From Pectobacterium colocasium (GTDB taxonomy: Bacteria > Pseudomonadota > Gammaproteobacteria > Enterobacterales > Enterobacteriaceae): a DNA stretch of 64,000 nucleotides. The notes beneath the pieces were generated by a model. That model worked only from the letters and a program-made list of their open reading frames with translations. It searched no databases and had not been told where the DNA came from. The stretch covers positions 1,798,001 through 1,862,000 of the forward strand of contig NZ_CP084032.1 of the NCBI RefSeq assembly GCF_020181655.1, given 5' to 3'. A program made the position numbers and the translations under genes. This document shows, piece after piece, positions 1 through 64,000 of the stretch; within the stretch, counting starts at the first letter, position 1, and every line of letters starts with the position of its first letter.

Positions 1-180
1 TATCGCCTGTTCAGTGGTAGTGCTTTAGGACTCTTTACTCCAGGTTGAGTTATCATCTCTAACAGAATAAATTAGCATTATGACTTTTGATATAAAAAAT
101 TTCAAAAAAAATCTAATTGATATAATGGTAAATAATTTTTATTTTGAGAAGTGTTTTTTATAAAAAAAATGGAGATTAAT

Positions 181-1691
181 ATGAGAGCCATCATCAGAAG
201 TGTGCAAGAAGTTTCAGATGATATTAAGCTAACCATTGAGGGGAGAGGGGGGCTTTATGATGAGAGCATCATAACTGAAGGATTTTACAGTAACTTATTT
301 GACAATATCATAAAACACTTTTCACATCTAACAAAACTGACAATGGAACGCTTTTATAGTGAGTCTGATAGAGTTCTTAGATATGGAATAATCAATAGTG
401 GAAAAATTGGTGGATTTGCTTGCGTTGGAAAAAAAACATAGATTTCATTGGAATTAACTTTGGTACCATATCAATGGTATCAGCAATTTTCACCAGAATG
501 ATGAGCAATCCTAATATTCTTCCACGAATTGGATTCTCTAATCTCGAAGAAAACACTGAGAAAACAATTTATATACCAAGTGAAGAAGATTTTAACATCT
601 TCTCACCTTGTCAACCCACCTGCCGAATTAGAAGATTATTTTCAATGCATCTTATTATGACTGGATTGGATTTTATTTTCGGACATGAAATTACGCATAT
701 CACTAATGGTCATTTTGGCATAATTAATAAAATAAAATCTTCGGCTCAAAACGTAAAGCGTCCACAATTATCAATATTAGAAAAACAAGCGCTTGAGCGT
801 GATGCTGATTATGGTGCAATAGGATGGACATTGATTTTCACTGAGTTGGTGAGAGGGTGGCGTTCAGAGCTAAAAGTTGAAAATAATGAACCTTTGGGCA
901 TTTCATGGAGAGCGTTTTATCAAAATGAAAATGAGACAATGAAATACTGTTTCATGACTAGTTATATTACGCTAAGAATGCATGCCCCCAGCTACTGGGA
1001 TCCCAACGATCAGTTACAGGTACCCCAACCTTTACCTCCATATAGAATGGCATTACTAATGCATTCTTATTGCCTAGCTCTTTCTGATTTTGACGAAGCA
1101 CAGTTTGAACTATCAAGGTCTAAAGTATATGAGTGGTGCATTGAATCCGAACAAGCCTTTGCTGACCTCTTGGACGATTCCGGTAAGGGGGAGCTGAATA
1201 TTGATGCAATTACACATTTCTTTAAATTGGGTGGGGATTATAACAATAAAGTTGATGATGCTTATAATAAACTTGCCGAAGAACTAGCAGATTATGTGAT
1301 GCCTGAAGTACTACCCAAAAAAACCAGCGATTATATAGTGATGAAAGGATTAAGAAAGAACATTATTTTTATCCTTGAGGGGCAAATTGCTGAAGAGAAC
1401 CCGAATCAAATTAACATGCTTTGCTTCATTAAAAATGAATATAAAATTTCAGCCATGCCATTCCCCATATGGTTCCGCCCTGAGTTTGATGGCGATTTTC
1501 TTGATACAGCATTGACATCTGATGGAGCAAATTATGCTGTCAGTACAGAAAGCCTTACATTATCCGATTTAGAGAAAGTTGAACTTAGCTCGATCCAGAA
1601 CTGCAATCCATTGTTAAATTTTATCCTTGAAAATAGTAACTGCTTGAAGCTAAAGAGAGAAATAATTCAACTTCAGGGGACATATAAATGA
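181..1691 (+). pseudogene. HExxH metallopeptidase-like protein, interrupted by a -1 frameshift at an A8 run
   Basis: Two overlapping frames (181-441 and 420-1691) read as one protein of about 500 residues if the ribosome slips -1 on the run of eight A's at 429-436. The second part carries HEITHITNGH (coded near 686), followed about 35 residues later by ALERDAD. This is the layout of gluzincin-type zinc peptidases (HExxH plus a downstream acidic ligand) such as M48/M78-like proteins. I do not recognise the family. Start 181 is chosen because GGAG precedes it at 171-174; 151 and 169 are weaker. The shift could be programmed (heptamer A-AAA-AAA), an authentic disabling mutation, or a homopolymer error. 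Its 3' end overlaps a 41-residue ORF by ATGA. The target is unknown; island peptidases of this kind often act in regulation or abortive infection, which is inference only. Confidence 0.55.
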
Positions 1692-1813
1692 CATTCAGTA
1701 ATTATAGGGGCATATATCACAGATTACTATACCAATACTGCTCTCCAATTAGAAACGATGTTAGATTAAAAAAATGCAACTCAATCATAAGCGGATTTAG
1801 GTATGCCTTGTGA
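1688..1813 (+). CDS. Putative 41-residue protein coupled to the metallopeptidase
   Basis: The ATG overlaps the stop of the upstream metallopeptidase frame as ATGA, the usual arrangement for translational coupling. The product is basic and rich in Tyr and Arg, with two Cys residues and no membrane segment. No recognisable domain. It is short enough to be chance, and only the overlap supports it. Confidence 0.3.
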   Translation: MTFSNYRGIYHRLLYQYCSPIRNDVRLKKCNSIISGFRYAL

Positions 1814-2283
1814 CTATAGCTATCAGATCAATTACATGTTTTTTAAACTTTAATTTTTTATTATTGGGGGAATAATTCTTATGTGGATCTTACCTTGACC
1901 AAGACTTAATCTCACTGTGAAGTATTGTCTTTTGTTGTCCGTTATTAACTGTGAGTTCAACGGGGGGATGCAACATTAACTTTATAATCTTAATATTTCC
2001 AAGGCCGCGAAATTGGTATGCTAGCCAAATATTTTGCAACATTTCACTAGCGTTGAAAAATGTTTCTGATAGAGGCGTGGCAATGTTTATAAAGTACCCA
2101 CTTTTTTATCTCTAATTAGTGATATTGATAAGTATGTATCTCAAAGTTTTCAAAAAAATATTAAACATGTTTAATGCCTTTTTTTTATTTGTGCGTTATA
2201 TGCAATAATATGATTATGTTTGTGCTTTAGTAACTAACCTTTTTAAATACACATTTTCTTTTTTTGTAAAACATGAGGAAACT
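1814..2283. other. AT-rich intergenic stretch, no gene seen
   Basis: About 470 bases with stops in all frames. It presumably holds the promoter for the gene starting at 2284, whose ribosome site GAGG lies at 2275-2278. No clear repeats or terminator hairpin noted. Confidence 0.5.
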
Positions 2284-3216
2284 ATGTTTTTTGATATAAA
2301 TGAAATGAAGCCGCAACTAGACGAACTAGTGTCTTTCCTTAAAAGTTCGGATGTCATCCCAGAAACCGGTTCAGGTTTGGAAGATGATTATTTAGAAGCC
2401 ATGGACTATTTTGAAAAGTACAACCAAACACCACAACCGGCTCTATCTGAAAAGGGACGGATTGCATTTATGGGATTGCATGAACTTTATCGATGGATTT
2501 GGTCTGTCAAAGATTGTGAAGAATTTTATAAACTTATTCCTCATTTAAAACTTTTAGTTGAAGCTGTTCCTAAAATTAATAGAAAAGCTAATTTTTTGAG
2601 TAACGTTACAGGTAAGCAAGACGACAAAACCAATAAATTCATTGAGCTGATTTTTGGTTTATTTGCGGTGTCAGCAGGAAAAAATGTTACCTTGGATGAT
2701 CTCGTTCATTCCTCTGATGGTACGAACCCTGATGTAATATTCGATTTTAATGGTACAGTCACATCTATCGCTTGCAAGACATTAAACAGTAACAATCCCA
2801 AGACGGTGGTTGATAATATCAGGTCTGCTGCAAAACAGATTAATCGTGCACAATGTAATACTGGTTATATTTTATTAAATGCAATGAATATTGCTGAACA
2901 TGCTAAGATAGAAGGAAATGTGTATGACGATTACCCTCAAGCCATTAATATTATTAACCATGATATCTACCAAATAATAAATAAGATTAAAGTTGAATTA
3001 AAAGATGAGATTGAGGAAATATTTAACAATTATCCTAAGGCACTCCCTCTGATAATCATCGTATTACACTCCTCAACAAGGATCAAAAGCCCCCTTGGAA
3101 ATATAGCTGTGTCGTTAAAGATAACATTGATTGATAACATTTCAAACGCTGATTACATTCAGCCTGATAATTACAACCTGCCTAACGCATTTAATGATTT
3201 TCTCCATAACAAATAA
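2284..3216 (+). CDS. Hypothetical 310-aa protein with a degenerate PD-(D/E)xK-like core
   Basis: A soluble, mildly acidic protein with no membrane segment. Residues 117-165 resemble a restriction-endonuclease fold: a helix with E121 (FIELIFG), then NPD at 148-150, a hydrophobic strand, and SIACK at 161-165. In active PD-(D/E)xK nucleases the position two before the Lys is Asp or Glu; here it is Ala163, so the site is either inactive or completed by another residue. The gene has a good GAGG ribosome site and stands alone between intergenic stretches. A nuclease-like defence or toxin role would fit island cargo but is not shown. I do not recognise a named family. Confidence 0.6.
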   Translation: MFFDINEMKPQLDELVSFLKSSDVIPETGSGLEDDYLEAMDYFEKYNQTPQPALSEKGRIAFMGLHELYRWIWSVKDCEEFYKLIPHLKLLVEAVPKINRKANFLSNVTGKQDDKTNKFIELIFGLFAVSAGKNVTLDDLVHSSDGTNPDVIFDFNGTVTSIACKTLNSNNPKTVVDNIRSAAKQINRAQCNTGYILLNAMNIAEHAKIEGNVYDDYPQAINIINHDIYQIINKIKVELKDEIEEIFNNYPKALPLIIIVLHSSTRIKSPLGNIAVSLKITLIDNISNADYIQPDNYNLPNAFNDFLHNK

Positions 3217-3962
3217 TGTATTTTTACTAATTATGCTCTAATCTAATTAGGGCATAAAAATATCGATTATGAATTTATTTTTTAATTTAGATAACTGTGC
3301 ATATTATTCATTATTTCCCCCAATCTTCACTGTTTGGATATGGGTTTATTTTCTTTCTAATTCGCTGAATAACTAGTTACTGAAGAAACCTATGAAGCTA
3401 TTTATGATAAACTTCCGCTCCTCGCTCATAACTGCCATTCACATCAGTTATGGCTTAAAAAGCAGACATGAGGTTTGGGAACCAGCAATAGTGAAAGAAA
3501 TAGGACCTATTGGTGCGTGGCGAACAAAATACATAGGGCAGGAACAAAAAAGCCCGCAAAAGTGAGTTTTCATATCACCAGGGATCCAAGGCTGCTTTGC
3601 GTATCCCTTTGGGTCTCCTCACAGTCTGGTCGATGTTCTGATGAGACTGTTAAATTCCTGTTATTGCTAGTGGTGCCCTATCACTGTCCAATCATGATTG
3701 GCGGAGCTGGATTGAAGCGACACCAAATACTAACTATCTGATTTTTTTATGAATGTAATGGAAGTCAATGCCACAGCACTATGTGGCAAAGGTTAGCCCT
3801 GCTTCACGACTCAAAGCACTGTTTATAGAAACAGTGCTTCTATGATCTGAATCACAATTAGTCTTTGCAATGACGTTGTTATTAATGTTTTTCTTCACTA
3901 CTATATATGGGTGTAATTGTTCTTATGCTGTCAATATATTGTATTCCTCTCGGAGGTATTCT
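3217..3962. other. Intergenic region with no convincing gene
   Basis: About 745 bases. An open frame at 3475-3741 has no ribosome site and an atypical composition and looks like chance or a decayed leader. The stretch contains one copy of the ACTTCCGCTC-type dispersed repeat (3410-3430) and a perfect 11-bp stem hairpin at 3814-3839. Confidence 0.5.
3814..3839. terminator. Perfect hairpin, possible terminator or attenuator
   Basis: AAGCACTGTTT and its exact complement are separated by four bases. No U-run follows on the plus strand, so intrinsic termination is doubtful. It sits upstream of the four-gene operon at 3963-5296 and could be a leader structure for it. Confidence 0.4.
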
Positions 3963-4211
3963 ATGTCTATCAACAAAAAACAATCCTCACCTAAGCTCGC
4001 CTCTCAAGCAGCGAAAGCTCTACAAAATGAAAATTCCTCTGAAATTAAGAAGAAGCTTGCTGCCTCCGTGGTTGCCCAAGCTCGTACAGGTAAGCAAACT
4101 GGTGCTGAGTTGGAGACGATAGCTTCCGATGTTATGCAAAGTTCAAAGTACAGCGAGGAAACCAAAAGCTATGCAGCGTCACTGTTATCGCAGTCGAATA
4201 AATCTCGTTAA
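3963..4211 (+). CDS. Small helical protein, first gene of a four-gene operon
   Basis: 82 residues from the ATG at 3963, chosen over an upstream frame opening because CGGAGG lies at 3951-3956. The sequence is rich in Ala, Ser, Lys and Gln, predicted helical, without Cys or a membrane segment. Its composition (clusters such as KLASQAAKAL and KKLAASVVAQ) recalls small structural or antitoxin-like proteins, but I recognise no family. The next gene starts 22 bases downstream and the four genes end at one hairpin terminator, so it is probably cotranscribed with them. Confidence 0.6.
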   Translation: MSINKKQSSPKLASQAAKALQNENSSEIKKKLAASVVAQARTGKQTGAELETIASDVMQSSKYSEETKSYAASLLSQSNKSR

Positions 4212-4233
4212 GTTCAGCTAAAGGAATTGATCA

Positions 4234-4878
4234 GTGGCAAGGACTGAAGAGCAGCGAGCTCAGGCAACAGCAATTTTCGCAACTTACAAAGCAGAAGTTG
4301 ATAAGCGTGAGCTCTCTAATACTGACAACTATGATAAGAACATTCTGACGTTATCATCTGCTGGCCTTGCCATCTCATTAACTGTCTTTAAAGATATAGC
4401 CCCTCAAGGTCAAACAGCACATATTTGGCTGCTTTACTCCGCATGGGTATTATTTGGATGTGCAATATTAGCAACTATATTTAGTTTCTTGATTAGTAAT
4501 GCAGCACTGAGGGCTGAGCTAGAAATTGCTCATAAATATTACATCGAAGAAGATGAAAGTGTTTATGGAACAGTAAGCCTGATATCAAAGGTTTTGAGTT
4601 GGGTGAACAGATTCTCAGGTATTTTTTTTGTTCTAGCTATAATCTCGGTCATCACATTTGGTGTGATCAACTTTGATAGAAGAGCAGAGGTTAGCAAAAG
4701 CGATATGGTAAAAAAAACGCAGCAAATTAATAACGATGGGTTGCCACCGCCAGTGATGCAAAAAGTACCTATCGATAAAGGTGCTACGGTTCAATTCATG
4801 CAACCAGTAACACCAACGAATCAGCCAGATACACCTGCGATTGACTCACAGCCATCTGCAGGTTCCCCCAAAGAATAA
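4234..4878 (+). CDS. Three-segment membrane protein with a C-terminal paired GxxxPxMxxV motif
   Basis: 214 residues from a GTG start. A charged N-terminal helix (1-45) is followed by hydrophobic segments at about 48-65, 73-105 and 128-152, then a polar tail of some 55 residues facing one compartment. The two-closely-spaced-TM layout recalls SLATT-type pore proteins of conflict systems, but this is only a resemblance. The tail contains GLPPPVMQKV and GATVQFMQPV. Closely related pairs of this motif make up most of the two small proteins encoded next, so all three probably bind one another or one shared partner. Function unknown. Confidence 0.6.
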   Translation: MARTEEQRAQATAIFATYKAEVDKRELSNTDNYDKNILTLSSAGLAISLTVFKDIAPQGQTAHIWLLYSAWVLFGCAILATIFSFLISNAALRAELEIAHKYYIEEDESVYGTVSLISKVLSWVNRFSGIFFVLAIISVITFGVINFDRRAEVSKSDMVKKTQQINNDGLPPPVMQKVPIDKGATVQFMQPVTPTNQPDTPAIDSQPSAGSPKE

Positions 4879-4897
4879 GTTAAGGATAGGAGATAGC

Positions 4898-5098
4898 TTG
4901 AACGATAAGTCTAAGACAATACAGTCAGTTTCAGCCATCACGGAGGGAGCCCCTATTCCCTCCATGCAGCGCGTATTTATAGGAAATGGTGCAAATGTTC
5001 CTCAGATGCAGGCGATCCCTACCGCACCCGCTCCTCAGCAATCCTCTGGAGGGTCTAATCAGCAACCTTCTACAACTTCGTCCAATAGCCGTGAATAA
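4898..5098 (+). CDS. Small protein with two copies of the GA-x2-P-x-MQ motif
   Basis: 66 residues from a TTG at 4898, supported by AGGAG at 4888-4892; the frame is open further upstream but inside the previous gene. After a short polar start come GAPIPSMQRV and GANVPQMQAI about 14 residues apart, then a Pro/Gln/Ser-rich tail that is likely disordered. The motif pair matches the C-terminal tail of the membrane protein encoded just upstream and the protein encoded downstream. No known family recognised. Confidence 0.55.
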   Translation: MNDKSKTIQSVSAITEGAPIPSMQRVFIGNGANVPQMQAIPTAPAPQQSSGGSNQQPSTTSSNSRE

Positions 5099-5113
5099 AT
5101 AAGGAGCCTAGTA

Positions 5114-5296
5114 ATGAGTTCAAATAATTACAAAGCAGTTCGTATTGGAGATGGTGCTATATCACCTATGATGGTTAAAGTATCAAACTCTAGCATTGAG
5201 AAACATGGCGCAACGATGCCGAAAATGCAGCCAGTTCCCAGTCAATCATCAGGTACTGCACCCTCAGCCACTAAAACAACGAATAATAAACAGTAG
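5114..5296 (+). CDS. Small protein with two copies of the GA-x2-P-x-M motif
   Basis: 60 residues with AGGAG eight bases before the ATG. It has GAISPMMVKV and GATMPKMQPV separated by about 15 residues, then a Ser/Thr/Pro-rich tail. It is a clear partial paralogue of the previous small protein. Duplicated short-motif proteins in one operon with a membrane protein suggest a scaffold or exported-peptide role, but there is no signal peptide and no double-glycine leader. Confidence 0.55.
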   Translation: MSSNNYKAVRIGDGAISPMMVKVSNSSIEKHGATMPKMQPVPSQSSGTAPSATKTTNNKQ

Positions 5297-5313
5297 ACAA
5301 ACCATCGATATGG

Positions 5314-5335
5314 GCCTTTACGCTGAAGTAAAGGC
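5314..5335 (+). terminator. Hairpin terminator of the 3963-5296 operon
   Basis: GCCTTTAC pairs with GTAAAGGC across a six-base loop, starting 18 bases after the last stop codon and followed by a short T-containing stretch. Confidence 0.55.
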
Positions 5336-5403
5336 TTGTCATTACACATATACCTGACCTGCTCCCTATGACTCAGGACACCTTGATGTAAGTATGCATT
5401 CCG

Positions 5404-5470
5404 AACTTCCGCTTTTCGCTGTGAGTTCAATCCGACTTGATCGGCGGCTTCGTGCCAAGAAGCGGACCTC
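5404..5470. repeat. Dispersed short repeat with ACTTCCGCTT and AAGCGGAC ends
   Basis: Related pieces recur in intergenic DNA at 3410-3430, 6875-6980, 14800-14825, 14940 and 16190-16260. Each contains a CCGCT core and its complement AGCGG, often with GTGCCAAG nearby. They look like copies of one small palindromic element. Confidence 0.45.
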
Positions 5471-5515
5471 TACGATATCATGAAGTCAGTTTAGCAACTG
5501 GAGCAGGTCAACTAA

Positions 5516-6781
5516 TTAATGGTTCCCATGAGAATTCCAGTTGATTATACAAAGAGGTCCTGGGTCTCCTTCATCTAATATAACCAATGTACTGACTAAA
5601 ACATTGGCGCGTGCACGGGGGCCAAGCCGTTCTTCCCGCCTCCATCCATCAATTTCTAATACATCAATGATGCGAGATGCGTCTATAAGGCATTTGATTT
5701 TATATTCGATTTCATCTTTACCGTAGGCTTCAATCAATTCGTTAAATTTAGCTACTGCCGCATCAAATCCTCTTGGTGGGGCTAAATCTGCAAGCACGAA
5801 GAGTAACTTCACTTCAGGAAAAGGAATGTAACGTAATAGTTCACGTGTGGGCATCTCTGGCCCCCATTTTATCAGACCGATGCTCATTAGCTCTTCAATA
5901 ATATCTGTATCCACAAAGTCTTCGTACAAAATCGTACTTCCCGTATGCTGTGTCAGATACCAATGAGCAGCCTCCTGAGAGACCTGATTCATAACATCCG
6001 CAAGCTGATCGCGACGGTTCAATGAACCTCTGAGACCGAACTCTTCAGCGATAAACTCCCTGGGAAGCCATGGCTCCTCGGCTTCTTCAATATATCTGTC
6101 TAAAAGTGGCCAGCGGATACCGCATCGGATTGCTTCAAGGATAGCAGGCCAGCGAGAGGAAAAACCTGGCTCATAAAGAAATGCAGAAAGTTGGTTTTTA
6201 AAGAAGGGAATTCCTTCCTGATAGCGAGCAAAAAGCTCAATTTCATGACCAACCAGGTTTATATGGAATGGCGTCAGCGAGGGCTCTGGGGGCGTAGGTA
6301 AGACGATATTCTTCCTAAAACAATGCGCTTCATGAAGTGGCGTTTTAAGGCCGTGAAATTTTATCTGAGGGGGCCAGTCATCAGGCCAGGGATTGCGACG
6401 TAAAACTTGCGGGTAAGCTTTTAACAAGTTCGCCATTTCAGGCGAAGAAGCATGGGCTTTAGCGGAAAGAATTCTCTTTTTTACTTGTTCCAGAGCTTTC
6501 AAAGCTTCTGCATATTTCGCAAGGCGGCCATCTATTTCGTCTTTATAGCGCGCTAATTTATTACACTCATTTTGTATCCGCGTCTGAATCGGGTACGACT
6601 GTATATCCCATCCTGAATATTCTTCAGCCGCGATAGTGGCTGTATCATTAAACCAGCGCTCAACTATACGCTCCTGAGGAAGGATACTGGCTAACCTGTG
6701 CTCGACAGCTTCACGTGCTGTTATTGCCCGGTCATATGCAAGGCTCAAAGCAATAGCCAATGGATCTTTTGATTTTGACAT
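5516..6781 (-). CDS. Hypothetical 421-aa protein, unrecognised
   Basis: A soluble protein with a helical, partly coiled N-terminal third (roughly residues 15-120) containing several Arg/Glu-rich stretches. A central Trp/Pro-rich part (about 128-150, RRNPWPDDWPP) and a helical C-terminal half follow. No nucleotide-binding, nuclease or protease motif is evident to me. It is a single minus-strand gene between the small-motif operon and the ICE-type module, flanked on both sides by copies of the dispersed repeat, so it may be independently acquired cargo. Function not assigned. Confidence 0.55.
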   Translation of the reverse strand: MSKSKDPLAIALSLAYDRAITAREAVEHRLASILPQERIVERWFNDTATIAAEEYSGWDIQSYPIQTRIQNECNKLARYKDEIDGRLAKYAEALKALEQVKKRILSAKAHASSPEMANLLKAYPQVLRRNPWPDDWPPQIKFHGLKTPLHEAHCFRKNIVLPTPPEPSLTPFHINLVGHEIELFARYQEGIPFFKNQLSAFLYEPGFSSRWPAILEAIRCGIRWPLLDRYIEEAEEPWLPREFIAEEFGLRGSLNRRDQLADVMNQVSQEAAHWYLTQHTGSTILYEDFVDTDIIEELMSIGLIKWGPEMPTRELLRYIPFPEVKLLFVLADLAPPRGFDAAVAKFNELIEAYGKDEIEYKIKCLIDASRIIDVLEIDGWRREERLGPRARANVLVSTLVILDEGDPGPLCIINWNSHGNH

Positions 6782-7149
6782 GAAACTTTCTCGTTCCGTA
6801 ACGGACTGATTTGCTCCTCGTGGATTAGTGTACTCTAATTTTACTCATATTTTCATTATGCCCTTGTAAGTATCCCGGCAAAGCGGACCATTCTCTTTCA
6901 GAGATCTTCAAGCAAGCGGATTAGTTTACCTTTAAAGCGCACTTCCGCTCCTCGCTCGTGCCGACTGTCAGGTTCTATCGAGTTTTAACACAGAACACGA
7001 CTAGGGCGAGTCTGAGCTTACACAGATAAGTAATAACGTTAGCACGATTCCTGTTCAGTTCTTCACTGTTTAAAATATGAATATCGATTTATCCAGATGA
7101 TAAAAACGCGCAGAGAAGGGCATTTCTCTGCGCGTATGATTACATATTA
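6782..7149. other. Intergenic region with dispersed repeats and a terminator
   Basis: Contains CGGCAAAGCGGACC (about 6877-6890) and an ACTTCCGCTC copy near 6950-6959, plus the strong hairpin at 7106-7135. No gene seen. Confidence 0.5.
7106..7135 (-). terminator. Strong intrinsic terminator
   Basis: A perfect 12-bp stem (ACGCGCAGAGAA and complement, six-base loop) followed on the minus strand by a T-run. It lies 14 bases beyond the stop of the TraR-like gene and ends the AlpA / DUF2857-like / TraR-like operon. Confidence 0.8.
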
Positions 7150-7359
7150 TCAGCTCTGACGACGCTCAAGAATGGTTTGGCATTCCGTACAGGTTGTCAC
7201 GCCCGGCAGGGTTTGCCGTCTCTGCTCGGGAATAGGTTCACCGCATAAACGACAGTAATGTAATGAAGGCGTGGTTGCTGGCTTAAAACGATTCTGTTCA
7301 ATCATTTCTTCCAGGCGTTGCTCATTAAATTCCTGATCGCGATCGATCTCATCTGGCAT
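7150..7359 (-). CDS. TraR/DksA-type zinc-finger protein
   Basis: 69 residues. The C-terminal half has CRLCGEPIP and CTECQTIL, the four-Cys zinc finger of the TraR/DksA/YbiI family, which binds the secondary channel of RNA polymerase. Its length matches the short TraR type, which lacks the long DksA coiled coil. AGGAGG precedes the ATG, and the start overlaps the stop of the DUF2857-like gene by 11 bases. TraR-like genes are common in conjugative elements and phages. Confidence 0.8.
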   Translation of the reverse strand: MPDEIDRDQEFNEQRLEEMIEQNRFKPATTPSLHYCRLCGEPIPEQRRQTLPGVTTCTECQTILERRQS

Positions 7360-7933
7360 GCGATGTCCTCCTGTTCAGTGCTTCTTTCTCACAAAGGGTG
7401 ATACGGTTCCAGACGGCGGTCAGGGAGAGCCCTTTTTCGCGGGAAGACAATGATTCAGTAACCTGCATCATTGCTTCCAGCGCGTCAGGTGTATCAAGGT
7501 TTTCAGTGCGTTTCTTTTGCCATGACAGCCAGATTTCGGCATCAACGGTTTCATCTGGAATAGGCGTTCGGCCATAAGGGATGGTGACACCCAGCAACCG
7601 GCGGCGAGTGCAGACCTCATTTGAGGTGAGTCCAAAAAAATGATTAAGGAGTGCGATAGATCCCCCCAATATGATGGCCCGATTAATCTGTTGCTGGCGT
7701 TGCGCCTCTTGGCGGGACAACGCCAGAATCTGTTGTAGAACGTCGTGACGAACAGTGATCGACATAAACTGTGCGGATGCCCGGCTGACAATAAATAGTT
7801 CGTCGAGGGATAGCTGATTGAGGGCATTCAATTCGTCGAATGTGAATCCTAACGTTTCACAATAACGAAAATTGCCTTCCTTAAGCGCGGCAAGGGCGTT
7901 TGTTAACACCGCGTAATTCAGTGAGGGGAACAT
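7349..7933 (-). CDS. DUF2857-like regulatory protein of integrative elements
   Basis: 194 residues with no membrane segment. The sequence (LNYAVLTNALAALKEGNF at the start, the RRRLLGV region near 110, and a C-terminal PDALEAMMQVTESLS region) matches my memory of the DUF2857/STY4526-type proteins found beside alpA and parB-like genes in SPI-7-type elements. Its role is unproven in that family; a regulatory function is assumed. It lies between the AlpA gene (gap 16) and the TraR-like gene (overlap 11), so all three form an operon. Confidence 0.6.
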   Translation of the reverse strand: MFPSLNYAVLTNALAALKEGNFRYCETLGFTFDELNALNQLSLDELFIVSRASAQFMSITVRHDVLQQILALSRQEAQRQQQINRAIILGGSIALLNHFFGLTSNEVCTRRRLLGVTIPYGRTPIPDETVDAEIWLSWQKKRTENLDTPDALEAMMQVTESLSSREKGLSLTAVWNRITLCEKEALNRRTSHAR

Positions 7934-7949
7934 AATGCTGTATCTCCCT

Positions 7950-8144
7950 TCATCGCGTTAAGCGGTTAGCTAATTTGAGGTTAATCCATTCGTCAATTTC
8001 AGATTCCAGCCAAGCGACGCTGGCAGGTCCAATCTTTATTGAAGAGGGAAAGGTGCCTTCTTTCATGTACAGGTAGATTTGCGAGCGTTTCAGACCGGTT
8101 TTTACTTCCACTTGTTTCAGACGTAATAACTGATGAGCTGTCAT
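7950..8144 (-). CDS. AlpA-family excisionase/regulator
   Basis: 64 residues from the ATG at 8144 (GGAGG six bases upstream); a longer frame exists but lacks a ribosome site. The MerR-like winged-helix layout is clear: a helix-turn-helix at LLRLKQVEVKTGLKRSQIYL written as residues 5-24, then GTFPSSIKIGPASVAW and a C-terminal ESEIDEWI. AlpA proteins activate or act as recombination directionality factors for P4-type integrases. The likely target is the tRNA-Asn integrase at 37649, by inference. Confidence 0.85.
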   Translation of the reverse strand: MTAHQLLRLKQVEVKTGLKRSQIYLYMKEGTFPSSIKIGPASVAWLESEIDEWINLKLANRLTR

Positions 8145-8223
8145 AAATACCTCCAGTGCAGAAATGGGATATGCCCGGAGATGACAAAAAAACACAGTGA
8201 GGAAAGGAGTGAAAGTTGAAGAG

Positions 8224-8257
8224 CCCGTATTACGGACACCACAATCCTTAATACGGG
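8224..8257 (+). terminator. Hairpin followed by T-run
   Basis: CCCGTATTA pairs with TAATACGGG around a 16-base loop and is followed by TTTTTAG on the plus strand. No plus-strand gene ends here, so it may end an antisense or leader transcript facing the AlpA promoter. Confidence 0.35.
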
Positions 8258-8297
8258 TTTTTAGATTGAAGCGTGTAATGTCATTTTAATTGGGTGC

Positions 8298-9212
8298 CTA
8301 AACGGACGTCGGTGAACCACGTTCAAGCGCCGTTTTTAACGTATCGCCGCTGAATCGATCGGTCATGCCTTCGTCTGAGGCCCACTGTTCAAAGATGGAC
8401 AGAAGCTTATAGGGTTGCCTGATTAATGGTCTGATAGACTCATTGTTTTTACAGGCAAGCCAGAACAATCTGGATAACGGCGTAGATATACGTGTTGAGG
8501 AGGGAGGAGAAGTATCGTTTTTGGCTGGCATGTTAATTAATTTCTCAAGTTCGGCATGTTTGATGACAAAACAGGCATCCTTTGGTAAATCGTGAATCGG
8601 AAAATATTCTCGATGGCTATACTGCCTTGTTTTCTGGTATGGGATTTTTTCAGTAATATGTGATGCAATATTTTTAGGGAGCTTCATTATTTGCTGTTTT
8701 ACTCTTTCGCGATACCTGATTTTCTCAAATATTTGAAAGTGATCGTCGCCGATATTGACAGTAAGACCATAGTTAACGTGACTTTCTCCGATTACGGGTA
8801 GTGGAATACCCAGAGATCTCGCTAATAAACGTTGAACCAGAACGTATTCATAGCCGATAAGCGTTGTATCAATCACTTGTTGTGTGGGGTAAGTATATTT
8901 CCCCTCGGTGGTGACGATTAAGTTTCTGTTATTGATGAAACAGTTTTTTTCGAGAATGCATAGCTGGTTAATCAAATGATTGCCTATAGGCTTAAGTTTT
9001 GCCTTAGCATTTGATGTTTTGATTCTTCGTAAGATGACTGGAGATTGGAAGTAGATCGAAAGGTTGATATCTCCGTATAAGGCATGGCGATAAATATCAG
9101 CTTCTGTTAACGGTGAGCTTCGTATCTGAGTTGCTATCACTATGGCTTCTGGTATCGTAATCCAGTTAAATTTATCACTCGAGGTATTGAAAATCCTATT
9201 TTTCATTATCAT
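8298..9212 (-). CDS. Hypothetical 304-aa island protein
   Basis: A basic, soluble protein. It begins with a region (ITIPEAIVIATQI, YRHALYGDINLSIYF) that recalls short helical adaptor segments of phage and island regulators. A central DFQIF-type strand region follows, and the C-terminus is predicted helical. AAGGAG precedes the ATG. It is divergent from the recombinase trio at 9611 and upstream of AlpA on the same strand. Proteins of this style are frequent in enterobacterial integrative elements, but I know no function. Confidence 0.55.
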   Translation of the reverse strand: MIMKNRIFNTSSDKFNWITIPEAIVIATQIRSSPLTEADIYRHALYGDINLSIYFQSPVILRRIKTSNAKAKLKPIGNHLINQLCILEKNCFINNRNLIVTTEGKYTYPTQQVIDTTLIGYEYVLVQRLLARSLGIPLPVIGESHVNYGLTVNIGDDHFQIFEKIRYRERVKQQIMKLPKNIASHITEKIPYQKTRQYSHREYFPIHDLPKDACFVIKHAELEKLINMPAKNDTSPPSSTRISTPLSRLFWLACKNNESIRPLIRQPYKLLSIFEQWASDEGMTDRFSGDTLKTALERGSPTSV

Positions 9213-9610
9213 GATTCATCTCCTTTATATGAAAATGATATATGCATAGGTGGCTAACGTTTCCTTATGCAGCCATGACGTATAGATAGGATTCTAAAAA
9301 TGAGGAATAGGATTAGTGAGGGGTTATTGTGATAACGGTGATGTTATTAATTGCTTTTCGCTAGCCGTCACAAAATGTTCGAACTGGGGGGTTATTACCA
9401 GATAGGCTAACTTCCTCATATCATTTTTTATGCCATTAAGTACACCTGAGATATTAAATGTAAAAAATATCGTTATTATCTGATTGATTAAAAATAAGTT
9501 TAATTATTATTTTTTGTCATTTTCTTAAGATTTTTTTGTAAATTTATTATTTGTAATTTAATAATATATTGCACCTAGAGTGCTTTTGTAAAATATTTTA
9601 AGGAGAGAAT
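9213..9610. promoter_or_regulatory. Divergent promoter region of the recombinase trio
   Basis: About 400 AT-rich bases between two divergent genes. A good ribosome site (AAGGAGAG) lies just before 9611. No confident inverted terminal repeat was found. If the trio is a transposon, its left end could lie here. Confidence 0.4.
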
Positions 9611-10801
9611 ATGGATCATATTAGAACGAATACATTTATGTTTGATAATGGTGAGCGATATTGCCATGTTATTAACAGTCTGACAGGAGAGCCGCTTTTT
9701 GATCCTAATCTTTATATAACGACAAACGTCAGGAGCAAATCAGTGTCGATTAATACAATGGAGGTGGTTGCCGGAAGTCTGGTATTACTTTATCGATTTT
9801 TTCATATGAGAGAAATAGACATCGTGGATCGGATCACCCGAATGGAATTTTTAAGTTCTTATGAAATTGATGCACTGGCTGATTTCGCTTCGAAAAACTT
9901 CAAAAATAGGGAAAAAACGTCCGGTAGCAGAAGTGTGAAAGCGCCGACAAAGTATTTCAGACTGACGTTTATTTGCCATTACCTTGACTGGCTATACCAT
10001 CATCACTTACCGCATTCGGTAGACGTAAATCTTGACGCCCGGATCACAAGGATGGTGGCTGAACTGAAAAATAAAAGACCTGATTCTGACGGATATCGTG
10101 ACTATATCCCTGAAAAGTCCTTAACGAAGGCGCAGCAAGATATTCTGTTTAACGTAGTCAGCGTCGGGTCTGCATTAAATCCGTTTTCTCCTGAGGTTCA
10201 GACACGGAACAGGCTCATCATTTTATTACTGTTCAGTTACGGGATCAGAGCCGGTGAGCTTTTAAATCTCCGGATCAGTGATATTGATTTTGCCTGTTCC
10301 TCTATTACTATCCAGCGCCGCGCCAATGACAAATCAGATCCAAGGGTTAAGCAGCCGCTTGTCAAAACGCGGGGAAGGGTGCTCCTCTCTGAGGAAGCGG
10401 TCATGTCTGAATTATATAATTACATCCAGCAAGACAGGCTAAAAATAAGAAATGCAAAGAAAAATGATTTTCTTTTTATTACCTATAAGAAAGGGGATAC
10501 AGAGGGAAATCCCCTGTCGATGTCGGCTTACCGGAAAATCATCCATACGATTAGCCAGTGCTCACCGGAGTTGTACGGGGTAACCGGGCATCAACTGAGA
10601 CACACATGGAATGATCACTTTTCTTCCATGTCAGATGCCCATGGTCTTTCTGAGGTGAGAGAAGGGCAATGCAGAGTGTATTGTATGGGCTGGGTGCCGG
10701 GCTCTGAGATGGCGATGATCTACAACAAAAGACATCTTACTAAAAAGGCAAATGAAACCTCACTGGCTGTTCAGCAAGAAATCATCAGGGAGATGTTATG
10801 A
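9611..10801 (+). CDS. Tyrosine recombinase A of a tandem trio
   Basis: 396 residues. The catalytic domain is complete by eye: Arg213 (GIRAGELLNL), a Lys in the beta-hairpin near 235-250, H327-Q-L-R330, Trp361 in the His/Trp position, and nucleophile Tyr371 (MIYNKR). The N-terminal 180 residues form the likely core-binding domain. The stop overlaps the next start as ATGA. Three overlapping tyrosine recombinases are the hallmark of RIT elements, and Tn554-type transposons use two plus a small TnpC. The published gamma-mobile-trio islands are another possible relative. Which class applies needs a profile search. Confidence 0.85.
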   Translation: MDHIRTNTFMFDNGERYCHVINSLTGEPLFDPNLYITTNVRSKSVSINTMEVVAGSLVLLYRFFHMREIDIVDRITRMEFLSSYEIDALADFASKNFKNREKTSGSRSVKAPTKYFRLTFICHYLDWLYHHHLPHSVDVNLDARITRMVAELKNKRPDSDGYRDYIPEKSLTKAQQDILFNVVSVGSALNPFSPEVQTRNRLIILLLFSYGIRAGELLNLRISDIDFACSSITIQRRANDKSDPRVKQPLVKTRGRVLLSEEAVMSELYNYIQQDRLKIRNAKKNDFLFITYKKGDTEGNPLSMSAYRKIIHTISQCSPELYGVTGHQLRHTWNDHFSSMSDAHGLSEVREGQCRVYCMGWVPGSEMAMIYNKRHLTKKANETSLAVQQEIIREML

Positions 10802-12102
10802 ATAAAGTGAAAGAAAACAAACCCTGTTTAATGGCAACACGTTCAGGTTATTCATTTTCTCTCTCCGATACACGGTGGCATCTGGATAAGGATAATACGG
10901 TCAATGTTTATTCTGTATTGCAAACATTAACCCCGTCATTGCATGAGGGGTATCTCAATACACTGGCTTTTTTTTCCTGTAAACGGAGTGCGGGTTATGT
11001 GGTGAAGATCAATAACACCATGAGGCGGTTTATCCGTGAGATGTCCCCTGATTATATTGATGAGTCAGCGATCCTGAATTACAGAGCTTCACCTGCAACG
11101 CCGCTGGCAAGTCTGATTGTGCTGAGATGTTTTCTGATTAAGTGGCATTCCCTGGGCTATGCGGGTATCGATGACAATGCCATTACGCTGTTGAAAGCCA
11201 TGAGAATAAAGGTTAAAGCGCCCGGAGACGTTGTAAAACAGGAAAGCCCTGAAAAGGGCCCCTTAACGGATACGGAGCATAAGGGATTAAATAGGGCGAT
11301 CCACCATGCCGGGAAAAACGGCAGGATCACGCTGTCTGAGTCTGCAATGGCATTGCTGGTCAGCCTGACCGGAAGACGACCCTTGCAAATCACCTCATTA
11401 AAATATCAGGACATAAAAGAAGAGAATAATAGTGATGCTGGCTATTTCATCAACTTCCCCAGGATCAAACAGGGGGGCGGATTCAGGACGACCTTCAGGC
11501 TCCTGAACGTTGATAAATATCTGTTTGATATTGTCAGGCAACAGGCAGAGGCGTCGGTAAGCCGGATTGAGAAGGCTATCGGCAGGGCGCTTCAACCGGC
11601 AGAAAAAGAGGATGTGCCTGTTTTTCTGTGTGAGTCGCAATGTCGTCTGAGCGAAGGTCAGAATATGACGGCGTTACTGGCGTCGGACAGACTTCATGCT
11701 TCCCGAAACGGGGTTAATGATGCACTGATCAACGTGGTTAATACCGAGCAGGTCATCTCTGAAAGAACCGGTGAAATCATGAAAATAAGTCCCCAACGAC
11801 TCCGTTATACCCTTGGCACCAGGATGGCGCGTGACGGGTATGATGTGCAATACATTGCAGAGTTGTTAGATCACTCTTCCACGGCCTGTGCCGGGATTTA
11901 TGTTGAAAATTTACCGGATAGTGTCGTCAGGATTAACGATGCTGTTTCTGACAAATTATCCTTTATTGCCGATGTTTTTCTTGGGAAAGAAAAGCCGAAA
12001 GTAAAAAGCTGTTCATCCTGTGCGACAGCCATTCCGTGTCATCAGTGCCTTTATTTCAGACCTTTCACTCACCAGAATAATGACGAGGTGGCGCATGGGT
12101 AA
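10798..12102 (+). CDS. Tyrosine recombinase B of a tandem trio
   Basis: 434 residues. Catalytic signature: TGRRPLQI (first Arg), PQRLRYTLG (the His of HxxR replaced by Gln), LLDHSS (His) and AGIYVE (Tyr). The C-terminus carries CSSCATAIPCHQC, a likely zinc-binding Cys cluster, as seen in some large recombinases of Tn554 and RIT type. It starts inside the stop of recombinase A and ends eight bases into recombinase C, so the three are translationally coupled. The Gln substitution is tolerated in several known family members. Confidence 0.8.
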   Translation: MNKVKENKPCLMATRSGYSFSLSDTRWHLDKDNTVNVYSVLQTLTPSLHEGYLNTLAFFSCKRSAGYVVKINNTMRRFIREMSPDYIDESAILNYRASPATPLASLIVLRCFLIKWHSLGYAGIDDNAITLLKAMRIKVKAPGDVVKQESPEKGPLTDTEHKGLNRAIHHAGKNGRITLSESAMALLVSLTGRRPLQITSLKYQDIKEENNSDAGYFINFPRIKQGGGFRTTFRLLNVDKYLFDIVRQQAEASVSRIEKAIGRALQPAEKEDVPVFLCESQCRLSEGQNMTALLASDRLHASRNGVNDALINVVNTEQVISERTGEIMKISPQRLRYTLGTRMARDGYDVQYIAELLDHSSTACAGIYVENLPDSVVRINDAVSDKLSFIADVFLGKEKPKVKSCSSCATAIPCHQCLYFRPFTHQNNDEVAHG

Positions 12103-13774
12103 CGTGACCGTATTCAAATCTCAGGCCGGGTTGAGTGCGGAAAAGAATACCGGTGATTTTATTGTTTTTTGCCGGGATAAGCTGACCGTATTTGGTGCGG
12201 ATTTAAACTGGCATTCACCTGTCTGGAAAGGTATTGCAACGTTTTGCAAGCTGGGGACGGGGAGAGGCGCAGTCAGCAATGAATGTGCCATGGACAGCGA
12301 TTTCATTTCTTTTGCCAAAAGCTATATCCGTTACCAGCAGGCGTTACGCCCGGTCAAACGTCACGGTGCGGCACTCATGGCACTGAGGTGTCTGGAAAAA
12401 GCGCTGTTGCAGGTTTGCCGGAATGCCCATATCTATAACACGTCGGTTCTGGTGCTGGATGAAGCGATGCAGACCGCCAGACAGTATTATAAAGATAATG
12501 TGTTATACCAGTGTGGCACACAGCTTGAAAAACTGGCGCAGTTTCTTACGACCCACGGCTTCGTTACCTGTGGTTTTTTTCGCTGGTGCAATCCGGCTAA
12601 ACCCGATTTCAAAAATCATTATCTGCCTGAGAAAGAAGATCCGGACAGAAAGCATAAATTACCGGACGAACGGGCTTTACTCGCTATCGCTGAAATTTTT
12701 TCACGACCGGATGATGAACTCAGTGAGCGGGATTTGTTTACCACCTCGGTCTTTGCCCTGCTGATGTGCTCACCAAACCGTATTTCAGAAATTCTGGCAT
12801 TACCGGCAGACTGTGAGATCACCCGGAAAGATAAAAATGGCGTGGAGCGTTACGGGCTTCGCTTTCATGCCGTCAAGGGCTATGGGGCCACTATCAAGTG
12901 GGTGCCTGATGTTATGGTGCCGGTTGCCAGAAAAGCGGTCAGCCGGTTACGCCTTCTGTCGGAAAACGCCCGTTCAATAGCGAAACGGGCAGAAAATCAA
13001 ACATGTTCAGCAAAACCTGAGACTGCTGCACGCTCTGTAAACGAGAAGGTGATGCCGTGTCTGCCTGCGGATTTTCCCTGGTTTGATAAAGAAAAGTCTG
13101 TGCGATATAGCAATGCGCTGTGTCTGCTGAACAAATATCAGGGCTGTGAGAAAAGGGAGACGCGGGACGTTCAGATTTGCAGGCCAGCGTATCATTTCTT
13201 TGCCTCTGATATTGCAAAGACGAGACCTTCCGGCACGGTGAAGAATATCTTTGCACGTCATGGTTATATCGATGATGAGGGGAACCCCTTATTTCTGCGC
13301 TCCCATCAGCCGAGGCACCTTCTCAACACGCTGGCGCATCAGGGGGAACTTTCAGAAATGGAGATCGCCAAATGGTCAGGCAGAGTCAGTGTCATGCAGA
13401 ACCGTGCCTATAATCATGTCTCTCAGGAAGAGATGCACGAGAAAATCAAAGCGCTGAAGCTGGGGGCTCATGGTTACGCTCTGCCTGTCAGTATTCCGGT
13501 TATCACAGAAGAGCCGGATCACGGTGCGGTTCACGTCACGCCCTACGGTTATTGTGTTCATGACTACCTGATGCTCCCCTGCAAGAAATTAGCCAGCACG
13601 TTGTATTACGGCTGGGCAGGGGGAATGAACGGGCATGAGCCTGTCAAAAAAATCCGTCAGCACCTTCGGATGGCGAAAAAGGCAGTGAAAGGCGCGTATT
13701 TTGGTGCGGATAAATGGGTGGCTCACCACGAAGCCGTATTGTCTGTTTTAGAGAAAATGCAGAGTAAAAAATAA
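12095..13774 (+). CDS. Tyrosine recombinase C of a tandem trio
   Basis: 559 residues from the ATG at 12095, chosen over the frame opening at 12020 because GAGG sits five bases upstream and the overlap with gene B is then eight bases. Catalytic residues: SPNRISEIL (Arg), VKGYGA (Lys), HQPRH (HxxR), KWSGR (Trp) and RAYNHV (Tyr). It is long for the superfamily, like Tn554 TnpB (about 630 residues). The extra length lies in the N-terminal 170 residues and in an insertion near residues 290-350. All three proteins look catalytically competent. Confidence 0.8.
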   Translation: MGNVTVFKSQAGLSAEKNTGDFIVFCRDKLTVFGADLNWHSPVWKGIATFCKLGTGRGAVSNECAMDSDFISFAKSYIRYQQALRPVKRHGAALMALRCLEKALLQVCRNAHIYNTSVLVLDEAMQTARQYYKDNVLYQCGTQLEKLAQFLTTHGFVTCGFFRWCNPAKPDFKNHYLPEKEDPDRKHKLPDERALLAIAEIFSRPDDELSERDLFTTSVFALLMCSPNRISEILALPADCEITRKDKNGVERYGLRFHAVKGYGATIKWVPDVMVPVARKAVSRLRLLSENARSIAKRAENQTCSAKPETAARSVNEKVMPCLPADFPWFDKEKSVRYSNALCLLNKYQGCEKRETRDVQICRPAYHFFASDIAKTRPSGTVKNIFARHGYIDDEGNPLFLRSHQPRHLLNTLAHQGELSEMEIAKWSGRVSVMQNRAYNHVSQEEMHEKIKALKLGAHGYALPVSIPVITEEPDHGAVHVTPYGYCVHDYLMLPCKKLASTLYYGWAGGMNGHEPVKKIRQHLRMAKKAVKGAYFGADKWVAHHEAVLSVLEKMQSKK

Positions 13775-13809
13775 AAATATCTTATAAAAATTAATCATCA
13801 GGAGGCCGT

Positions 13810-14199
13810 ATGGCAAAACATTTAACATCATCAGATATCACAGTCATTAAAAAAACGCTTCAGGGCTGGCAAGGAAAATTAACATGGGAAGCGCTTTGTA
13901 TCGAAGTTGAAAAATTTATCGGAAAGAAACCCAGTCGTCAGTCATTGAGTATGCATGAAGATATCGTGGCTGCCTATTTAATGAAAAAGAAAATGATACA
14001 GACAAGCCGCGTTGAACCAAAGAAACCCGCCAGCCTGAAAATTGCGGCGCAGAGAATACGACATATTGAAAACAAGATGGCAATGCTTGAGCAGCAAAAC
14101 AACCGTTATAAAGAGCAGTTTTCCCTGTGGCAGTATAACGCCAATAAATATGGGATGAAATCGCACCAACTTAATGAACCGTTACCTGAAAAAAAGTGA
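13810..14199 (+). CDS. TnpC-like accessory protein
   Basis: 129 residues, highly basic. An N-terminal helical domain (LQGWQGKLTWEALCIEVE at about 17-34, then KKPSRQSLSMHEDI) is followed by a coiled coil at about 80-105 (HIENKMAMLEQQNNRYKEQF). Size, position after large recombinases and coiled-coil content match TnpC of Tn554-type elements (about 125 residues), which assists insertion orientation and frequency. It begins 35 bases after recombinase C with AGGAGG at 13800-13805. Confidence 0.65.
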   Translation: MAKHLTSSDITVIKKTLQGWQGKLTWEALCIEVEKFIGKKPSRQSLSMHEDIVAAYLMKKKMIQTSRVEPKKPASLKIAAQRIRHIENKMAMLEQQNNRYKEQFSLWQYNANKYGMKSHQLNEPLPEKK

Positions 14200-14323
14200 C
14201 TGTAAACGAAAACAGGTGGCGTAAATATATTTTTACGAATTGCTTGATTTTTAATTTAATGGTGATATTGGTATGTTGTCAGGACGACAATTAATAATAA
14301 TTTAAATGCAAGGATGCATAGTT

Positions 14324-14734
14324 ATGAAAAAAATAAATATGAGTTTAATGGAAAGGTATCTGCTGTTGCTGGACAGGTTTGTTGATAAGCTCGATGAATC
14401 GGGCTTTTCAGAAGCGGAAATCACCGAGCAGTCTTATCTTTTTTGTGCCGGATTTTATATTAAATACCAGCAGGACATAGAAAATCTGACGTTTTCAAAC
14501 CGAGAAGTGGTGCTGAGCTTTTTACTTCTCTCTTACTATTCTCATATCGAAAAAATCAGTGATGATTTGATTGATAAACCCCGTCTGAATAAAGTCTTTC
14601 TTTCTATCATCAGCTTCATCATCAACAACGGTGGAAGAACAGAAAGAATCTATGTGCATGAGAAAAAGAAGTATGACGCCAACAAGCTGATAAGAGCCTC
14701 AACGAGCGTCAGGAAGAGTGGTTGTCGATTGTGA
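14324..14734 (+). CDS. Hypothetical 136-aa protein after the recombinase trio
   Basis: Start at 14324 with AAGGA upstream. The protein is helical and Leu/Tyr/Phe-rich, with no membrane segment strong enough to call, and has a basic C-terminus. It could be the fifth gene of the mobile unit or the first cargo gene. No family recognised. Confidence 0.5.
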   Translation: MKKINMSLMERYLLLLDRFVDKLDESGFSEAEITEQSYLFCAGFYIKYQQDIENLTFSNREVVLSFLLLSYYSHIEKISDDLIDKPRLNKVFLSIISFIINNGGRTERIYVHEKKKYDANKLIRASTSVRKSGCRL

Positions 14735-15163
14735 TGACATGTGTTAGCTAAGACCCGATCTGGCACAGTTGCTGCGCAGAGCTAAGCGTAATCTGACGGG
14801 CAGCTCTGTGCCAAGAGCGGACTTTGGGGGAAATTTAGAATAATATCCTAACTAAAAGTGTTTAATACTAAATTTTAGCCTTAGTAACTCAATAAAAACA
14901 TTGCAATATCTTTAATGAATACTATTACCGTTATTAGGTCAAAGCGGCCCTACACTTACCTTTCGATTTTCGATTTTCGATTTTTGATTTGAAGTTCTTC
15001 CCGCCGTATAACGTTCAATTCTCCATACGATTTGTCAGTACAGATCCTGATTTAGTTTTTTCGTATCTCAGTACGTTAAGGGACTGTAAATAAAAGTTAC
15101 CTAGCAGACCTGGAGACCTTTCATCCAACCTGCTACCAATCAATCATTGAAATGAGGCTATTT
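14735..15163. other. Intergenic region with dispersed repeat and short tandem repeat
   Basis: Holds CTGTGCCAAGAGCGGACTTT (14806-14825), another AAAGCGGCC-type fragment at 14941, and three to four tandem copies of TTTCGAT near 14960-14985. No gene seen. It may mark the right end of the recombinase-trio element. Confidence 0.45.
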
Positions 15164-15940
15164 TCAGTTTTGGTGAGGTGGAATGATTATTGCTTTAGAG
15201 TTTAATAGGATACTTCTGTCACTTTCTTCGTGTCTCGACGTAAAACCTCCTATTTTTGCCTCCAAGAAATCAAACCAATTACGTCCCAGATTATCTATAA
15301 AATCAACAAATGAATCATCAGTTCGATCACTGTAGCTTGGTGCCCAAATTAATTGAGGTTCATTTGAACCATCGAGTTCTACATAGCGATTGATGGTCAT
15401 GTATAAAAAACAATCTATTGAGGAATAGGAATGAGTTAATGCATCACAAGCTAAGGCTTGAACTAAAAAAGGTGAAATACCAGTAAAACCATCATTGACA
15501 AAAAACAATACCCCTTTTGCATTAGGGACATGAAAATGTTTTTTTGTTTCTTTAATTTGATTGTTTGCTTTCTTTAAAATCCTGGTAATCCCCGGCCGAG
15601 CCAGCCTTATAAATTCAATCTTAAACCAATCTGGATAATCATCCTTCCCTCCCATAAGAGAAGGTTTCCAATTTGGGCGTTCATTTAATAATCTCCCCAT
15701 CATTTCGGAAAATTTTATTTTTGCACTTTCTTGGTTAAGGAATTCAGTCTCGATTTCCTTTAACTCCCCGATTATATTATTATTTTTGAATGAATAATCA
15801 GCATTTTCAAATGATGGGTTTCCAGGTAATATTTCAGAAACAACACACCCCCCATACTTTCGGACAAACGAATGAAATGTTTTTTCCACAGGCAACGGGG
15901 AATGAGGTCCAATGTCCCAAAATTTTTCAGAATTACTCAT
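15164..15940 (-). CDS. Putative PD-(D/E)xK nuclease
   Basis: 258 residues. D48 (NADY), then a short strand with E59-L-K61 (IIGELKEIE), matches the catalytic core of PD-(D/E)xK nucleases; the helix before it could supply a further acid. Further on, a FFVNDGF strand and FLYMTINRYVE continue the alpha/beta pattern. It is a single gene with GAGG before the ATG, between intergenic repeats, consistent with island cargo. A DNA-cleaving defence effector is plausible, but no partner gene adjoins it. Family unrecognised. Confidence 0.55.
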   Translation of the reverse strand: MSNSEKFWDIGPHSPLPVEKTFHSFVRKYGGCVVSEILPGNPSFENADYSFKNNNIIGELKEIETEFLNQESAKIKFSEMMGRLLNERPNWKPSLMGGKDDYPDWFKIEFIRLARPGITRILKKANNQIKETKKHFHVPNAKGVLFFVNDGFTGISPFLVQALACDALTHSYSSIDCFLYMTINRYVELDGSNEPQLIWAPSYSDRTDDSFVDFIDNLGRNWFDFLEAKIGGFTSRHEESDRSILLNSKAIIIPPHQN

Positions 15941-16366
15941 ATCAACCTCATAATTAAATTCACCTAATACATAACAAAGTAAATCAACCTAAATTCACAT
16001 TACTAAATAGTATTAAAATCTGTGTAATTGAGCCTTAATATAGCCTCTCACCGGATCGTGGTTATGTCAATAAGTATTAATATTTTGATTTCAGCGTCCA
16101 CTATACTAAAAACCTACACTGGGATTTGTAGGTATTGATTGAAATACATACAAAAGAAGTGCCTTTTCTGGGGGCCATCTAAAGGCCGCTGTTCGCTCAA
16201 AGTGGACCTTATGATCTTACTTTCTGTCCGCTCCTGGCACTGAGCGGATTGTCAGATTAGGGTGCCATCGCTGTGTCAGGAAGAGTGGTGGTAGGATGTG
16301 ATGAAAAGCCCGTAGCGGTGAAACTACGGGCTGATGCTTTCCCTGATGCTGCTTATGACTTATAGG
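15941..16366. other. Intergenic region with palindromic repeat and terminator
   Basis: Contains the palindrome TCCGCTC...GAGCGGA at 16227-16248 (dispersed repeat family) and the terminator at 16307-16332. No gene seen. Confidence 0.5.
16307..16332 (-). terminator. Terminator of the lipoprotein cluster
   Basis: AGCCCGTAG pairs with CTACGGGCT across eight bases and is followed on the minus strand by TTTT. It ends the minus-strand cluster 17944-16367. Confidence 0.75.
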
Positions 16367-16693
16367 TTATTTCGACGGCGAGACTTTCCACTTGCCTTCA
16401 AATTTAAAGAACTTGAGCTCCATGGTTGATGTTCTTTCACCCAAAAACGGGATCTTGGCATTGTATTCGAGTGTGCATTTGTAACCGCCGTCACTGTCTT
16501 TCTCTTTGCATGCAATTTTCTTGGCTGAATTGAAAACGACTCTTGCTGATTCGGACGGTGCTCCTTTGTTCATCTCTTCAGTAAAAGACTGCATTGCCTT
16601 AGATACGTCAGCATCTGACGGTTCGCTGTCACAGCCGGTGAGAAAAAAGGACAGCACCAGTAATAAACCTAAGGATAGTTTTTTATTCATCAT
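16367..16693 (-). CDS. Small lipoprotein
   Basis: 108 residues with a typical lipoprotein signal: Met-Lys start, hydrophobic core (LGLLLVLSFFL) and lipobox LTGC with Cys21, followed by DSEP. Asp at +2 after the Cys predicts retention in the inner membrane under the Lol rule. The mature part (about 87 residues) has two Cys (ACKEK, YKCTL) that could form a disulfide and ends FEGKWKVSPSK, a beta-rich NTF2-like or DUF4878-like flavour. Same-strand neighbours are a second lipoprotein and a membrane protein; the whole set sits near the MOBP relaxase. Confidence 0.7.
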   Translation of the reverse strand: MMNKKLSLGLLLVLSFFLTGCDSEPSDADVSKAMQSFTEEMNKGAPSESARVVFNSAKKIACKEKDSDGGYKCTLEYNAKIPFLGERTSTMELKFFKFEGKWKVSPSK

Positions 16694-16729
16694 TGCTCTC
16701 GTTCTGATTATTGCTGAACTTAAAAGGAT

Positions 16730-17104
16730 TTAAAAGGCACCACGTTTCATTTCACTAGCATTGGCAGTGAATTCATACGAACTGACTTTTTCACCTTTAA
16801 ATGTAATGAGAATTGATTTTTCTTCAATATCCGTTCCACCAGTCAGTATTCCGACAATCGGAATATATGATGTTGGTTTACTGCGATAGTTATGCATAGA
16901 ATAAGACCATTTCTCCTCATCATCTGAGGTGATACGTTTATCCGGCTCACCAAAGGCGGTTAATACTTCTGACTTGGTGGTTTTTCCTTTTACAATTTTA
17001 GCTTTTACGTCTTCCTGCGTTACATTTTTCAGAGTCTGATTACCGAAGGAATAACATCCAGAGAGAGTGAGTGATACCAATGTTACGATGATAAATTTTT
17101 TCAT
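16730..17104 (-). CDS. BamE/SmpA-like lipoprotein
   Basis: 124 residues. Signal with lipobox LSGC (Cys17), then VKAKIVKGKTTKSEVLTAFG and EPDKRI, the typical start of the BamE/SmpA fold found in the outer-membrane assembly lipoprotein and in many plasmid lipoproteins. The rest is a beta-strand region (KWSYSMH, SILITFKG). Tyr follows the lipid Cys, so outer-membrane sorting is expected. It is not the housekeeping bamE, judging by context; a role in a conjugation or exclusion cluster is inferred. Confidence 0.7.
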   Translation of the reverse strand: MKKFIIVTLVSLTLSGCYSFGNQTLKNVTQEDVKAKIVKGKTTKSEVLTAFGEPDKRITSDDEEKWSYSMHNYRSKPTSYIPIVGILTGGTDIEEKSILITFKGEKVSSYEFTANASEMKRGAF

Positions 17105-17140
17105 TAATTTAAACCTTTAAGGATTTACTATTATTAGGTC

Positions 17141-17944
17141 TTAACGTGTAAATGAAATAACCAGACGATTGAACTTGATATTAAATTTGCTAGACCTGAT
17201 GTTTAACCATCTGATGAGGACATGACAGACCAGTGTTGATAACAAATAGATATCCCATAGATCATCATTTTTAAAATCAAAAAGGAAAATAATAAATGAA
17301 ACGGCAGAGATAATATTAGTTACGATAAAGGTAACAGGGAAAAAGCTTGGGACGGGCATAGCAGAATTATAGGCACTAGCAGTAAATCTTACTATAGGTC
17401 GAATAAACAAAAGCAGAGTCAATGTCGTTAATCCGAAGACAATAAAACATTTTTCCGGCACGTTTACATGCCGTTCTTTGGTGGTTTCATTAACGATCAG
17501 TGCATCATGAAATGATGCATAGGAATGATGGTCATGATAGCCATTGAATTCGTATTTTTTAATACGATGCGATTCACGGAACGGTAGCCCATGCGCGGAA
17601 ATTTGTGTCTCATCCCCAGCATCTGTTTTTACCCAGATAGTGTCATTATTCGGGTTGTAGCTGATGACCGTGCCTGAGAGCGTTTCCTGAAACGTATATG
17701 CACGACCGCAAAATTCAAATTTTTCAGTAGTGATTTTCTCTTCCCACTGTTGGCGGATCCAGATTCTGGAATCTGCGTCTTCTTTCCTATTTTTGTTGTA
17801 GGCAAAAAAAGCCCAGATGAGCAGGGGAGCACTGATAGGTAGCCAGAGCCACCAAAGCTGAATTGCACCTGCCATAAAAAGCCAGTCGATAAACACAGGA
17901 AGCAATACGCCGATCCAGAAACGTCTCATGAATAAAAGGCTCAT
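17141..17944 (-). CDS. Membrane protein, cluster with lipoproteins
   Basis: 267 residues. Two N-terminal hydrophobic segments (about 8-25 and 28-47), a soluble middle domain (50-160) with a small beta barrel-like region (FEFCGRAYTFQETLSGTV), and three C-terminal segments (about 166-188, 200-225, 230-248). I know no named family. It is the first gene of the minus-strand cluster, preceded by AAGGA and, further up, by the palindrome-rich region 18141-18215. Confidence 0.6.
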   Translation of the reverse strand: MSLLFMRRFWIGVLLPVFIDWLFMAGAIQLWWLWLPISAPLLIWAFFAYNKNRKEDADSRIWIRQQWEEKITTEKFEFCGRAYTFQETLSGTVISYNPNNDTIWVKTDAGDETQISAHGLPFRESHRIKKYEFNGYHDHHSYASFHDALIVNETTKERHVNVPEKCFIVFGLTTLTLLLFIRPIVRFTASAYNSAMPVPSFFPVTFIVTNIISAVSFIIFLFDFKNDDLWDIYLLSTLVCHVLIRWLNIRSSKFNIKFNRLVISFTR

Positions 17945-18262
17945 ACAAATTCCTTAATAGCTGAGTGAAAGTCATATTCGATGTATGAAGAGGTCAGGAA
18001 CTATGTATGAGACGAAATTTGTCATTGCTGAACCTATATCGTTAGTTGAATAAGTAAATAGACCAGTTAAATCAGTCTATTATGGGAAAAGGAACAGCTA
18101 CATTTTGAACAGTTGTGATCAAACAAAGCAAATCGCTTATAACGATCGATGGTTTACTTGTGATAGATAAAAGCTATCATAAATTAAATATAGATCGGTA
18201 TTAACGATCGTTAATCTTGTGTTTTTTGTATGAAGAAAGGCTTGCTGGACGGCTTCTCAGCC
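17945..18262. other. Palindrome-rich control region
   Basis: Holds TGATAG-N7-CTATCA at 18161-18179, a GATCGAT box at 18144-18150 and the 16-base perfect palindrome ATTAACGATCGTTAAT at 18200-18215. No gene seen. Confidence 0.55.
18141..18215. promoter_or_regulatory. Candidate operator or origin cluster
   Basis: Three palindromic boxes within 75 bases between the relaxase 3' end and the membrane-protein gene. The TGATAG-N7-CTATCA box recurs twice at 50664-50757 beside another lipoprotein cluster, with the same seven-base spacer. A shared DNA-binding protein is the simplest explanation. Confidence 0.5.
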
Positions 18263-19645
18263 CTACATTTGGAATGATGATGGGTGTGATTTTTGCGGAG
18301 TTTGGATGGTGGTTTTTGGTGTTGCCGTAATTTCTATCATCTTCACGCCAGTGATGGTGTTGTGTTTGTCTGGGCGTTTGAGTGTCGGGATTTTGAGTTT
18401 TTTCAACATGCCAATGATGATGTTGAGGTAGGGAATGGTTTCTAACCATCTGAAGCTGGTCTGAATCATAGAGAGGGTCTTTCTGTGGTGAGCTTCTTTT
18501 GCCGCTTCGGTTGAATGTGCTTCTTTAGCATCTGCACCAGCTTCTTTTGCCGCTTCGGTTGCATACACTTCTTTGTTACTTGCAACAGCTTCATTGTGAA
18601 GCGTTGTAGGATAATTGATAGCGTATTCGTCCTGACCGCCGTCTTTGTTGGGGGTAAGCGTTTCGGCGGGGCTGTTAACGTCTTCTTTGATGATTTCAGG
18701 GGTATCTATAGCATTGGTCATATCAAGAGCTTCGCTAACCGATGCCTTACTGACTGAGGGCATTTTCAGTTCAAACAGGAAAGCATTGTCGCGTTCCGGC
18801 TGGTAATCGAGCCTGTTTTGTAAGGCAGACCAGGAATAACACTTACCTAACTGCGAAGCTTTGAAAGCAATCCCGTGGTATTCGAATGAAAACCCATTCA
18901 TCTTTCCGGTAGAAGCGATATTCGGGACTGCCCTGATGTTTCGTGCCACAAGCTGTGTCACAAACTCAGTCATTGATGGTTTACCGGCAAGCAATTCTTC
19001 CAGGGCTTCCTGGATTACCGATTTGGGCGATAGCTCTTCTTTATACTTCTCCATCATCGCTTCGTTACGCGACAGCTTTTTAGGCTTTGGTTTTGCGCCC
19101 ATCGGTTTCTGGGGCGGGGATTTTCTGGATAGCGAAGGAGGGAAGGGCGAAGCTGGGGATGGTGATGCTACCAATTCTGGCCCTTTGGTTCTTAGTGAAT
19201 AGTCGCGTTCAAGCTGCTGAATGATACGTGTGCTGATGAGATTTTCGTTTTTACCCAAGTAAAGGCTTCCATTGGTGAGATTGATACGACTGGCAATAAT
19301 GTGGATGTGTTGGCCTTCAGTGTCGTCATGCAACACATAGCATCTCAGGTGCGTTTCAGAGAAGCCCATTCGTGACATGTAATCATCAGCAATCTCTGAC
19401 CATTGAGCATCTGTCAGCGCTTCGTTCTTCGGTAATCGAAGCGAATTATGCCATACGGGTTTAGCCACATCCGGGCGAAGCGTTTTTGTGGTATTGAATT
19501 CAGCGATCAGATCTCCGGCTATATCCCCCAGCATGTTCCCACCAATTACTATCGGATCTTTTCTATGGTGAGAGCCTGGCTTTAATGCGTAGAGAACAAC
19601 ACCAGCGAAACCCTTACCCCTGCGGATTTTTTGCATTCCCTTCAT
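18263..19645 (-). CDS. MOBP-type relaxase
   Basis: 460 residues from the ATG at 19645, which has GGAG upstream. The N-terminus MKGMQKIRRGKGFAGVVLYA is typical of MobA/VirD2-like relaxases of the MOBP class. The metal-binding HxH motif is at GQHIHIIASRI, some 120 residues in. This enzyme nicks oriT and stays covalently attached to the strand via a Tyr; which Tyr I cannot decide. The C-terminal half is low-complexity (Ala/Glu/Lys repeats such as EAAKEAGADAKEA) and ends in a His/Pro/Thr-rich tail, with no primase or helicase domain. It overlaps the MobC-like gene by 32 bases. Confidence 0.8.
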   Translation of the reverse strand: MKGMQKIRRGKGFAGVVLYALKPGSHHRKDPIVIGGNMLGDIAGDLIAEFNTTKTLRPDVAKPVWHNSLRLPKNEALTDAQWSEIADDYMSRMGFSETHLRCYVLHDDTEGQHIHIIASRINLTNGSLYLGKNENLISTRIIQQLERDYSLRTKGPELVASPSPASPFPPSLSRKSPPQKPMGAKPKPKKLSRNEAMMEKYKEELSPKSVIQEALEELLAGKPSMTEFVTQLVARNIRAVPNIASTGKMNGFSFEYHGIAFKASQLGKCYSWSALQNRLDYQPERDNAFLFELKMPSVSKASVSEALDMTNAIDTPEIIKEDVNSPAETLTPNKDGGQDEYAINYPTTLHNEAVASNKEVYATEAAKEAGADAKEAHSTEAAKEAHHRKTLSMIQTSFRWLETIPYLNIIIGMLKKLKIPTLKRPDKHNTITGVKMIEITATPKTTIQTPQKSHPSSFQM

Positions 19646-19991
19646 GGGAAGCACTCCACATATTATCAGTAAGTAAGTGCTGGCGAAGCTCTGAGATCTG
19701 ACGCCTCACTGCAAAGAGTTCCGTTTGTGAGAGTGGGCTGTCATTACCTTTGTTGTCCAGATGAACGACAAGCCTGTTTAACTTCTGCGAAATCTCACCA
19801 AGGGTTTTCCATGCTTCGAGATTAATCGATGGAATAACCGAGGGGAGGTTATGCAGAAACGCCATCCGCAGCCATTCACCTTTGCGATGACTGCCACGCC
19901 TTTCATTCAGAAGCGACAACTCTTCATTATTTAATCTGACACTGACGCAATGGCTGCGAAGGATATTATTAAAAGTATTATTTTCGATCAT
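19614..19991 (-). CDS. MobC-like relaxosome accessory protein
   Basis: 125 residues. The N-terminal CVSVRLNNEELSLLNERR is a ribbon-helix-helix start, followed by a C-terminal helical region (EISQKLNRLVVHLDNK) typical of MobC/NikA-like proteins that bind oriT and help the relaxase melt it. Strong AAGGAG ribosome site. It is encoded immediately upstream of and overlapping the relaxase; the candidate oriT lies directly upstream. Confidence 0.75.
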   Translation of the reverse strand: MIENNTFNNILRSHCVSVRLNNEELSLLNERRGSHRKGEWLRMAFLHNLPSVIPSINLEAWKTLGEISQKLNRLVVHLDNKGNDSPLSQTELFAVRRQISELRQHLLTDNMWSASHEGNAKNPQG

Positions 19992-20089
19992 ATGAACTCC
20001 TTTTCATATAATTAAATCAAAGCATATTCCTTATGCTTAGACTTACTTATATGGCAGAAGCTAACAATGTCAATGCATGGTGTTGATTT

Positions 20090-20185
20090 TGCTTTTAATT
20101 TTTTTCAACCGAAGGGCGAAAAAAACAAGGGAGAACTCGGAGAAGCCAGCGTAGCGCTTCGGAGAGTTAGCCCTTGTTTAATTAT
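20090..20185. other. Candidate oriT of the MOBP module
   Basis: Upstream of the divergent mob genes, a long imperfect hairpin spans 20124-20178: AACAAGGG and AACTC on one arm, GAGTT and CCCTTGTT on the other, with GAAGC/GCTTC inside. It is preceded by GAAGGGCGAAAAA. Hairpin next to MobC/relaxase genes is the usual oriT layout. The nic position is not identified. Confidence 0.5.
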
Positions 20186-20274
20186 ATTATGTTTGTTTCG
20201 TGAAAATATTTGCTTTTAATTTCTTCTCGTGATACGTACATATGTGGGGTCAATTAAGCTAAATGAGGTAATTT

Positions 20275-20505
20275 ATGAATAATGATATAAGATGGGCTGT
20301 GGGTTTTTTGGTCGGTTTTTTTATTCTTTTTGTCTATATAATATTAGGTTTCTTTTATTTTAATTTTAATATTTTGGCTCAAGTTGGTGATAGTCCCAAT
20401 GGATTACAGATAATATGGTTTGGTGCTATAACCCTTTTTTGTATTTTAGGCCCGATATATATTCCCTATTCAATTTCATTACTCATTAAAAATTATAAAA
20501 AATGA
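20275..20505 (+). CDS. Small two-segment membrane protein
   Basis: 76 residues with two hydrophobic segments (about 7-33 and 44-70) linked by a short polar loop. GAGG lies ten bases before the ATG. It is encoded next to the mob region; entry exclusion or mating-pair roles are common for such proteins, but nothing here shows it. Unrecognised. Confidence 0.5.
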   Translation: MNNDIRWAVGFLVGFFILFVYIILGFFYFNFNILAQVGDSPNGLQIIWFGAITLFCILGPIYIPYSISLLIKNYKK

Positions 20506-20538
20506 GATACACTCAGATAGGACATAGTAATCTGATTG

Positions 20539-21078
20539 TTATTTTACTATTTTTTTTCTTTCATCATAAAAATCTTTAAAAGAAAAAAATAATTTTATTG
20601 AGGCGAAAGCGACAAATATTTCTAATATGAAAAATGAAGATATGCGTATTAATTCATTTTTCATAAGTGAATTGAAAGAAATTTCAAATACATTAAACAC
20701 CACTAAAACAGCTGTTACTAACGCTGAGAATATAGTAACCATATCTGCCATTTTTCTCAAGTAATTTATGTTGGATGGAGATTTTTTGTTAATTACTCGA
20801 TAAAAAAACCATGCATAATAAATTGGAATTAAAACTATAACGTCATAAGGTTTTCTTTCAAAGAAAAGACTTGCTAAAAATAAAAAAAATATTAATGTGA
20901 GTGGAAGGCCGAATTCATGGAATATAGAAATTTTCGTGTATTTTTTACACTCCATCTCTTGGTTTTCTTTTTCTGTGAGGCTTGTTTCTCCAATTATATC
21001 TTTTAAGTCAATTTCTCCAGTTAATAATATTTTTATTTTCTTGTCTTTAATTGTTTTGTTTTCAATTTTTTCTGACAT
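20539..21078 (-). CDS. Four-segment membrane protein
   Basis: 179 residues from the ATG at 21078 (GAGAGA upstream), preferred to a TTG at 21108 that would overlap the upstream gene. A polar N-terminus (about 45 residues) is followed by hydrophobic segments near 48-63, 66-84, 110-130 and 140-160 and a basic tail. Codon use is very AT-rich, like its neighbours up to 23.5 kb. Probably cotranscribed with the zinc-ribbon gene just upstream. Function unknown. Confidence 0.5.
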   Translation of the reverse strand: MSEKIENKTIKDKKIKILLTGEIDLKDIIGETSLTEKENQEMECKKYTKISIFHEFGLPLTLIFFLFLASLFFERKPYDVIVLIPIYYAWFFYRVINKKSPSNINYLRKMADMVTIFSALVTAVLVVFNVFEISFNSLMKNELIRISSFFILEIFVAFASIKLFFSFKDFYDERKKIVK

Positions 21079-21101
21079 TATTATCTCTCGATTAATTAAT
21101 A

Positions 21102-21338
21102 TTAACAAATAAAAGAAACTTCAGGATATGCACCTTGCTGCAATCTGCATCCTGGGCACCAAGATTGAACTATATAACGACCATCTCCCATGTTTCTCAT
21201 ACCAAAGTCCTGATGACGATAAAAAACATGCGAACCATTCTTACATGAACAAGAAGGACAACTTTTATAGTATTCATTACCAACCTCTGCAATTACGGAT
21301 TCATGCAGAGAGTTCTGACAAGCAGGACACATATCCAT
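21102..21338 (-). CDS. Small zinc-ribbon protein
   Basis: 78 residues with three Cys pairs: CPAC near the start, CPSCSC near 33-38 and CPGC near 61-64, so one or two zinc ribbons are likely. GAGAGG precedes the ATG. It lies 23 bases upstream of the membrane-protein gene on the same strand. No catalytic motif; a binding or regulatory role is guessed. Confidence 0.5.
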   Translation of the reverse strand: MDMCPACQNSLHESVIAEVGNEYYKSCPSCSCKNGSHVFYRHQDFGMRNMGDGRYIVQSWCPGCRLQQGAYPEVSFIC

Positions 21339-21619
21339 AGAAATAACCTCTCATCAAGATAGTTAGCTTTGAAATAGTTATTCTGTTATCTAATTTGGTT
21401 TTTTACTTAATGGGCCAAGCAACGAAAACATGCTACAAAAAATTGGGAAAACAAGGGGGGGTGATCATGTTCACTAAAGTAAATAATTAGCTTTCTATTT
21501 TTATTAATTATTTGAAATGCTAGTGGTTAGCACTAGATAAATTTCAATCATTAGTATATAAAACAATAATAAAAATGTAGTTTTTTGTTTTTTTGATCTG
21601 ATTAAAAAGGATGTTTTAA

Positions 21620-22921
21620 TTGAAAATTGAAGATGTCTTTGGAGTTAGTGGAAAGCAGGTTGCTAGTTACTTGGAAAGAGAGAATGTGGATAGTAGATTT
21701 ATAGATGCATTAAGAACCGACAAGCAAATAATAGTATATGGTGCATCTAAGCAAGGTAAAACAGCACTTGTAAAAAAATATATAAACTATGATGATAATA
21801 TACTTATCAGCCTTTCCCCTAAAACTGAATTAAAGGATATTTATCAGTCTATTTTGAGGAAGTCTGGTGTAATCCTTAGAACTTCTTATTCTGAGGGGAC
21901 TGGAGATAAATCAAAAGTCAGCACTAAAGCAACGATTAAAGGGGCTGTTGCTATGGTGCTTAAAGGAGAAGTAAATTTAGGATACGATAAAGAAAAAAGC
22001 AAAAACATAAGTGAGCAATATGATGAAATTGAATTTAATTTGCAATTACCTGATGATGTGGCGGATCTGATACATCGTGTTGGAAATAAAAAGATTGTTA
22101 TATTAGAAAATTTCCATTACTTACCAGAAGAACTACAGCGTTCATTTGCATTCGATCTCCGAACATTTCAGGATCTGAGAATAAGATTTATAATATTAGG
22201 GGTTTGGAAAGAGGCGAATAGACTTGCTCAATTTAATGGAGAGCTACTTGATAGAGTTTCTGAAATTCCTGTAGAACCTTGGTCTGAGGATGATTTCAGA
22301 TTAATTTGTAGAAAAGGAGAAAGTATCTTAAATATTACATTCTCTTCTGTGATTTTAAATGAGTGTATTGAAAATGCTTTTTCTAGTGTTGGTGTTTTTC
22401 AAGAGTTGTTAAAAAACACATGTATCGAAAATGGAGTTAATAATAAAAAAACAGAAAATTTCTTTATTGATGATATAAAAGCATTTAAACGGGCTATTGT
22501 GTTAAAAACTGAAGAGTATTCAGGGAGGCACTATCGAAATTTAGAATCTATCGCATCAGGTAATGGTTCATCGATTGCTAAAGACGCACCTTTACCTTAT
22601 TTTCTTCATTACTATATTGTCATGCATATATTGAAGTTGGGTTTTCATGGTGTAAATGGGGGGATAAGTAAGGAAAATTTACTTCATAGTATAAAACAAA
22701 TACATCATAGAAGGGATGAATTAAAAGGGTCACAACTTATATTTGTCCTTAAAGGGTTAGCTGAATTACAAGCTAATAAAGGTATTAATCCACCTGTGAT
22801 TGCATATGACTCGAACTCAAGACAACTTAAGATAGTTGACTCCACGCTCTACTTCTTCTTAAAAAATGCAGACTTAGAAGAAATAAAATCTGAGATAATA
22901 TGTCCTATGGATGGATTTTGA
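21620..22921 (+). CDS. AAA/STAND-type ATPase, putative defence gene
   Basis: 433 residues from TTG (AAGGA upstream; no in-frame ATG nearby). Walker A is GASKQGKT (41-48), Walker B is KIVILENFHY (near 154-163) and a sensor-like strand IRFIILGVW follows near 191-199. The C-terminal 170 residues are helical and could be a winged-helix or effector-linked region. This is the layout of small ATPases that pair with an effector in phage-defence modules. The next gene encodes a HEPN-like protein 98 bases downstream on the same strand, a pairing seen in several defence systems. No name assigned. Confidence 0.65.
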   Translation: MKIEDVFGVSGKQVASYLERENVDSRFIDALRTDKQIIVYGASKQGKTALVKKYINYDDNILISLSPKTELKDIYQSILRKSGVILRTSYSEGTGDKSKVSTKATIKGAVAMVLKGEVNLGYDKEKSKNISEQYDEIEFNLQLPDDVADLIHRVGNKKIVILENFHYLPEELQRSFAFDLRTFQDLRIRFIILGVWKEANRLAQFNGELLDRVSEIPVEPWSEDDFRLICRKGESILNITFSSVILNECIENAFSSVGVFQELLKNTCIENGVNNKKTENFFIDDIKAFKRAIVLKTEEYSGRHYRNLESIASGNGSSIAKDAPLPYFLHYYIVMHILKLGFHGVNGGISKENLLHSIKQIHHRRDELKGSQLIFVLKGLAELQANKGINPPVIAYDSNSRQLKIVDSTLYFFLKNADLEEIKSEIICPMDGF

Positions 22922-23019
22922 ATTTATATAATTTATCATGTTAATAAATTTAATTTTTCTTAAAAAAGATACGATGAATTAATTATTATGGCCAAATTTA
23001 TGTTTCTACAAGAGGGGTT

Positions 23020-23553
23020 ATGGATCGAGAAAAAATAAGGGGTATTAAAAATTCCATGATGTGTTTGACTACTTTCTCTAGGTCAATTCATATTTTTTTC
23101 TCTTTATATGAAAGGCTTGATTTCTTAGACTATAATTCAGGTGATTTATTTCCGTTCCGAAGTGTCTGTAATGCCTTGATCGGTGATGCTGCAATAAACT
23201 GGTGTAGGGTTTTTGGTTCTGATATTGAAGAAACACATTGGAAAAATATTACAGATGACCATACTGGTTTTCGTAGTTTGTTATTTTCTGAAATTAGAAT
23301 GACTGAAAGTCAATTTAAATTATATTGGAAAGAAATGACTGCTTTTAGAAACAATGTAATAGCACATTTTAATTCAGAGCATTTTTCTAAAGGTAGTACT
23401 CCTGAATTTGATACTGCCATAGTGTCCGCATCTGTTGCTCATGAATATTTTAGAAAGAGTTTACCTTCAAATGTAAATTATACCGGTCCAACTGATTTGA
23501 TTAGTTATGGGAGAGAATCTGCGAATGCTGTCATAGGAAAATTAAATATATAA
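23020..23553 (+). CDS. HEPN-like protein, putative RNase
   Basis: 177 residues, all-helical by composition. R110-N-N-V-I-A-H116 is the Rx4-6H signature of HEPN ribonucleases, with Asn in the second position as in many active members. AbiU2/AbiV-type proteins have a similar look. GAGGGG precedes the ATG. Located directly after the AAA ATPase, so the pair may form a two-component abortive-infection or toxin system. Inference; RNase activity is not shown. Confidence 0.6.
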   Translation: MDREKIRGIKNSMMCLTTFSRSIHIFFSLYERLDFLDYNSGDLFPFRSVCNALIGDAAINWCRVFGSDIEETHWKNITDDHTGFRSLLFSEIRMTESQFKLYWKEMTAFRNNVIAHFNSEHFSKGSTPEFDTAIVSASVAHEYFRKSLPSNVNYTGPTDLISYGRESANAVIGKLNI

Positions 23554-23633
23554 AGTTAAAGCTCGGATTTGAAAATATTAAAATATCTTATTCCAAATCC
23601 GACTGAAAAAGTATGTGCATTAATCTCGTATTA

Positions 23634-23807
23634 TTATTGAACAGTTCCTTGAGAATGAAAGTCCTGATATAACCAGTCGAGTCTTTCCCAGAGGATGAAC
23701 GTCAAAATCTCTTTGGCTTGAGGATTCTTGGTTTCGATAACAGCGTAGAGCAACGCTCTGCACTGATCGATGATTTCTTCCTGCTCTAAAGGTGTGTTAT
23801 CGAACAT
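23634..23807 (-). CDS. Small hypothetical protein of plasmid type
   Basis: 57 residues from the ATG at 23807; a longer frame lacks a ribosome site. Acidic and Leu/Gln-rich, helical throughout, with conserved-looking IDQCRALLYAVIE and ILWERLDWLYQDF. Proteins of this type accompany plasmid genes, but I do not recall a function. Confidence 0.4.
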   Translation of the reverse strand: MFDNTPLEQEEIIDQCRALLYAVIETKNPQAKEILTFILWERLDWLYQDFHSQGTVQ

Positions 23808-24006
23808 AGCCCACCCCCATAGTATCTTTCCGGAAGCGATTATAATAACGCTTAACGTGTTTAAGGTGCTTATCAATAAGGGAATTGCTAGACTTGCTAA
23901 TAGCCATGGCGTTAGTTCCTCTAACGGTGTGGTTAGCCCCTGCCTGGTAGTCGCATACCTTTCAGGGGCGAAACTGGTGATGAGTGTAATGTGCCTTTGT
24001 GATAGT

Positions 24007-24048
24007 GTACGTACCTATAAAATTCATCATAGTTAAAAAGGTACGTAC
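24007..24048. promoter_or_regulatory. Operator of the RHH gene
   Basis: GTACGTACC at 24007-24015 and its exact complement GGTACGTAC at 24040-24048 flank 24 bases and end right at the ATG (24049). An inverted repeat around the promoter of a ribbon-helix-helix gene is the classic sign of autorepression. Confidence 0.65.
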
Positions 24049-24243
24049 ATGTCAACGATAAAACGCGATACGAAAAAATCTTCATCAACAGGTAAATCAC
24101 CGACTTTCCAGATACGCATCTCGCCTGAACTCCGAGAGCAGCTTGATGAGGTAGTTGCAAAAGAAGGTGTCAGTCTCGGAAACTGGTTCAAAGAGCTTGC
24201 TCGTCAGGAATTGAGAAAGCAGGGGATTGAGCCGAAGGGATGA
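24049..24243 (+). CDS. Ribbon-helix-helix DNA-binding protein
   Basis: 64 residues. A basic N-terminus, then a strand TFQIRISPEL and helix-turn-helix-like EQLDEVVAKEGVSLGNWFKEL, the Arc/CopG ribbon-helix-helix fold. It probably binds the inverted repeat overlapping its own start. The DUF6998-like nuclease-fold gene begins 67 bases downstream; the order repressor-effector recalls toxin-antitoxin or restriction-control pairs. Confidence 0.7.
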   Translation: MSTIKRDTKKSSSTGKSPTFQIRISPELREQLDEVVAKEGVSLGNWFKELARQELRKQGIEPKG

Positions 24244-24310
24244 ATGGGCCTTCTCTCCCTTTCCTGGTCTTGCCCAAAAACTAGCAAAACCTATCTCACA
24301 GGAAATGTAA

Positions 24311-24763
24311 GTGAACGATGAAGTCGAAGAGCTCTTGGTTGCAGCAATAGACTTGGCAGCGAAATACAAAAAACTTACAGGTAAGCCGCTCGGAATAACT
24401 GGTGAAGTAGCAGAGTTTTATGCCGCTAAGCTATTAGGTTTGAAGCTAATGGAAGCACGTAGTGCTGGCTATGACGCTATTGGCTCTGAGGCTCGTAAAA
24501 TCCAAATCAAAGGCCGTTCTCTTGCTGATAGTTCAAAACCGGGGCAAAGGGTGGGAGCTATCAGGTTAGAGCATGAGTGGGATTCTGTGATTTTGGTATT
24601 GATGGATGATGTATTCACTGTCAAAGAGATGTGGGAAGCCTACCGCCCTGAAGTCACATACGCATTACTCGCACCTGGTTCTAAATCTCGTAATGAACGA
24701 GGCTCGTTATCTGTCAGTAAATTTAAGCAGATTGGCCGGAAGGTTTGGTCAGGATATTTTTAG
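24311..24763 (+). CDS. DUF6998-like protein with a PD-(D/E)xK-like core
   Basis: 150 residues from GTG (AGGA upstream). GEVAEFYAAKLL (E32, E35) forms the first helix, GYDAIG gives D55, and KIQIKGR gives Q65-x-K67, the layout of Mrr/endonuclease-like folds in which Glu is replaced by Gln. After this come LEHEWDSVILVLMDD and a C-terminal KVWSGYF. I associate this with DUF6998. Partner of the RHH protein upstream. DNA-binding or nicking activity is inferred. Confidence 0.55.
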   Translation: MNDEVEELLVAAIDLAAKYKKLTGKPLGITGEVAEFYAAKLLGLKLMEARSAGYDAIGSEARKIQIKGRSLADSSKPGQRVGAIRLEHEWDSVILVLMDDVFTVKEMWEAYRPEVTYALLAPGSKSRNERGSLSVSKFKQIGRKVWSGYF

Positions 24764-24819
24764 TAGGTATGAATTATTATGGGGGAAGAAGATACCACTG
24801 AGTTATTTAAAGTTAATTA

Positions 24820-24844
24820 AATTATAGTGCTATGCACTATAATT
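24820..24844. repeat. Perfect 11-bp inverted repeat
   Basis: AATTATAGTGC and its complement with a three-base loop, 57 bases after the DUF6998-like stop. No U-run follows, so it may be a protein-binding site or an mRNA-stabilising 3' hairpin. Confidence 0.45.
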
Positions 24845-25027
24845 GTGATTTATAATAGGTTTGGATTAAATAAAATTTTCTTATGAATAGCCATGTTATC
24901 AATACTCAGAGTTTTCTACATTTCCAGTAGGTGGTAATTAACATGATTAAATTATAAGATTTTTATTGCATTGCTAAATGTATACTAATTCTTATTATAG
25001 CCATTTCATTTTATCTTAATAATCTAA

Positions 25028-25050
25028 GCCAGTAGAAATATATCACTGGC
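25028..25050. terminator. Weak convergent hairpin
   Basis: GCCAGT pairs with ACTGGC over 11 bases, followed by TGTTTTAAA on the plus strand. It lies between the DUF6998-like gene and the end of the minus-strand operon. Confidence 0.35.
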
Positions 25051-25071
25051 TGTTTTAAACGAAGGTTACCA

Positions 25072-25590
25072 CTATTGAATTTTACGTAATGGAAATTTTT
25101 TCCTAGGCCTACTGAGCCATTTTGACCACGGTATATCTCTACCTGGATATGCAGGGTCTTTTATTTTCCAGTAGCTATCAATCCATTCCCGAATAAATTT
25201 TTCGACACTCAAAGAGAGTTGTGTATCGACAATTGTTATATTAAACCAGTAATAAATAGCAACATCACTGCCTTCAAATACTGAAGGGAAAATATACACA
25301 CATCCGAAGCATGTAAGTTCATCAGGATCTAATATTATATAGGAAAAACCAATTCTATTCTTAAAATCTTCATAATCCTCTTCTATATAATTCAAGTTGT
25401 CCTCAGCACTATTGATGTCTTCCGGCCAGCTATCGGAAAAAATATCACTCAATATTGATTTACTTTTCATCACTGCATCATAATCTAGGTCGGAATATTC
25501 CGGAGTTAGGGGGCGGAGAATAAAACCATTACCTTTAACAATCAAGGGGACATCAAAATCATCAGGAACTATTTTATTATATATAATCAT
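25072..25590 (-). CDS. GNAT-like acetyltransferase, last gene of the polyamine operon
   Basis: 172 residues from the ATG at 25590, with GAGA upstream; an upstream frame extension would overlap the preceding gene. FILRPLTPEYSD is the usual GNAT opening strand and helix. Strand pairs FSYIILDPDELTCFGCVYIFP and DVAIYYWFN follow (given as regions near 95-130), then a C-terminal helix with Trp residues. It could acetylate an amine of the product for self-protection or tailoring. The assignment rests on fold pattern only. Confidence 0.5.
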   Translation of the reverse strand: MIIYNKIVPDDFDVPLIVKGNGFILRPLTPEYSDLDYDAVMKSKSILSDIFSDSWPEDINSAEDNLNYIEEDYEDFKNRIGFSYIILDPDELTCFGCVYIFPSVFEGSDVAIYYWFNITIVDTQLSLSVEKFIREWIDSYWKIKDPAYPGRDIPWSKWLSRPRKKFPLRKIQ

Positions 25591-25594
25591 GATT

Positions 25595-25840
25595 TTATCT
25601 CTTTCTTTTGAATTTAAGGCCATGATAATCATGGTTTTCTATATTTGTTAAAGTAGGGCGTTGAGGTTGAGAATAAGAGTGGAAAGCTAAAAGAAAACAA
25701 TTTTTACAGATATCTAGACTGTAATCTATATTTCCCTCTTTATGTTGGAATGTGAATATACCTGATGAGTTATCCCCATCTGTATTGATTTTCTGCATCT
25801 TTCCGCATTTATCACATTTACAGACACTTATAATCATCAC
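25595..25840 (-). CDS. Small zinc-ribbon protein in the polyamine operon
   Basis: 81 residues with CKCDKCGK near the N-terminus and CKNC near residue 46, a four-Cys zinc site, and a basic C-terminal tail. Gap of 15 bases to the ATP-grasp gene upstream and 4 bases to the acetyltransferase gene. Role unknown; could be a carrier, chaperone or regulator for the pathway. Confidence 0.5.
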   Translation of the reverse strand: MMIISVCKCDKCGKMQKINTDGDNSSGIFTFQHKEGNIDYSLDICKNCFLLAFHSYSQPQRPTLTNIENHDYHGLKFKRKR

Positions 25841-25855
25841 GAATTCTCCATAACC

Positions 25856-27142
25856 TTAAAATGAGGAAAGACCTGATAAACCACATGCTGCGCCTTGATG
25901 GCCATTTATGACACCAGGTTCATTAATCCCAATTGCCGCTCTTGTTAAATTCCCGATCATTTTTCCACGTAGAGTAATAAAACCATGCACAATTGATGAG
26001 TTACCTTCTTTTATGATTCCCTGTGCATTGATGGACTGCATATAAGATGAATTACCAATAATTCTTTCTTGCACTACCCATAAAGAATTACTTGAGAGAG
26101 CATCGTGCAGCGCCTTTATCCATTCATCACTATCACATAGCCAACTACAGATAATATCTGTTCCACCATAACCATCAGCAGGTTTTAGAATAAAATTAAG
26201 AGCATAAAATGATTCTATATTCGTTTTTGTTAGAATATCTCCCATTGGGAAAATATTTTCTATCTCTTTAGCCTGTTCATTGGGGAGTGTGGCAATAGCA
26301 TGTTTGATGATCCATGGTATAAATGCTTTATTTGAAAAGATCATTTCCCTAAACCCAAGCAGAGAAATAATTCTTTTTTCATACAACGCTTCTAGAAAAA
26401 GACTGTATCTTGATTTACTTTCAGATAACTCATTTAGAGTGAACATTGGAATAAAATAAGTCACTTCATGACCTTTAAATAGAATATTATTTTCGGTTAT
26501 ATGAAAATCCTCAATAGTTCCTGGTATATATATGTATGAACTATTTTTATTCATGTTCATGGCAAAACTATCTAAATAAAAACTATACTTTTCATACCCC
26601 TCTGATGTTTCAACTACAGGGATAATAACCAAATTATCAGCTATGATATCATGTATATGATCTGACAAAAATTGAAATGAGTTATCTAATGGAGCAATAT
26701 TAATACCATTGCTACTATGGGCATAAAAGTCTGTGCGGATATCGTTAATTGGGAAACTATTTAGTCCACCTAGGCAGAATCCAGTATTAATCTCAATAAT
26801 TTTCCACTGCTCACCAATAAATATAGCATCCCAACGCATAGGCATAGGTATTGCTTGATTATCAAGAGCGATAAAAGGATATATCCATTCGGGGATTCCT
26901 AATTCTTTCATCAGTAAGTCAGGATTATGATTATAAGAATCCCATAGTGATTCCATCAATTTCTCTATTGTAAATAAAGATATTTCAAGGTTTTTTAACT
27001 GATTTTTTTTGTATTCGATAGATGTTAATAACCATTCCCATGATGGATCTATTATGCCATGCTCTATAGCCTGCAACCTGTATTCATTCGCGTATGAAAG
27101 ATTTTCAATTCTGTTGATCAAATAGTGATTATTATTTGTCAT
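25856..27142 (-). CDS. ATP-grasp-like ligase 2 of the polyamine operon
   Basis: 428 residues. RWDAIFIGEQWKIIEINTG (about 104-122) resembles the N-terminal part of ATP-grasp peptide ligases that place the metal-binding Glu and Asn early. NFILKPADGYGGTDI (about 315-330) is the nucleotide-binding loop, and WVVQERIIGNS (about 362) is the strand after it. This order fits circularly arranged ATP-grasp enzymes such as glutathionylspermidine synthetase-like proteins. Likely joins a carboxylate (amino acid or acyl chain) to an amine. It overlaps the desaturase gene by 11 bases. Confidence 0.6.
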   Translation of the reverse strand: MTNNNHYLINRIENLSYANEYRLQAIEHGIIDPSWEWLLTSIEYKKNQLKNLEISLFTIEKLMESLWDSYNHNPDLLMKELGIPEWIYPFIALDNQAIPMPMRWDAIFIGEQWKIIEINTGFCLGGLNSFPINDIRTDFYAHSSNGINIAPLDNSFQFLSDHIHDIIADNLVIIPVVETSEGYEKYSFYLDSFAMNMNKNSSYIYIPGTIEDFHITENNILFKGHEVTYFIPMFTLNELSESKSRYSLFLEALYEKRIISLLGFREMIFSNKAFIPWIIKHAIATLPNEQAKEIENIFPMGDILTKTNIESFYALNFILKPADGYGGTDIICSWLCDSDEWIKALHDALSSNSLWVVQERIIGNSSYMQSINAQGIIKEGNSSIVHGFITLRGKMIGNLTRAAIGINEPGVINGHQGAACGLSGLSSF

Positions 27143-28025
27143 TGAACCACCCTTTTAATTGCTGAAAAGCATAATGCTCTTTACTTTTATACTCATTATT
27201 TTCCATCATAATCATATGTGCTTTTTTATGATTCTCAACACTAACCCAAGGTAATAGGTGATGCACCAAATGGTATCCATCAAATCTTGGCATTAAAAGA
27301 GCGCTAAGAATTCGATTTTTAATGATGAAATTTCTCGATTTATCTACAGGTGTATCATTATTTAGTAATCCGCCGTGGTCGAGTACGTCAGTGAGATGTT
27401 TCTGCACCTGGTAGAAATAGCAATACGGTAGAATAAATAGGAAAAAAAACCATAGGGGAAAATAAAAACAAAGTAAAATTAGTATTGTTATATATGTGCC
27501 ACGTAGAGTATTTGCCCAGAGTGGAGCATCTTTGTCGTATAAAACGAAGAAGAATGTATCTCTAATTTGCAACAACATCAGTGCTTGGCTAATGTGCTTA
27601 ATTACTCGTTTTTGTGTCATTTTTTTATGTAGTCCATATTTTCTTATACTATAAAAATCCATATCTCTTTGCATGTCACCTAAATATTTATGGTGTGAAA
27701 GGTGCTCTTTTCTTACTAATTTGAATTTAGAAAACTCAGCCACCGCGAATATCTCACCAAAAAATTCATTGAATCTTCTAGAATGACAGTAGCTGAAATG
27801 AATGCATTCATGAGACATGTTGTTAATAGCTCTGAAGCGGGTTCCTATATAAAAAGAGACAAACGGGAAAAGAACATAAAAAAAGGCATTTATAGTGGTC
27901 AGCCAACAGGTTAATAAAATAACAACCCAAGGGATTAGGATATTATTAAATGCGACAATTGAGGCCGATAGTAATGATTTTTTTCTATTCTCATTCTTTA
28001 TTTTTTCAATCAAAAAATTGTCCAT
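27132..28025 (-). CDS. Membrane fatty-acid desaturase/hydroxylase family protein
   Basis: 297 residues with the three His boxes of di-iron membrane desaturases: HECIH at 72-76, HLSHH at 108-112, and HLVHH near 250. Hydrophobic segments lie at about 22-48, 49-66, 180-200 and 202-220. The reaction could be desaturation or hydroxylation of an acyl chain or of the polyamine product; family membership cannot decide. Within the operon it follows the permeases with a six-base gap. Confidence 0.75.
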   Translation of the reverse strand: MDNFLIEKIKNENRKKSLLSASIVAFNNILIPWVVILLTCWLTTINAFFYVLFPFVSFYIGTRFRAINNMSHECIHFSYCHSRRFNEFFGEIFAVAEFSKFKLVRKEHLSHHKYLGDMQRDMDFYSIRKYGLHKKMTQKRVIKHISQALMLLQIRDTFFFVLYDKDAPLWANTLRGTYITILILLCFYFPLWFFFLFILPYCYFYQVQKHLTDVLDHGGLLNNDTPVDKSRNFIIKNRILSALLMPRFDGYHLVHHLLPWVSVENHKKAHMIMMENNEYKSKEHYAFQQLKGWFNDK

Positions 28026-28031
28026 AGTAAT

Positions 28032-28802
28032 TTAACCCCCTAATCCGTTGAACTTGGTTATTGTTCCTCTGTATGTGACATAGGTTAATATAATAAAAAA
28101 CAAAGTACTAAATAATAAATTTTCAATCATCCATTCATTTTTTTCGAGAAGTAGTGATATAGGAAGTGAAGCAGAAAATGCCATGGGTAATATAAATAAA
28201 AGCCATTTGGCTATCGCTGAAGGATAAAGTGAAATAGGAATAAATGATAATTCATAAATCATTTCATGAAAATATTCGACTGGCATTTTTCTGTTTGTAA
28301 TAAAAGTCATGAAATTAAAAATCATGAAAAAACATATATTTATGATAATTATACAGCATAGGGATATTGTAAACGAGAACCAATCCATCTCATTATATGA
28401 TTTATTTGGAAAGTCAACAAAAAAATAAGCACACACGCAGAGAACAATAAAGTTAATTATGTTTAATGGTTTGCACCATCCAAATAACATAATGAGCCAT
28501 ATAGAAATCGGTTTTGTTAGATATACTTCAATTTTTCCATCTGCTACCTTGTCAAAAAAAATCTCAATAGAATTCGTAAAAATACTTAACAACATTCCAA
28601 GTAGGACAAAAACAACAAATATCAAATGGATTTCTTCTCTACTGTAATCTCCCAAGCCATTTGAGAAGGAAGATACTTGATCAATAAATATGAATTGGAT
28701 CAAATAATAACATAGTGACAATATAAATTCGCCTGCTAGATTTTTTCCATAGACACACTGTCTTCTTATATTCATTGTAATATAATAAGAAATGGTTTTC
28801 AT
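28032..28802 (-). CDS. ABC-2 type permease 2
   Basis: 256 residues from the ATG at 28802 (GGGGGG upstream). Six hydrophobic segments with a central polar stretch KVADGKIEVYLTKPISIWL matching the same place in permease 1 (EGELEVYLTKPLNYIA). This motif is typical of the DUF990/ABC2_membrane_6 permeases that work as heterodimers with one ATPase. It should form the exporter with the two genes upstream. Confidence 0.75.
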   Translation of the reverse strand: MKTISYYITMNIRRQCVYGKNLAGEFILSLCYYLIQFIFIDQVSSFSNGLGDYSREEIHLIFVVFVLLGMLLSIFTNSIEIFFDKVADGKIEVYLTKPISIWLIMLFGWCKPLNIINFIVLCVCAYFFVDFPNKSYNEMDWFSFTISLCCIIIINICFFMIFNFMTFITNRKMPVEYFHEMIYELSFIPISLYPSAIAKWLLFILPMAFSASLPISLLLEKNEWMIENLLFSTLFFIILTYVTYRGTITKFNGLGG

Positions 28803-28803
28803 A

Positions 28804-29637
28804 TCACCCCCCAGCTCCATTATATATTTTAAGCCCTTTATTCCAGAGAATAAAAATTATCACTAAAAATGCAGTAATATAAAAAAAACTACCTAGTATA
28901 AAATGGTGAAATACAGTTTCATTATAATTTGTGAGAAATTCAGCTGGCGCGGATATTGTAAAACGATAAGGATTAAATTGCATTAATGGGACAAGCCAGT
29001 CTGGCCAAAAAGTAGGTGGTAAAAGGACTCCACCAAGGAGAGCTGAGCTAAGTATACTGAAAGACAGTAATATATTGTATTCAATTACCCAGAAACTGAG
29101 TAAGGATAGACTGAAAGATAGCAAAAAACAGAGTAACTGTGATATGACAACAATGAATACAATCATCATAAAATAAGTTATTAAGTTAAAAAACATGAGG
29201 TTATTTTCTGATGATGGGCTGTTTTTAAAAAAACAAACGAGTAATAACGGTGTGGTATATAAAATGCTTTCACCGAAAAAAGTGAAAAGTTTCTGAGCTA
29301 TATAGTTTAATGGCTTTGTGAGATAGACTTCTAGTTCGCCCTCTCTTATTTTCTCAGAGAGAGAGCGAATTAAATCATAACCATTATTTAATCGTGAAAA
29401 TATCAAAGCGAAAATATAATAATAAATCATATCATTAAAACTAAAACCATTTATATGGTCTCTCTCTTCAGAGAAAATTGCTCTCCATAAAATGAGTTGA
29501 ATAATGAATGGCGATAGTGTTCCCATGACAAAGTCAGTAAAAAACATTGCTCTGTCATTCACAATCGTTAGTAGACCATTTTTTGCATAATAATACATAA
29601 CAAGTAATCGATTAGTTAAATTCTTTAAACTTAACAC
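28804..29637 (-). CDS. ABC-2 type permease 1
   Basis: 277 residues from GTG at 29637 (GAGGAG upstream), inside the end of the ATPase gene. Six hydrophobic segments and the conserved REGELEVYLTKPL region before segment 3. Paralogue of the next gene. Exporters of this type move drugs, bacteriocins or small metabolites; the natural cargo is the product of this operon by context. Confidence 0.75.
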   Translation of the reverse strand: MLSLKNLTNRLLVMYYYAKNGLLTIVNDRAMFFTDFVMGTLSPFIIQLILWRAIFSEERDHINGFSFNDMIYYYIFALIFSRLNNGYDLIRSLSEKIREGELEVYLTKPLNYIAQKLFTFFGESILYTTPLLLVCFFKNSPSSENNLMFFNLITYFMMIVFIVVISQLLCFLLSFSLSLLSFWVIEYNILLSFSILSSALLGGVLLPPTFWPDWLVPLMQFNPYRFTISAPAEFLTNYNETVFHHFILGSFFYITAFLVIIFILWNKGLKIYNGAGG

Positions 29638-30631
29638 GGAGCATCTCCTCAAGGGAAGGTGTGGAAACTGAGAAAACGCAGTTTAGTTCTGTCGTCAGCG
29701 TTTGTATAAAACGTGGATAGTTATCTCGATGTAATGAAATTTCTAGTGATAAATCTTCATTGTTCAACTGTTTGCTTTCCAGTTTAATTGATTCTTTTAT
29801 CGCAATTTCATTGACTCGTTGTAGGGCAACCGATTGTTCCATTGAATTTTCATGAAAAAGAGTAATTCTGACCAAGGATGAGATCATATTTTTAAGAGAG
29901 TTGATATCTCCATGGTATTTTTTTTCTCCTTTATGTAAAAGAATTATATCATCAACATAACCATCAATATCCCCCATGTCATGGCTGGTTATTACATACC
30001 CAATACCGTTTTCTTGTTTTAAACGTTTAAGTAATTCTCTTATCTCATGTTTCGATGTAATATCTAGTCCGATCGTCGGTTCATCCAAAAAAAGAATTTT
30101 CGGTCTAAAGGATAAATTAAAAGCAAGCTCACTTTTTACCCGTTCGCCTAAGCTTAATAATCGTACCGGCTTATCCATGAGATGAGTGATATTTAATAAA
30201 GTAGCAATCTCTTTTATATCGTGATTAAATGTTATTTTATCGAGATCATATAATGGCTGAACCATCTCCAGGCTGTAACGCAACGGCAAATCCCACCATA
30301 GGCAATTCTTATGTCCAAATACAACACCTAATTCTTTAAACAGATTTTTTCTCTTTTTATAAGGATCTATACCCAGCACTTTAACGCAGCCCTTGTCAGC
30401 ATACTGGATACCGGAAAGAATCTTAATCAGAGTCGATTTCCCTGCGCCATTAGGGCCAAGTATCGCTAGTGACTTACCTGTATGCAGGTTGAAACTTATA
30501 TCATTGAGAACCTTACTATATGTATAGGTTGGACGAAATAAACCTATTATCCTTTCTTTGAAATTACCTTCATTTAGCTTATTACAATAGCTTTTTGACA
30601 CATTATTGAACTCAATCAAAGGTGATGTCAT
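29612..30631 (-). CDS. ABC transporter ATP-binding protein
   Basis: 339 residues. Walker A GPNGAGKST, signature LLSLGERVKSEL, Walker B KILFLDEPTIGLD and the H-loop TSHD are all intact. The N-terminal extension (about 45 residues before Walker A) and the C-terminal 100 residues follow the pattern of the DrrA/NatA-like exporters paired with DUF990 permeases. GGAGAG precedes the ATG; the gene overlaps both neighbours. Confidence 0.9.
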   Translation of the reverse strand: MTSPLIEFNNVSKSYCNKLNEGNFKERIIGLFRPTYTYSKVLNDISFNLHTGKSLAILGPNGAGKSTLIKILSGIQYADKGCVKVLGIDPYKKRKNLFKELGVVFGHKNCLWWDLPLRYSLEMVQPLYDLDKITFNHDIKEIATLLNITHLMDKPVRLLSLGERVKSELAFNLSFRPKILFLDEPTIGLDITSKHEIRELLKRLKQENGIGYVITSHDMGDIDGYVDDIILLHKGEKKYHGDINSLKNMISSLVRITLFHENSMEQSVALQRVNEIAIKESIKLESKQLNNEDLSLEISLHRDNYPRFIQTLTTELNCVFSVSTPSLEEMLRVKFKEFN

Positions 30632-31865
30632 TCGTCTCTCCTAGAACTAAATTATATCCTGACTTTATATTCATATAGTCTTTTATAACATTGCTCCGGT
30701 CGCCAGAAAATATAAACATACCTAAGCAATCTTTATGGCAGTAAAATTCCCCAGATGCAACATCTCCAATTTTTGGCAAAATATTAATTTTCAATGTCGG
30801 CAACTCTTTTAGATTGGGGGTCTCGACACTTATCACTCTTTTTTCATGATCTGAATGGTGATCTTTTGGATAGACTAAATAGGCATAAGTGCTATTTTTT
30901 GCAAAAATAGTAAGGTCATGAATCAGGCCTAATTGTGCGCCTAAATGTATTAACCGCAGATCTATACCATAAGTATGCATGATAGCGTCGACTACACCTG
31001 CGCCACCTGGCCTGTATGCTATTTCCAATAGTTCAGGCTCTTCATTTGTGCGATAAAAAGCCTCTATATGAAAAACTCCATCAGGAAGATTAAATGCTAT
31101 TTTCAATCTTTCTGTAAAGGGGTGCCAGATCTCAACAACTTGCTTATATGGAACTGATATGCAGCCAAGTTCGTAACCTTGGAGGTAGTTTAAAGGGGTG
31201 CCGTCATAAGCACCAACTGATATAAACTCAATGCGCCCAGCTATGATGACACAGTCAATATGGAAAATATCACTGGAATTGTAAGCCTCAAACATGTGCT
31301 GCGCATCATCCATATCCCGATAATCATCACCAGAATGTTCTTTTAATAAAGGGAGATCAGAAATACTATAGAGCAACTTTATTCCAACAGAACCAGCCAA
31401 AGATCTAGGCTTTATTATCAGAGGGAAGTTTGCCTCGCCGCGTAAAATATCGTCTCTATTGTATTCTTTTGGGGTCGGAATACCATGAAGAGATGCTATT
31501 TTTTTCATCATTTTCTTATCGCGGAATTTTTGAGCAATATAGCACGTCATCCCTTCAAGTTTTAGTTTTTGGCGAACATATGCCGCGATAAAAACTGAAA
31601 ACTCGTCATTAGATATTACTTTAGTTATCTGATGATAAAGACAAATTCGTTCTACTGTCACCGCTATATCAGCATGAAAAGCAAAATTGCGAACAACAAA
31701 ATGTCGGTCGTCCTCTATAACACTTCCAGTTGCCGTAAAATCCTCAATAAGAAAAATGAAATTTTCAGAAGGAATTCCGAAAAAATTTTTTAGCTCAGAG
31801 AGTTTTTGGGGAATATCCAATTCACATGAAACAACTAGTATTTTTTCCATATTGGTATTCAGCAT
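30612..31865 (-). CDS. ATP-grasp ligase 1 of the polyamine operon
   Basis: 417 residues; the start may also be the ATG at 31850, which gives MEKILVVSCELD, a common opening. Typical ATP-grasp features: FPLIIKPRSLAGSVGIKLL (about 147-165) for nucleotide binding, FHIDCVII and VFHIEAFYR strands, and ELLEIAYRPGGAGV (about 282-295) carrying the Mg-binding Glu and Arg. Similar to carboxylate-amine ligases of the BtrJ/HsvC kind. Expected reaction: ATP-driven amide bond formation between an acid and an amine such as a guanidino-polyamine. Confidence 0.75.
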   Translation of the reverse strand: MLNTNMEKILVVSCELDIPQKLSELKNFFGIPSENFIFLIEDFTATGSVIEDDRHFVVRNFAFHADIAVTVERICLYHQITKVISNDEFSVFIAAYVRQKLKLEGMTCYIAQKFRDKKMMKKIASLHGIPTPKEYNRDDILRGEANFPLIIKPRSLAGSVGIKLLYSISDLPLLKEHSGDDYRDMDDAQHMFEAYNSSDIFHIDCVIIAGRIEFISVGAYDGTPLNYLQGYELGCISVPYKQVVEIWHPFTERLKIAFNLPDGVFHIEAFYRTNEEPELLEIAYRPGGAGVVDAIMHTYGIDLRLIHLGAQLGLIHDLTIFAKNSTYAYLVYPKDHHSDHEKRVISVETPNLKELPTLKINILPKIGDVASGEFYCHKDCLGMFIFSGDRSNVIKDYMNIKSGYNLVLGETNDITFD

Positions 31866-33241
31866 TTATTAATAACAGTTCTTCGTTTGTAACTTTTTTC
31901 TGCCGGTATCTTATCCAACAATACAGGAAGGACACTGACATCATGAGAAAAAATCTTACTAATATGAGATTGAAATGCTTTAAATATATTACCATTCTGA
32001 GTGACTGTAGGGATTCGGGGAACATAGAGCACTTCAATTCTATCAGGGGCGAGTTGCACAACACGAAATTCTGCAATATTAGCATCATCCTGACAAAAGA
32101 AACGTTCTACTGCATCTAGAATGCTTCCTGGTGGAATTGTTGTTCCATGCAGAGTCGTGAGTGCTTGATCAGCCCTGCCGTGAAGTTTTTTTAACTGATG
32201 GAAGTGACTTCCACACGTACAAACCCCACCACTGACCTCCATTTCACATAGATCCCCCTGTTCGTAACGAATCATCGGCATCGCTTCATTCCAGAGATCA
32301 GTACCGACAATTTCACCCACTCCATGACTGTCACAATTGATGACTTCTATATGCACATCGTCTTCAACTACATGGTAATGTTTGTCTCGACATTGCATAG
32401 CCATAATGTCAAGTTCTTCAGAAGAATACTCATCTCTTACTGGAACGTGAAAAATACTCTCGTAACGATTACGTTCTTCTTGGGTTGTGGTCTCTGAGTT
32501 GGTTGATACCAGTTCTACACCATGTACATCTAAACGTTCACCAAGGGCAGCTAACTGCTCCAGATAGCTACCAATAGATGATATAATCTGCGGTTTGAGT
32601 TTTTTAATGTGCTCTAGAGCAAAGAACCCAGGACAGTCTTGGCTCAGGGTGAATACCCTATAGTCTCCTAGAATTGAAGTATGCCACCACACGCAATAGT
32701 GAATGTTGTATAGCCAACGATCAGGATCTACGGGGCGGCCAGACATAAACTCAAACATCCTATACTTATGTAAAATATCAAGATTGGCGCGAGATTGAGG
32801 AAGGATGATCTGAACCTGTTTACCAGAAGAACCGGAACTACTCATCCAACGGCATGTAGCTGGATCATATTCATTAGATGGTAAACCCACAGGAAAATTA
32901 TTTATAACATCATCTTTATTAATAGTAGGCAATTTGGCGAAATCGTTAAACGAGCGAATTGCCCCTTTTTCATAACCACAATTCCGGTATTTTTCCCGAT
33001 AGAAAGGTGAGGTGGAAAATGCCCAGTCCACTAAATTACTGAGTCTGTTTAACTTCCATACATCAAGTTCTTCACGATCAAGTGTGAGCCTTGATCTAAA
33101 ATCAGTGTACTTTTTATCAAGCAGTTCACGCATACCCTTTTGCCGTTCAATAGTCTCAACCCCTAGAGGTTCTACATTCGAGTGGTAAATGATAGCGTCA
33201 ATATTGCAGTGATGTTTCCTTACGTCATAAAGATTAGACAT
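31859..33241 (-). CDS. PaaK-like adenylate-forming enzyme
   Basis: 460 residues. P-loop SSSGSSGKQV (about 134-143), EYSSEE (about 272-277), RYEQGDL and the C-terminal Lys region KIPAEKSYKRR. This is the phenylacetate-CoA ligase/adenylate-forming superfamily. It likely activates an aromatic or other acid as the acyl-adenylate or CoA thioester for attachment to the polyamine. Overlaps the amidinotransferase gene by eight bases and the ATP-grasp gene by seven, so expression is coupled. Confidence 0.75.
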   Translation of the reverse strand: MSNLYDVRKHHCNIDAIIYHSNVEPLGVETIERQKGMRELLDKKYTDFRSRLTLDREELDVWKLNRLSNLVDWAFSTSPFYREKYRNCGYEKGAIRSFNDFAKLPTINKDDVINNFPVGLPSNEYDPATCRWMSSSGSSGKQVQIILPQSRANLDILHKYRMFEFMSGRPVDPDRWLYNIHYCVWWHTSILGDYRVFTLSQDCPGFFALEHIKKLKPQIISSIGSYLEQLAALGERLDVHGVELVSTNSETTTQEERNRYESIFHVPVRDEYSSEELDIMAMQCRDKHYHVVEDDVHIEVINCDSHGVGEIVGTDLWNEAMPMIRYEQGDLCEMEVSGGVCTCGSHFHQLKKLHGRADQALTTLHGTTIPPGSILDAVERFFCQDDANIAEFRVVQLAPDRIEVLYVPRIPTVTQNGNIFKAFQSHISKIFSHDVSVLPVLLDKIPAEKSYKRRTVINKC

Positions 33242-34334
33242 AGGATTTCAAACTCCCGCTACGTTTAACATCAAGGGTTGCACAGTGAAATGACCCACCA
33301 AAGGTTTGGAAATGCTTAAAAGGACATAAAATCGTTTTAAATCCCCATTTATTGAATGCTTTTTTCAACAATTCTTCATCTTTTTCAACAACAACGGTTT
33401 TATCATCCAACATCAATACATTAGTATGTATCCATTTCGACGTCATAAACAGTGGATGAGCATCATCAAGCATTGACGGTGGTGGTGTAAGAATTTCCCA
33501 GTCTTTGAAAATATCAGGTATTTTAGAAACCCATGCCTTATTTACTAATACTCTTCCTGGAGCCAAGGGAAGTATGGTTGTATCAATATGCATAGGAGAT
33601 GCGTCATCGAATTCATAAATATGAATTCGATATTCATCGCCCAGAGCTCTACGCAGCCACTCAACTCCTTTTTGGTTGGTGACATGACTACGTTGCCCAA
33701 TAATGTCTTTTCCCATTTTCATAAAGTCTGCTGCATCAAAAACCGGCTCTGATTCATTAATAATTGAATCAAATCTTTCTTCTTGTTCACAGTCATGTCC
33801 AATTTTCCATAAACTGTCTTTTAGCATGGGTTTTGGTGCCGCCAACCATTCCGCCCCCTGGGAAAAATAGTCATTCAGTATTTCCCTGAATGCAAATGTT
33901 TCAAAGTAACGGCTGCGCCAAGCCATAGGAACTTCAATGATTTTTTTCCCAATAGCGAAAAGACAATCGCGAGGCATCGCCGAATAAAATCCTCCACCTG
34001 TGCTGAAATGTGGTGTGATAATAGTCTTATGATGATTTACCTCTTCAGGCCTACGAACGCGAATACCTTCACTTTGCAGAATATCAGCTAACTGGTTTAC
34101 TTCTTTTTTAGCGAGCGTGATTAACTCTTTTGGAAAACGACCACCGGCATTATTTTTAAAGAAGCTTTTTGATTTCTTTGGTATTACAGCATCAAGCCCT
34201 GGATCCCATTCAGGAACACGAATATCATCAATATCGCCAACAATTATTTCTTCAAGAGGATCCCATTCTGTATAAACTTCAACAGGACAAGTTTTTTGAG
34301 TGGAAAACCACGGTTCTTCTTTTTGAAAATCCAT
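33234..34334 (-). CDS. Amidinotransferase, HsvA/AGAT-like
   Basis: 366 residues. The catalytic triad of the arginine:glycine amidinotransferase family is visible: Asp200/Asp203 (VFDAADF), His249 (SPMHID) and Cys351 (GGSFHCATLD). The N-terminal VEVYTEWDPLEEIIVGD is also typical. Family members move the amidino group from arginine to an amine. HsvA of Erwinia and Pseudomonas, part of the phevamine pathway, is reported to prefer polyamines. With SpeD- and SpeE-like genes immediately upstream, a guanidino-polyamine is the expected product. Confidence 0.85.
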   Translation of the reverse strand: MDFQKEEPWFSTQKTCPVEVYTEWDPLEEIIVGDIDDIRVPEWDPGLDAVIPKKSKSFFKNNAGGRFPKELITLAKKEVNQLADILQSEGIRVRRPEEVNHHKTIITPHFSTGGGFYSAMPRDCLFAIGKKIIEVPMAWRSRYFETFAFREILNDYFSQGAEWLAAPKPMLKDSLWKIGHDCEQEERFDSIINESEPVFDAADFMKMGKDIIGQRSHVTNQKGVEWLRRALGDEYRIHIYEFDDASPMHIDTTILPLAPGRVLVNKAWVSKIPDIFKDWEILTPPPSMLDDAHPLFMTSKWIHTNVLMLDDKTVVVEKDEELLKKAFNKWGFKTILCPFKHFQTFGGSFHCATLDVKRSGSLKSYV

Positions 34335-34350
34335 TTTTTCTTCTCTAGAA

Positions 34351-35208
34351 TTAAATGTTATTACGTAATGAAGTAGGAATTATAGTCGATTTTATAATTG
34401 ATTGCCTGTCGATAAATTTTGGTTTATAAGGAAGGTTTTCAAGTTTATTAGTCATCCTTTCGACAATATCTTCACATTCAAAATTTGCTCCGACCAGCCA
34501 AACCCAATTTTGTTCTTCCATTTCAAAGAATACTGTGCTTGTAAAACTATCATGAAATCTCTTTATTGCATTATTTAACGTGCTATTTCTCCAGTATGTG
34601 GTACATCCTGCCTGTGAGATAAATACCCCTTTAGGAGTGAGGAGCTTTTTGATCTTATTATTAAATTCAGCACTATATAGACGATTTTGTTGCGCACAGT
34701 CTTCTTGTTCGTCAGGCAAGTCCAGTACTATAATGTCAAACATGTCATTTCTGGCTATTGCATCATCAATATATTTATAACCATCACCTATGATGATGTG
34801 GATTGGACCTTTGTTTTCTTTTGCAGTATTAACTTCCTCTAAGGTATAACCATAAGGCAGATATTTTGCGCAAGCATCAACACAGTCAGCATCAATATCT
34901 ACATGTGTCACTTTTTTTGCACCTAATTCAACAGCAAGCTTACTGATGACTCCTTCACTGGAGCCTATGATTAGCACATTATTGATTTCACCACAAAATA
35001 AAGCAGCAGGGATAATCTGACCTTCATGATATATAAGTTGTGACTCTTCGACACTTTGTCGTTCGTTATTGCAGAATAGGCTTATCCCCTGAGCTGTTTT
35101 GGCTATAATCATATCTTGAAAAGGTGTTTTTTTCTGATAAATTATATTCTCTAATTCCCATATGCGGCTTACCCCTTTACCAATTGGCTCAATAATTTTA
35201 TTTTGCAT
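34351..35208 (-). CDS. Spermidine synthase-like aminopropyltransferase
   Basis: 285 residues. Rossmann motifs in order: VLIIGSSEGVISKLAVE (standard GGGDG changed to GSSEG), VTHVDIDADCVDACAKYLP, IIIGDGYKYI and FDIIVLDLPDE. These are the decarboxylated-AdoMet and amine binding elements of the SpeE family. The altered glycine loop and DLPDE in place of DSTDP suggest a specialised acceptor rather than housekeeping spermidine synthase. AGGAG ribosome site; the gene overlaps the SpeD-like gene by 11 bases. Confidence 0.75.
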   Translation of the reverse strand: MQNKIIEPIGKGVSRIWELENIIYQKKTPFQDMIIAKTAQGISLFCNNERQSVEESQLIYHEGQIIPAALFCGEINNVLIIGSSEGVISKLAVELGAKKVTHVDIDADCVDACAKYLPYGYTLEEVNTAKENKGPIHIIIGDGYKYIDDAIARNDMFDIIVLDLPDEQEDCAQQNRLYSAEFNNKIKKLLTPKGVFISQAGCTTYWRNSTLNNAIKRFHDSFTSTVFFEMEEQNWVWLVGANFECEDIVERMTNKLENLPYKPKFIDRQSIIKSTIIPTSLRNNI

Positions 35209-35587
35209 TTTTTATTTCTCCTCTAATGACGCTTGTTGATTGAATTTTTGTTGGATTTAATGCCATTTCTATTTCCTTGATAGCTAAGCTTGGATTGCAG
35301 TCACCACAAGTAAAGATATCAATAAAAGCAGCCGAAAAATTTGGGTAGGTGTGAATTGATGCATGTGATTCAGATAATAAAAATAATGCGGTTACTCCTT
35401 CTGGATCGAATTTATGTGATGTTTCTTGAAGAATAGTTGCGCCCGTAGCTTCAACAGCAGAACGCATTACTTTTATAAGAGTATATTGATCATTGAGGAG
35501 GGCATTATCTACACCGTAGAATTCTGCAAAAACATGCTTTCCGCTGAAAGAATAATCGGAGCAATCCTTTTTACCCGATGACACCAT
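35198..35587 (-). CDS. Short S-adenosylmethionine decarboxylase (Bacillus/archaeal type)
   Basis: 129 residues. LSESHASIHTYP holds the pyruvoyl cleavage site Glu73-Ser74, His79 and, downstream, the proton-donor Cys94 (FTCGDC). This is the short class 1B SpeD of Bacillus subtilis and archaea (about 125 residues). The housekeeping enterobacterial SpeD is about 264 residues, so this copy was almost surely brought in with the operon. It supplies decarboxylated AdoMet to the adjacent aminopropyltransferase. First gene of the operon. Confidence 0.85.
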   Translation of the reverse strand: MVSSGKKDCSDYSFSGKHVFAEFYGVDNALLNDQYTLIKVMRSAVEATGATILQETSHKFDPEGVTALFLLSESHASIHTYPNFSAAFIDIFTCGDCNPSLAIKEIEMALNPTKIQSTSVIRGEIKNAK

Positions 35588-36325
35588 TATGATGACCTCT
35601 TGAAGAAATTAAAAGGCAACAATCCATTCACATCCTATTTACTTTTTTATCATGCAAAAAAAATTTAGTCAAATACTTTCATATATCTATTTTTTGAAGA
35701 AAAAATGCTCATGGAAAAAATTCCAATGAATTTGTTTTTAGTGGTTATATGTTAATAAATATAATTATAGTAATTATAATTTTCATGCTAACTAATTGGT
35801 GTCACCTGAATGCATCTCTTTATTTACGATATTGGTTAATATAGGAATTGTAATTTAATTCTTTCAGTGTGTCTGGCTCAATCTCTACCGGGGAAGCGGT
35901 TGTCTTCAACATCTCCCTCGGTTTATAGAAATACTATCAATAGTTTTTGGCATAAAACACTGTAGTAAATAAATTTCATGGGATAATATAAAATCTCTAT
36001 TTAGGTAGAGTGAGAGAGGTATGAATGTCTGAATTTAAATGTCTTTTATTGTGGTGTCTTTAGATACTTTTATGAAGAATTGTGATCCAGAAGATAAAAA
36101 TCAGAATCAGAAGGAGGGGGGGTTCTGGTTCAACATCAGGATGACTTTAGTTTTCTGAAAAAAACCATACTACAAATAATGGAGAAATCCACATTACCTG
36201 AAATCTTGTTGGTATAGATCTTACCGGAGGTGACTATTTTCTCTTGTGAATATAAAAATGAGAGAGAAAATTAGTAGAGGTATTGATATTTTTATGAAGT
36301 AGTGTCGTCCTTGACTTTTTAAAAT
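35588..36325. promoter_or_regulatory. Promoter region of the polyamine operon
   Basis: About 740 AT-rich bases between the first operon gene and the IS256 element. Several A/T tracts are present. I looked for an HrpL-type box facing the operon and saw none. No gene seen. Confidence 0.45.
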
Positions 36326-37640
36326 GACCTTGTACATGATTCTGTGTAAATGCCATTTCTCAGAAGTGACCGTCCAGGCGGTCACCGAACTCGATAATAA
36401 AGCGGCTCATCGCCAGCCGCCAGTTTTGGATCGGCATCGTCCATTTTTTTGATGCCGACTGTATTGCCAGCCACACCACTTTCCTTACTGAGTCATCTGT
36501 CGGGAACACCTTGCGTTTCTTTATGGCATGCCGGATGACGCTGTTCAGTGATTCAATGGCATTGGTCGTGTAAATCACCTTACGGATGTCACTCGGGTAC
36601 GCGAAGAATGTTGACAGATTCGCCCAGTTTGCACGCCAGCTCCGGCTGATTTGCGGGTAGCGCTCATCCCAGACCCTGGCGAATGTTTCCAGCTCCTGCA
36701 ACGCCGCTTCTTCCGTCGCGGCCCCATAAACCGCCTTCAGGTCGCGAGTGACGGCCTTATAGTCCTTCCATGAGACGAAGCGCAGGCTGTTGCGCACCAT
36801 ATGGACTATACACAACTGGATGCGGGTTTGCGGATAGACCGCATTGATAGCGTCAGGGAAGCCTTTCAGACCGTCAACGCAGGCGATGAGAATGTCGTTC
36901 AGACCTCTGTTTTTCAGCTCCGTCAGCACATTCAGCCAGAACTTCGCCCCTTCATTTTCCGCCAGCCACATACCCAGTAGTTCTTTCTGACCATCGATAT
37001 TGATGCCCAAGGCCAGGAACACGGATTTGTTGATGACACGACTATCCTGACGGACCTTAAGGACAATACAGTCAAGATAAACAATGGGATAAAGGCTATC
37101 CAACGGCCGATTCTGCCATTCAACAACCTGCTCCATCACTGCGTCCGTGACCTTTGAAATCAGGGCCGGCGACACATCTGAGTCATACAGTTCCTTAAAC
37201 GTCGCGACGATCTCTCGGGTAGTCATGCCTTTGGCGTATAACGACAGGATTTGGTTATCCATGCTGGTTATCCGGGTCTGATTTTTCTTCACCAGTTGAG
37301 GTTCGAATGTGGCATCACGATCTCGCGGAGTACGCAGTTCGAGCGGGCCATCGCCAGTAATGACCGTTTTTGTGGAATAACCGTTACGTGCGTTAAGACC
37401 CGCTTTGGGCTGGTTTTTCTCGTACCCGAGATGGTGGGACATTTCAGCATTAAGGGCGGCTTCAACACTGATTTTTTTCAGCAGGCGATCGAACTGGCTG
37501 AGATCATCAGGTGTTTTAAGATTTTTGGCCAGTTCGTTAGCCAGTGCCTGTAATTGTTTTTCGTCCATAAATTAACCTGCTTTTGATGTTGGATTGAACA
37601 TATCAAAATCAGGCAATTACACAAATTTATGTACAGGCTC
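36326..37640 (-). mobile_element. IS256-family insertion sequence (IS285-like)
   Basis: 1315 bp bounded by imperfect inverted repeats of about 29 bp (sharing CTGTACAT or CTTGTACAT, TGTGTAA and TGCC). The 8-bp direct repeat TTTAAAAT lies at 36318-36325 and 37641-37648, the duplication size expected of IS256. One transposase gene fills it. The insertion is right at the 3' end of the integrase gene, whose stop starts at 37649. Confidence 0.9.
36360..37568 (-). CDS. IS256-family transposase
   Basis: 402 residues, the usual length. Catalytic Asp in IVYLDCIVLKV, Asp in ACVDGLKGFPDA and Glu in TTNAIESLN form the DDE triad; CIVHMVRNS is the family C/DxxH region. Strong similarity in style to IS285/IS1414-type transposases of enterobacteria. 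Intact, so possibly still mobile. Confidence 0.9.
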   Translation of the reverse strand: MDEKQLQALANELAKNLKTPDDLSQFDRLLKKISVEAALNAEMSHHLGYEKNQPKAGLNARNGYSTKTVITGDGPLELRTPRDRDATFEPQLVKKNQTRITSMDNQILSLYAKGMTTREIVATFKELYDSDVSPALISKVTDAVMEQVVEWQNRPLDSLYPIVYLDCIVLKVRQDSRVINKSVFLALGINIDGQKELLGMWLAENEGAKFWLNVLTELKNRGLNDILIACVDGLKGFPDAINAVYPQTRIQLCIVHMVRNSLRFVSWKDYKAVTRDLKAVYGAATEEAALQELETFARVWDERYPQISRSWRANWANLSTFFAYPSDIRKVIYTTNAIESLNSVIRHAIKKRKVFPTDDSVRKVVWLAIQSASKKWTMPIQNWRLAMSRFIIEFGDRLDGHF

Positions 37641-37648
37641 TTTAAAAT

Positions 37649-38923
37649 CTATCCTTTTTGTGCAAACTCAAACGGGCTAACTATTCCATTGCGGTTCGCA
37701 TCCAGAAAATCAGCCCACCATTGCAGCATCAGTTTACGCTGGTCAAGATGGCTAACTTTATGGGTATAAGCAGATCTAACGGTGTTTTTTTCTTTATGGC
37801 TCATTTGAAGCTCAACCGTGTCTTCCGACCATAATCCCGATTCCGTCAATGCACTACAGGCTAACGTGCGAAAGCCATGCCCACACAGATCCGTTTTGGT
37901 GTCATATCCCATACGCTGAAGGGCTTTATTGATAGTTCCTGAACTCATCGCAGAATCACTGTCGTAAAACCCGGTGAAAATAAACCCGTCACCCGCTTTT
38001 TCACCATAAGTGATCTTTTTAACCTCTTTCAAGATCTCAACCGCCTGCCTGCACAGTGGGACAAAATGCTTTCTCTTCATTTTGGCACCACGACCAGAGT
38101 GTTTTACCCCTTTAACTTCCTTTCGTTGTTCAGGGATAACCCAGAGAGATTTTTTGAAGTCGATTTCACTCCATCGGGCAAAGCGTAACTCACTTGACCT
38201 GACAAAAACCAATAATGTGAGCCTGATCGCTAATTCTGTTAAAAGACCTCGACCACGGTAGTTGTCGAGTTTTTGTAAGAGATCGGGAATTTCATAGATT
38301 TCGATAGAAGGGCGGTGCGCTGTCTCACCTTTTTCGATAGTGCCTTGCAAATCATAAGCAGGGTTATAACTGATGATCTTCTGCTGGACGGCGTATCGCA
38401 TGATAGAGGTTGTATACTGCTTCAGGCGCATGGCGATGTCGAGATAGCCTAACTTCTCAACTTTTTTGAGGGGGATGAGTAAATCGCTGGTATCAAGCTC
38501 TGATACATCACGATTTCCCAGATATGGCAGAAGGTAGTTTTCAATGCGTCTCCAGACCTTAACTTTGTAGTCTTCTGACCACTTGGTTTTGGTCTCAGCC
38601 CATGCACGAGCCATTACAGCAAAGGATCGGGACTCATCGTGTGTTCCTTGTCGCTCCCGGCCTGATTTTTTTCTGGCTCCTGGATCAATCCCATTAGCAA
38701 TCAGCTTACGCGCTTCATCACGACGCTCCCTTGCGTCAGTCAAAGAAATAGCAGGGTAAACCCCCAACGCTAACAGTTTTTGCTTCTGTGCAAAGCGGTA
38801 GGAAAGCCGCCAGTATTTAGATCCGTTCGGGTGGACAAGCAGGTGCATACCAAAACCATCAGTAAGCTTGTATTCTTTCTCAAGAGGTTTAGCTTTTTTT
38901 ACTTTGGTGTCAGTAAGTGACAT
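37649..38923 (-). CDS. int: P4-family tyrosine integrase at tRNA-Asn
   Basis: 424 residues. The N-terminal SLTDTKVKKAKPLEKEYKLTD is the P4-type arm-binding start. Catalytic residues: FVRSSELRFARW (Arg), a Lys in RKHFVPL, HGFRT (HxxR), MSHKE (His) and RSAYTHK (Tyr). It lies 180 bases from the tRNA-Asn 3' end and transcribes away from it, the standard arrangement for islands using a tRNA 3' end as attachment site. It defines the island extending leftwards. The IS256 copy touches its stop codon but does not alter the protein. Confidence 0.9.
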   Translation of the reverse strand: MSLTDTKVKKAKPLEKEYKLTDGFGMHLLVHPNGSKYWRLSYRFAQKQKLLALGVYPAISLTDARERRDEARKLIANGIDPGARKKSGRERQGTHDESRSFAVMARAWAETKTKWSEDYKVKVWRRIENYLLPYLGNRDVSELDTSDLLIPLKKVEKLGYLDIAMRLKQYTTSIMRYAVQQKIISYNPAYDLQGTIEKGETAHRPSIEIYEIPDLLQKLDNYRGRGLLTELAIRLTLLVFVRSSELRFARWSEIDFKKSLWVIPEQRKEVKGVKHSGRGAKMKRKHFVPLCRQAVEILKEVKKITYGEKAGDGFIFTGFYDSDSAMSSGTINKALQRMGYDTKTDLCGHGFRTLACSALTESGLWSEDTVELQMSHKEKNTVRSAYTHKVSHLDQRKLMLQWWADFLDANRNGIVSPFEFAQKG

Positions 38924-39068
38924 AGATTCTCTTTCCTTTTTGTTGGTATAAGGAAAATCTAACCAGAACTACCAAGAAATCTACCAACAAAATTGCTGGA
39001 TATAGGTGTATTTCAGTGGATGTTAGTAGACAAGAGAGGGGAGGCAAGTGATTGATTAAATGCAAAAA

Positions 39069-39092
39069 TGTAGACGCCCGTAGGCATCTACA
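39069..39092 (-). terminator. Terminator downstream of tRNA-Asn
   Basis: TGTAGA and TCTACA with inner GCC/GGC pairs form a stem, followed on the minus strand by ATTTTTGC. It ends the tRNA transcript. Confidence 0.7.
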
Positions 39093-39102
39093 TTCTTTAA
39101 TT

Positions 39103-39178
39103 TGGCTCCTCTGACTGGACTCGAACCAGTGACATACGGATTAACAGTCCGCCGTTCTACCGACTGAACTACAGAGGA
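39103..39178 (-). tRNA. tRNA-Asn (GTT), island attachment site
   Basis: Reading the minus strand, TCCTCTGTAGTTCAGTCGG opens the acceptor and D arms, GACTGTTAATCC is the anticodon loop (GUU), and the T arm GGTTCGAGTCC precedes CAGAGGAGCCA. 76 bases including encoded CCA, close to identical to the E. coli asn tRNAs as I remember them. The 3' end faces the integrase, so the 3' part is the likely attL/attR core. I saw no second copy of that core elsewhere in the window, so the far end of the island is outside. Confidence 0.95.
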
Positions 39179-39288
39179 ATCGTGTGAACGGGGCGCATAA
39201 TATCCGCCACCTGCGGTACTGTCAACGGCAAAATCAGCTTTATTGTCTGACTGCCTAGGCTATGTACAATTCGCTGTTTTTTTATGAG

Positions 39289-40086
39289 TTAGTAGATGGA
39301 TGGTGCACGGTAGTTGACGCTGCTTTGCCAGTTTTTTAGGCGGGCGAGCGGATCTTGTCGATAGAATTTTTGAAAGCAGCGGTACATGTCGGGGAAACGA
39401 TCGTCGAGAAGTTCGGGGGCGCTGAAGAAGTATTCCGACAGCACCGCAAAGCACTCTGCCGGATCGTGGGCGGCATAGGGATCCATACTGGTGGCGTCTT
39501 CACCGACCAGATCAATCTCTTCCTGCAAAGCATCCATCGCGCCACGCAGATGTTGTTCCCAGACAGCAATATCGCGCAGGGGAATTAGGGGAACGCCAGT
39601 TGCTTCGCCGCTGCTGCGAATATCCAGCTTGTGTGCGACTTCATGAATGATGAGGTTGAAACCGGAGAGATCGAAAGAGTCTTGCACTTCTTGCCAGTTG
39701 ATGACAATCGGCCCCTGATCCCAGCTTTGCCCGGACTGTACCATTTTCCCCGTATGCACGAGTCCGATGTCGTCCTGCCACTCTTCTTCGACAATAAACG
39801 GGCCGGGATAAACCAGAACTTCGTGGAAACCATCCAGCGCATCCATTCCCAGCGACAAGACCGGCAGGGAAAACAACAGGGCGATGCGTTGCTGCATGAT
39901 TTCCGTTAACACTAGCTCCTGCAACGGAATCAGGCGTTTTTGCTTCAGAAACTGATCGGCAAGTGCGACCAACTGCTGAAGTTCTTCATCGCTTAAGGGG
40001 GCGAGAAGTGGGATGGAGACCGCAGCTTGCCAGTGTTCAAGTGTCTGCACCTGAGGTTGAGTGTTTTTCCATGGCCATTTAATCAT
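39289..40086 (-). CDS. mtfA: MtfA, Mlc titration factor / peptidase
   Basis: 265 residues, full length. [10 protein letters not shown] holds the zinc motif H148-E149-xx-H152, and downstream Glu residues ([16 protein letters not shown], about 205-220) supply the third ligand. MtfA binds and inactivates the Mlc repressor, raising ptsG expression, and has aminopeptidase activity. It is normal core chromosome; in E. coli too it lies next to an asn tRNA. Higher GC and ordinary codon use contrast with the AT-rich islands on both sides. Confidence 0.95.
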
Positions 40087-40195
40087 CGTTATTGCTCGTT
40101 AAGTCGTCACTTGAATTTAAAGGCGAGGGCGTGTGTTGTTAAACTAACTCGTTGTTAACATGCCGTAAAAGCGGGCATCATGGCAACAGTTAAAC

Positions 40196-40285
40196 GGAGA
40201 GATGCCGGAGCGGCTGAACGGACCAGTCTCGAAAACTGGAGTAGGGGCAACTCTACCGGGGGTTCAAATCCCCCTATCTCCGCCA
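40196..40285 (+). tRNA. serU: tRNA-Ser (CGA), serU type
   Basis: 90 bases with the long variable arm of tRNA-Ser. It opens GGAGAGATGCCGG, has anticodon loop GTCTCGAAAAC (CGA), variable arm GTAGGGGCAACTCTAC, T arm GGTTCAAATCC and encoded CCA. serU is a common integration site for enterobacterial islands, and foreign genes begin directly after it, but no integrase is found on that side within the window. Confidence 0.95.
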
Positions 40286-40533
40286 CTCATTCTTTAAAAT
40301 CAATAAGTTACCGTTAAGTTTTTCTCATGCCATGCATCAGGTAATGCATTAAAAATCCATTAATAACAGCCTGTTCCGACGCACTCATTTCTATCATGTT
40401 GCACTCATTCGAGCATTCATTTTTATCTCCTCTGGCTCACACTCTCAAAACAATTTATCTTTAGGTCATTGTTGGCACGAGAAAATCGGCTCTGGCTGAC
40501 GGGTGAGTTACGTTAGGGAGAAATGGAATACAG

Positions 40534-41427
40534 ATGAAAGCCAGCGACACAATGAAGGCTGTTAAGCAGTGGTTCAAGTTAAGCAACTATGATGTCCTTC
40601 AAGAGATCACAGTTAACGACCTAAGTTATGAAATCAGTCGGCGCGTATCATTGCACCGACATGATTTTACTAAAGAAGAACATTCCCGGCATGAACGCTA
40701 TCTGGAAGAAGAAGCCAAGATTCTGGCTGGTCATCCTCTTTTAGCGAGTTCGACAGAAAGAACCGCCCCTACCACTAAAAAGAAAAACCCTTTAGTGGAT
40801 GCGCGGCTGCATGTCAGACATATGACCGTCAACGACATTAGTCGCTACGAGGCACGGCTACGGGACCTTGAGCTACTTCACCGAGTAGGTTACTCAGCTG
40901 ATGCATCGTCTGTCCCGACATCAAAAGAGGATGGGATGCGGAAGCTGAGAGACATTGACGAGTTTGATGATGGGCATCCACTGTATTTGTGGTTAAACAT
41001 TAAGTTTCTGACTGACGATGAGGTTATTGAGCATATCAAAAGAATGCTCCCTCAATGGCGAAAGGAGCATACCGTTGGCGAGCCAGCAATTGGTTCGTTT
41101 CGGTTCGGACTAAGCACTGTCAAAAAGGTGATCAACCTCAGGGTTATCCCAATGCTTGATCTGCTGCTTTGGGCGAAGCGGAATGATGCCAAAATCTCTT
41201 ATGAGCAGTTTTCCCGTCTCCTCTACCCTAACGACTCTGAGGTCATCAGAGGCGGCTCTCAAATCAAGGATACCGACAAGCCTTTTACTGAAAAAGTTCT
41301 CAAGCGCGAATTTGAGCGACTGTTTAACCTCTGGCTGAGTAAAAACGATTACATGATGGATACCAAGGTAGCCGAAGCGATGAAAATGAACGAAAAAGAA
41401 GAGGAAGACGAGAGAAAAGGGAAGTAA
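40534..41427 (+). CDS. DUF6387-like island protein
   Basis: 297 residues, soluble and highly charged. The opening MKAVKQWFKLSNYD and the later YLWLNIKFLTDDEVIEHI region fit the DUF6387 proteins that sit beside alpA and integrase genes in enterobacterial islands. The C-terminus is a Lys/Glu-rich tail. First gene after serU. Function in that family is not known; a regulatory or replication role is assumed. Confidence 0.55.
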   Translation: MKASDTMKAVKQWFKLSNYDVLQEITVNDLSYEISRRVSLHRHDFTKEEHSRHERYLEEEAKILAGHPLLASSTERTAPTTKKKNPLVDARLHVRHMTVNDISRYEARLRDLELLHRVGYSADASSVPTSKEDGMRKLRDIDEFDDGHPLYLWLNIKFLTDDEVIEHIKRMLPQWRKEHTVGEPAIGSFRFGLSTVKKVINLRVIPMLDLLLWAKRNDAKISYEQFSRLLYPNDSEVIRGGSQIKDTDKPFTEKVLKREFERLFNLWLSKNDYMMDTKVAEAMKMNEKEEEDERKGK

Positions 41428-41624
41428 CTCACTTCCTGCATGTAGGGGACTACCGTCAAGTCTGGTCCCCATTCTTCAAAACCAGCGAAATCCACAAACT
41501 CCCATTTTCCCCGAAAATCATTTCTTTCGACTTCCTCATAAAAATCTTGTTTGCCAATCTCTGCATCCTGCGATCTCAATTTTTCCTACTATAGCTCTTG
41601 TCGAAACAACAGAGGAAAAGACAA

Positions 41625-41837
41625 ATGAGAAATGAAATCGCAGGTAAAAGATTAATCCGTGTTCCTGAAGTTCTGAGAAGAGTCGGATTTAGTCGAACCA
41701 CAATGTATGAGCTTATTAAGGAAGGCCGATTCCCGGATAAGGTAATCATAGGGGCAAGATGTGTAGCTTTTGTAGAAAGTGAGATTGATGCATGGATTGA
41801 AAATACTATTTCCGATTCACGCAAAAATAATAAATAA
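41625..41837 (+). CDS. AlpA-family regulator 2
   Basis: 70 residues from the ATG at 41625 (GAGG upstream); a TTG at 41598 is less likely. MerR-like helix-turn-helix at RLIRVPEVLRRVGFSRTTMY, then ELIKEGRFPDKVIIGARCVAFVESEIDAW (regions 10-29 and 30-58). It should control the excision or expression of the serU-side element. The five small genes after it are on the same strand with short gaps. Confidence 0.85.
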   Translation: MRNEIAGKRLIRVPEVLRRVGFSRTTMYELIKEGRFPDKVIIGARCVAFVESEIDAWIENTISDSRKNNK

Positions 41838-41856
41838 CATATAAGAGGAAGCGAAA

Positions 41857-42174
41857 ATGAAAGTGCAAAAAATAGGAATAAATGTTAGTAATGATGATAC
41901 AAAATACTTTGTTCTGAAAAGTGGCGAAGACTATGACTACTATTTGCGATGTATGCATGAGTATATGGGGGAAAGATTCTATCATAATCTTGAAGATGAT
42001 GGTTATATGGAAGGTGTTTTAAAATCAATAATAGAGAATGGTAAGAAAGATTTTAATGAGTTCTTGAAAAAACATAAATATAAAGCATCGCTTAAAAACG
42101 TATATTTTGATGAAGTGCTTGTCAACCTGAGGCAGATACATCATATGATGAGTCACTATATTTTACATACATAA
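41857..42174 (+). CDS. Small hypothetical protein 1 of a five-gene run
   Basis: 105 residues; AGAGGAAG ribosome site. Mixed alpha/beta with YDYYLRCMHEYMGERFYHN, Tyr- and His-rich. Gap of 19 bases from alpA. No family recognised. Confidence 0.5.
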   Translation: MKVQKIGINVSNDDTKYFVLKSGEDYDYYLRCMHEYMGERFYHNLEDDGYMEGVLKSIIENGKKDFNEFLKKHKYKASLKNVYFDEVLVNLRQIHHMMSHYILHT

Positions 42175-42194
42175 TCGCTGGCGTCATCTATTCG

Positions 42195-42208
42195 GCCCCG
42201 CAAGGGGC
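42195..42208 (+). other. GCCCC hairpin between small genes, copy 1
   Basis: GCCCC-GCAA-GGGGC with a tetraloop, followed by TAATAACAAACG. A near copy lies at 42566-42579 in the next gap. Too short for strong termination; likely an mRNA processing or stabilising hairpin. Confidence 0.5.
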
Positions 42209-42257
42209 TAATAACAAACGAAATGAATAAAAAGCATTTAATTATGAGGGTATAAAT

Positions 42258-42554
42258 ATGACTAAAGAAAATATTATTGAAAACAAATCAACAGAACTTT
42301 TTTATGATCTTGCTTGTAGATCATTTTGCGCAAGCTGGAATATGTTTATGGAAGTTAATGGCGATGGAGATGCCAATGATTATTTGGATGATCCTGATTT
42401 TATGAGTCCATTTATTATTTATGTGATTGACCATATTCAGAATAACTTTGAGAGATTCACCAAGCAAGAAGAAAACTGTGGTGATATTCATGAGGTTAAC
42501 TTTGAACAAGTAGCAGCGCTGCTGGTAGGGTATTCAGAAAACTTTAGAAAGTAA
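42258..42554 (+). CDS. Small acidic protein 2
   Basis: 98 residues, strongly acidic (several D/E clusters such as GDGDANDYLDDPD), two Cys, helical ends. GAGG before the ATG. DNA mimicry is possible given the charge but is only a thought. Unrecognised. Confidence 0.5.
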   Translation: MTKENIIENKSTELFYDLACRSFCASWNMFMEVNGDGDANDYLDDPDFMSPFIIYVIDHIQNNFERFTKQEENCGDIHEVNFEQVAALLVGYSENFRK

Positions 42555-42565
42555 GAACTAATCTT

Positions 42566-42579
42566 GCCCCGGAAGGGGC
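42566..42579 (+). other. GCCCC hairpin between small genes, copy 2
   Basis: GCCCC-GGAA-GGGGC, same flanks as copy 1 (CTAAC or CTAAT followed by ATAAAC or AACAAAC). Confidence 0.5.
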
Positions 42580-42604
42580 TAACTATAAACAATAGGAAAA
42601 ACAG

Positions 42605-42841
42605 ATGAAGAATGATATGTCAGTAATCGTAAGTATGTTATGTGAAAAAACACCTAAAGTGATGAACCTTATCCAAGAGAGCTTGGATATATTTATCGCA
42701 TTAAGAGGTAGCTCTGTCGAAGAAATAATGAATGATAAGACCTTGTTAGATGATTTAAATCGTTATGTAAATGAGACACTGTATGATGAGATGGATCTGG
42801 AATATGGTTCTGTAATCATCAAAATAGTATCTAATAAATAG
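42605..42841 (+). CDS. Small acidic protein 3
   Basis: 78 residues, helical and acidic. TPKVMNLIQESLDIFIALRG resembles part of the next protein's helix content. Ribosome site AGGAA. Unrecognised. Confidence 0.5.
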   Translation: MKNDMSVIVSMLCEKTPKVMNLIQESLDIFIALRGSSVEEIMNDKTLLDDLNRYVNETLYDEMDLEYGSVIIKIVSNK

Positions 42842-42906
42842 TATTAATACCTTCTCGATATTTATCTAATATTTATCTAATATTTAACTTAAGAAAAGGA
42901 ATCAGT

Positions 42907-43272
42907 ATGAAAGAGATTGTTTTAAATGAAAGCAATAAAATGTCAATAAACCTTATCACAAATGTATTACAGGGATATTGCGAAACGATCTATAGTATCT
43001 CTGAAAAACAGCCTGAAACAGCCATGAATATTTTAACAGGGGAAATGTTATCAGAGATACTTTATGATGTTTTGATTGCTTGTGAAGTTGAAGACTCTGT
43101 TAAAAGTGGAAGAGGCAAAGATGTATCTGAGATCAATATGGATGAGTTGAAAGATACTATCTTATACTGGCATAAAGAACATATCATTGAGCTTGTACTG
43201 AAAAACATCAAACCGGATGATGTGGATGAACGTATTTTCTGGAAGTTAAAAATGACTGTGAATCAGTATTGA
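42907..43272 (+). CDS. Small acidic protein 4
   Basis: 121 residues, helical, acidic; LKDTILYWHKEHIIELVLKNI near the C-terminus. AAAAGGA before the ATG. Followed by a hairpin at 43285-43303 and then the H-NST-like gene. Unrecognised. Confidence 0.5.
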   Translation: MKEIVLNESNKMSINLITNVLQGYCETIYSISEKQPETAMNILTGEMLSEILYDVLIACEVEDSVKSGRGKDVSEINMDELKDTILYWHKEHIIELVLKNIKPDDVDERIFWKLKMTVNQY

Positions 43273-43284
43273 AACATGGCAATA

Positions 43285-43303
43285 TTCCCTCGTGCAGAGG
43301 GAA
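43285..43303 (+). other. Hairpin before the H-NST-like gene
   Basis: TTCCCTC and GAGGGAA with a five-base loop. Third of the gap hairpins in this run, different sequence but the same position between genes. Confidence 0.45.
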
Positions 43304-43333
43304 ATAATCCTGTAATCAAACGGAGATAACCAT

Positions 43334-43576
43334 ATGATTGATGAATTTCATGTTATGTATATGTATAAAAAAATACAAGCTGAAGCTGCGACAACAGATA
43401 TGAAAACACTGGAACAGCTTTTGAAGAAGTTCCGTCAAGTCGTTGCGGAACGCCGGGAAGAATACTATCAGGAGATTGGTGAGAAAAAGGCTCAGAAATT
43501 GAGAGCCAAGAGATTACAACAGTTGCTTGAGAAAATGGGGCGTGATCGTGTATCACTGGAGGATCTATTTATATGA
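43334..43576 (+). CDS. H-NST-like truncated H-NS
   Basis: 80 residues covering only the H-NS N-terminal oligomerisation region: TTDMKTLEQLLKKFRQVVAERREE then a coiled coil and LQQLLEKMGRDRVSLEDLF. The C-terminal DNA-binding TWTGQGR motif is absent. H-NST proteins (about 80 residues) described from serU-linked islands of pathogenic E. coli oppose H-NS by forming mixed oligomers. The location after serU fits. Such a protein would relieve silencing of AT-rich island genes. A full H-NS paralogue is encoded at 60927-61325. Confidence 0.75.
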   Translation: MIDEFHVMYMYKKIQAEAATTDMKTLEQLLKKFRQVVAERREEYYQEIGEKKAQKLRAKRLQQLLEKMGRDRVSLEDLFI

Positions 43577-43962
43577 TTCAGTAATGAACTATATTTTAAC
43601 TATCACCGAAATGTCTATCATGCATGGCGAATAAATAAAACATTATGACATATTGAAATTTTCAGTTTTCTGACCATTAACGTCCTGAGAAGTAAATTGA
43701 ATAAACTCCAATGCTTAAGAACCCTGAGAAGTACTGCTTCTGAGCAATGATACTTCCGTTGGTTCAAGGGCCCCTAAAGATGTTCATTGCCTAGAATTTG
43801 CAGACGAGGTGTTACGATCAGCTAGGCTTCTTTCCACTCCGGTACTATGTCCGATAGGCAGGAGCAGCTATATACCACCGCTCCTGCAGCGCTAATGCGG
43901 AGATAGCACTCCGCTCAGTAAAGCTTGTATTTTCATAAACCGCAATAATTTTAACTTAAGCC
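43577..43962. other. Intergenic region with two small inverted repeats
   Basis: AGGAGC/GCTCCT (about 43860-43886) and GCGGAG/CTCCGC (about 43898-43915) form short stems beyond the ariB-like stop. No gene seen. Confidence 0.45.
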
Positions 43963-44820
43963 TTAATGTAAAGTTAACAATTGATTCAGGCAGTTATGTA
44001 ATTTCGTAGTTCTAAATGTGTGATGATCGTAACTCATACGCATATAACTATCTATCTCATCCAGACGCATGTTCTTATTTACAGATACATCCGTCCCATA
44101 CATCATTTTTAATATACAAGTGAAATCATGTCCATTGCATATAGAAAAGTGGTCTGGAGACATTAATTCTAATTTACGCACTTCATTAAATAAGTCTGCT
44201 ACATTAAAATCCCCACCGGCACGACTTCTATTAACTACATGGTTTATATACTCATTCTCATCAACTAAAACCTCTATTTTATTAATGCTTACAAAATCCC
44301 GATGTTTTAATCCTTTGAAATTAAGATTACTATGTGTAAGATAATTGTACCATTTGAGAAGTCCGATTTTATAACATGCACAAAGGATATTCATCTTTAC
44401 ATCACGACAGAATGATTCAGCTAATTCCCCTTGAATTAGTTTTCTATCTGTGTGTGACATAATAAATTTATCAACCACTCCACCTTTAACTAACATCATT
44501 TCAAGATCATGAGCATCAGTATAAAAAACCCCCTCGTAATTTATTCCACTTAACTCATCAAAATCAGCGTCACATACACCATACACAGCATCATTCCCAG
44601 CATGACGTAATTGACTAACAGCCGATATTACCTCACGTTTCCCATTTTCTGGCGATTCATAAATCATCCTATTATCAAGCCGGTATGCATTGAAAAATCG
44701 GATATCTGTAATGCCCTCAACTACAATCAATATACGACGTCGATTCATTTCGCTTCTGAATAAAAGCATCATACTACTCAGCCAATCATCTTCGCTAACA
44801 GCATCGCGTAATGACATCAT
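43963..44820 (-). CDS. ariB: AriB-like DUF4435 TOPRIM nuclease (PARIS)
   Basis: 285 residues. IVVEGITDIRFF gives Glu35, and GVCDADFDE gives Asp84 and Asp86, the TOPRIM acidic residues of the DUF4435 family. The ATG follows the stop of the ATPase gene with no gap. In PARIS, AriB is held inactive by AriA and released when a phage anti-restriction protein such as Ocr is sensed; it then cleaves host tRNA and aborts infection. Gene order (ATPase first, nuclease second) and sizes fit the two-gene form. Named by motif and context, not by alignment. Confidence 0.75.
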   Translation of the reverse strand: MMSLRDAVSEDDWLSSMMLLFRSEMNRRRILIVVEGITDIRFFNAYRLDNRMIYESPENGKREVISAVSQLRHAGNDAVYGVCDADFDELSGINYEGVFYTDAHDLEMMLVKGGVVDKFIMSHTDRKLIQGELAESFCRDVKMNILCACYKIGLLKWYNYLTHSNLNFKGLKHRDFVSINKIEVLVDENEYINHVVNRSRAGGDFNVADLFNEVRKLELMSPDHFSICNGHDFTCILKMMYGTDVSVNKNMRLDEIDSYMRMSYDHHTFRTTKLHNCLNQLLTLH

Positions 44821-46065
44821 TCACTCTTTTCCTTCTGAAGACTGTTGGCTTTCATTTCTATTTTTAATCATTTCATAAAGATCGTATGTTAATTCCCAAT
44901 TCTTACTGATTACTTGTGGTGAGTGAGTAGCAATAATGACCTTTTCATACTCGTTAATTTTTTGTATTTTTTTGAGAGAATCTAAGAAAGTTTGTTGCCA
45001 AGCGACATGCAATGATATCTCGGGCTCGTCTATAAGAATTACTTTTTGTGAAACCAGATCGAAAATCAAATTAAAAAGAAGAACTATTTGGTTTTGTTCT
45101 CCCGATGAAAGCATATTACGATCAATGATATCACCATTTAAACTTTCGAAATAAAATCCTTTATCTCTATCAATCATCACTTTTTTAAAAGCTAAAATCT
45201 TTTCTTGCAAAATTGATTCAAATAAATCAATCTTTTGATGCAATGTCTGAAAGGGGGACAGTTTCCCAAGGGCATCTTCAATGTATAGATCCAAGACACC
45301 TAGATATTCATTACTACTATAAAGACTTGTGCTTTTTTCAGGCATTAGATCATTTTCAGCCTGAATAAGACCATACCGCATGTAATGACGACGTTTATCT
45401 TGAATGCCATTTAAGCGCGCTTGAATATTTCCTGACGAAAATCGTTTTTGTTGTTCTAAACGCTCAAATAACCGGATAGGAAATGTAGCATCTAATCTTT
45501 GTGATAATGCAGCGGAATCATCCTGTGCGCTTTCCATCAAATCTTTTAATTTTCTTGCACATAAATCAATGACTGTTTCATCATCAGCCCTAACTTGTAA
45601 TCGATCTGCACATATAAAAGATACGTCTTCTTTCGATGTAATGTGACTTAATACCTTCGAAGATAATGGCTTATCCAGTTGTGGTTTTTGTTTTGGTTTA
45701 GCTTCCCTCCCATGCCAGCTTATATAAAATACTTCTTCCGTACTGGATTCATCTTTTTGTAACTTGAGTTTTTCAGTTGCGATGCTTCCCAAATTATTAT
45801 CTATATGATTCAGTATTAAGCCATCTTTCTTAGTATCATGAGTAATTGAAACTGAGCCACCTTGAAATTCAATCTTAATTAAATCAAACTTAAGTTTACA
45901 TAGGATATTTAATTCATTTGCAAGGATACCATTGATTATCTTAAGAATCATCGTCTTACCGTATCCATTTGGACCTGTAAGCATAGTAATTTCATGGTTA
46001 TCCAAGGGGATTTCATAATCAAGGAGACCAAATAGTTTGTTTATTTCCAAATGTATTAATTTCAA
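44821..46065 (-). CDS. ariA: AriA-like AAA_15 ATPase (PARIS)
   Basis: 414 residues from TTG (AAGGG upstream). ABC/SMC-like ATPase: Walker A GPNGYGKT (31-38), signature LSSGEQNQ (about 317-324), Walker B VILIDEPEISLH and THSPQ. The central part is a coiled insertion. This is the AAA_15/OLD-like class used by AriA as the trigger sensor and AriB cage. Paired with the DUF4435 gene. All nucleotide motifs are intact, so the system appears functional. Confidence 0.8.
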   Translation of the reverse strand: MKLIHLEINKLFGLLDYEIPLDNHEITMLTGPNGYGKTMILKIINGILANELNILCKLKFDLIKIEFQGGSVSITHDTKKDGLILNHIDNNLGSIATEKLKLQKDESSTEEVFYISWHGREAKPKQKPQLDKPLSSKVLSHITSKEDVSFICADRLQVRADDETVIDLCARKLKDLMESAQDDSAALSQRLDATFPIRLFERLEQQKRFSSGNIQARLNGIQDKRRHYMRYGLIQAENDLMPEKSTSLYSSNEYLGVLDLYIEDALGKLSPFQTLHQKIDLFESILQEKILAFKKVMIDRDKGFYFESLNGDIIDRNMLSSGEQNQIVLLFNLIFDLVSQKVILIDEPEISLHVAWQQTFLDSLKKIQKINEYEKVIIATHSPQVISKNWELTYDLYEMIKNRNESQQSSEGKE

Positions 46066-46273
46066 GTCAAAACCCTTATGTAGATGATTAATTGCAGTTA
46101 TTTATCATATGGCTTCATAATGTGTATTCTACTTATTAAATTAATACAAAACAAATGGATTTGTAGTATTCATTGTTTATCTCCACGCTCTCATACCTCG
46201 CATCGGAAACCGTAACCTGAAGCTCTAAACCCGTCGTCAAGCCGTTTCCGCTTACCTGACTGAATAGCCATGC

Positions 46274-46441
46274 CTATTTGTCTATCATGCGTTTAAGGCT
46301 TTGAGCGCTAACGCAGTTAGACCAATCCAGCGCACGGCGATTTTTCCGCCCTCTGTTTCTATCCCCGTTCACATACACCCAGCGGATGAGCTGGCCTGCT
46401 ACTACAGCTGGTGCCATTATTTTGGTGTAATCAATTTTCAT
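46274..46441 (-). CDS. Small basic protein
   Basis: 55 residues: begins MKIDYTKIMAPAVVAGQLI, then basic (GDRNRGRKNRRALDW) and ends KRMIDK. AAAGGA precedes the ATG by eight bases. The basic middle suggests nucleic-acid contact. Unrecognised. Confidence 0.45.
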   Translation of the reverse strand: MKIDYTKIMAPAVVAGQLIRWVYVNGDRNRGRKNRRALDWSNCVSAQSLKRMIDK

Positions 46442-46728
46442 GTGTTTTTCCTTTTATTATTATTATTGTTTGTATTTATATAATGCAGAACATGTCATTG
46501 TCAAAAATAAATGTGAAAAAATGAAATAAAATATACTTTTGTGAGATTATGTTCACTGATTTCGGTGGTTTTTAAATATAACAGAGTTTTCAAAGAAAGA
46601 TGTTTGGTTTCAGTACAGAAAAACTTCACCGTAAAAATATTTAATATAATGATTTTAACTTGGAGTGCGCCAGCCAACTCGTTCCGTTTTATCTTCTGTC
46701 ATATCTTTACTTTGAATGATAGACAGCA

Positions 46729-46751
46729 AGTGATTGTTTTATACAATCACT
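46729..46751. repeat. GTGATTG hairpin, copy 1
   Basis: AGTGATTG-N7-CAATCACT, followed by AAGCGCTGCTT. Confidence 0.5.
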
Positions 46752-46866
46752 AAGCGCTGCTTGGTTATAGGGATATGTTATTTTTTCCTTTTAATACATA
46801 GCGGCTATCGCCGCAATTATTTATGGATAAATCCATCATTACAGGGATGAACCCTGTTTCAGCAAT

Positions 46867-46887
46867 GTGATTGTCTTTAACAATCAC
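46867..46887. repeat. GTGATTG hairpin, copy 2
   Basis: GTGATTGT-N5-ACAATCAC, followed by GAAGTGCTGCTT; 138 bases from copy 1. Confidence 0.5.
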
Positions 46888-47357
46888 GAAGTGCTGCTTC
46901 TGTGAATATCTTTCATACATTGAAGAGTAAATAGCCTGTTTTACAGAGTTAACACAAAACTCGATTATGGGATCTTTTTTAAAACTGAATGATGTAACGA
47001 TCTAAATACGATCCTTTTCGTCTTTGCGGGAAAATATTGAAACTACCGTATCAAGATAAAAATATATTAATGTCAGCGTCAGGGCGAAGCCGTGCTTCAG
47101 CACATGAGCGTCAGCTCATAGATGGTGGTGATTTTCAAAAAAGGATTTTAATGGAATAAAAAGGAAAGCTCTGCAATAAAAAATGCAACCCGAAAATTGT
47201 TAATCATTTTAAGGTTAAAACCCCATGTGGCGATCATAAAAATCGCCCGGTTTCTGTTTATCCTCTTAAGTATTATCTCTTACTTCTTGCAAAATTAAAT
47301 TGAGACAAAATCGGCTTGTAGCCCTTGCTGTATAAGGGATTAAACAAAAAAACGGGA

Positions 47358-47441
47358 CTGACTGTACGGTCAGTGTTCCTGACTCTGTGGTCAGTATTCC
47401 TGACTGTACAGTGAGCTTTCCTGACTCTGTAGTCAGTTTCT
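47358..47441. repeat. Four 21-bp iterons, candidate replication origin
   Basis: Four head-to-tail repeats of exactly 21 bp, each starting CTGACT and ending in TTC or TTT, with an internal CTGACT...GTCAG dyad in three of them. Iterons next to a Rep gene are the hallmark of theta-type plasmid origins. The RepL-like gene would start about 160 bases downstream were it not for the IS5-family insertion. Confidence 0.75.
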
Positions 47442-47571
47442 ATGTCATTTTATAGACTAAAAATGACAGTGCTTTAAATTATCGTCACTGGAATACTTGC
47501 GATTTCTAAAATATTTTCGCAAAAAAATATGCAAAAAACTTGATATCTATTTTGTGCATGGTATTTAGAGC

Positions 47572-48075
47572 CTATCCCAATAGGATTTTATTCCAGACAA
47601 TAATGCCGCAGGAAAAATGCAGCATCGCCTCATAGTTTTCGACTTTTTTCTCCCAACGAGTCAGAAGCCGACGGAAGCGGTTCATCCAGCTGTGCGTTCT
47701 CTCCACTACCCACCGACGGGCTTTGTAATTCATATTCTCTTTGCTGGCATCGGATTCTTCTTTACGCGACTGGATATGCGGTTCATAACGCCGATTTTTC
47801 AGTTCACTTTCCAGCCATTCCGCGTCATACCCCTTGTCCAGACAGATATTCAGCCTTCTGCCCGGCCTCCCCGTCTGAAGCGCATCAAGGGTCTCTGTGA
47901 CTAACCTGATATCGTGGGTATTTGCCCCTGCGACAACCACTGAGAGCGGCAGCCCGTTCGCATCGGTCATCAGGCTACGCTTTACCCCCTGTTTCCCCCG
48001 GTCCGTGGGGTTCCGGCCTGTTTTTTTGAGCCTGCTAGCGGGGATTTTGTCATACAGCCGTCCATCGACAACCAT
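47572..48075 (-). CDS. IS5-family transposase, OrfB part
   Basis: 167 residues with VVDGRLYDKIPASRLKK, LDKGYDAEWLE (second Asp) and VVERTHSWMNRFRRL (catalytic Glu). Overlaps OrfA; the full DDE enzyme needs a ribosomal frameshift. Confidence 0.8.
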   Translation of the reverse strand: MVVDGRLYDKIPASRLKKTGRNPTDRGKQGVKRSLMTDANGLPLSVVVAGANTHDIRLVTETLDALQTGRPGRRLNICLDKGYDAEWLESELKNRRYEPHIQSRKEESDASKENMNYKARRWVVERTHSWMNRFRRLLTRWEKKVENYEAMLHFSCGIIVWNKILLG

Positions 48076-48380
48076 GACCAGTCGATGGCTTTCAGTTGCT
48101 CGCTGGTCATCAATCCGTTCTGCCAGAAACGCTCAAAAACCCCCGCCGCGCGCCATTCCTGAAAGCGGCGGTGTGCAGAACTCGATGAACATATCCCTGT
48201 TTCATTTAGTGCGTTCCATTGGCATCCGGTGCGAAGAACAAAGAAAATGGCGTCCATAGCCACTCGGTCATCAACCCGTTTTCGGTGCGTTCCCAGTGGA
48301 TGGTTAGTTTTATGTTCAGGAATAAGCGGCGCTATTTTTTCCCAGAGTTCATCACTAATCCGCCACTTGCTGCCAGTCAT
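47982..48380 (-). CDS. IS5-family transposase, OrfA part
   Basis: 132 residues. Opens with the DUF4096-type domain (WRISDELWEKIAPLIPEH) and reaches the first catalytic Asp (SWLSMDG) before going out of frame. Joined to OrfB by frameshift in the C/G-rich stretch near 47990-48010. Confidence 0.8.
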   Translation of the reverse strand: MTGSKWRISDELWEKIAPLIPEHKTNHPLGTHRKRVDDRVAMDAIFFVLRTGCQWNALNETGICSSSSAHRRFQEWRAAGVFERFWQNGLMTSEQLKAIDWSWLSMDGCMTKSPLAGSKKQAGTPRTGGNRG

Positions 48381-48476
48381 GCTACGTCCTCAAAAATTCT
48401 CAGTTACTTATATTCTAACAATTCCTATTGGGATAGGCTCTTAATTATAAATAAAACAATAAGAGGTAATGTCGTG

Positions 48477-49247
48477 ATGGATGAAATAGAAGTTGATTTA
48501 GATTTAGGCTTAAATCCTTTTTGCTTTGAGACAGAGATAAAGATTGAAACAAGAAAGAAGAACCTGACTGTTTTAAGAGGAACAGAACTTATTGAAAGGA
48601 AAGATGCCAGCAAATCTTATTTTGCCAATATAGTACATACACAAGAGGTCGATAAAGAAGAGTTCATTAAGCTCTACACTTCCCAGATAAAAGCATATTT
48701 TGATTTAACGAAAACAGCGTACAAGGTGTTTTTCATATTTCTCCGTATCTATCAGGATGCGATAGGTAAAGATCACTTTTACCTGAGCTGTAAAAAAGCA
48801 ATGTCGCTTGCGGAAAAGATAGATCACTTCGTCTTGTCTGAATCTATCTTTTACAGAGGCATAAAAGAACTTATTGAGAAATGTATTATTGCTAAAACGA
48901 ATGAAAAAAACTGGTATTTTATAAATCCTGCTATTGTGTTCAATGGTGATCGTGCTCGCTTTGTTTCAGAGATTATAAAAAAGAAAGAAGTAATGGAAGA
49001 ACAACCCGAAAGCGTTGCCAGTACTGACCGAAGGAATAAAAGTATTAAGGAAAAAGGTATAACTATTGAGGCAGTCATAGAAGACGTAAATAGCCAAGAA
49101 GATATAGATTTGTTAATCGCAAGATTACAAGCTAAAAAATATCAAAAGAAAATGATGAATAAAAGCACGGATAGAGCTATTGCTACCAAGGGAGAAATGC
49201 TTCTACCGCAAGAAGAACCGTTAGATTGGGATAATATTCAGGGCTAG
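48477..49247 (+). CDS. RepL-like plasmid replication initiator
   Basis: 256 residues from the ATG at 48477 (AAGAGG upstream). The core (YKVFFIFLRIYQDAIGKDHFYL, LSESIFYRGIKELIEKCIIAK, WYFINPAIVFNGDRARFV, at roughly 77-165) is a winged-helix domain ending in the INPxxxFNGDR signature of the RepL family. The C-terminus is Lys/Glu-rich. It should bind the 21-bp iterons. Its promoter region has been replaced by the IS5-family element, so expression may now depend on an IS-borne promoter. Confidence 0.65.
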   Translation: MDEIEVDLDLGLNPFCFETEIKIETRKKNLTVLRGTELIERKDASKSYFANIVHTQEVDKEEFIKLYTSQIKAYFDLTKTAYKVFFIFLRIYQDAIGKDHFYLSCKKAMSLAEKIDHFVLSESIFYRGIKELIEKCIIAKTNEKNWYFINPAIVFNGDRARFVSEIIKKKEVMEEQPESVASTDRRNKSIKEKGITIEAVIEDVNSQEDIDLLIARLQAKKYQKKMMNKSTDRAIATKGEMLLPQEEPLDWDNIQG

Positions 49248-49340
49248 GATTTGTTCGTAACGATGATGTTCAAGAGCGTCTTCCTAAATAGGACAAATCC
49301 AAAGTACAGGTCAAAAGCCATCTAGAAAAAATAAACTTTA

Positions 49341-49368
49341 TAAAAAAAGCCATCCTGTGTGGATGGCT
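49341..49368 (-). terminator. Terminator of the HicAB-like operon
   Basis: AGCCATCC and GGATGGCT pair across five bases, followed on the minus strand by a T-run. It lies between the convergent RepL-like and HicB-like genes. Confidence 0.75.
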
Positions 49369-49392
49369 AAAGTGAGACTTTGGAAGGTATTG

Positions 49393-49956
49393 TCATGCGG
49401 TCATTGCATCATGACTATTATTGAATACATCTAAATAATGTGAAACATTTTCCATTGATTGCGCATGTCTAATAGATAAAGCTGTATTGATAGCACTAGT
49501 AATACGAGCTTGTTTTACAATGTCTTTATCAATGGAGTTATTTCTCTCTAACCAATCAGCTATATCACTCCACGCCCATAGTGGACGATTACTATCTACG
49601 CGCAGGATTGGGGTCGGAAAATTCCCATTACCTCTGCTTCCATTACTATATCTTGAAAGAGAAGCCTTGGTAGTACCTGCTAACTCTGCAGCATCACTTA
49701 AACTAACCATATCACCAATATCCACAGACAGGCATTTTAATCCCTCGACTGATTCAATATTAGCAATTGCTGATAACACCGCCTTTTCATACCCATCTGC
49801 TTTTCTGTTAAAATTTATATAAAGAGTACCGTTATATGCTGCCGGATGAGCATCCGCACAGCCAGCTTCATATAATGCATCTGAAACTTCAAATAAATCC
49901 TCATCATTAGTAATCTTCTTACCGCCTACCACAATATCAAAACTATATTTTTTCAT
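49393..49956 (-). CDS. HicB-like antitoxin with C-terminal HTH
   Basis: 187 residues. The N-terminal 75 residues (YSFDIVVGG, then a NFNRKADGYEKAVLSAIANIE region) recall the partial RNase H-like fold of HicB. A helix-turn-helix follows (MVSLSDAAELAGTTKASLSRY, about 82-102) and an AlpA-like strand FPTPILRVDSNRPLW. It likely binds the operator at 50296-50342 and neutralises the product of the gene upstream. Family call is tentative. Confidence 0.55.
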   Translation of the reverse strand: MKKYSFDIVVGGKKITNDEDLFEVSDALYEAGCADAHPAAYNGTLYINFNRKADGYEKAVLSAIANIESVEGLKCLSVDIGDMVSLSDAAELAGTTKASLSRYSNGSRGNGNFPTPILRVDSNRPLWAWSDIADWLERNNSIDKDIVKQARITSAINTALSIRHAQSMENVSHYLDVFNNSHDAMTA

Positions 49957-49991
49957 AATAAATCACCTCTATATTGTGTGAGACTTTAGAA

Positions 49992-50012
49992 AAGGCCACC
50001 TCAAGTGGCCTT
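49992..50012. other. Hairpin between the two genes of the pair
   Basis: AAGGCCAC pairs with GTGGCCTT across four bases. Located between the HicA-like stop and the HicB-like start, it may tune the ratio of the two products. Confidence 0.5.
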
Positions 50013-50016
50013 GAGC

Positions 50017-50274
50017 TTAATTGCATTTATCTACTAATGAGATTATGTCCTTCGCGTGGTCTTCAGGGCTTTCAGGCGTTCCCCAAACTGATTTTTGATG
50101 ACATTTATCTTTGCCACCACATCTCAAAATTCCCACTGCATGACCTTTCCCTTTGCGTGTAACGTAGGTCCAGCCTTTGGACACGGCATATGCAATTGCC
50201 GCATCAATATGCTTGTTTTTATGATACGCGATAGACGATCTCCTTCCCGTAAGTCTCACATTATTAAAGAACAC
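50017..50274 (-). CDS. HicA-like toxin
   Basis: Up to 85 residues from GTG at 50274; the true start is uncertain as no clear ribosome site is visible. KGWTYVTRKGKGHAVGILRC resembles the GW...KGSHH strand and catalytic His of HicA mRNA interferases, with His in KGHAV. A second part (CHQKSVWGTPESPEDHAKDI) carries more Cys and could bind metal. Toxin-first gene order matches hicAB. Confidence 0.5.
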   Translation of the reverse strand: MFFNNVRLTGRRSSIAYHKNKHIDAAIAYAVSKGWTYVTRKGKGHAVGILRCGGKDKCHQKSVWGTPESPEDHAKDIISLVDKCN

Positions 50275-50295
50275 AGTTAGTCAAAGGAACTAACT

Positions 50296-50342
50296 GGTAA
50301 CAATAGTAACCAATTAAATTCGTGCTGTCAACTATCGTTACC
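50296..50342. promoter_or_regulatory. Operator of the HicAB-like pair
   Basis: GGTAACAATAGT (50296-50307) and ACTATCGTTACC (50331-50342) are inverted copies with 11 of 12 matches, 23 bases apart, just upstream of the toxin start. Confidence 0.65.
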
Positions 50343-50908
50343 ACTTTTAGTGCAGGTGTATGAAATATCGAGTAGATAAACCTTTTCCACGCAGGCAGTC
50401 TAAGGCTGATAACTCTTTTGAGCATCAGCGCACTGGTGATTGCCGTAAGATCACTGTCCGGTTTTCAACACTCAGTTTGCTGCCTCCTCTTTCCATTCAG
50501 CCACTCGTGGTGTAGTGCCCTGTGCTTGCGCAGGGATGAAACTATCCTCATCACTCTACCTGCTTTAACCTTTGAATGAACGACGTTTTACGCCGTCTCT
50601 CCTGATTCATATATTACGATAGGTATTTTCAATTGATCGTTACCAAAGATCTATAAAGTATATTTGATAGTTAAAATCTATCAATTGAGATTAATTGATC
50701 GGTTTTTTAATTGGTGATATCGATCGATTATTTATTTGTGATGGTTTTAATCTATCAAATGATTTGAATTCGATCGATACAAACGATATGACGAACAGAA
50801 AAATAAATTGAATCCTATCAATTGATTAATGCTTTTTTACAGCCCAGAGAGACCAACCTATGGGTAGGGCTGTCTTTGACATAAAGTTTCCACACATTGG
50901 GGATAGAT
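50343..50908. other. Long control region with TGATAG/CTATCA palindromes
   Basis: The first 270 bases show nothing recognisable. From 50620 on it is AT-rich with repeated GATCGAT, CAATTGA and TGATAG/CTATCA boxes. No gene seen. Confidence 0.5.
50620..50800. promoter_or_regulatory. Palindrome cluster upstream of lipoprotein genes
   Basis: TTGATAG-N7-CTATCAA at 50664-50684, TGATGG-N7-CTATCA at 50739-50757, ATCGATCGAT near 50720 and TCGATCGATA near 50772. Same box and spacer length as at 18161-18179. Confidence 0.5.
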
Positions 50909-51475
50909 ATGAAATTACGGATAGTGATGCCACTGGTTCTGTCTGCTGCCGCACTGACAGGATGCCAGCAGCTCAACGATGGCGTGAATACAGTTAATGG
51001 AGCAATCAGCTCGTCGATGTCTTCAGTAGGTAAAGCGCTGGGAGGAACTGCCACCCCTCAAAGTCTTGGCCCAGTATCGTCTGTATCTGGCCTTGGTGCT
51101 GTCTGCAAAGACTATGAAGAAAATGCAATGGCATCAGAAAAGAAATGGACAGGCAAAAGGATCTCTATCACCAATGCCACTGTTCTGGAAGTTACGAAGG
51201 GCAGAAGTGCCAGCGACATGATGACGGGAATGCCCAAATCAGCACCTAACTATTACCTTTTATTTAAAACCTCTGATACGAGCTACTGCGGCGGGATGGT
51301 CTGGCTGGATTACTACTCTGGTATTAATGATGGCGTTCTTACCTATAAGAAAGGCCAGAAAGTCAGCGTCACCGGAACGGTAAACAATTTCGAAGTCCGT
51401 GGGTTCGCTACCGTCAACAACGCCGATATGCCAGTTCGTCTGGTTGTACTGAGAAACGGCACAATCAATCATTAA
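50909..51475 (+). CDS. Lipoprotein with OB-fold-like domain
   Basis: 188 residues from the ATG at 50909. Lipoprotein signal with lipobox LTGC (Cys18), Gln after the Cys, so outer-membrane sorting is predicted. The linker (about 25-55) is Ser/Gly-rich. The mature domain (ITNATVLEVTKG, YYLLFKTSDT, QKVSVTGTVNNFEVRGF) has the strand pattern of an OB-like fold, as in the tRNA_anti-like family. Plasmid and ICE genomes often carry such proteins; function unknown. Confidence 0.65.
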   Translation: MKLRIVMPLVLSAAALTGCQQLNDGVNTVNGAISSSMSSVGKALGGTATPQSLGPVSSVSGLGAVCKDYEENAMASEKKWTGKRISITNATVLEVTKGRSASDMMTGMPKSAPNYYLLFKTSDTSYCGGMVWLDYYSGINDGVLTYKKGQKVSVTGTVNNFEVRGFATVNNADMPVRLVVLRNGTINH

Positions 51476-51490
51476 TTCCGGGATAACACT

Positions 51491-52042
51491 ATGCGTAAAA
51501 TTTTACTCGTGGCGGGTCTTGCTGCTCTTGTATCGGGATGCGGTGAAAAAGGCGATTTTGAGAAAGCGATCAACGCGAAAATATCACAATCGAAGCTGTG
51601 CTACTCCCTGCAAGACAATGACATTGTATTCAACAAAGGTTTTCCAATTAAGGTTAACCGTGGCTACCGTTCTGCTGGATACAGTGCCAGTGATGAAATC
51701 CTTAGAGGACTTGTTGAACAAGGGCTGCTCACTGTTTCACAACAGTCTAACGGCTTTAGCAGTGTTGATGTTCTGGAAGTCACGGACAAGGGCCAAGAGG
51801 TTGAGTTTTGGGACCGTGAGAAAGGTGCCTGTGTTGGTCATCGGGAAGTTTCTGAGATAAAGGAATGGACCGAACCGGGAAACGGTGATCAGAAAGTTGT
51901 TCGCGTGTCATATACATGGAAGTTGGCGGATGTTCCTTCATGGGTGGACAAGAAAGCGTTCTCCAGCGTCAAGGGTATGGATGAACCTGAAGACGGCAAA
52001 ATTAATCTTGTTAAAACCAGCAATGGCTGGAAAGCGCTCTAA
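51491..52042 (+). CDS. Lipoprotein 2
   Basis: 183 residues. Lipobox VSGC (Cys17), then Gly-Glu-Lys. The mature part (LCYSLQDNDIVFNKGFPIKV, ILRGLVEQGLLTVSQQ, WKLADVPSW) contains a winged-helix-like stretch and beta strands. 15 bases after the previous lipoprotein gene, so cotranscribed. Unrecognised. Confidence 0.6.
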   Translation: MRKILLVAGLAALVSGCGEKGDFEKAINAKISQSKLCYSLQDNDIVFNKGFPIKVNRGYRSAGYSASDEILRGLVEQGLLTVSQQSNGFSSVDVLEVTDKGQEVEFWDREKGACVGHREVSEIKEWTEPGNGDQKVVRVSYTWKLADVPSWVDKKAFSSVKGMDEPEDGKINLVKTSNGWKAL

Positions 52043-52052
52043 GGGGTCTATC

Positions 52053-52328
52053 ATGGAAAATAATACAATTCAGTGTCCGTTTTGCTTGAAAGAGAGCCAG
52101 CGCGGTGTTCATGTCTGCACCGGCTGCATGGCGACTGTTTTATATGGAGCCTATCCGCAGTGGTATGCGCTTGTGGTTATCTTCCTCTCCTTTGGTCTGT
52201 CAGCACTGATTGGTATGTCATCAGGTATAGCGGGGGCTACTATCAGCATGCCTATAATCGCTGTTGTTGGGTTTGTGGCTGGTAAGGCTATTTTTTCTGA
52301 TAATGTTGTGTTCAGGCGAAGGATGTAA
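52053..52328 (+). CDS. Zinc-ribbon membrane protein
   Basis: 91 residues from the ATG at 52053 (AAGGGG upstream). N-terminal CPFC and CTGC make a zinc ribbon, followed by two hydrophobic segments (about 37-58 and 62-82). Third gene of the lipoprotein cluster. Unrecognised. Confidence 0.55.
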   Translation: MENNTIQCPFCLKESQRGVHVCTGCMATVLYGAYPQWYALVVIFLSFGLSALIGMSSGIAGATISMPIIAVVGFVAGKAIFSDNVVFRRRM

Positions 52329-52341
52329 TTATCTCATAGAT

Positions 52342-52374
52342 AACCACGCCCATATGGACATCATAGGCGTGGTT
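52342..52374. terminator. Convergent terminator
   Basis: AACCACGCC and GGCGTGGTT form a perfect nine-bp stem between two convergent genes. Confidence 0.65.
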
Positions 52375-52385
52375 TAAATTATTAT

Positions 52386-52928
52386 CTATTCAATAATAAC
52401 TAATTCACGCCGTATACTTCCATATTTTTCTATAAGGGAATGACGATTTAAATTCAAATTACATTTTGAACCTATTAAAATAGTAAAGTCCCAAATGTCA
52501 ATACCAGTATCCTCATTATCGTTATATTCCTGTAATGTCCATCCCGATACGCTTAGAGCGGGTTCACCGAGTCCTTGAACGGTTTTATATCTAAAACAAA
52601 TATCAGCATCTTGATCCGTATTAAGATCAATGCTATTAAATATAGGACCACATACAGATTGCCCGCCTAATTCAGGGGGTTGAGGATAACCTATTGCAAC
52701 ATCAAATATTTGGTTATCCATTTCTATCCATGAATGATCAAAGCATACTTTGTTAGATAATGAATAAACTTCACCAATTTTTAATTTTGGATTCATTCCT
52801 AATTCGGATAGTAATACAAACATAGCTGCAGAAGTTGAATGGCAGGCACCAGTGAATTCATTATCTACAACATAGTCCAGCATTGACTTATAAATATCTT
52901 CTAAGGAGACTTCATTTTTATTATTCAT
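52386..52928 (-). CDS. Transglutaminase-like (papain-fold) protein
   Basis: 180 residues. Cys29 (TGACHSTSAAM), His65 (FDHSWIE) and Asp76 (QIFDVAIG) are placed as in the Cys-His-Asp triad of transglutaminase-like enzymes: the Cys starts a helix and the His and Asp lie on adjacent strands. The C-terminal half is mixed. No signal peptide, so a cytoplasmic role. Could be an amidase, a protease-like effector or a peptide-modifying enzyme. No partner gene adjoins it. Confidence 0.55.
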   Translation of the reverse strand: MNNKNEVSLEDIYKSMLDYVVDNEFTGACHSTSAAMFVLLSELGMNPKLKIGEVYSLSNKVCFDHSWIEMDNQIFDVAIGYPQPPELGGQSVCGPIFNSIDLNTDQDADICFRYKTVQGLGEPALSVSGWTLQEYNDNEDTGIDIWDFTILIGSKCNLNLNRHSLIEKYGSIRRELVIIE

Positions 52929-53585
52929 AACGTGCGTCCTAATATGCCATGGGTGTTAATTGAGTTGATGATGCGTTTTTAGTATAATTTTAAGTGATTT
53001 TAAGATAAAGTATTTTTATGACCATCGTTAGGAATAAAACATAAATGTATTCTTTTAGTTAAAGTTTAATCTATGGAGATTACCCTTTGCCTCGATTTAT
53101 CTTACCCGCCAATAGTGGACACGCGACAAAGTGAGTAAATTCTGAACCAGTAGTAGCTCATATGACAAAACCCATCTGAACCAGTAAGAAACCCTGTAAG
53201 CAATACACACCAGAACTCCGCGATGAAGCCCTTAAACTGGCCGGGCGTAACCGCCGAAGCCCGTGAACTCAGCCTTTGCGAATCATGATCCTACCTACGA
53301 AATGTTGACACCGCCCTAAGCGAGTGTCTTGTTTCAAACTGTTCCGGGTTTCACCTATACTTTAGGTGGCCGATATTCGATTTTCAATCGTCTCAGATCT
53401 GCAAATTCTCAATTATAAAACATCGATACAAATCATACCATTAAACTTATAGATTGAAGCTTGTACTGCATGATTGCTGTGAAAATAAACAGTATTTGTG
53501 TGGCGCGTTTTTAGTTATACTATTCAATATGTTAAAAAATTAACGAATGAAATTATTTCTATGCAATAAATAACATGGACAAATA
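52929..53585. other. Intergenic region with IS3-family remnant
   Basis: Holds the transposase fragment at 53162-53300; the rest shows nothing recognisable. Confidence 0.5.
53162..53300 (+). pseudogene. Fragment of an IS3-family OrfA
   Basis: Conceptual translation across frameshifts gives MTKP, then KKPCKQYTPELRDEALKLAG and, in another frame, EARELSLCES, the start of an IS3-family OrfA. It has internal stops and no OrfB or ends. Confidence 0.65.
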
Positions 53586-54389
53586 ATGGGACCATTCAAA
53601 GCGCATGAAGTGATTGAAGAAAGAATGAGAGATCAAGCTTTATGTAGTTACTTGGTAGGTTTTGATATTAATGACACAGGTGTATCCTACTATAGGATGG
53701 ATCCTTTGGTCATGAAGGTTTTATCGGCCCTGCATGAGTTCGCTTATGGGTTTCACGAAGGAGAGCAGACAGATAACACGCAAACATTATCTAAAATAAT
53801 AGATGCCGCTCGTTCAATCTATAAAATTGATGAATACCAGAAGGTTAAAGATATTTATCTGAATTCCGGTGAATTGACTGACGATGTTGCTAATAAATAC
53901 CTTAAGCGAGGTGAATTTGGTGAACTTATTCTTCATCTGATTTTGAGAGATTTTCATAATACAATCCCACTTCTTTCAAAAATTTATTTCAAAGACTCTA
54001 TCGGGCATACCGTTCACGGTTTTGATGCCGTGCATATAGATCCTGTCAATAAAACCCTCTGGCTAGGTGAATCTAAGTTATATATTGATCCAAAGAAAGG
54101 TATTGGTGATTTAATCAATGATGTTGAAGAGCATTTCAAAGCTGATTATTTAAATTCTGAATTTAATTTGATAGCGAAAAAAATACGTCATGTACAAAAC
54201 TCTCCAGAATTAGAATATTGGTTGGATGTTTTATCGGCAGGAGGGAAACTATCAGATAAGCTTACAAAAATTAACATTCCGCTGCTATGTACCTATAGCT
54301 GTGATTCATTTTTAAAATATGATGACGAAAAATCACCGGATTTTTCTGATTATTATAAAAATAAAATACTTGGTGGTGCCTCTAATTAG
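53586..54389 (+). pseudogene. hamA: HamA-like DUF1837 nuclease, C-terminus cut by IS1
   Basis: 267 residues as it stands, the last five from IS DNA. RGEFGELILHLIL (108-120) and the nuclease core D147 (GFDAVHI), E162-x-K164 (GESKLY) match the DUF1837 HamA effector of Hachiman defence. The IS1 insertion at 54372 removes the native end. The missing part is still present at 55136-55293 and restores about 52 residues ending QQIGG, three bases before the helicase ATG. So the original protein was about 312 residues. Whether the shortened form is active is unknown. Confidence 0.75.
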
Positions 54390-54426
54390 TTGAATTGATA
54401 TATAATGACTGCTTTGAGGTTTGCTC

Positions 54427-54699
54427 ATGGCCAGCGTTAATGTTCATTGTCCTCGCTGTCAGTCTGTTCAGGTTTACCGTCATGGACAGAACCCTAAAGG
54501 TCGTGACCGGTTTCGCTGTCGTGACTGTCACCGCGTGTTTCTGCTCACCTATACCTATGAAGCGCGTAAGCCCGGTGTCAAAGAACAAATTACCGAAATG
54601 GCATTCAACGGCGCCGGCGTTCGTGATACAGCCAGAACACTGAAAATCGGTATTAACACCGTCATTCGCACGTTAAAAAACTCGCGCCGAAGCGAATAA
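54427..54699 (+). CDS. insA: IS1 InsA
   Basis: 90 residues with the zinc finger CPRCQS...CRDC and the helix-turn-helix GVRDTARTLKIGINTVIRTL (about 61-80). InsA represses the IS promoter. Translation shifts -1 on AAAAAAC near 54675-54681 to make the transposase. Confidence 0.85.
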   Translation: MASVNVHCPRCQSVQVYRHGQNPKGRDRFRCRDCHRVFLLTYTYEARKPGVKEQITEMAFNGAGVRDTARTLKIGINTVIRTLKNSRRSE

Positions 54700-55121
54700 C
54701 TTCCTCTCCGGTCGCTCATGCCGATGTAGCACTTATCTGTGAGCTTGATGACCAATGGAGCTTTGTCGGCAATAAAGCCCGGCAGCATTGGCTCTGGTAT
54801 GCATACAACACCAAAACAGGTGGCGTTCTGGCTTACACGTTTGGACCGCGCACGGATAACACCTGCCGTGAACTTCTGGCTCTGCTGACGCCGTTTAACA
54901 TCGGTATGATAACCAGCGATGACTGGGGCAGTTATGCCAGAGAACTCCCGAAAGATAAGCATCTGACAGGAAAAATCTTCACTCAGCGTATTGAGCGTAA
55001 CAACCTGACACTGAGGACACGTATTAAACGTCTGGCCCGTAAAACAATCTGCTTCTCGCGTTCGATAGAATTGCATGAAAAAGTCATCGGGGCATTCATT
55101 GAAAAACACATGTTCTACTAA
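54676..55121 (+). CDS. insB: IS1 InsB part of the InsAB' transposase
   Basis: Read in the -1 frame after the shift site. ELDDQWSFVGNK, TSDDWGSYARELP and ERNNLTLRTRIKRLARKT carry the DDE residues. Produced only as the InsAB' fusion. Confidence 0.8.
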
Positions 55122-55135
55122 TTGGACGCATTACC

Positions 55136-55293
55136 AAATACTTATGCTAAAAAAACATTTTGATGAAAATTACAAACACCCTTTAAAAAATCATTTAAAT
55201 ATTATTCTTATGCTTTTTCCCGTGAGTAATAAAATAGAGTTAGTAAAAAAACTTCATCAAAAACTATCATTGATTCAACAAATTGGTGGTTGA
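55136..55293 (+). pseudogene. Detached 3' end of hamA
   Basis: Starting with the second copy of the AAATACTT repeat, the native frame continues LKKHFDENYKHPLKNHL and ends at the TGA at 55291-55293. Direct continuation of the sequence left of the IS. Confidence 0.75.
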
Positions 55294-55296
55294 TAT

Positions 55297-57477
55297 ATGA
55301 ATGAGAATATTGGGAGTGGAAGTGACACCCTGTTCGAATATACTTTTAGTGAGTATCAAAAATGTGCTAGATTACTAATATCAGATGAGAATCAGGGGAG
55401 AGATGAATTAATAAAAATTTTAGATAAGAAGAATGATTATTCGCGAATATTAGATGGTGTTTTAGCAGATCTAATCGAGTCTGCAGGTTTTTATCCTTAT
55501 ATCATAAAAAATGATTTACCACTATCCTCATCATCGCAAAAAATAAGGTTTGAAAATAACAGGTCAATAAATATCAAAGATAAAGTATTTCATGATGAAC
55601 AAAAATATTTACTGGATCTAATCAATTCAGAAAAAAACGTTATTGCAAGTGCTCCTACAAGTTTTGGGAAAAGTCTCTTAATAGAGGAAATAGTAGCATC
55701 CAAAAAATACAAAAACATCATTATTATTCAGCCAACTCTAGCTTTACTCGATGAGACGAGAAAAAAGATTTCAAAATATTCCAATGACTATAAATTAATC
55801 GTAAGAACAAGTCAGGAGTTTTGTTCAGAAGGAAAGGGCAATATTTTTCTGCTAACATCTGAGCGAGTGAATGAGTATAAAGACCTTCCTAAAGTAGATT
55901 ATCTAATTATTGATGAGTTTTATAAACTTAGCTCTAAGAGGGATGATGAAAGACATCAGTCTTTAAATAATGCATTTATAAAAATATTTAAAAACAGCAC
56001 GCCAAAATTTTATTTTTTGGGGCCAAATATTGATGGAATAACTCCGGGGTTTGCTGATAAATATAATGCTGTCTTTTATCAAAGCCAATATAGTCTAGTT
56101 AGATGTAATGATTTTAATATATATAAAGATTATGTTGATTTATTTGGCTCTCGTGGAAATAAGGCAAGGTTTAAAGAAGGTGTTTTATTTAAATTGATTT
56201 CTGGACGTTGCGATGAACAAACAATTGTTTATTGTGCCTCTCCGAGTAAAGCTAGAAGACTCTCAAGGGAGTTTGCTGATTTTATTCAAAAAAATAAATC
56301 TAGAGAGCTAACTCATAATCCTCCGCTGATAGAATGGATCGAGAAAAATATCTCTAAGAGGTGGTCATTAATTGATTCAATAAAACATGGCGTGGCATTT
56401 CATGATGGAGCACTACCTAGACATATTACTTCATCTATAATAGATTATTTTAATGAAGGCTTGATAAAGGTGCTTTTTTGTACTTCAACAATAATTGAGG
56501 GAGTAAATACTAGCGCTAAAAACATTGTCTATTTTGATGAAAAAAAAGGGAAGGATTTGAGTATCGACTACTTTGATTATTCAAATATCAAAGGTAGGGC
56601 TGGAAGATTGATGGAGCACTATTCAGGAAATATATTTAATTTTAATCCTCCTCCAGAAAAAGAGGTGATATACATTGATATACCATTTTTCGAACAAAAT
56701 CCGATTAATGAGGAAATTTTAATCAACCTTGATGATGCTGATATAAAAAATAAAAATACAATCGAATATAATTTCATATCATCATTATCCTTCGATGAAA
56801 GTGTTTTATTTAAAAATAATTCTATAAACATCCGTGGACAAAAAAAACTTCTTGATTATTTAAAGACCAACATACGGGATAATTATGCACTAGTTGCATG
56901 GTCCTCAACACCAAAATATGAACAGTTAAAATTTTGTATACATTTGTGTTGGGAGTATTTATTAAAAGATAATGAGAAAAGTAATCAAATGTCCGCCGAA
57001 AGATTAACTAAGGTTACTTTTGATTATGGCTTTTCCAAAAATATATTAGAGTTAGTAAAAAATACATATAACTATAATTTAAGCAAGTCAGGAAAGATGA
57101 ATGATGAAAAAACAATAAAAATAATAGATGAATCGATAAAAGATTCTTTTTATATATTACGTCATTGGTTTCAATATAAACTTCCAAAGTTGTTATCTGT
57201 ATTAAATGAATTACAAACATATGTCTGCAAGCTTTTGGGTTTAGTACCCGGAAACTATCTGTATTATTCATCCATAATAGAGAATGATTTCATACCAGAA
57301 CATTTAAATATCCTTATAGAATATGGGGTTCCTAAGTCGGCAATACAAAAAATTGCGAAATTTATACCTGATCACCTAGCTGATGATGAAGTTGTTCGGT
57401 TGATATCAAATAAAAAATTGTATGATTATAATGAATTAATAGATTATGAAAAAAACATCATTAAGAAAATGTTTTAA
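55297..57477 (+). CDS. hamB: HamB-like superfamily 2 helicase (Hachiman)
   Basis: 726 residues. Helicase motifs in order: Walker A APTSFGKS (119-126), motif Ia QPTLALLDE, motif II IIDEFYK (DEFY in place of DEAD, 206-209), motif V VLFCTSTIIEGVN and motif VI IKGRAGR. The C-terminal 250 residues are helical and unassigned. In Hachiman, HamB senses damaged or foreign DNA and unleashes HamA. The gene is intact with GGTGG before the ATG, but its natural partner is interrupted. Confidence 0.8.
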   Translation: MNENIGSGSDTLFEYTFSEYQKCARLLISDENQGRDELIKILDKKNDYSRILDGVLADLIESAGFYPYIIKNDLPLSSSSQKIRFENNRSINIKDKVFHDEQKYLLDLINSEKNVIASAPTSFGKSLLIEEIVASKKYKNIIIIQPTLALLDETRKKISKYSNDYKLIVRTSQEFCSEGKGNIFLLTSERVNEYKDLPKVDYLIIDEFYKLSSKRDDERHQSLNNAFIKIFKNSTPKFYFLGPNIDGITPGFADKYNAVFYQSQYSLVRCNDFNIYKDYVDLFGSRGNKARFKEGVLFKLISGRCDEQTIVYCASPSKARRLSREFADFIQKNKSRELTHNPPLIEWIEKNISKRWSLIDSIKHGVAFHDGALPRHITSSIIDYFNEGLIKVLFCTSTIIEGVNTSAKNIVYFDEKKGKDLSIDYFDYSNIKGRAGRLMEHYSGNIFNFNPPPEKEVIYIDIPFFEQNPINEEILINLDDADIKNKNTIEYNFISSLSFDESVLFKNNSINIRGQKKLLDYLKTNIRDNYALVAWSSTPKYEQLKFCIHLCWEYLLKDNEKSNQMSAERLTKVTFDYGFSKNILELVKNTYNYNLSKSGKMNDEKTIKIIDESIKDSFYILRHWFQYKLPKLLSVLNELQTYVCKLLGLVPGNYLYYSSIIENDFIPEHLNILIEYGVPKSAIQKIAKFIPDHLADDEVVRLISNKKLYDYNELIDYEKNIIKKMF

Positions 57478-57577
57478 TATACAGATGTTCTTAAATAGCT
57501 GCGACGAATACCGCTATACCTAACGTTTACCAATGGGCGGCATGTTGCGTATGGGCAATACATGGACTGTTTACTCA

Positions 57578-58981
57578 TCACTCTCTACTTCGATAACCGG
57601 GAGGTCTCAATTTAGGCACTGTGTTTTTCCTGTCTGTAGCAAGTGTTGGTATATAGTCAAGATCGCTATCAGGCTGTGCTGGTTTAACCGGACGGCTTGG
57701 AAAACGCCTAATTTCATCAGATGTTGGTTTGTAGTCATCCTTGTTAAATCTTGCACGTCTTTCATGCTCAGAGCGTGAAACATAAATGCCCAGAACCTCA
57801 TCAAAGACATAGTTTTCAGCTATACGCTTATCATGTTCAGCATCGACTGAAACAGGGGCTGGCTTCTTCTTGGCCCAGACGAATTTCTCTCTTATATAAT
57901 CTACTACCAACAGCGTGAAACGCTTAAACACACCGCTCTGACGAGGTTCAACTTTCTTCCTCTTAACTTTAACAGGAGCGCGTTTAAGTGCTCTTGCTGT
58001 TGAAGAGGATGGGGTTTTCAGTGTAGTGCATGTATGAGGCGCAGGAGCAACCAGAACAGGTTTCTGCGAGCCTGTAGATGAAGCTCTGCCTGTGTTATCC
58101 GGGATAACAATTTCTTCCGGTTCAGCCAGTGCATGAACCCTAAAGCTGGCAACATCAACAACGATGTCCAATGGAAGATCTTTAAAGGTAAAGTATGCTT
58201 CGCCTGCTTCTTTTTTCAGCTTATCACGTATGGCTTGCTCTGCAGCACGTTGTTCCTGAGCTGCAACAGTTCCCCAACGGTCACGAGGAATATGAAGTAT
58301 TGGATCGCGGTTCGTTTCAATAGCTTTAGCCAGCCAGATTGCTTTCTCTTCATTGGTAGCGGCAGCGATAGCCTGTTCAAGGGCTTCTTCATACTGAACC
58401 CTGATAGAACGGTGATCAACGCGTTCATCCTGACCATACAGCTCAAGGAACCCATTACAGATGTTCTGCCAGCCTTTACGCCAGCTATCGAGAGTCTCAG
58501 GTTTGTCCCACTCACGGACTTTTTTACCAAAGCCGGTAGAAAGAATTTCACGGGTTGTTCCCATTATATGGATATGCGGGTTATGACCAGTGATATCGTG
58601 GATAACAACATCGGCGATGATGCCTTGCTTGGTAAAGTGCTCAAGAACAAAAGCTGCAGTGAGTTCAATGTTCTGTTCTGGTGTTAGCTCTGCGGGGAGG
58701 GCAATTTTAAATTCTTTGGCAAGACGGGCATCTTTTCTCTTCTCTGAGGCTTCAACAGCATTCCAGAGTGTTTCACTGTCAACAATCAGGTCAGGTGGAG
58801 TATTTTCAGGTGCAAAAATCTGCGCAAAGGCAAGGTCCTTTTTATGTGCTGTTTTGCGACCACACACTTCACCTGTTCTGTTATCGAAGAAAATTTTACG
58901 GTGACGATATGCAGCAGAGTTAACCGAAGAGTGACCTTCGCCTCTGCTGATGTTCTCCATTTTAAAACTGTATATCGCCAT
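57578..58981 (-). CDS. MobA/MobL-type relaxase (MOBQ)
   Basis: 467 residues from the ATG at 58981 (GAGG upstream). N-terminus MAIYSFKMENISRGEGHSS followed by AAYRHR is the MOBQ signature. GHNPHIHIMGTTRE carries the HxH metal ligands (about 140-145), and the Tyr nucleophile is expected early (Tyr4 or Tyr27). No primase domain; a basic, low-complexity C-terminus. Candidate oriT lies 50-170 bases upstream of the start, and the TraD-like gene is on the far side. Confidence 0.85.
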   Translation of the reverse strand: MAIYSFKMENISRGEGHSSVNSAAYRHRKIFFDNRTGEVCGRKTAHKKDLAFAQIFAPENTPPDLIVDSETLWNAVEASEKRKDARLAKEFKIALPAELTPEQNIELTAAFVLEHFTKQGIIADVVIHDITGHNPHIHIMGTTREILSTGFGKKVREWDKPETLDSWRKGWQNICNGFLELYGQDERVDHRSIRVQYEEALEQAIAAATNEEKAIWLAKAIETNRDPILHIPRDRWGTVAAQEQRAAEQAIRDKLKKEAGEAYFTFKDLPLDIVVDVASFRVHALAEPEEIVIPDNTGRASSTGSQKPVLVAPAPHTCTTLKTPSSSTARALKRAPVKVKRKKVEPRQSGVFKRFTLLVVDYIREKFVWAKKKPAPVSVDAEHDKRIAENYVFDEVLGIYVSRSEHERRARFNKDDYKPTSDEIRRFPSRPVKPAQPDSDLDYIPTLATDRKNTVPKLRPPGYRSRE

Positions 58982-59002
58982 CCAAATATTCCTCAATGCC
59001 AA

Positions 59003-59710
59003 ATGCTGCTTTTCGTTTTACGTAAGGTAAACGCCGAGATTGACGTTGACCCTGATTTTGTTTCCGAAGGAAACGGTTTTAGCCTGCGGCGGCAACCGTC
59101 GGTAGACCCCACGGCATTAGAGCGAAGCGATAATGCGTAAGTGGGCATTGCTTTATTTTTTATCGCCATAAATGGCTCAAAAATAACGGCAATGTATAAG
59201 GCTTGCCTTTATTAATTAATACTAAATATATGAATGTCTGTAAAACAAACCGCCGAATTAAGCGGCGCTATATGGATGAAAGGACGAAGTATTCCGCGAT
59301 ATTACACGGATTGGGCTTTGATAGCGTCCGAAGGACAGGAAGAGTATTAATTTATCCCGCCGTAAGGCGGGGGAACACTAAAAAATAAATAAAACAGTTA
59401 GATTTAGTGAAGAATTCTCCGTTATAGAATTAACAGGTGAAGATCAAAAAATAAGGTGGGAAACGGAAAGGTGAAATGAAAATAACATATAAGCAAAAAT
59501 AAGTAACGCGGAGAGTATTAGATATTTTAAGTTAGTAATTGCTATCACTTGTGTTGCACAAATTACAAAGCGCGCGATTTAGGTTCTTGTTGACTGGAAA
59601 TCGTGAGGATATGACCTAAACTCAGTGTGCATCATTTATTAAAGCAATTTAATGCAATGAAAATGATGATCAGTTTATTAATTACATACAGCAATTATAA
59701 TGAGGCTAAA
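59003..59710. other. Region with candidate oriT and no convincing gene
   Basis: Holds the inverted repeat and nic-like site (next entry) and two GC-rich stems near 59250-59275 and 59358-59372. The open frame at 59203-59388 has no clear ribosome site. Confidence 0.5.
59060..59150 (-). other. Candidate oriT of the MOBQ module
   Basis: ACGGTT (59073-59078) and AACCGT (59094-59099) form an inverted repeat, followed by GCGTAAGTGGGC at 59135-59146, close to the TAAGTGCGCCC nic region of RSF1010-type oriT. Upstream of the relaxase start, as expected. Confidence 0.5.
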
Positions 59711-59995
59711 ATGTCCGAACATCAAGTATTATGTATCAATAAAAGCAATCGCCAGAGTGCTCATGAAAGGATAACTCATATTGGCGGTAAGAATGCTGAT
59801 GGCACCAGATGGAAGCTCACACAGCAAGAGGCTATAAGCGGAATAGAATCTGGGAAATGGAGATTTTATGTTAATGCAGGAGGACATTCAGTGTGGGTGA
59901 TTGTTGCTGTTAGCGCTTCTGGTAACAAATACTTAAAAACACAAAATGATGGCGAACAGCCTAATAACCTTTTGAGTCTTCCTGAGTGCGCATAA
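59711..59995 (+). CDS. DUF3892 protein
   Basis: 94 residues from the ATG at 59711 (GAGG upstream). [22 protein letters not shown] and the later [16 protein letters not shown] strands are typical of DUF3892, a small single-domain family with no proven role, often plasmid- or phage-borne. Followed by a strong terminator. Confidence 0.75.
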
Positions 59996-60001
59996 GTGTT
60001 A

Positions 60002-60027
60002 AAGAAAGGGCCTATTGGCCCTTTCTT
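60002..60027. terminator. Terminator after the DUF3892 gene
   Basis: A perfect 11-bp stem (AAGAAAGGGCC and complement) with a TATT loop; the A/T ends make it work in either direction. Confidence 0.8.
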
Positions 60028-60196
60028 ACTATTTACTGCGCTTACCATGATTACTTCGGAATGTAGTTAGTTATAGAGATAATTTTAAAGTCCATTAAAA
60101 GACTTGAAGATATATAATAAAATAATTCTTGTATACTATTGATTAATTTATTAATTATGCTAATTGGTGTTAAGGAAATAAAGACAAGGAGGTTTT

Positions 60197-60448
60197 ATGT
60201 ATAAAAATAACGATGAAGCCATCGATCTTGAAGCAAAACGATTACTTGATAATGGAATCTATACCGATCTGGAAAAAGCGTATAGAGAAGCAGAAAAGAT
60301 AATCACAGAAGTAAGAGTTGAATTTAAAAAGAAACAGGAAAAGAAACAGTTCCGTTCCCGGATTAAATCAATCAAACGAGCACTTTCAGATGATGAGTTC
60401 AGAAGTAATATTCCTTACAATCATAGGCATCAGTGGAGAAAAGAATGA
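60197..60448 (+). CDS. Small basic protein upstream of TraD-like gene
   Basis: 83 residues, strongly charged and helical (LEKAYREAEKIITEVRVEF), with a basic C-terminus. Very good ribosome site AAGGAGG. Its stop overlaps the next ATG as ATGA. Probably part of the mobilisation module. Confidence 0.55.
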   Translation: MYKNNDEAIDLEAKRLLDNGIYTDLEKAYREAEKIITEVRVEFKKKQEKKQFRSRIKSIKRALSDDEFRSNIPYNHRHQWRKE

Positions 60449-60798
60449 ATGATAATGAAATAAAAAACACCTATCTGACTGGCAATGTTTTTCAGAATGA
60501 TAGAAACAGACCTGAAATTAAGAAAACACTTGAGCAGAAAATTGCTGGAGCGCAAAATAAATTAAATTACCTTAAAGCAAAAGAAAAAAGAGACAGCAAA
60601 AAAGAAAATACGCGACAAAAAATAATTCTTGGTGCAGAGGTTGCCAAGGTTTTAAACTGTGATATAAGTGAGGTAGATAAGCAATTACTCTTTGGTTTGT
60701 TGTTAGAAGTTCCATCGTTACATACACACGATATCGAACGGTATAAAGTTAATGGACAAATCTACATTGAAAGAGTTCTCAAGAAATTCAGACCATAA
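60445..60798 (+). CDS. TraD-like mobilisation protein
   Basis: 117 residues from the ATG at 60445. EQKIAGAQNKLNYLKAKEKRDSKKENTRQKIILGAEVAKVL (residues about 24-64, abridged here) is the coiled region plus the TR.KI.LG core of the TraD/MobD-like family that accompanies MOBQ relaxases. It probably helps the relaxosome. Divergent from the relaxase. Confidence 0.6.
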   Translation: MNDNEIKNTYLTGNVFQNDRNRPEIKKTLEQKIAGAQNKLNYLKAKEKRDSKKENTRQKIILGAEVAKVLNCDISEVDKQLLFGLLLEVPSLHTHDIERYKVNGQIYIERVLKKFRP

Positions 60799-60926
60799 AA
60801 TCATTTCACGTCCGAACAGCTCTTCGGCTTAAAACTTGTTTTAGGCTGGGGAGCTGTTGAGCAAGCCCCAGAGGGCGCGGTAGCCAATTTTTACCACCAT
60901 CCTTGGCAGCAAATTAAAACTCTTAA

Positions 60927-61325
60927 TCAAATGGCAAAATCTTCCAGAACCTTACCGCTTTCCAGTGCAGCTGCAATCACTTTTGGTGTTCGACCCTGAC
61001 CTGTCCACGTTTTCTCATCGCCGTTTTCGTCGATGTATTTGTACTTTGCAGGACGAGGAGCGCGTAAAGCAGCAGGACGTGATGATTTAACATTACCCAG
61101 CAGCTCAGACGGGTCAATGCCATCTTCAAGCAGTTGCGCACGCAGGGCTTCGATTTTGCCCTGACGTTCAGCATTTTGTTGCTTTGCGATTGTTTCCTCT
61201 TGGCGTCTGTCTTCGACAATAGAAGTTAATTTCTCCAGCATCTCTTCAAGTGTAGCCAGATCTGTTTCTCGTGCCTGAGCGCGAAGGGTACGGATGTTAT
61301 TAAGTGTTTTAATAGCGTCTGTCAT
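60927..61325 (-). CDS. H-NS-like nucleoid protein
   Basis: 132 residues. N-terminal oligomerisation helices (TLNNIRTLRAQARETDLATLE region), a coiled coil to about 65, a linker with KSSRPAALRAPRPAKY, then KYIDENGDEKTWTGQGRTPKVI, the H-NS DNA-binding loop. Plasmid- and island-encoded H-NS paralogues silence AT-rich foreign DNA and limit fitness cost. Pairs conceptually with the truncated H-NST at 43334. Confidence 0.85.
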   Translation of the reverse strand: MTDAIKTLNNIRTLRAQARETDLATLEEMLEKLTSIVEDRRQEETIAKQQNAERQGKIEALRAQLLEDGIDPSELLGNVKSSRPAALRAPRPAKYKYIDENGDEKTWTGQGRTPKVIAAALESGKVLEDFAI

Positions 61326-61507
61326 TCTCTTTTATCCTGAATGTATAAAATCATTGTAATGATACCACAAACCGGATAGAGAGAGATAAAATCGGCTCAT
61401 TTGAAATTTTGTTATTAATCTTTTCATTGATTATATATTCATCGGTCTTGACCTCTTGTTTATTTTTGATAATTAATTAATACGTGAAATAAAAAAGGAC
61501 GATGAAA

Positions 61508-62983
61508 ATGAAAAAACAAAATAAGAAAGGGTTCTCCCTGTTAGAACTCGTATTGGTGCTGGGTGTGGGTAGCATGATGGCATTTATGCGTTTTCAGGAT
61601 ATGAAAAATGAACAGGAAACGATTATAGCTAATGCTGTTGGTCAGCAAATTAAACAGGTCGGGGAGGCGGTTAATGGTTATATTAATATCCGATATGATA
61701 AACTTTCCACTCTGACTTCAAGCAGCAGTCAGTCAAGCGATCCGGGTCCCCGTATCTGTAATGCTTCTGGCTGCGAAATTACATACCAGACACTGGTTAA
61801 TGAAGGGTTATTACCTGCGTCATACACCGGTATTAATGCACAAAAATCTTCATATAAAATTATATTAAAACGTTCAGGAATATCACCTAACTATGTAGTT
61901 AATGGTCTTATTACAACGACTTTGCCTTGGATGGAAGGGGATAAGTATCGTTACGATTTATTGGGTCGAGCGATGCAAGCGGCAGGTATTGATAGTGGTA
62001 TGACGCAATCAGCAACGTTAGCATCAGGTTTGCAGGGTGCATGGAAAGAAGCATCAACAGATTACAGTAATATCACCAGTGCAGGTCTTATGGCATATCG
62101 TATCGGATATGATTCCGCTATGTATTCTGTTTACCTGCGTCGTGATGGAACTTTACCTATGACAGGTGATCTGAATATGGGAGGTAATAATATTAATAAT
62201 ATAAAAGACATATATGTATCAGGAACCGGCAATTTCGACAATAACTTGAATGTCTCTAAAGATTTAACAGTTGGGGGTGTAATAAACTCAGGTAAAGGTA
62301 TTATTTCCAATAGCTATATTTATGCCAAAGGAGATTTTTCTACAGATGGTATTGCGTATGTAAAAAAATCTGTAAATGCAGGAGAAAACATGTATGCGGT
62401 TGGAAATATAGGGGTTGCAGCTGATAGCAATAAAAAGATGGCTGCTGCTTTGAATGCGGATGGCACAGTATACGCAAAAAAAGCTTTTGTAACCGATGGA
62501 GACATATATGCTAATTCAGGAACTGTTAATACATCATATGTATGGGCTTCTGGAAATATTAATTCTAATTACATTCATTCAAACGGGAGTATTAATGCTG
62601 ATGGAAGGGTAAATGCAGGTGAGTTTGTTTATATAAACGGACAAGCATCCGCTGGCAGTGGTTGCTCACCTAATGGTTTACAAGGGAGAGATGCTGAAGG
62701 TTCGGCATTAAGTTGTGTTAATGGGTTATGGGCAAAATTTAAATTTAATGAAAAGATATACAGTGTTGTGTTTGAATCTTCCAGCAATGGAGTTGGTGAT
62801 GTTTATAAATCATTAAATCTTGGACAACACCTCCTTTGTGTTTTTTCAGGAGATCAATCTACTGATATGGCAACTAAACACTCTATTGTTTATCGTTCAG
62901 GCGACATATGGATGTTAGAAATGAGGGTTACAAGTTGGAAAGCAGGTGTTGTTACATGGGCAAGATCGTCTTGTTTTGATTAA
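61508..62983 (+). CDS. pilV: PilV-like minor pilin / tip adhesin
   Basis: 491 residues from the ATG at 61508 (AGGA eight bases upstream). Prepilin start KKG-FSLLELVLVLG with a hydrophobic helix, then a PilV-like globular part (VGQQIKQVGEAVNGYI, MTGDLNMGGNNINNIKDI). A repetitive beta-rich middle (YAKGDFSTDG, VYAKKAFVTDGDIYA) leads to a distinct C-terminus. In IncI-type plasmids the C-terminus is swapped by a shufflon and selects the recipient. No recombinase, sfx repeats or other pil genes are seen in the remaining 1 kb. Confidence 0.75.
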   Translation: MKKQNKKGFSLLELVLVLGVGSMMAFMRFQDMKNEQETIIANAVGQQIKQVGEAVNGYINIRYDKLSTLTSSSSQSSDPGPRICNASGCEITYQTLVNEGLLPASYTGINAQKSSYKIILKRSGISPNYVVNGLITTTLPWMEGDKYRYDLLGRAMQAAGIDSGMTQSATLASGLQGAWKEASTDYSNITSAGLMAYRIGYDSAMYSVYLRRDGTLPMTGDLNMGGNNINNIKDIYVSGTGNFDNNLNVSKDLTVGGVINSGKGIISNSYIYAKGDFSTDGIAYVKKSVNAGENMYAVGNIGVAADSNKKMAAALNADGTVYAKKAFVTDGDIYANSGTVNTSYVWASGNINSNYIHSNGSINADGRVNAGEFVYINGQASAGSGCSPNGLQGRDAEGSALSCVNGLWAKFKFNEKIYSVVFESSSNGVGDVYKSLNLGQHLLCVFSGDQSTDMATKHSIVYRSGDIWMLEMRVTSWKAGVVTWARSSCFD

Positions 62984-63204
62984 GGGGTTAGAGCTATAAC
63001 TATATGGTAATAAATTTATATTGTGTCTGGTGTATAATTTTCTTTGAAACTTCGTGATATGTTTTTATACTTGCCAGCAATGATTCTCATTTTATTTATA
63101 CGATTCAGGTGATCTTTTCTATAAGATCTTGTTTGGTGCCTGTTTTATGCTAATTTTAACGCCACTATTAATTTTCTTATTTTATTTTGTTCTGTGAGGG
63201 AATT

Positions 63205-63501
63205 ATGAGAATGATAATTATTTCATTATTTGTGTTGTTTTTTACAACAGGCGTTTTTGCCAAGGGGGGTGGGTATCACTCATCTTTGGGAGGTGGATAC
63301 AAAGCATCTAAAACGTATGGCTACGGGACAGGGAGTAGCCTGAATCACGATAAGGTCAGCGGTTATACCACGACAAAAGGTAAATATGTCCCTCCTTATA
63401 CAAGAACTTCTAAAGACTCGACTCAGTATAATAACTTCGAAACGAAAGGGAACTATAATCCTTATACCCACAAATATGGGACAAAAACTGCTACCCATTG
63501 A
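63205..63501 (+). CDS. Small secreted Gly/Tyr-rich protein
   Basis: 98 residues from the ATG at 63205 (GAGGG upstream). Signal peptide of about 20 residues ending VFA, then a repeat-like Gly/Tyr/Ser region and KGKYVPPYTRTSKDST and TKGNYNPYTHKYGT, a pattern seen in small periplasmic proteins of phages and plasmids. Function unknown. Confidence 0.6.
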   Translation: MRMIIISLFVLFFTTGVFAKGGGYHSSLGGGYKASKTYGYGTGSSLNHDKVSGYTTTKGKYVPPYTRTSKDSTQYNNFETKGNYNPYTHKYGTKTATH

Positions 63502-64000
63502 TAGTAAAATTGTAGGTAGGGTAAAAATCATAGCCATGGATTGATGATTTTTGGTTTTAATTTTGCTGGTATAGGGAGGAAAGGTTTTAACGTTTCTTCC
63601 TATGCTGCAGATTACCTTTAAGGTATTCTGTTACTTTGGCATAGTTCATAATGGTTTCTATATATCTGCAAGGACAGGGAGTGTCTCTGGTCTTTTATTC
63701 TAGTTGACTATATGTCTTTTCATAATGTTCGAAAAGATAGCATCAAATATTGATATAGATAAGGCGTGAGGAACTTAGTTTAATCCTCAGGCTTTTTATG
63801 GAGGATTAAATTTATTCGTAGCTGGTGGCTATAGATAATATTTTTCAAAAACAGGTAAATATACTTGGCAATAGATATTTAATATTATATCTAACAAGTA
63901 TTTCTTGAGAATATTCTGTTTGATTGTTCCATATATGGGGAGCTGTTTACAGCCCAATGGGCTGATTGAGTTACCCCAATGTGGGGATATGCATTCTCTC
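63502..64000. other. Terminal region, no gene seen
   Basis: About 500 AT-rich bases with no open frame or clear signal that I can support. Confidence 0.5.

What the first reader, a model, noticed from the sequence alone, without database searches (positions are those of the whole stretch)
25072..35587. Twelve-gene operon predicted to make and export a guanidino-polyamine conjugate
Twelve overlapping minus-strand genes combine AdoMet decarboxylase, aminopropyltransferase, amidinotransferase (triad Asp200/203, His249, Cys351), a PaaK-like activating enzyme, two ATP-grasp ligases, a desaturase, a GNAT and a three-part exporter. The phevamine genes hsvABC also use an amidinotransferase and ligase(s) on a spermidine-type amine, but I know of no described cluster with dedicated SpeD and SpeE, an adenylating enzyme, a desaturase and this exporter. 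Predicted logic: make an aminopropylated amine, amidinate it, acylate one or two amines, modify, export. On an island of a possible plant pathogen it could be a virulence factor or antibiotic.
Basis: partly seen in the sequence, partly recalled or inferred. Interest (0 to 1): 0.88.

Follow-up and report, generated by a model that had tools for sequence, protein, structure and literature searches.

The report
Expanded phevamine-like guanidino-polyamine gene cluster

Summary
The twelve genes are really there and form a conserved unit. An Erwinia genome carries 12 of 12 in the same order at another site; Pseudomonas silvicola carries genes 1-9 in order. The amidinotransferase is HsvA-like (phevamine pathway; 73-76% identity) but in a separate sister clade (support 100). 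ATP-grasp 1 is the unduplicated counterpart of HsvB and HsvC. ATP-grasp 2 has the glutathione/glutathionylspermidine-synthetase fold and keeps residues needed in Cp1B. SpeD and SpeE are extra, divergent copies beside a housekeeping pair. The 'desaturase' is closest to the arginine hydroxylase GntB, far below its cut-off. The Erwinia genome also carries hsvABC elsewhere, so the products probably differ. Part was seen before: PMC2897811 (2010) noted a second hsv-like cluster in E. pyrifoliae. Product, substrates and role are inferred. Verdict: a real, mostly undescribed variant of a known kind.

The parts
35198..35587 (-). Gene 1, SpeD2: S-adenosylmethionine decarboxylase, B. subtilis-type (129 aa)
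   Evidence: PF02675 E 2e-33; TIGR03330 110.6 bits over cut-off 75.65; 75% in Erwinia, 46% in P. silvicola
34351..35208 (-). Gene 2, SpeE2: divergent aminopropyltransferase (285 aa)
   Evidence: PF01564 E 1e-17; 21% to the genome's own housekeeping SpeE, but Y60-H61-E62, D106, D142-G143, D163 and D166 shared with it
33234..34334 (-). Gene 3, AMT: HsvA-type polyamine amidinotransferase (366 aa)
   Evidence: PDB 5wpi HsvA E 6e-193; D200, D203, H249, C351 present; sister of the HsvA clade with support 100
31859..33241 (-). Gene 4: PaaK-like adenylate-forming enzyme (460 aa)
   Evidence: PDB 4r1l E 3e-19; NCBIfam PaaK-type models, all below their cut-offs; homologues
30612..31865 (-). Gene 5, ATP-grasp 1: HsvB/HsvC-type amino-acid ligase (417 aa)
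   Evidence: About 40-45% to both HsvB and HsvC; PDB 4wd3 L-amino acid ligase E 6e-10; tree
29612..30631 (-). Gene 6: ABC exporter ATPase (339 aa)
   Evidence: PF00005 E 1e-24; DrrA model best but below cut-off
28804..29652 (-). Gene 7: ABC-2 permease (282 aa)
   Evidence: PF06182 E 1e-20
28032..28820 (-). Gene 8: ABC-2 permease (262 aa)
   Evidence: PF06182 E 1e-21
27132..28025 (-). Gene 9: membrane hydroxylase/desaturase, GntB-like (297 aa)
   Evidence: PF00487 E 2e-25; best NCBIfam model GntB 91.1 bits, cut-off 380; three histidine clusters kept in three genomes (that they bind a di-iron centre is recalled)
25856..27142 (-). Gene 10, ATP-grasp 2: ligase of the glutathione/glutathionylspermidine-synthetase fold (428 aa)
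25595..25837 (-). Gene 11: small CxxC...CxxC protein (80 aa from the second start), possible zinc ribbon
   Evidence: 43% in Erwinia, with C9, C12, C45 and C48 kept; no family match above cut-off
25072..25590 (-). Gene 12: GNAT-like acyltransferase (172 aa; start revised from 25632)
   Evidence: 67% in Erwinia; that homologue hits PF13302 at E 3.6e-4, below cut-off
37649..38923 (-). Tyrosine integrase of the island, next to tRNA-Asn 39103-39178 (context, not part of the pathway)
   Evidence: PF13356, PF22022 and PF00589; tRNA; full-length integrases of 93.6-97.2% identity at the same tRNA in 4 other genomes of the genus
36360..37568 (-). IS256-family transposase between the operon and the integrase (context)
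   Evidence: PF00872 E 3e-116; 84-89% DNA matches in the 10 plasmid rows listed, several named IS256

Best explanation
The operon makes and exports an acylated, oxidised guanidino-polyamine, related to phevamine A but different from it. Proposed order (inferred): SpeD2 makes decarboxylated AdoMet; SpeE2 puts an aminopropyl group on an amine (putrescine, agmatine or spermidine); AMT moves the amidino group of arginine to one end; the PaaK-like enzyme activates one acid, ATP-grasp 1 joins an amino acid, and in the Enterobacterales version ATP-grasp 2 (glutathionylspermidine-synthetase-like fold) makes a further amide on the polyamine; the GntB-like membrane enzyme hydroxylates or desaturates a carbon; genes 6-8 export the product; GNAT-like gene 12 caps or detoxifies it. 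Shown here: gene content, homologies, conserved order, conserved residues, the fold of gene 10, and kinship to hsvABC. Inferred: every substrate, the order of steps, and the role.
For: Conserved order 12 of 12 in Erwinia and 9 of 12 in P. silvicola. HsvA homology with support 100 for the sister relation; HsvA is called a polyamine amidinotransferase in the title of Shanker et al. 2017, seen only in a reference list. ATP-grasp 1 branches outside the HsvB-HsvC pair. ATP-grasp 2 has the fold and the R, D, E, N set found necessary in Cp1B. The genome already has speE-speD, so the pair here is extra. SpeE2 shares acidic residues with housekeeping SpeE. Two permeases and an ATPase lie in the operon. 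A genome with both this cluster and hsvABC argues for different products.
Confidence: 0.7

Rival explanations
1. It makes phevamine A itself or a trivial analogue by another gene set, with SpeD2/SpeE2 only raising the spermidine supply.
For: AMT is 73-76% identical to HsvA and ATP-grasp 1 is HsvB/C-like. Phevamine A consists of Phe, Val and a modified spermidine (passage).
Against: One HsvB/C-type ligase, not two; further activating, ligating and modifying enzymes that the 11 hsv loci read do not show; both clusters together in one genome.
Confidence: 0.12
2. It makes a polyamine conjugate for the cell's own use (stress protection, a cell-surface or metal-binding metabolite), not an effector on hosts or competitors.
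For: No hrp-box-like site upstream of gene 1 with the one pattern tried; relatives also in Photorhabdus, which is not a plant pathogen (recalled).
Against: An ABC transporter of exporter type is in the operon, and the unit is sparse and lower in GC than its surroundings in the three genomes read (0.35, 0.44, 0.45 against 0.52-0.67), as is common for accessory metabolites aimed at hosts or competitors (inference).
Confidence: 0.15
3. The island copy is a decaying remnant, no longer functional.
For: An IS256 element ends 0.8 kb upstream of gene 1; no promoter was sought beyond the hrp box.
Against: All 12 frames are open, with the AMT residues and the residues conserved across genomes intact in the proteins compared.
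Confidence: 0.05

Closest known systems
hsvABC, phevamine A operon (Erwinia, Pseudomonas syringae group, Pantoea stewartii)
   Same: HsvA-type amidinotransferase; HsvB/C-type ATP-grasp ligase; same logic of guanidine on a polyamine plus amino-acid amides (product from passages)
   Different: In the 11 hsv loci read, no match to genes 1, 2, 4 or 6-12; two tandem HsvB/C ligases instead of one; beside type III secretion genes in the two Pantoea plasmids
Second hsv-like cluster of E. pyrifoliae, PMC2897811 (2010; Kube et al., author name recalled)
   Same: Very probably the same cluster: hsvA-like (86%) and hsvC-like (66%) genes, with a 'putative capsular exopolysaccharide synthesis' gene (CapK/PaaK-like by the names) in place of hsvB
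   Different: The passages read name only these genes; the words spermidine, polyamine, capK and phenylacetate do not occur in the main text
Glutathionylspermidine synthetase / YgiC / YjfC / Cp1B (E-64 pathway) ligases, and glutathione synthetases
   Same: Fold and R-D-E-N residue set of gene 10
   Different: About 10-13% identity over the structural alignment; substrates unknown
GntB of guanitoxin biosynthesis (L-arginine hydroxylase)
   Same: Best-scoring named model for gene 9; acts on a guanidine compound (model description)
   Different: 91 bits against a cut-off of 380; other guanitoxin genes were not sought
Mangotoxin cluster mboABCDEF
   Same: ATP-grasp ligases with an amidinotransferase-like enzyme (passages)
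   Different: MboE acts as a deiminase; the oxidase is a heme-oxygenase-like di-iron protein; no polyamine genes in the passages seen

Membership tests
hsv (phevamine A) operon | Amidinotransferase of the HsvA clade | tested here: not met
   Sister clade with support 100; the HsvA clade itself has 99 without it
hsv (phevamine A) operon | Two tandem HsvB and HsvC ATP-grasp ligases | tested here: not met
   One such ligase only, branching outside the HsvB-HsvC pair
hsv (phevamine A) operon | HrpL control / link to Hrp T3SS | tested here: inconclusive
   One hrp-box pattern with fixed spacing: none upstream of gene 1; 27 matches in the window against 23 by chance. T3SS genes elsewhere in the genome were not searched
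hsv (phevamine A) operon | Product is phevamine A | not testable with these tools
   No metabolite data
Polyamine amidinotransferase | Catalytic Asp, His, Cys and close identity to HsvA | tested here: met
   D200/D203, H249, C351; 5wpi E 6e-193. Activity itself not testable
Spermidine synthase (SpeE) | Equivalog score of known SpeE | tested here: not met
   NF002010 101 bits against 260; TIGR00417 84.6 against 249.55; acidic residues shared with housekeeping SpeE are kept
S-adenosylmethionine decarboxylase, B. subtilis type | TIGR03330 equivalog cut-off | tested here: met
   110.6 bits, cut-off 75.65
Glutathione/glutathionylspermidine-synthetase-fold ligases | Fold of the synthetase domain | tested here: met
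Glutathione/glutathionylspermidine-synthetase-fold ligases | R-x-D ... E-x-N residues needed in Cp1B | tested here: met
   R103, D105, E117, N119 invariant in 8 of 8; Cp1B substitutions described in PMC12568646 (passage). The residue correspondence is my reading of the motif, not a structural superposition
GntB arginine hydroxylase | NF041365 equivalog cut-off | tested here: not met
   91.1 bits against 380; P. silvicola homologue 99.2
Phenylacetate-CoA ligase PaaK | TIGR02155 equivalog cut-off | tested here: not met
   72.7 bits against 646.3
GNAT acetyltransferase (gene 12) | Pfam GNAT cut-off | tested here: inconclusive
   Erwinia homologue 21.7 bits against 25.4; window protein no match; model too poor

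The most novel reading that the evidence does not exclude
This is the richer, older form of a widespread family of non-NRPS guanidino-polyamine pathways (SpeD-SpeE-amidinotransferase-PaaK-ATP-grasp-exporter-hydroxylase). Phevamine A arose inside it by losing the polyamine, PaaK, exporter and hydroxylase genes and doubling the ligase. The Enterobacterales form adds a glutathionylspermidine-synthetase-type ligase and makes a new class of multiply acylated, hydroxylated guanidino-polyamine on a non-standard aminopropylated backbone, used against plant or insect hosts.
Probability: 0.35. Interest if true: 0.82.

Novelty: new variant of a known kind. Interest (0 to 1): 0.62.

Why it matters
Phevamine A is a small-molecule suppressor of plant immunity made by a short operon; none of the passages I read says where that operon came from. 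This cluster is its closest relative found here with a full supporting pathway, and it gives a testable origin. It also predicts new chemistry (a hydroxylated, multiply acylated guanidino-polyamine) in soft-rot, pear-blight and insect-associated bacteria, from a gene set in which I saw no NRPS or PKS gene and which I therefore expect common genome-mining rules to miss. Most of the enzymes can be assayed one by one.

Tried and rejected
Considered and rejected: (a) a chance run of unrelated genes, because order is kept in two other genera; (b) plain spermidine supply as the whole story, because the genome has its own speE-speD; (c) an HrpL-run operon: no hrp box upstream of gene 1 with the one pattern tried, which is weak evidence; (d) spread of this cluster on plasmids: gene 10 and gene 2 have no match among 72,556 plasmid records, and gene 4 none above 60% identity (78 records); gene 3 does reach 74% on 3 Pantoea plasmids, of which the two opened carry hsvABC; (e) gene 12 as a known GNAT family: unproved.

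Led nowhere: an AlphaFold model of gene 12 (pLDDT 43.1), so no fold search was run on it; a profile search of PDB sequences with gene 10 (no relevant hit); copies of the tRNA end inside the window (only the tRNA itself), so the left edge of the island is unknown; comparison of upstream DNA with Erwinia (only a 22-base local match); an HlyD search of the genome (24 hits, uninformative). Papers asked for by id as the phevamine A and HsvA originals are not held, so their details are from citing papers or recalled. Screens with few or no full clusters: gene 4 in 394 genomes of the order (own plus 12 others at 24-27% identity), 392 of the family (own plus one partial 33% hit), 369 of the class (own only), 37 of the genus Erwinia (1); gene 3 in 39 relatives other than the own genome (0). 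These draws are samples and may overlap. A first reading of the integrase site saw only 11 of 25 loci because my script did not turn loci of the other strand; one search repeats it on 25 of 25. In one search the outgroup sequences did not form one clade (the root is a trifurcation), and side groups of the tree have supports as low as 40. In the contig-length comparison one pair of equal length (1,649 bases, P0038 and P0201) was dropped as too short for both genes. In some searches I printed only the loci of interest.
Full report
What is there. Twelve minus-strand ORFs run from 35587 down to 25072. With the starts as listed, 8 of 11 junctions overlap and the other 3 have gaps of 16, 6 and 15 bases, so one transcription unit is likely. 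Two starts should probably move: gene 12 to 25590 and gene 11 to 25837, because the Erwinia homologues begin there. GC of the cluster is 0.35, against 0.52 for the neighbouring gene at 39289-40086 (mtfA-like by recall) and 0.50 for the stretch with the genome's own speE-speD.

Family assignments. SpeD2 passes the B. subtilis-type AdoMet decarboxylase cut-off. SpeE2 has the spermine-synthase domain but is far under SpeE equivalog cut-offs and 21% identical to the housekeeping SpeE of the same genome; nevertheless Y60-H61-E62, D106, D142-G143, D163 and D166 are shared with it. That these are amine-, dcAdoMet-binding and catalytic positions is recalled, not from a call. The amidinotransferase matches HsvA (5wpi), then SxtG, L-arginine:glycine amidinotransferase and inosamine-phosphate amidinotransferase, with D200, D203, H249 and C351 in place. 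Gene 4 is PaaK-like without passing any curated cut-off. Gene 5 is an ATP-grasp ligase of the L-amino acid ligase kind. Genes 6-8 are an ABC ATPase and two ABC-2 permeases. Gene 9 is of the fatty-acid-desaturase family; its best named model is GntB (91.1 of 380 bits). GntB is a transmembrane enzyme of guanitoxin biosynthesis according to one passage of PMC10367076. Gene 11 is a small four-cysteine protein. Gene 12 is probably a GNAT.

It is a conserved unit. The neighbouring ORFs there look like ordinary chromosomal genes and I noticed no integrase among them; tRNAs were not searched. The latter three are therefore an Enterobacterales addition or a Pseudomonas loss. In protein searches, 5 of the 7 other gene-10 homologues share an exact contig length with a gene-3 or gene-4 homologue: Pectobacterium brasiliense, Brenneria rubrifaciens, Photorhabdus CRCIA-P01 and two metagenome contigs. 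Equal contig length is indirect evidence.

How rare. Gene 3 was found in 1 of 40 relatives searched, the own genome. Gene 4 at E <= 1e-20: 13 of 394 genomes of the order, the own one and 12 distant ones at 24-27% identity; 2 of 392 of the family, the own one and a partial 33% hit; 1 of 37 of the genus Erwinia. At E <= 1e-50: 1 of 369 of the class, the own one, and 5 of 398 Pseudomonas, of which 1 has the nine-gene core.

Relation to phevamine. Eleven hsv loci were read: eight from genome contigs (L002-L009), two Pantoea plasmids (L025, L026) and the second Erwinia locus (L032). In each the HsvA gene (73-76% to gene 3) is followed by two ATP-grasp genes, each about 40-45% identical to gene 5, and the loci have no match to genes 1, 2, 4 or 6-12; the loci are 6-21 kb long and some end near the operon. 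In Pantoea they sit beside type III secretion genes. Three of the source genomes were searched whole with gene 4: 0 of 3 match. The Erwinia genome G793 has both clusters, which speaks for two products. A tree of 65 amidinotransferases puts the cluster's enzymes as sister of the HsvA clade (support 100; HsvA 99, or 93 with two further metagenome proteins), and both inside a group with many members linked to a gene-4 homologue. Of the 65, 17 carry my gene-4 label: 14 from pairs of exactly equal contig length between the 120 listed hits and the 120, one of these (P. silvicola) checked by DNA, plus the DNA-read copies of P. silvicola, G793 and the window; 2 more are linked to gene 10 the same way. 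No label does not mean no link. Nodes between HsvA and the deeper linked groups have support 86-99; side groups go down to 40. A tree of gene 5 with HsvB and HsvC, rooted on P. silvicola, joins HsvB and HsvC (98) with gene 5 of the window and of Erwinia outside; the Bartonella and other Pseudomonas sequences fall on the root side. Read together: phevamine genes look like a reduced branch in which one ligase was duplicated and the rest was lost. The alternative, that an hsv-like core gained the other genes more than once in the same order, is less likely but not excluded.

Mechanism. The best account is: dedicated aminopropylation, amidination, two or three amide-forming activations, one C-H oxidation, export. 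The steps from sequence to enzyme class are shown to the degree stated above; substrates, order and product are inference. Gene 10's fold family includes enzymes that join glutathione to spermidine (glutathionylspermidine and trypanothione synthetases; their chemistry is recalled), which fits a polyamine acceptor. Gene 12 may cap the product or protect the producer; its weak PDB neighbour MccE (E 0.48) is not evidence.

Island context. The operon lies next to a tyrosine integrase gene and tRNA-Asn. At this tRNA in 25 of 25 genomes of the genus: a full-length integrase of 93.6% identity or more in 5 (own included), a partial one of 97.6% at a contig end in 1, full-length ones of 68% in 4 and of 44-46% in 8, short pieces in 4, none in 3. 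So the site is an integration hot spot. Four of the five other genomes with the close integrase (G016, G011, G021, G019) were in the gene-3 screen and lack gene 3; G1574 was not screened. The genus is probably Pectobacterium, judged only from the nearest named relatives of genes 4 and 10; this was not tested.

Prior art. PMC2897811 (2010; authors Kube et al. by recall; passages read) reports in E. pyrifoliae a second cluster like the Hrp-associated enzyme region, with hsvA- and hsvC-like genes and a putative capsular exopolysaccharide synthesis gene where hsvB would be. This is very probably the same cluster. Its main text has no 'spermidine', 'polyamine', 'capK' or 'phenylacetate'. PMC2827408 (2010 E. 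pyrifoliae genome paper; passages) mentions hsvABC once, in the Hrp region. PMC5663808 (passages) discusses hsv gene losses. Searches of the held library: phevamine (17 papers, 17 listed); hsvA/amidinotransferase/spermidine (99, 20 listed); HsvA or polyamine amidinotransferase (86, 20 listed); amidinotransferase, ATP-grasp, gene cluster, spermidine (32, 20 listed); guanylspermidine (2); E. pyrifoliae with these enzymes (17, 16 listed); Pectobacterium with amidinotransferase (3); guanidino-polyamine gene clusters (17, 15 listed); hsvABC (4). No description of the full cluster appeared in the listings and passages seen. Most subscription papers are not held, so this is not proof of novelty.

Verdict. 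A real, conserved, mobile biosynthetic cluster; a new variant of the phevamine kind, partly noticed in 2010, with an unexpected evolutionary relation to the phevamine operon. Interest 0.62.

Noticed in passing
L024 (Bartonella kosoyi plasmid pTLV-1), 1279-11318: A PaaK-like gene (33% to gene 4) beside an ATP-grasp gene, an aminotransferase, two oxidoreductases, an enolase-like gene and a MATE exporter: looks like another non-NRPS small-molecule cluster on a mobilizable Bartonella plasmid.
   Followed up: partly
L041, L042, L043, L044: Pseudomonas loci with gene-4 homologues (33-36%) but no match to gene 3: L041 and L042 pair it with matches to the exporter genes 6-8, L043 with weak matches to gene 5 and gene 9, L044 with none of the other genes. 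The PaaK-like family seems to recur in small-molecule clusters.
   Followed up: partly
window 43963-46065: Two minus-strand genes, AAA family ATPase and DUF4435 protein by the names on a Rouxiella plasmid with 90% DNA identity; could be a defence pair.
   Followed up: no
window 57578-62983: MobA/MobL relaxase and a shufflon-type pilin gene on the other side of the tRNA genes: perhaps a second mobilizable element in the same window.
   Followed up: no
window 18263-19991: MobA/VirD2-type relaxase with a small gene upstream, on the operon's side of the tRNA.
   Followed up: no
window 24311-24763: DUF6998 protein (E 9e-11) just beyond the end of the operon, on the other strand.
   Followed up: no
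window 47572-48380: Transposase in two overlapping frames; DNA matches named IS5 family on plasmids.
   Followed up: no
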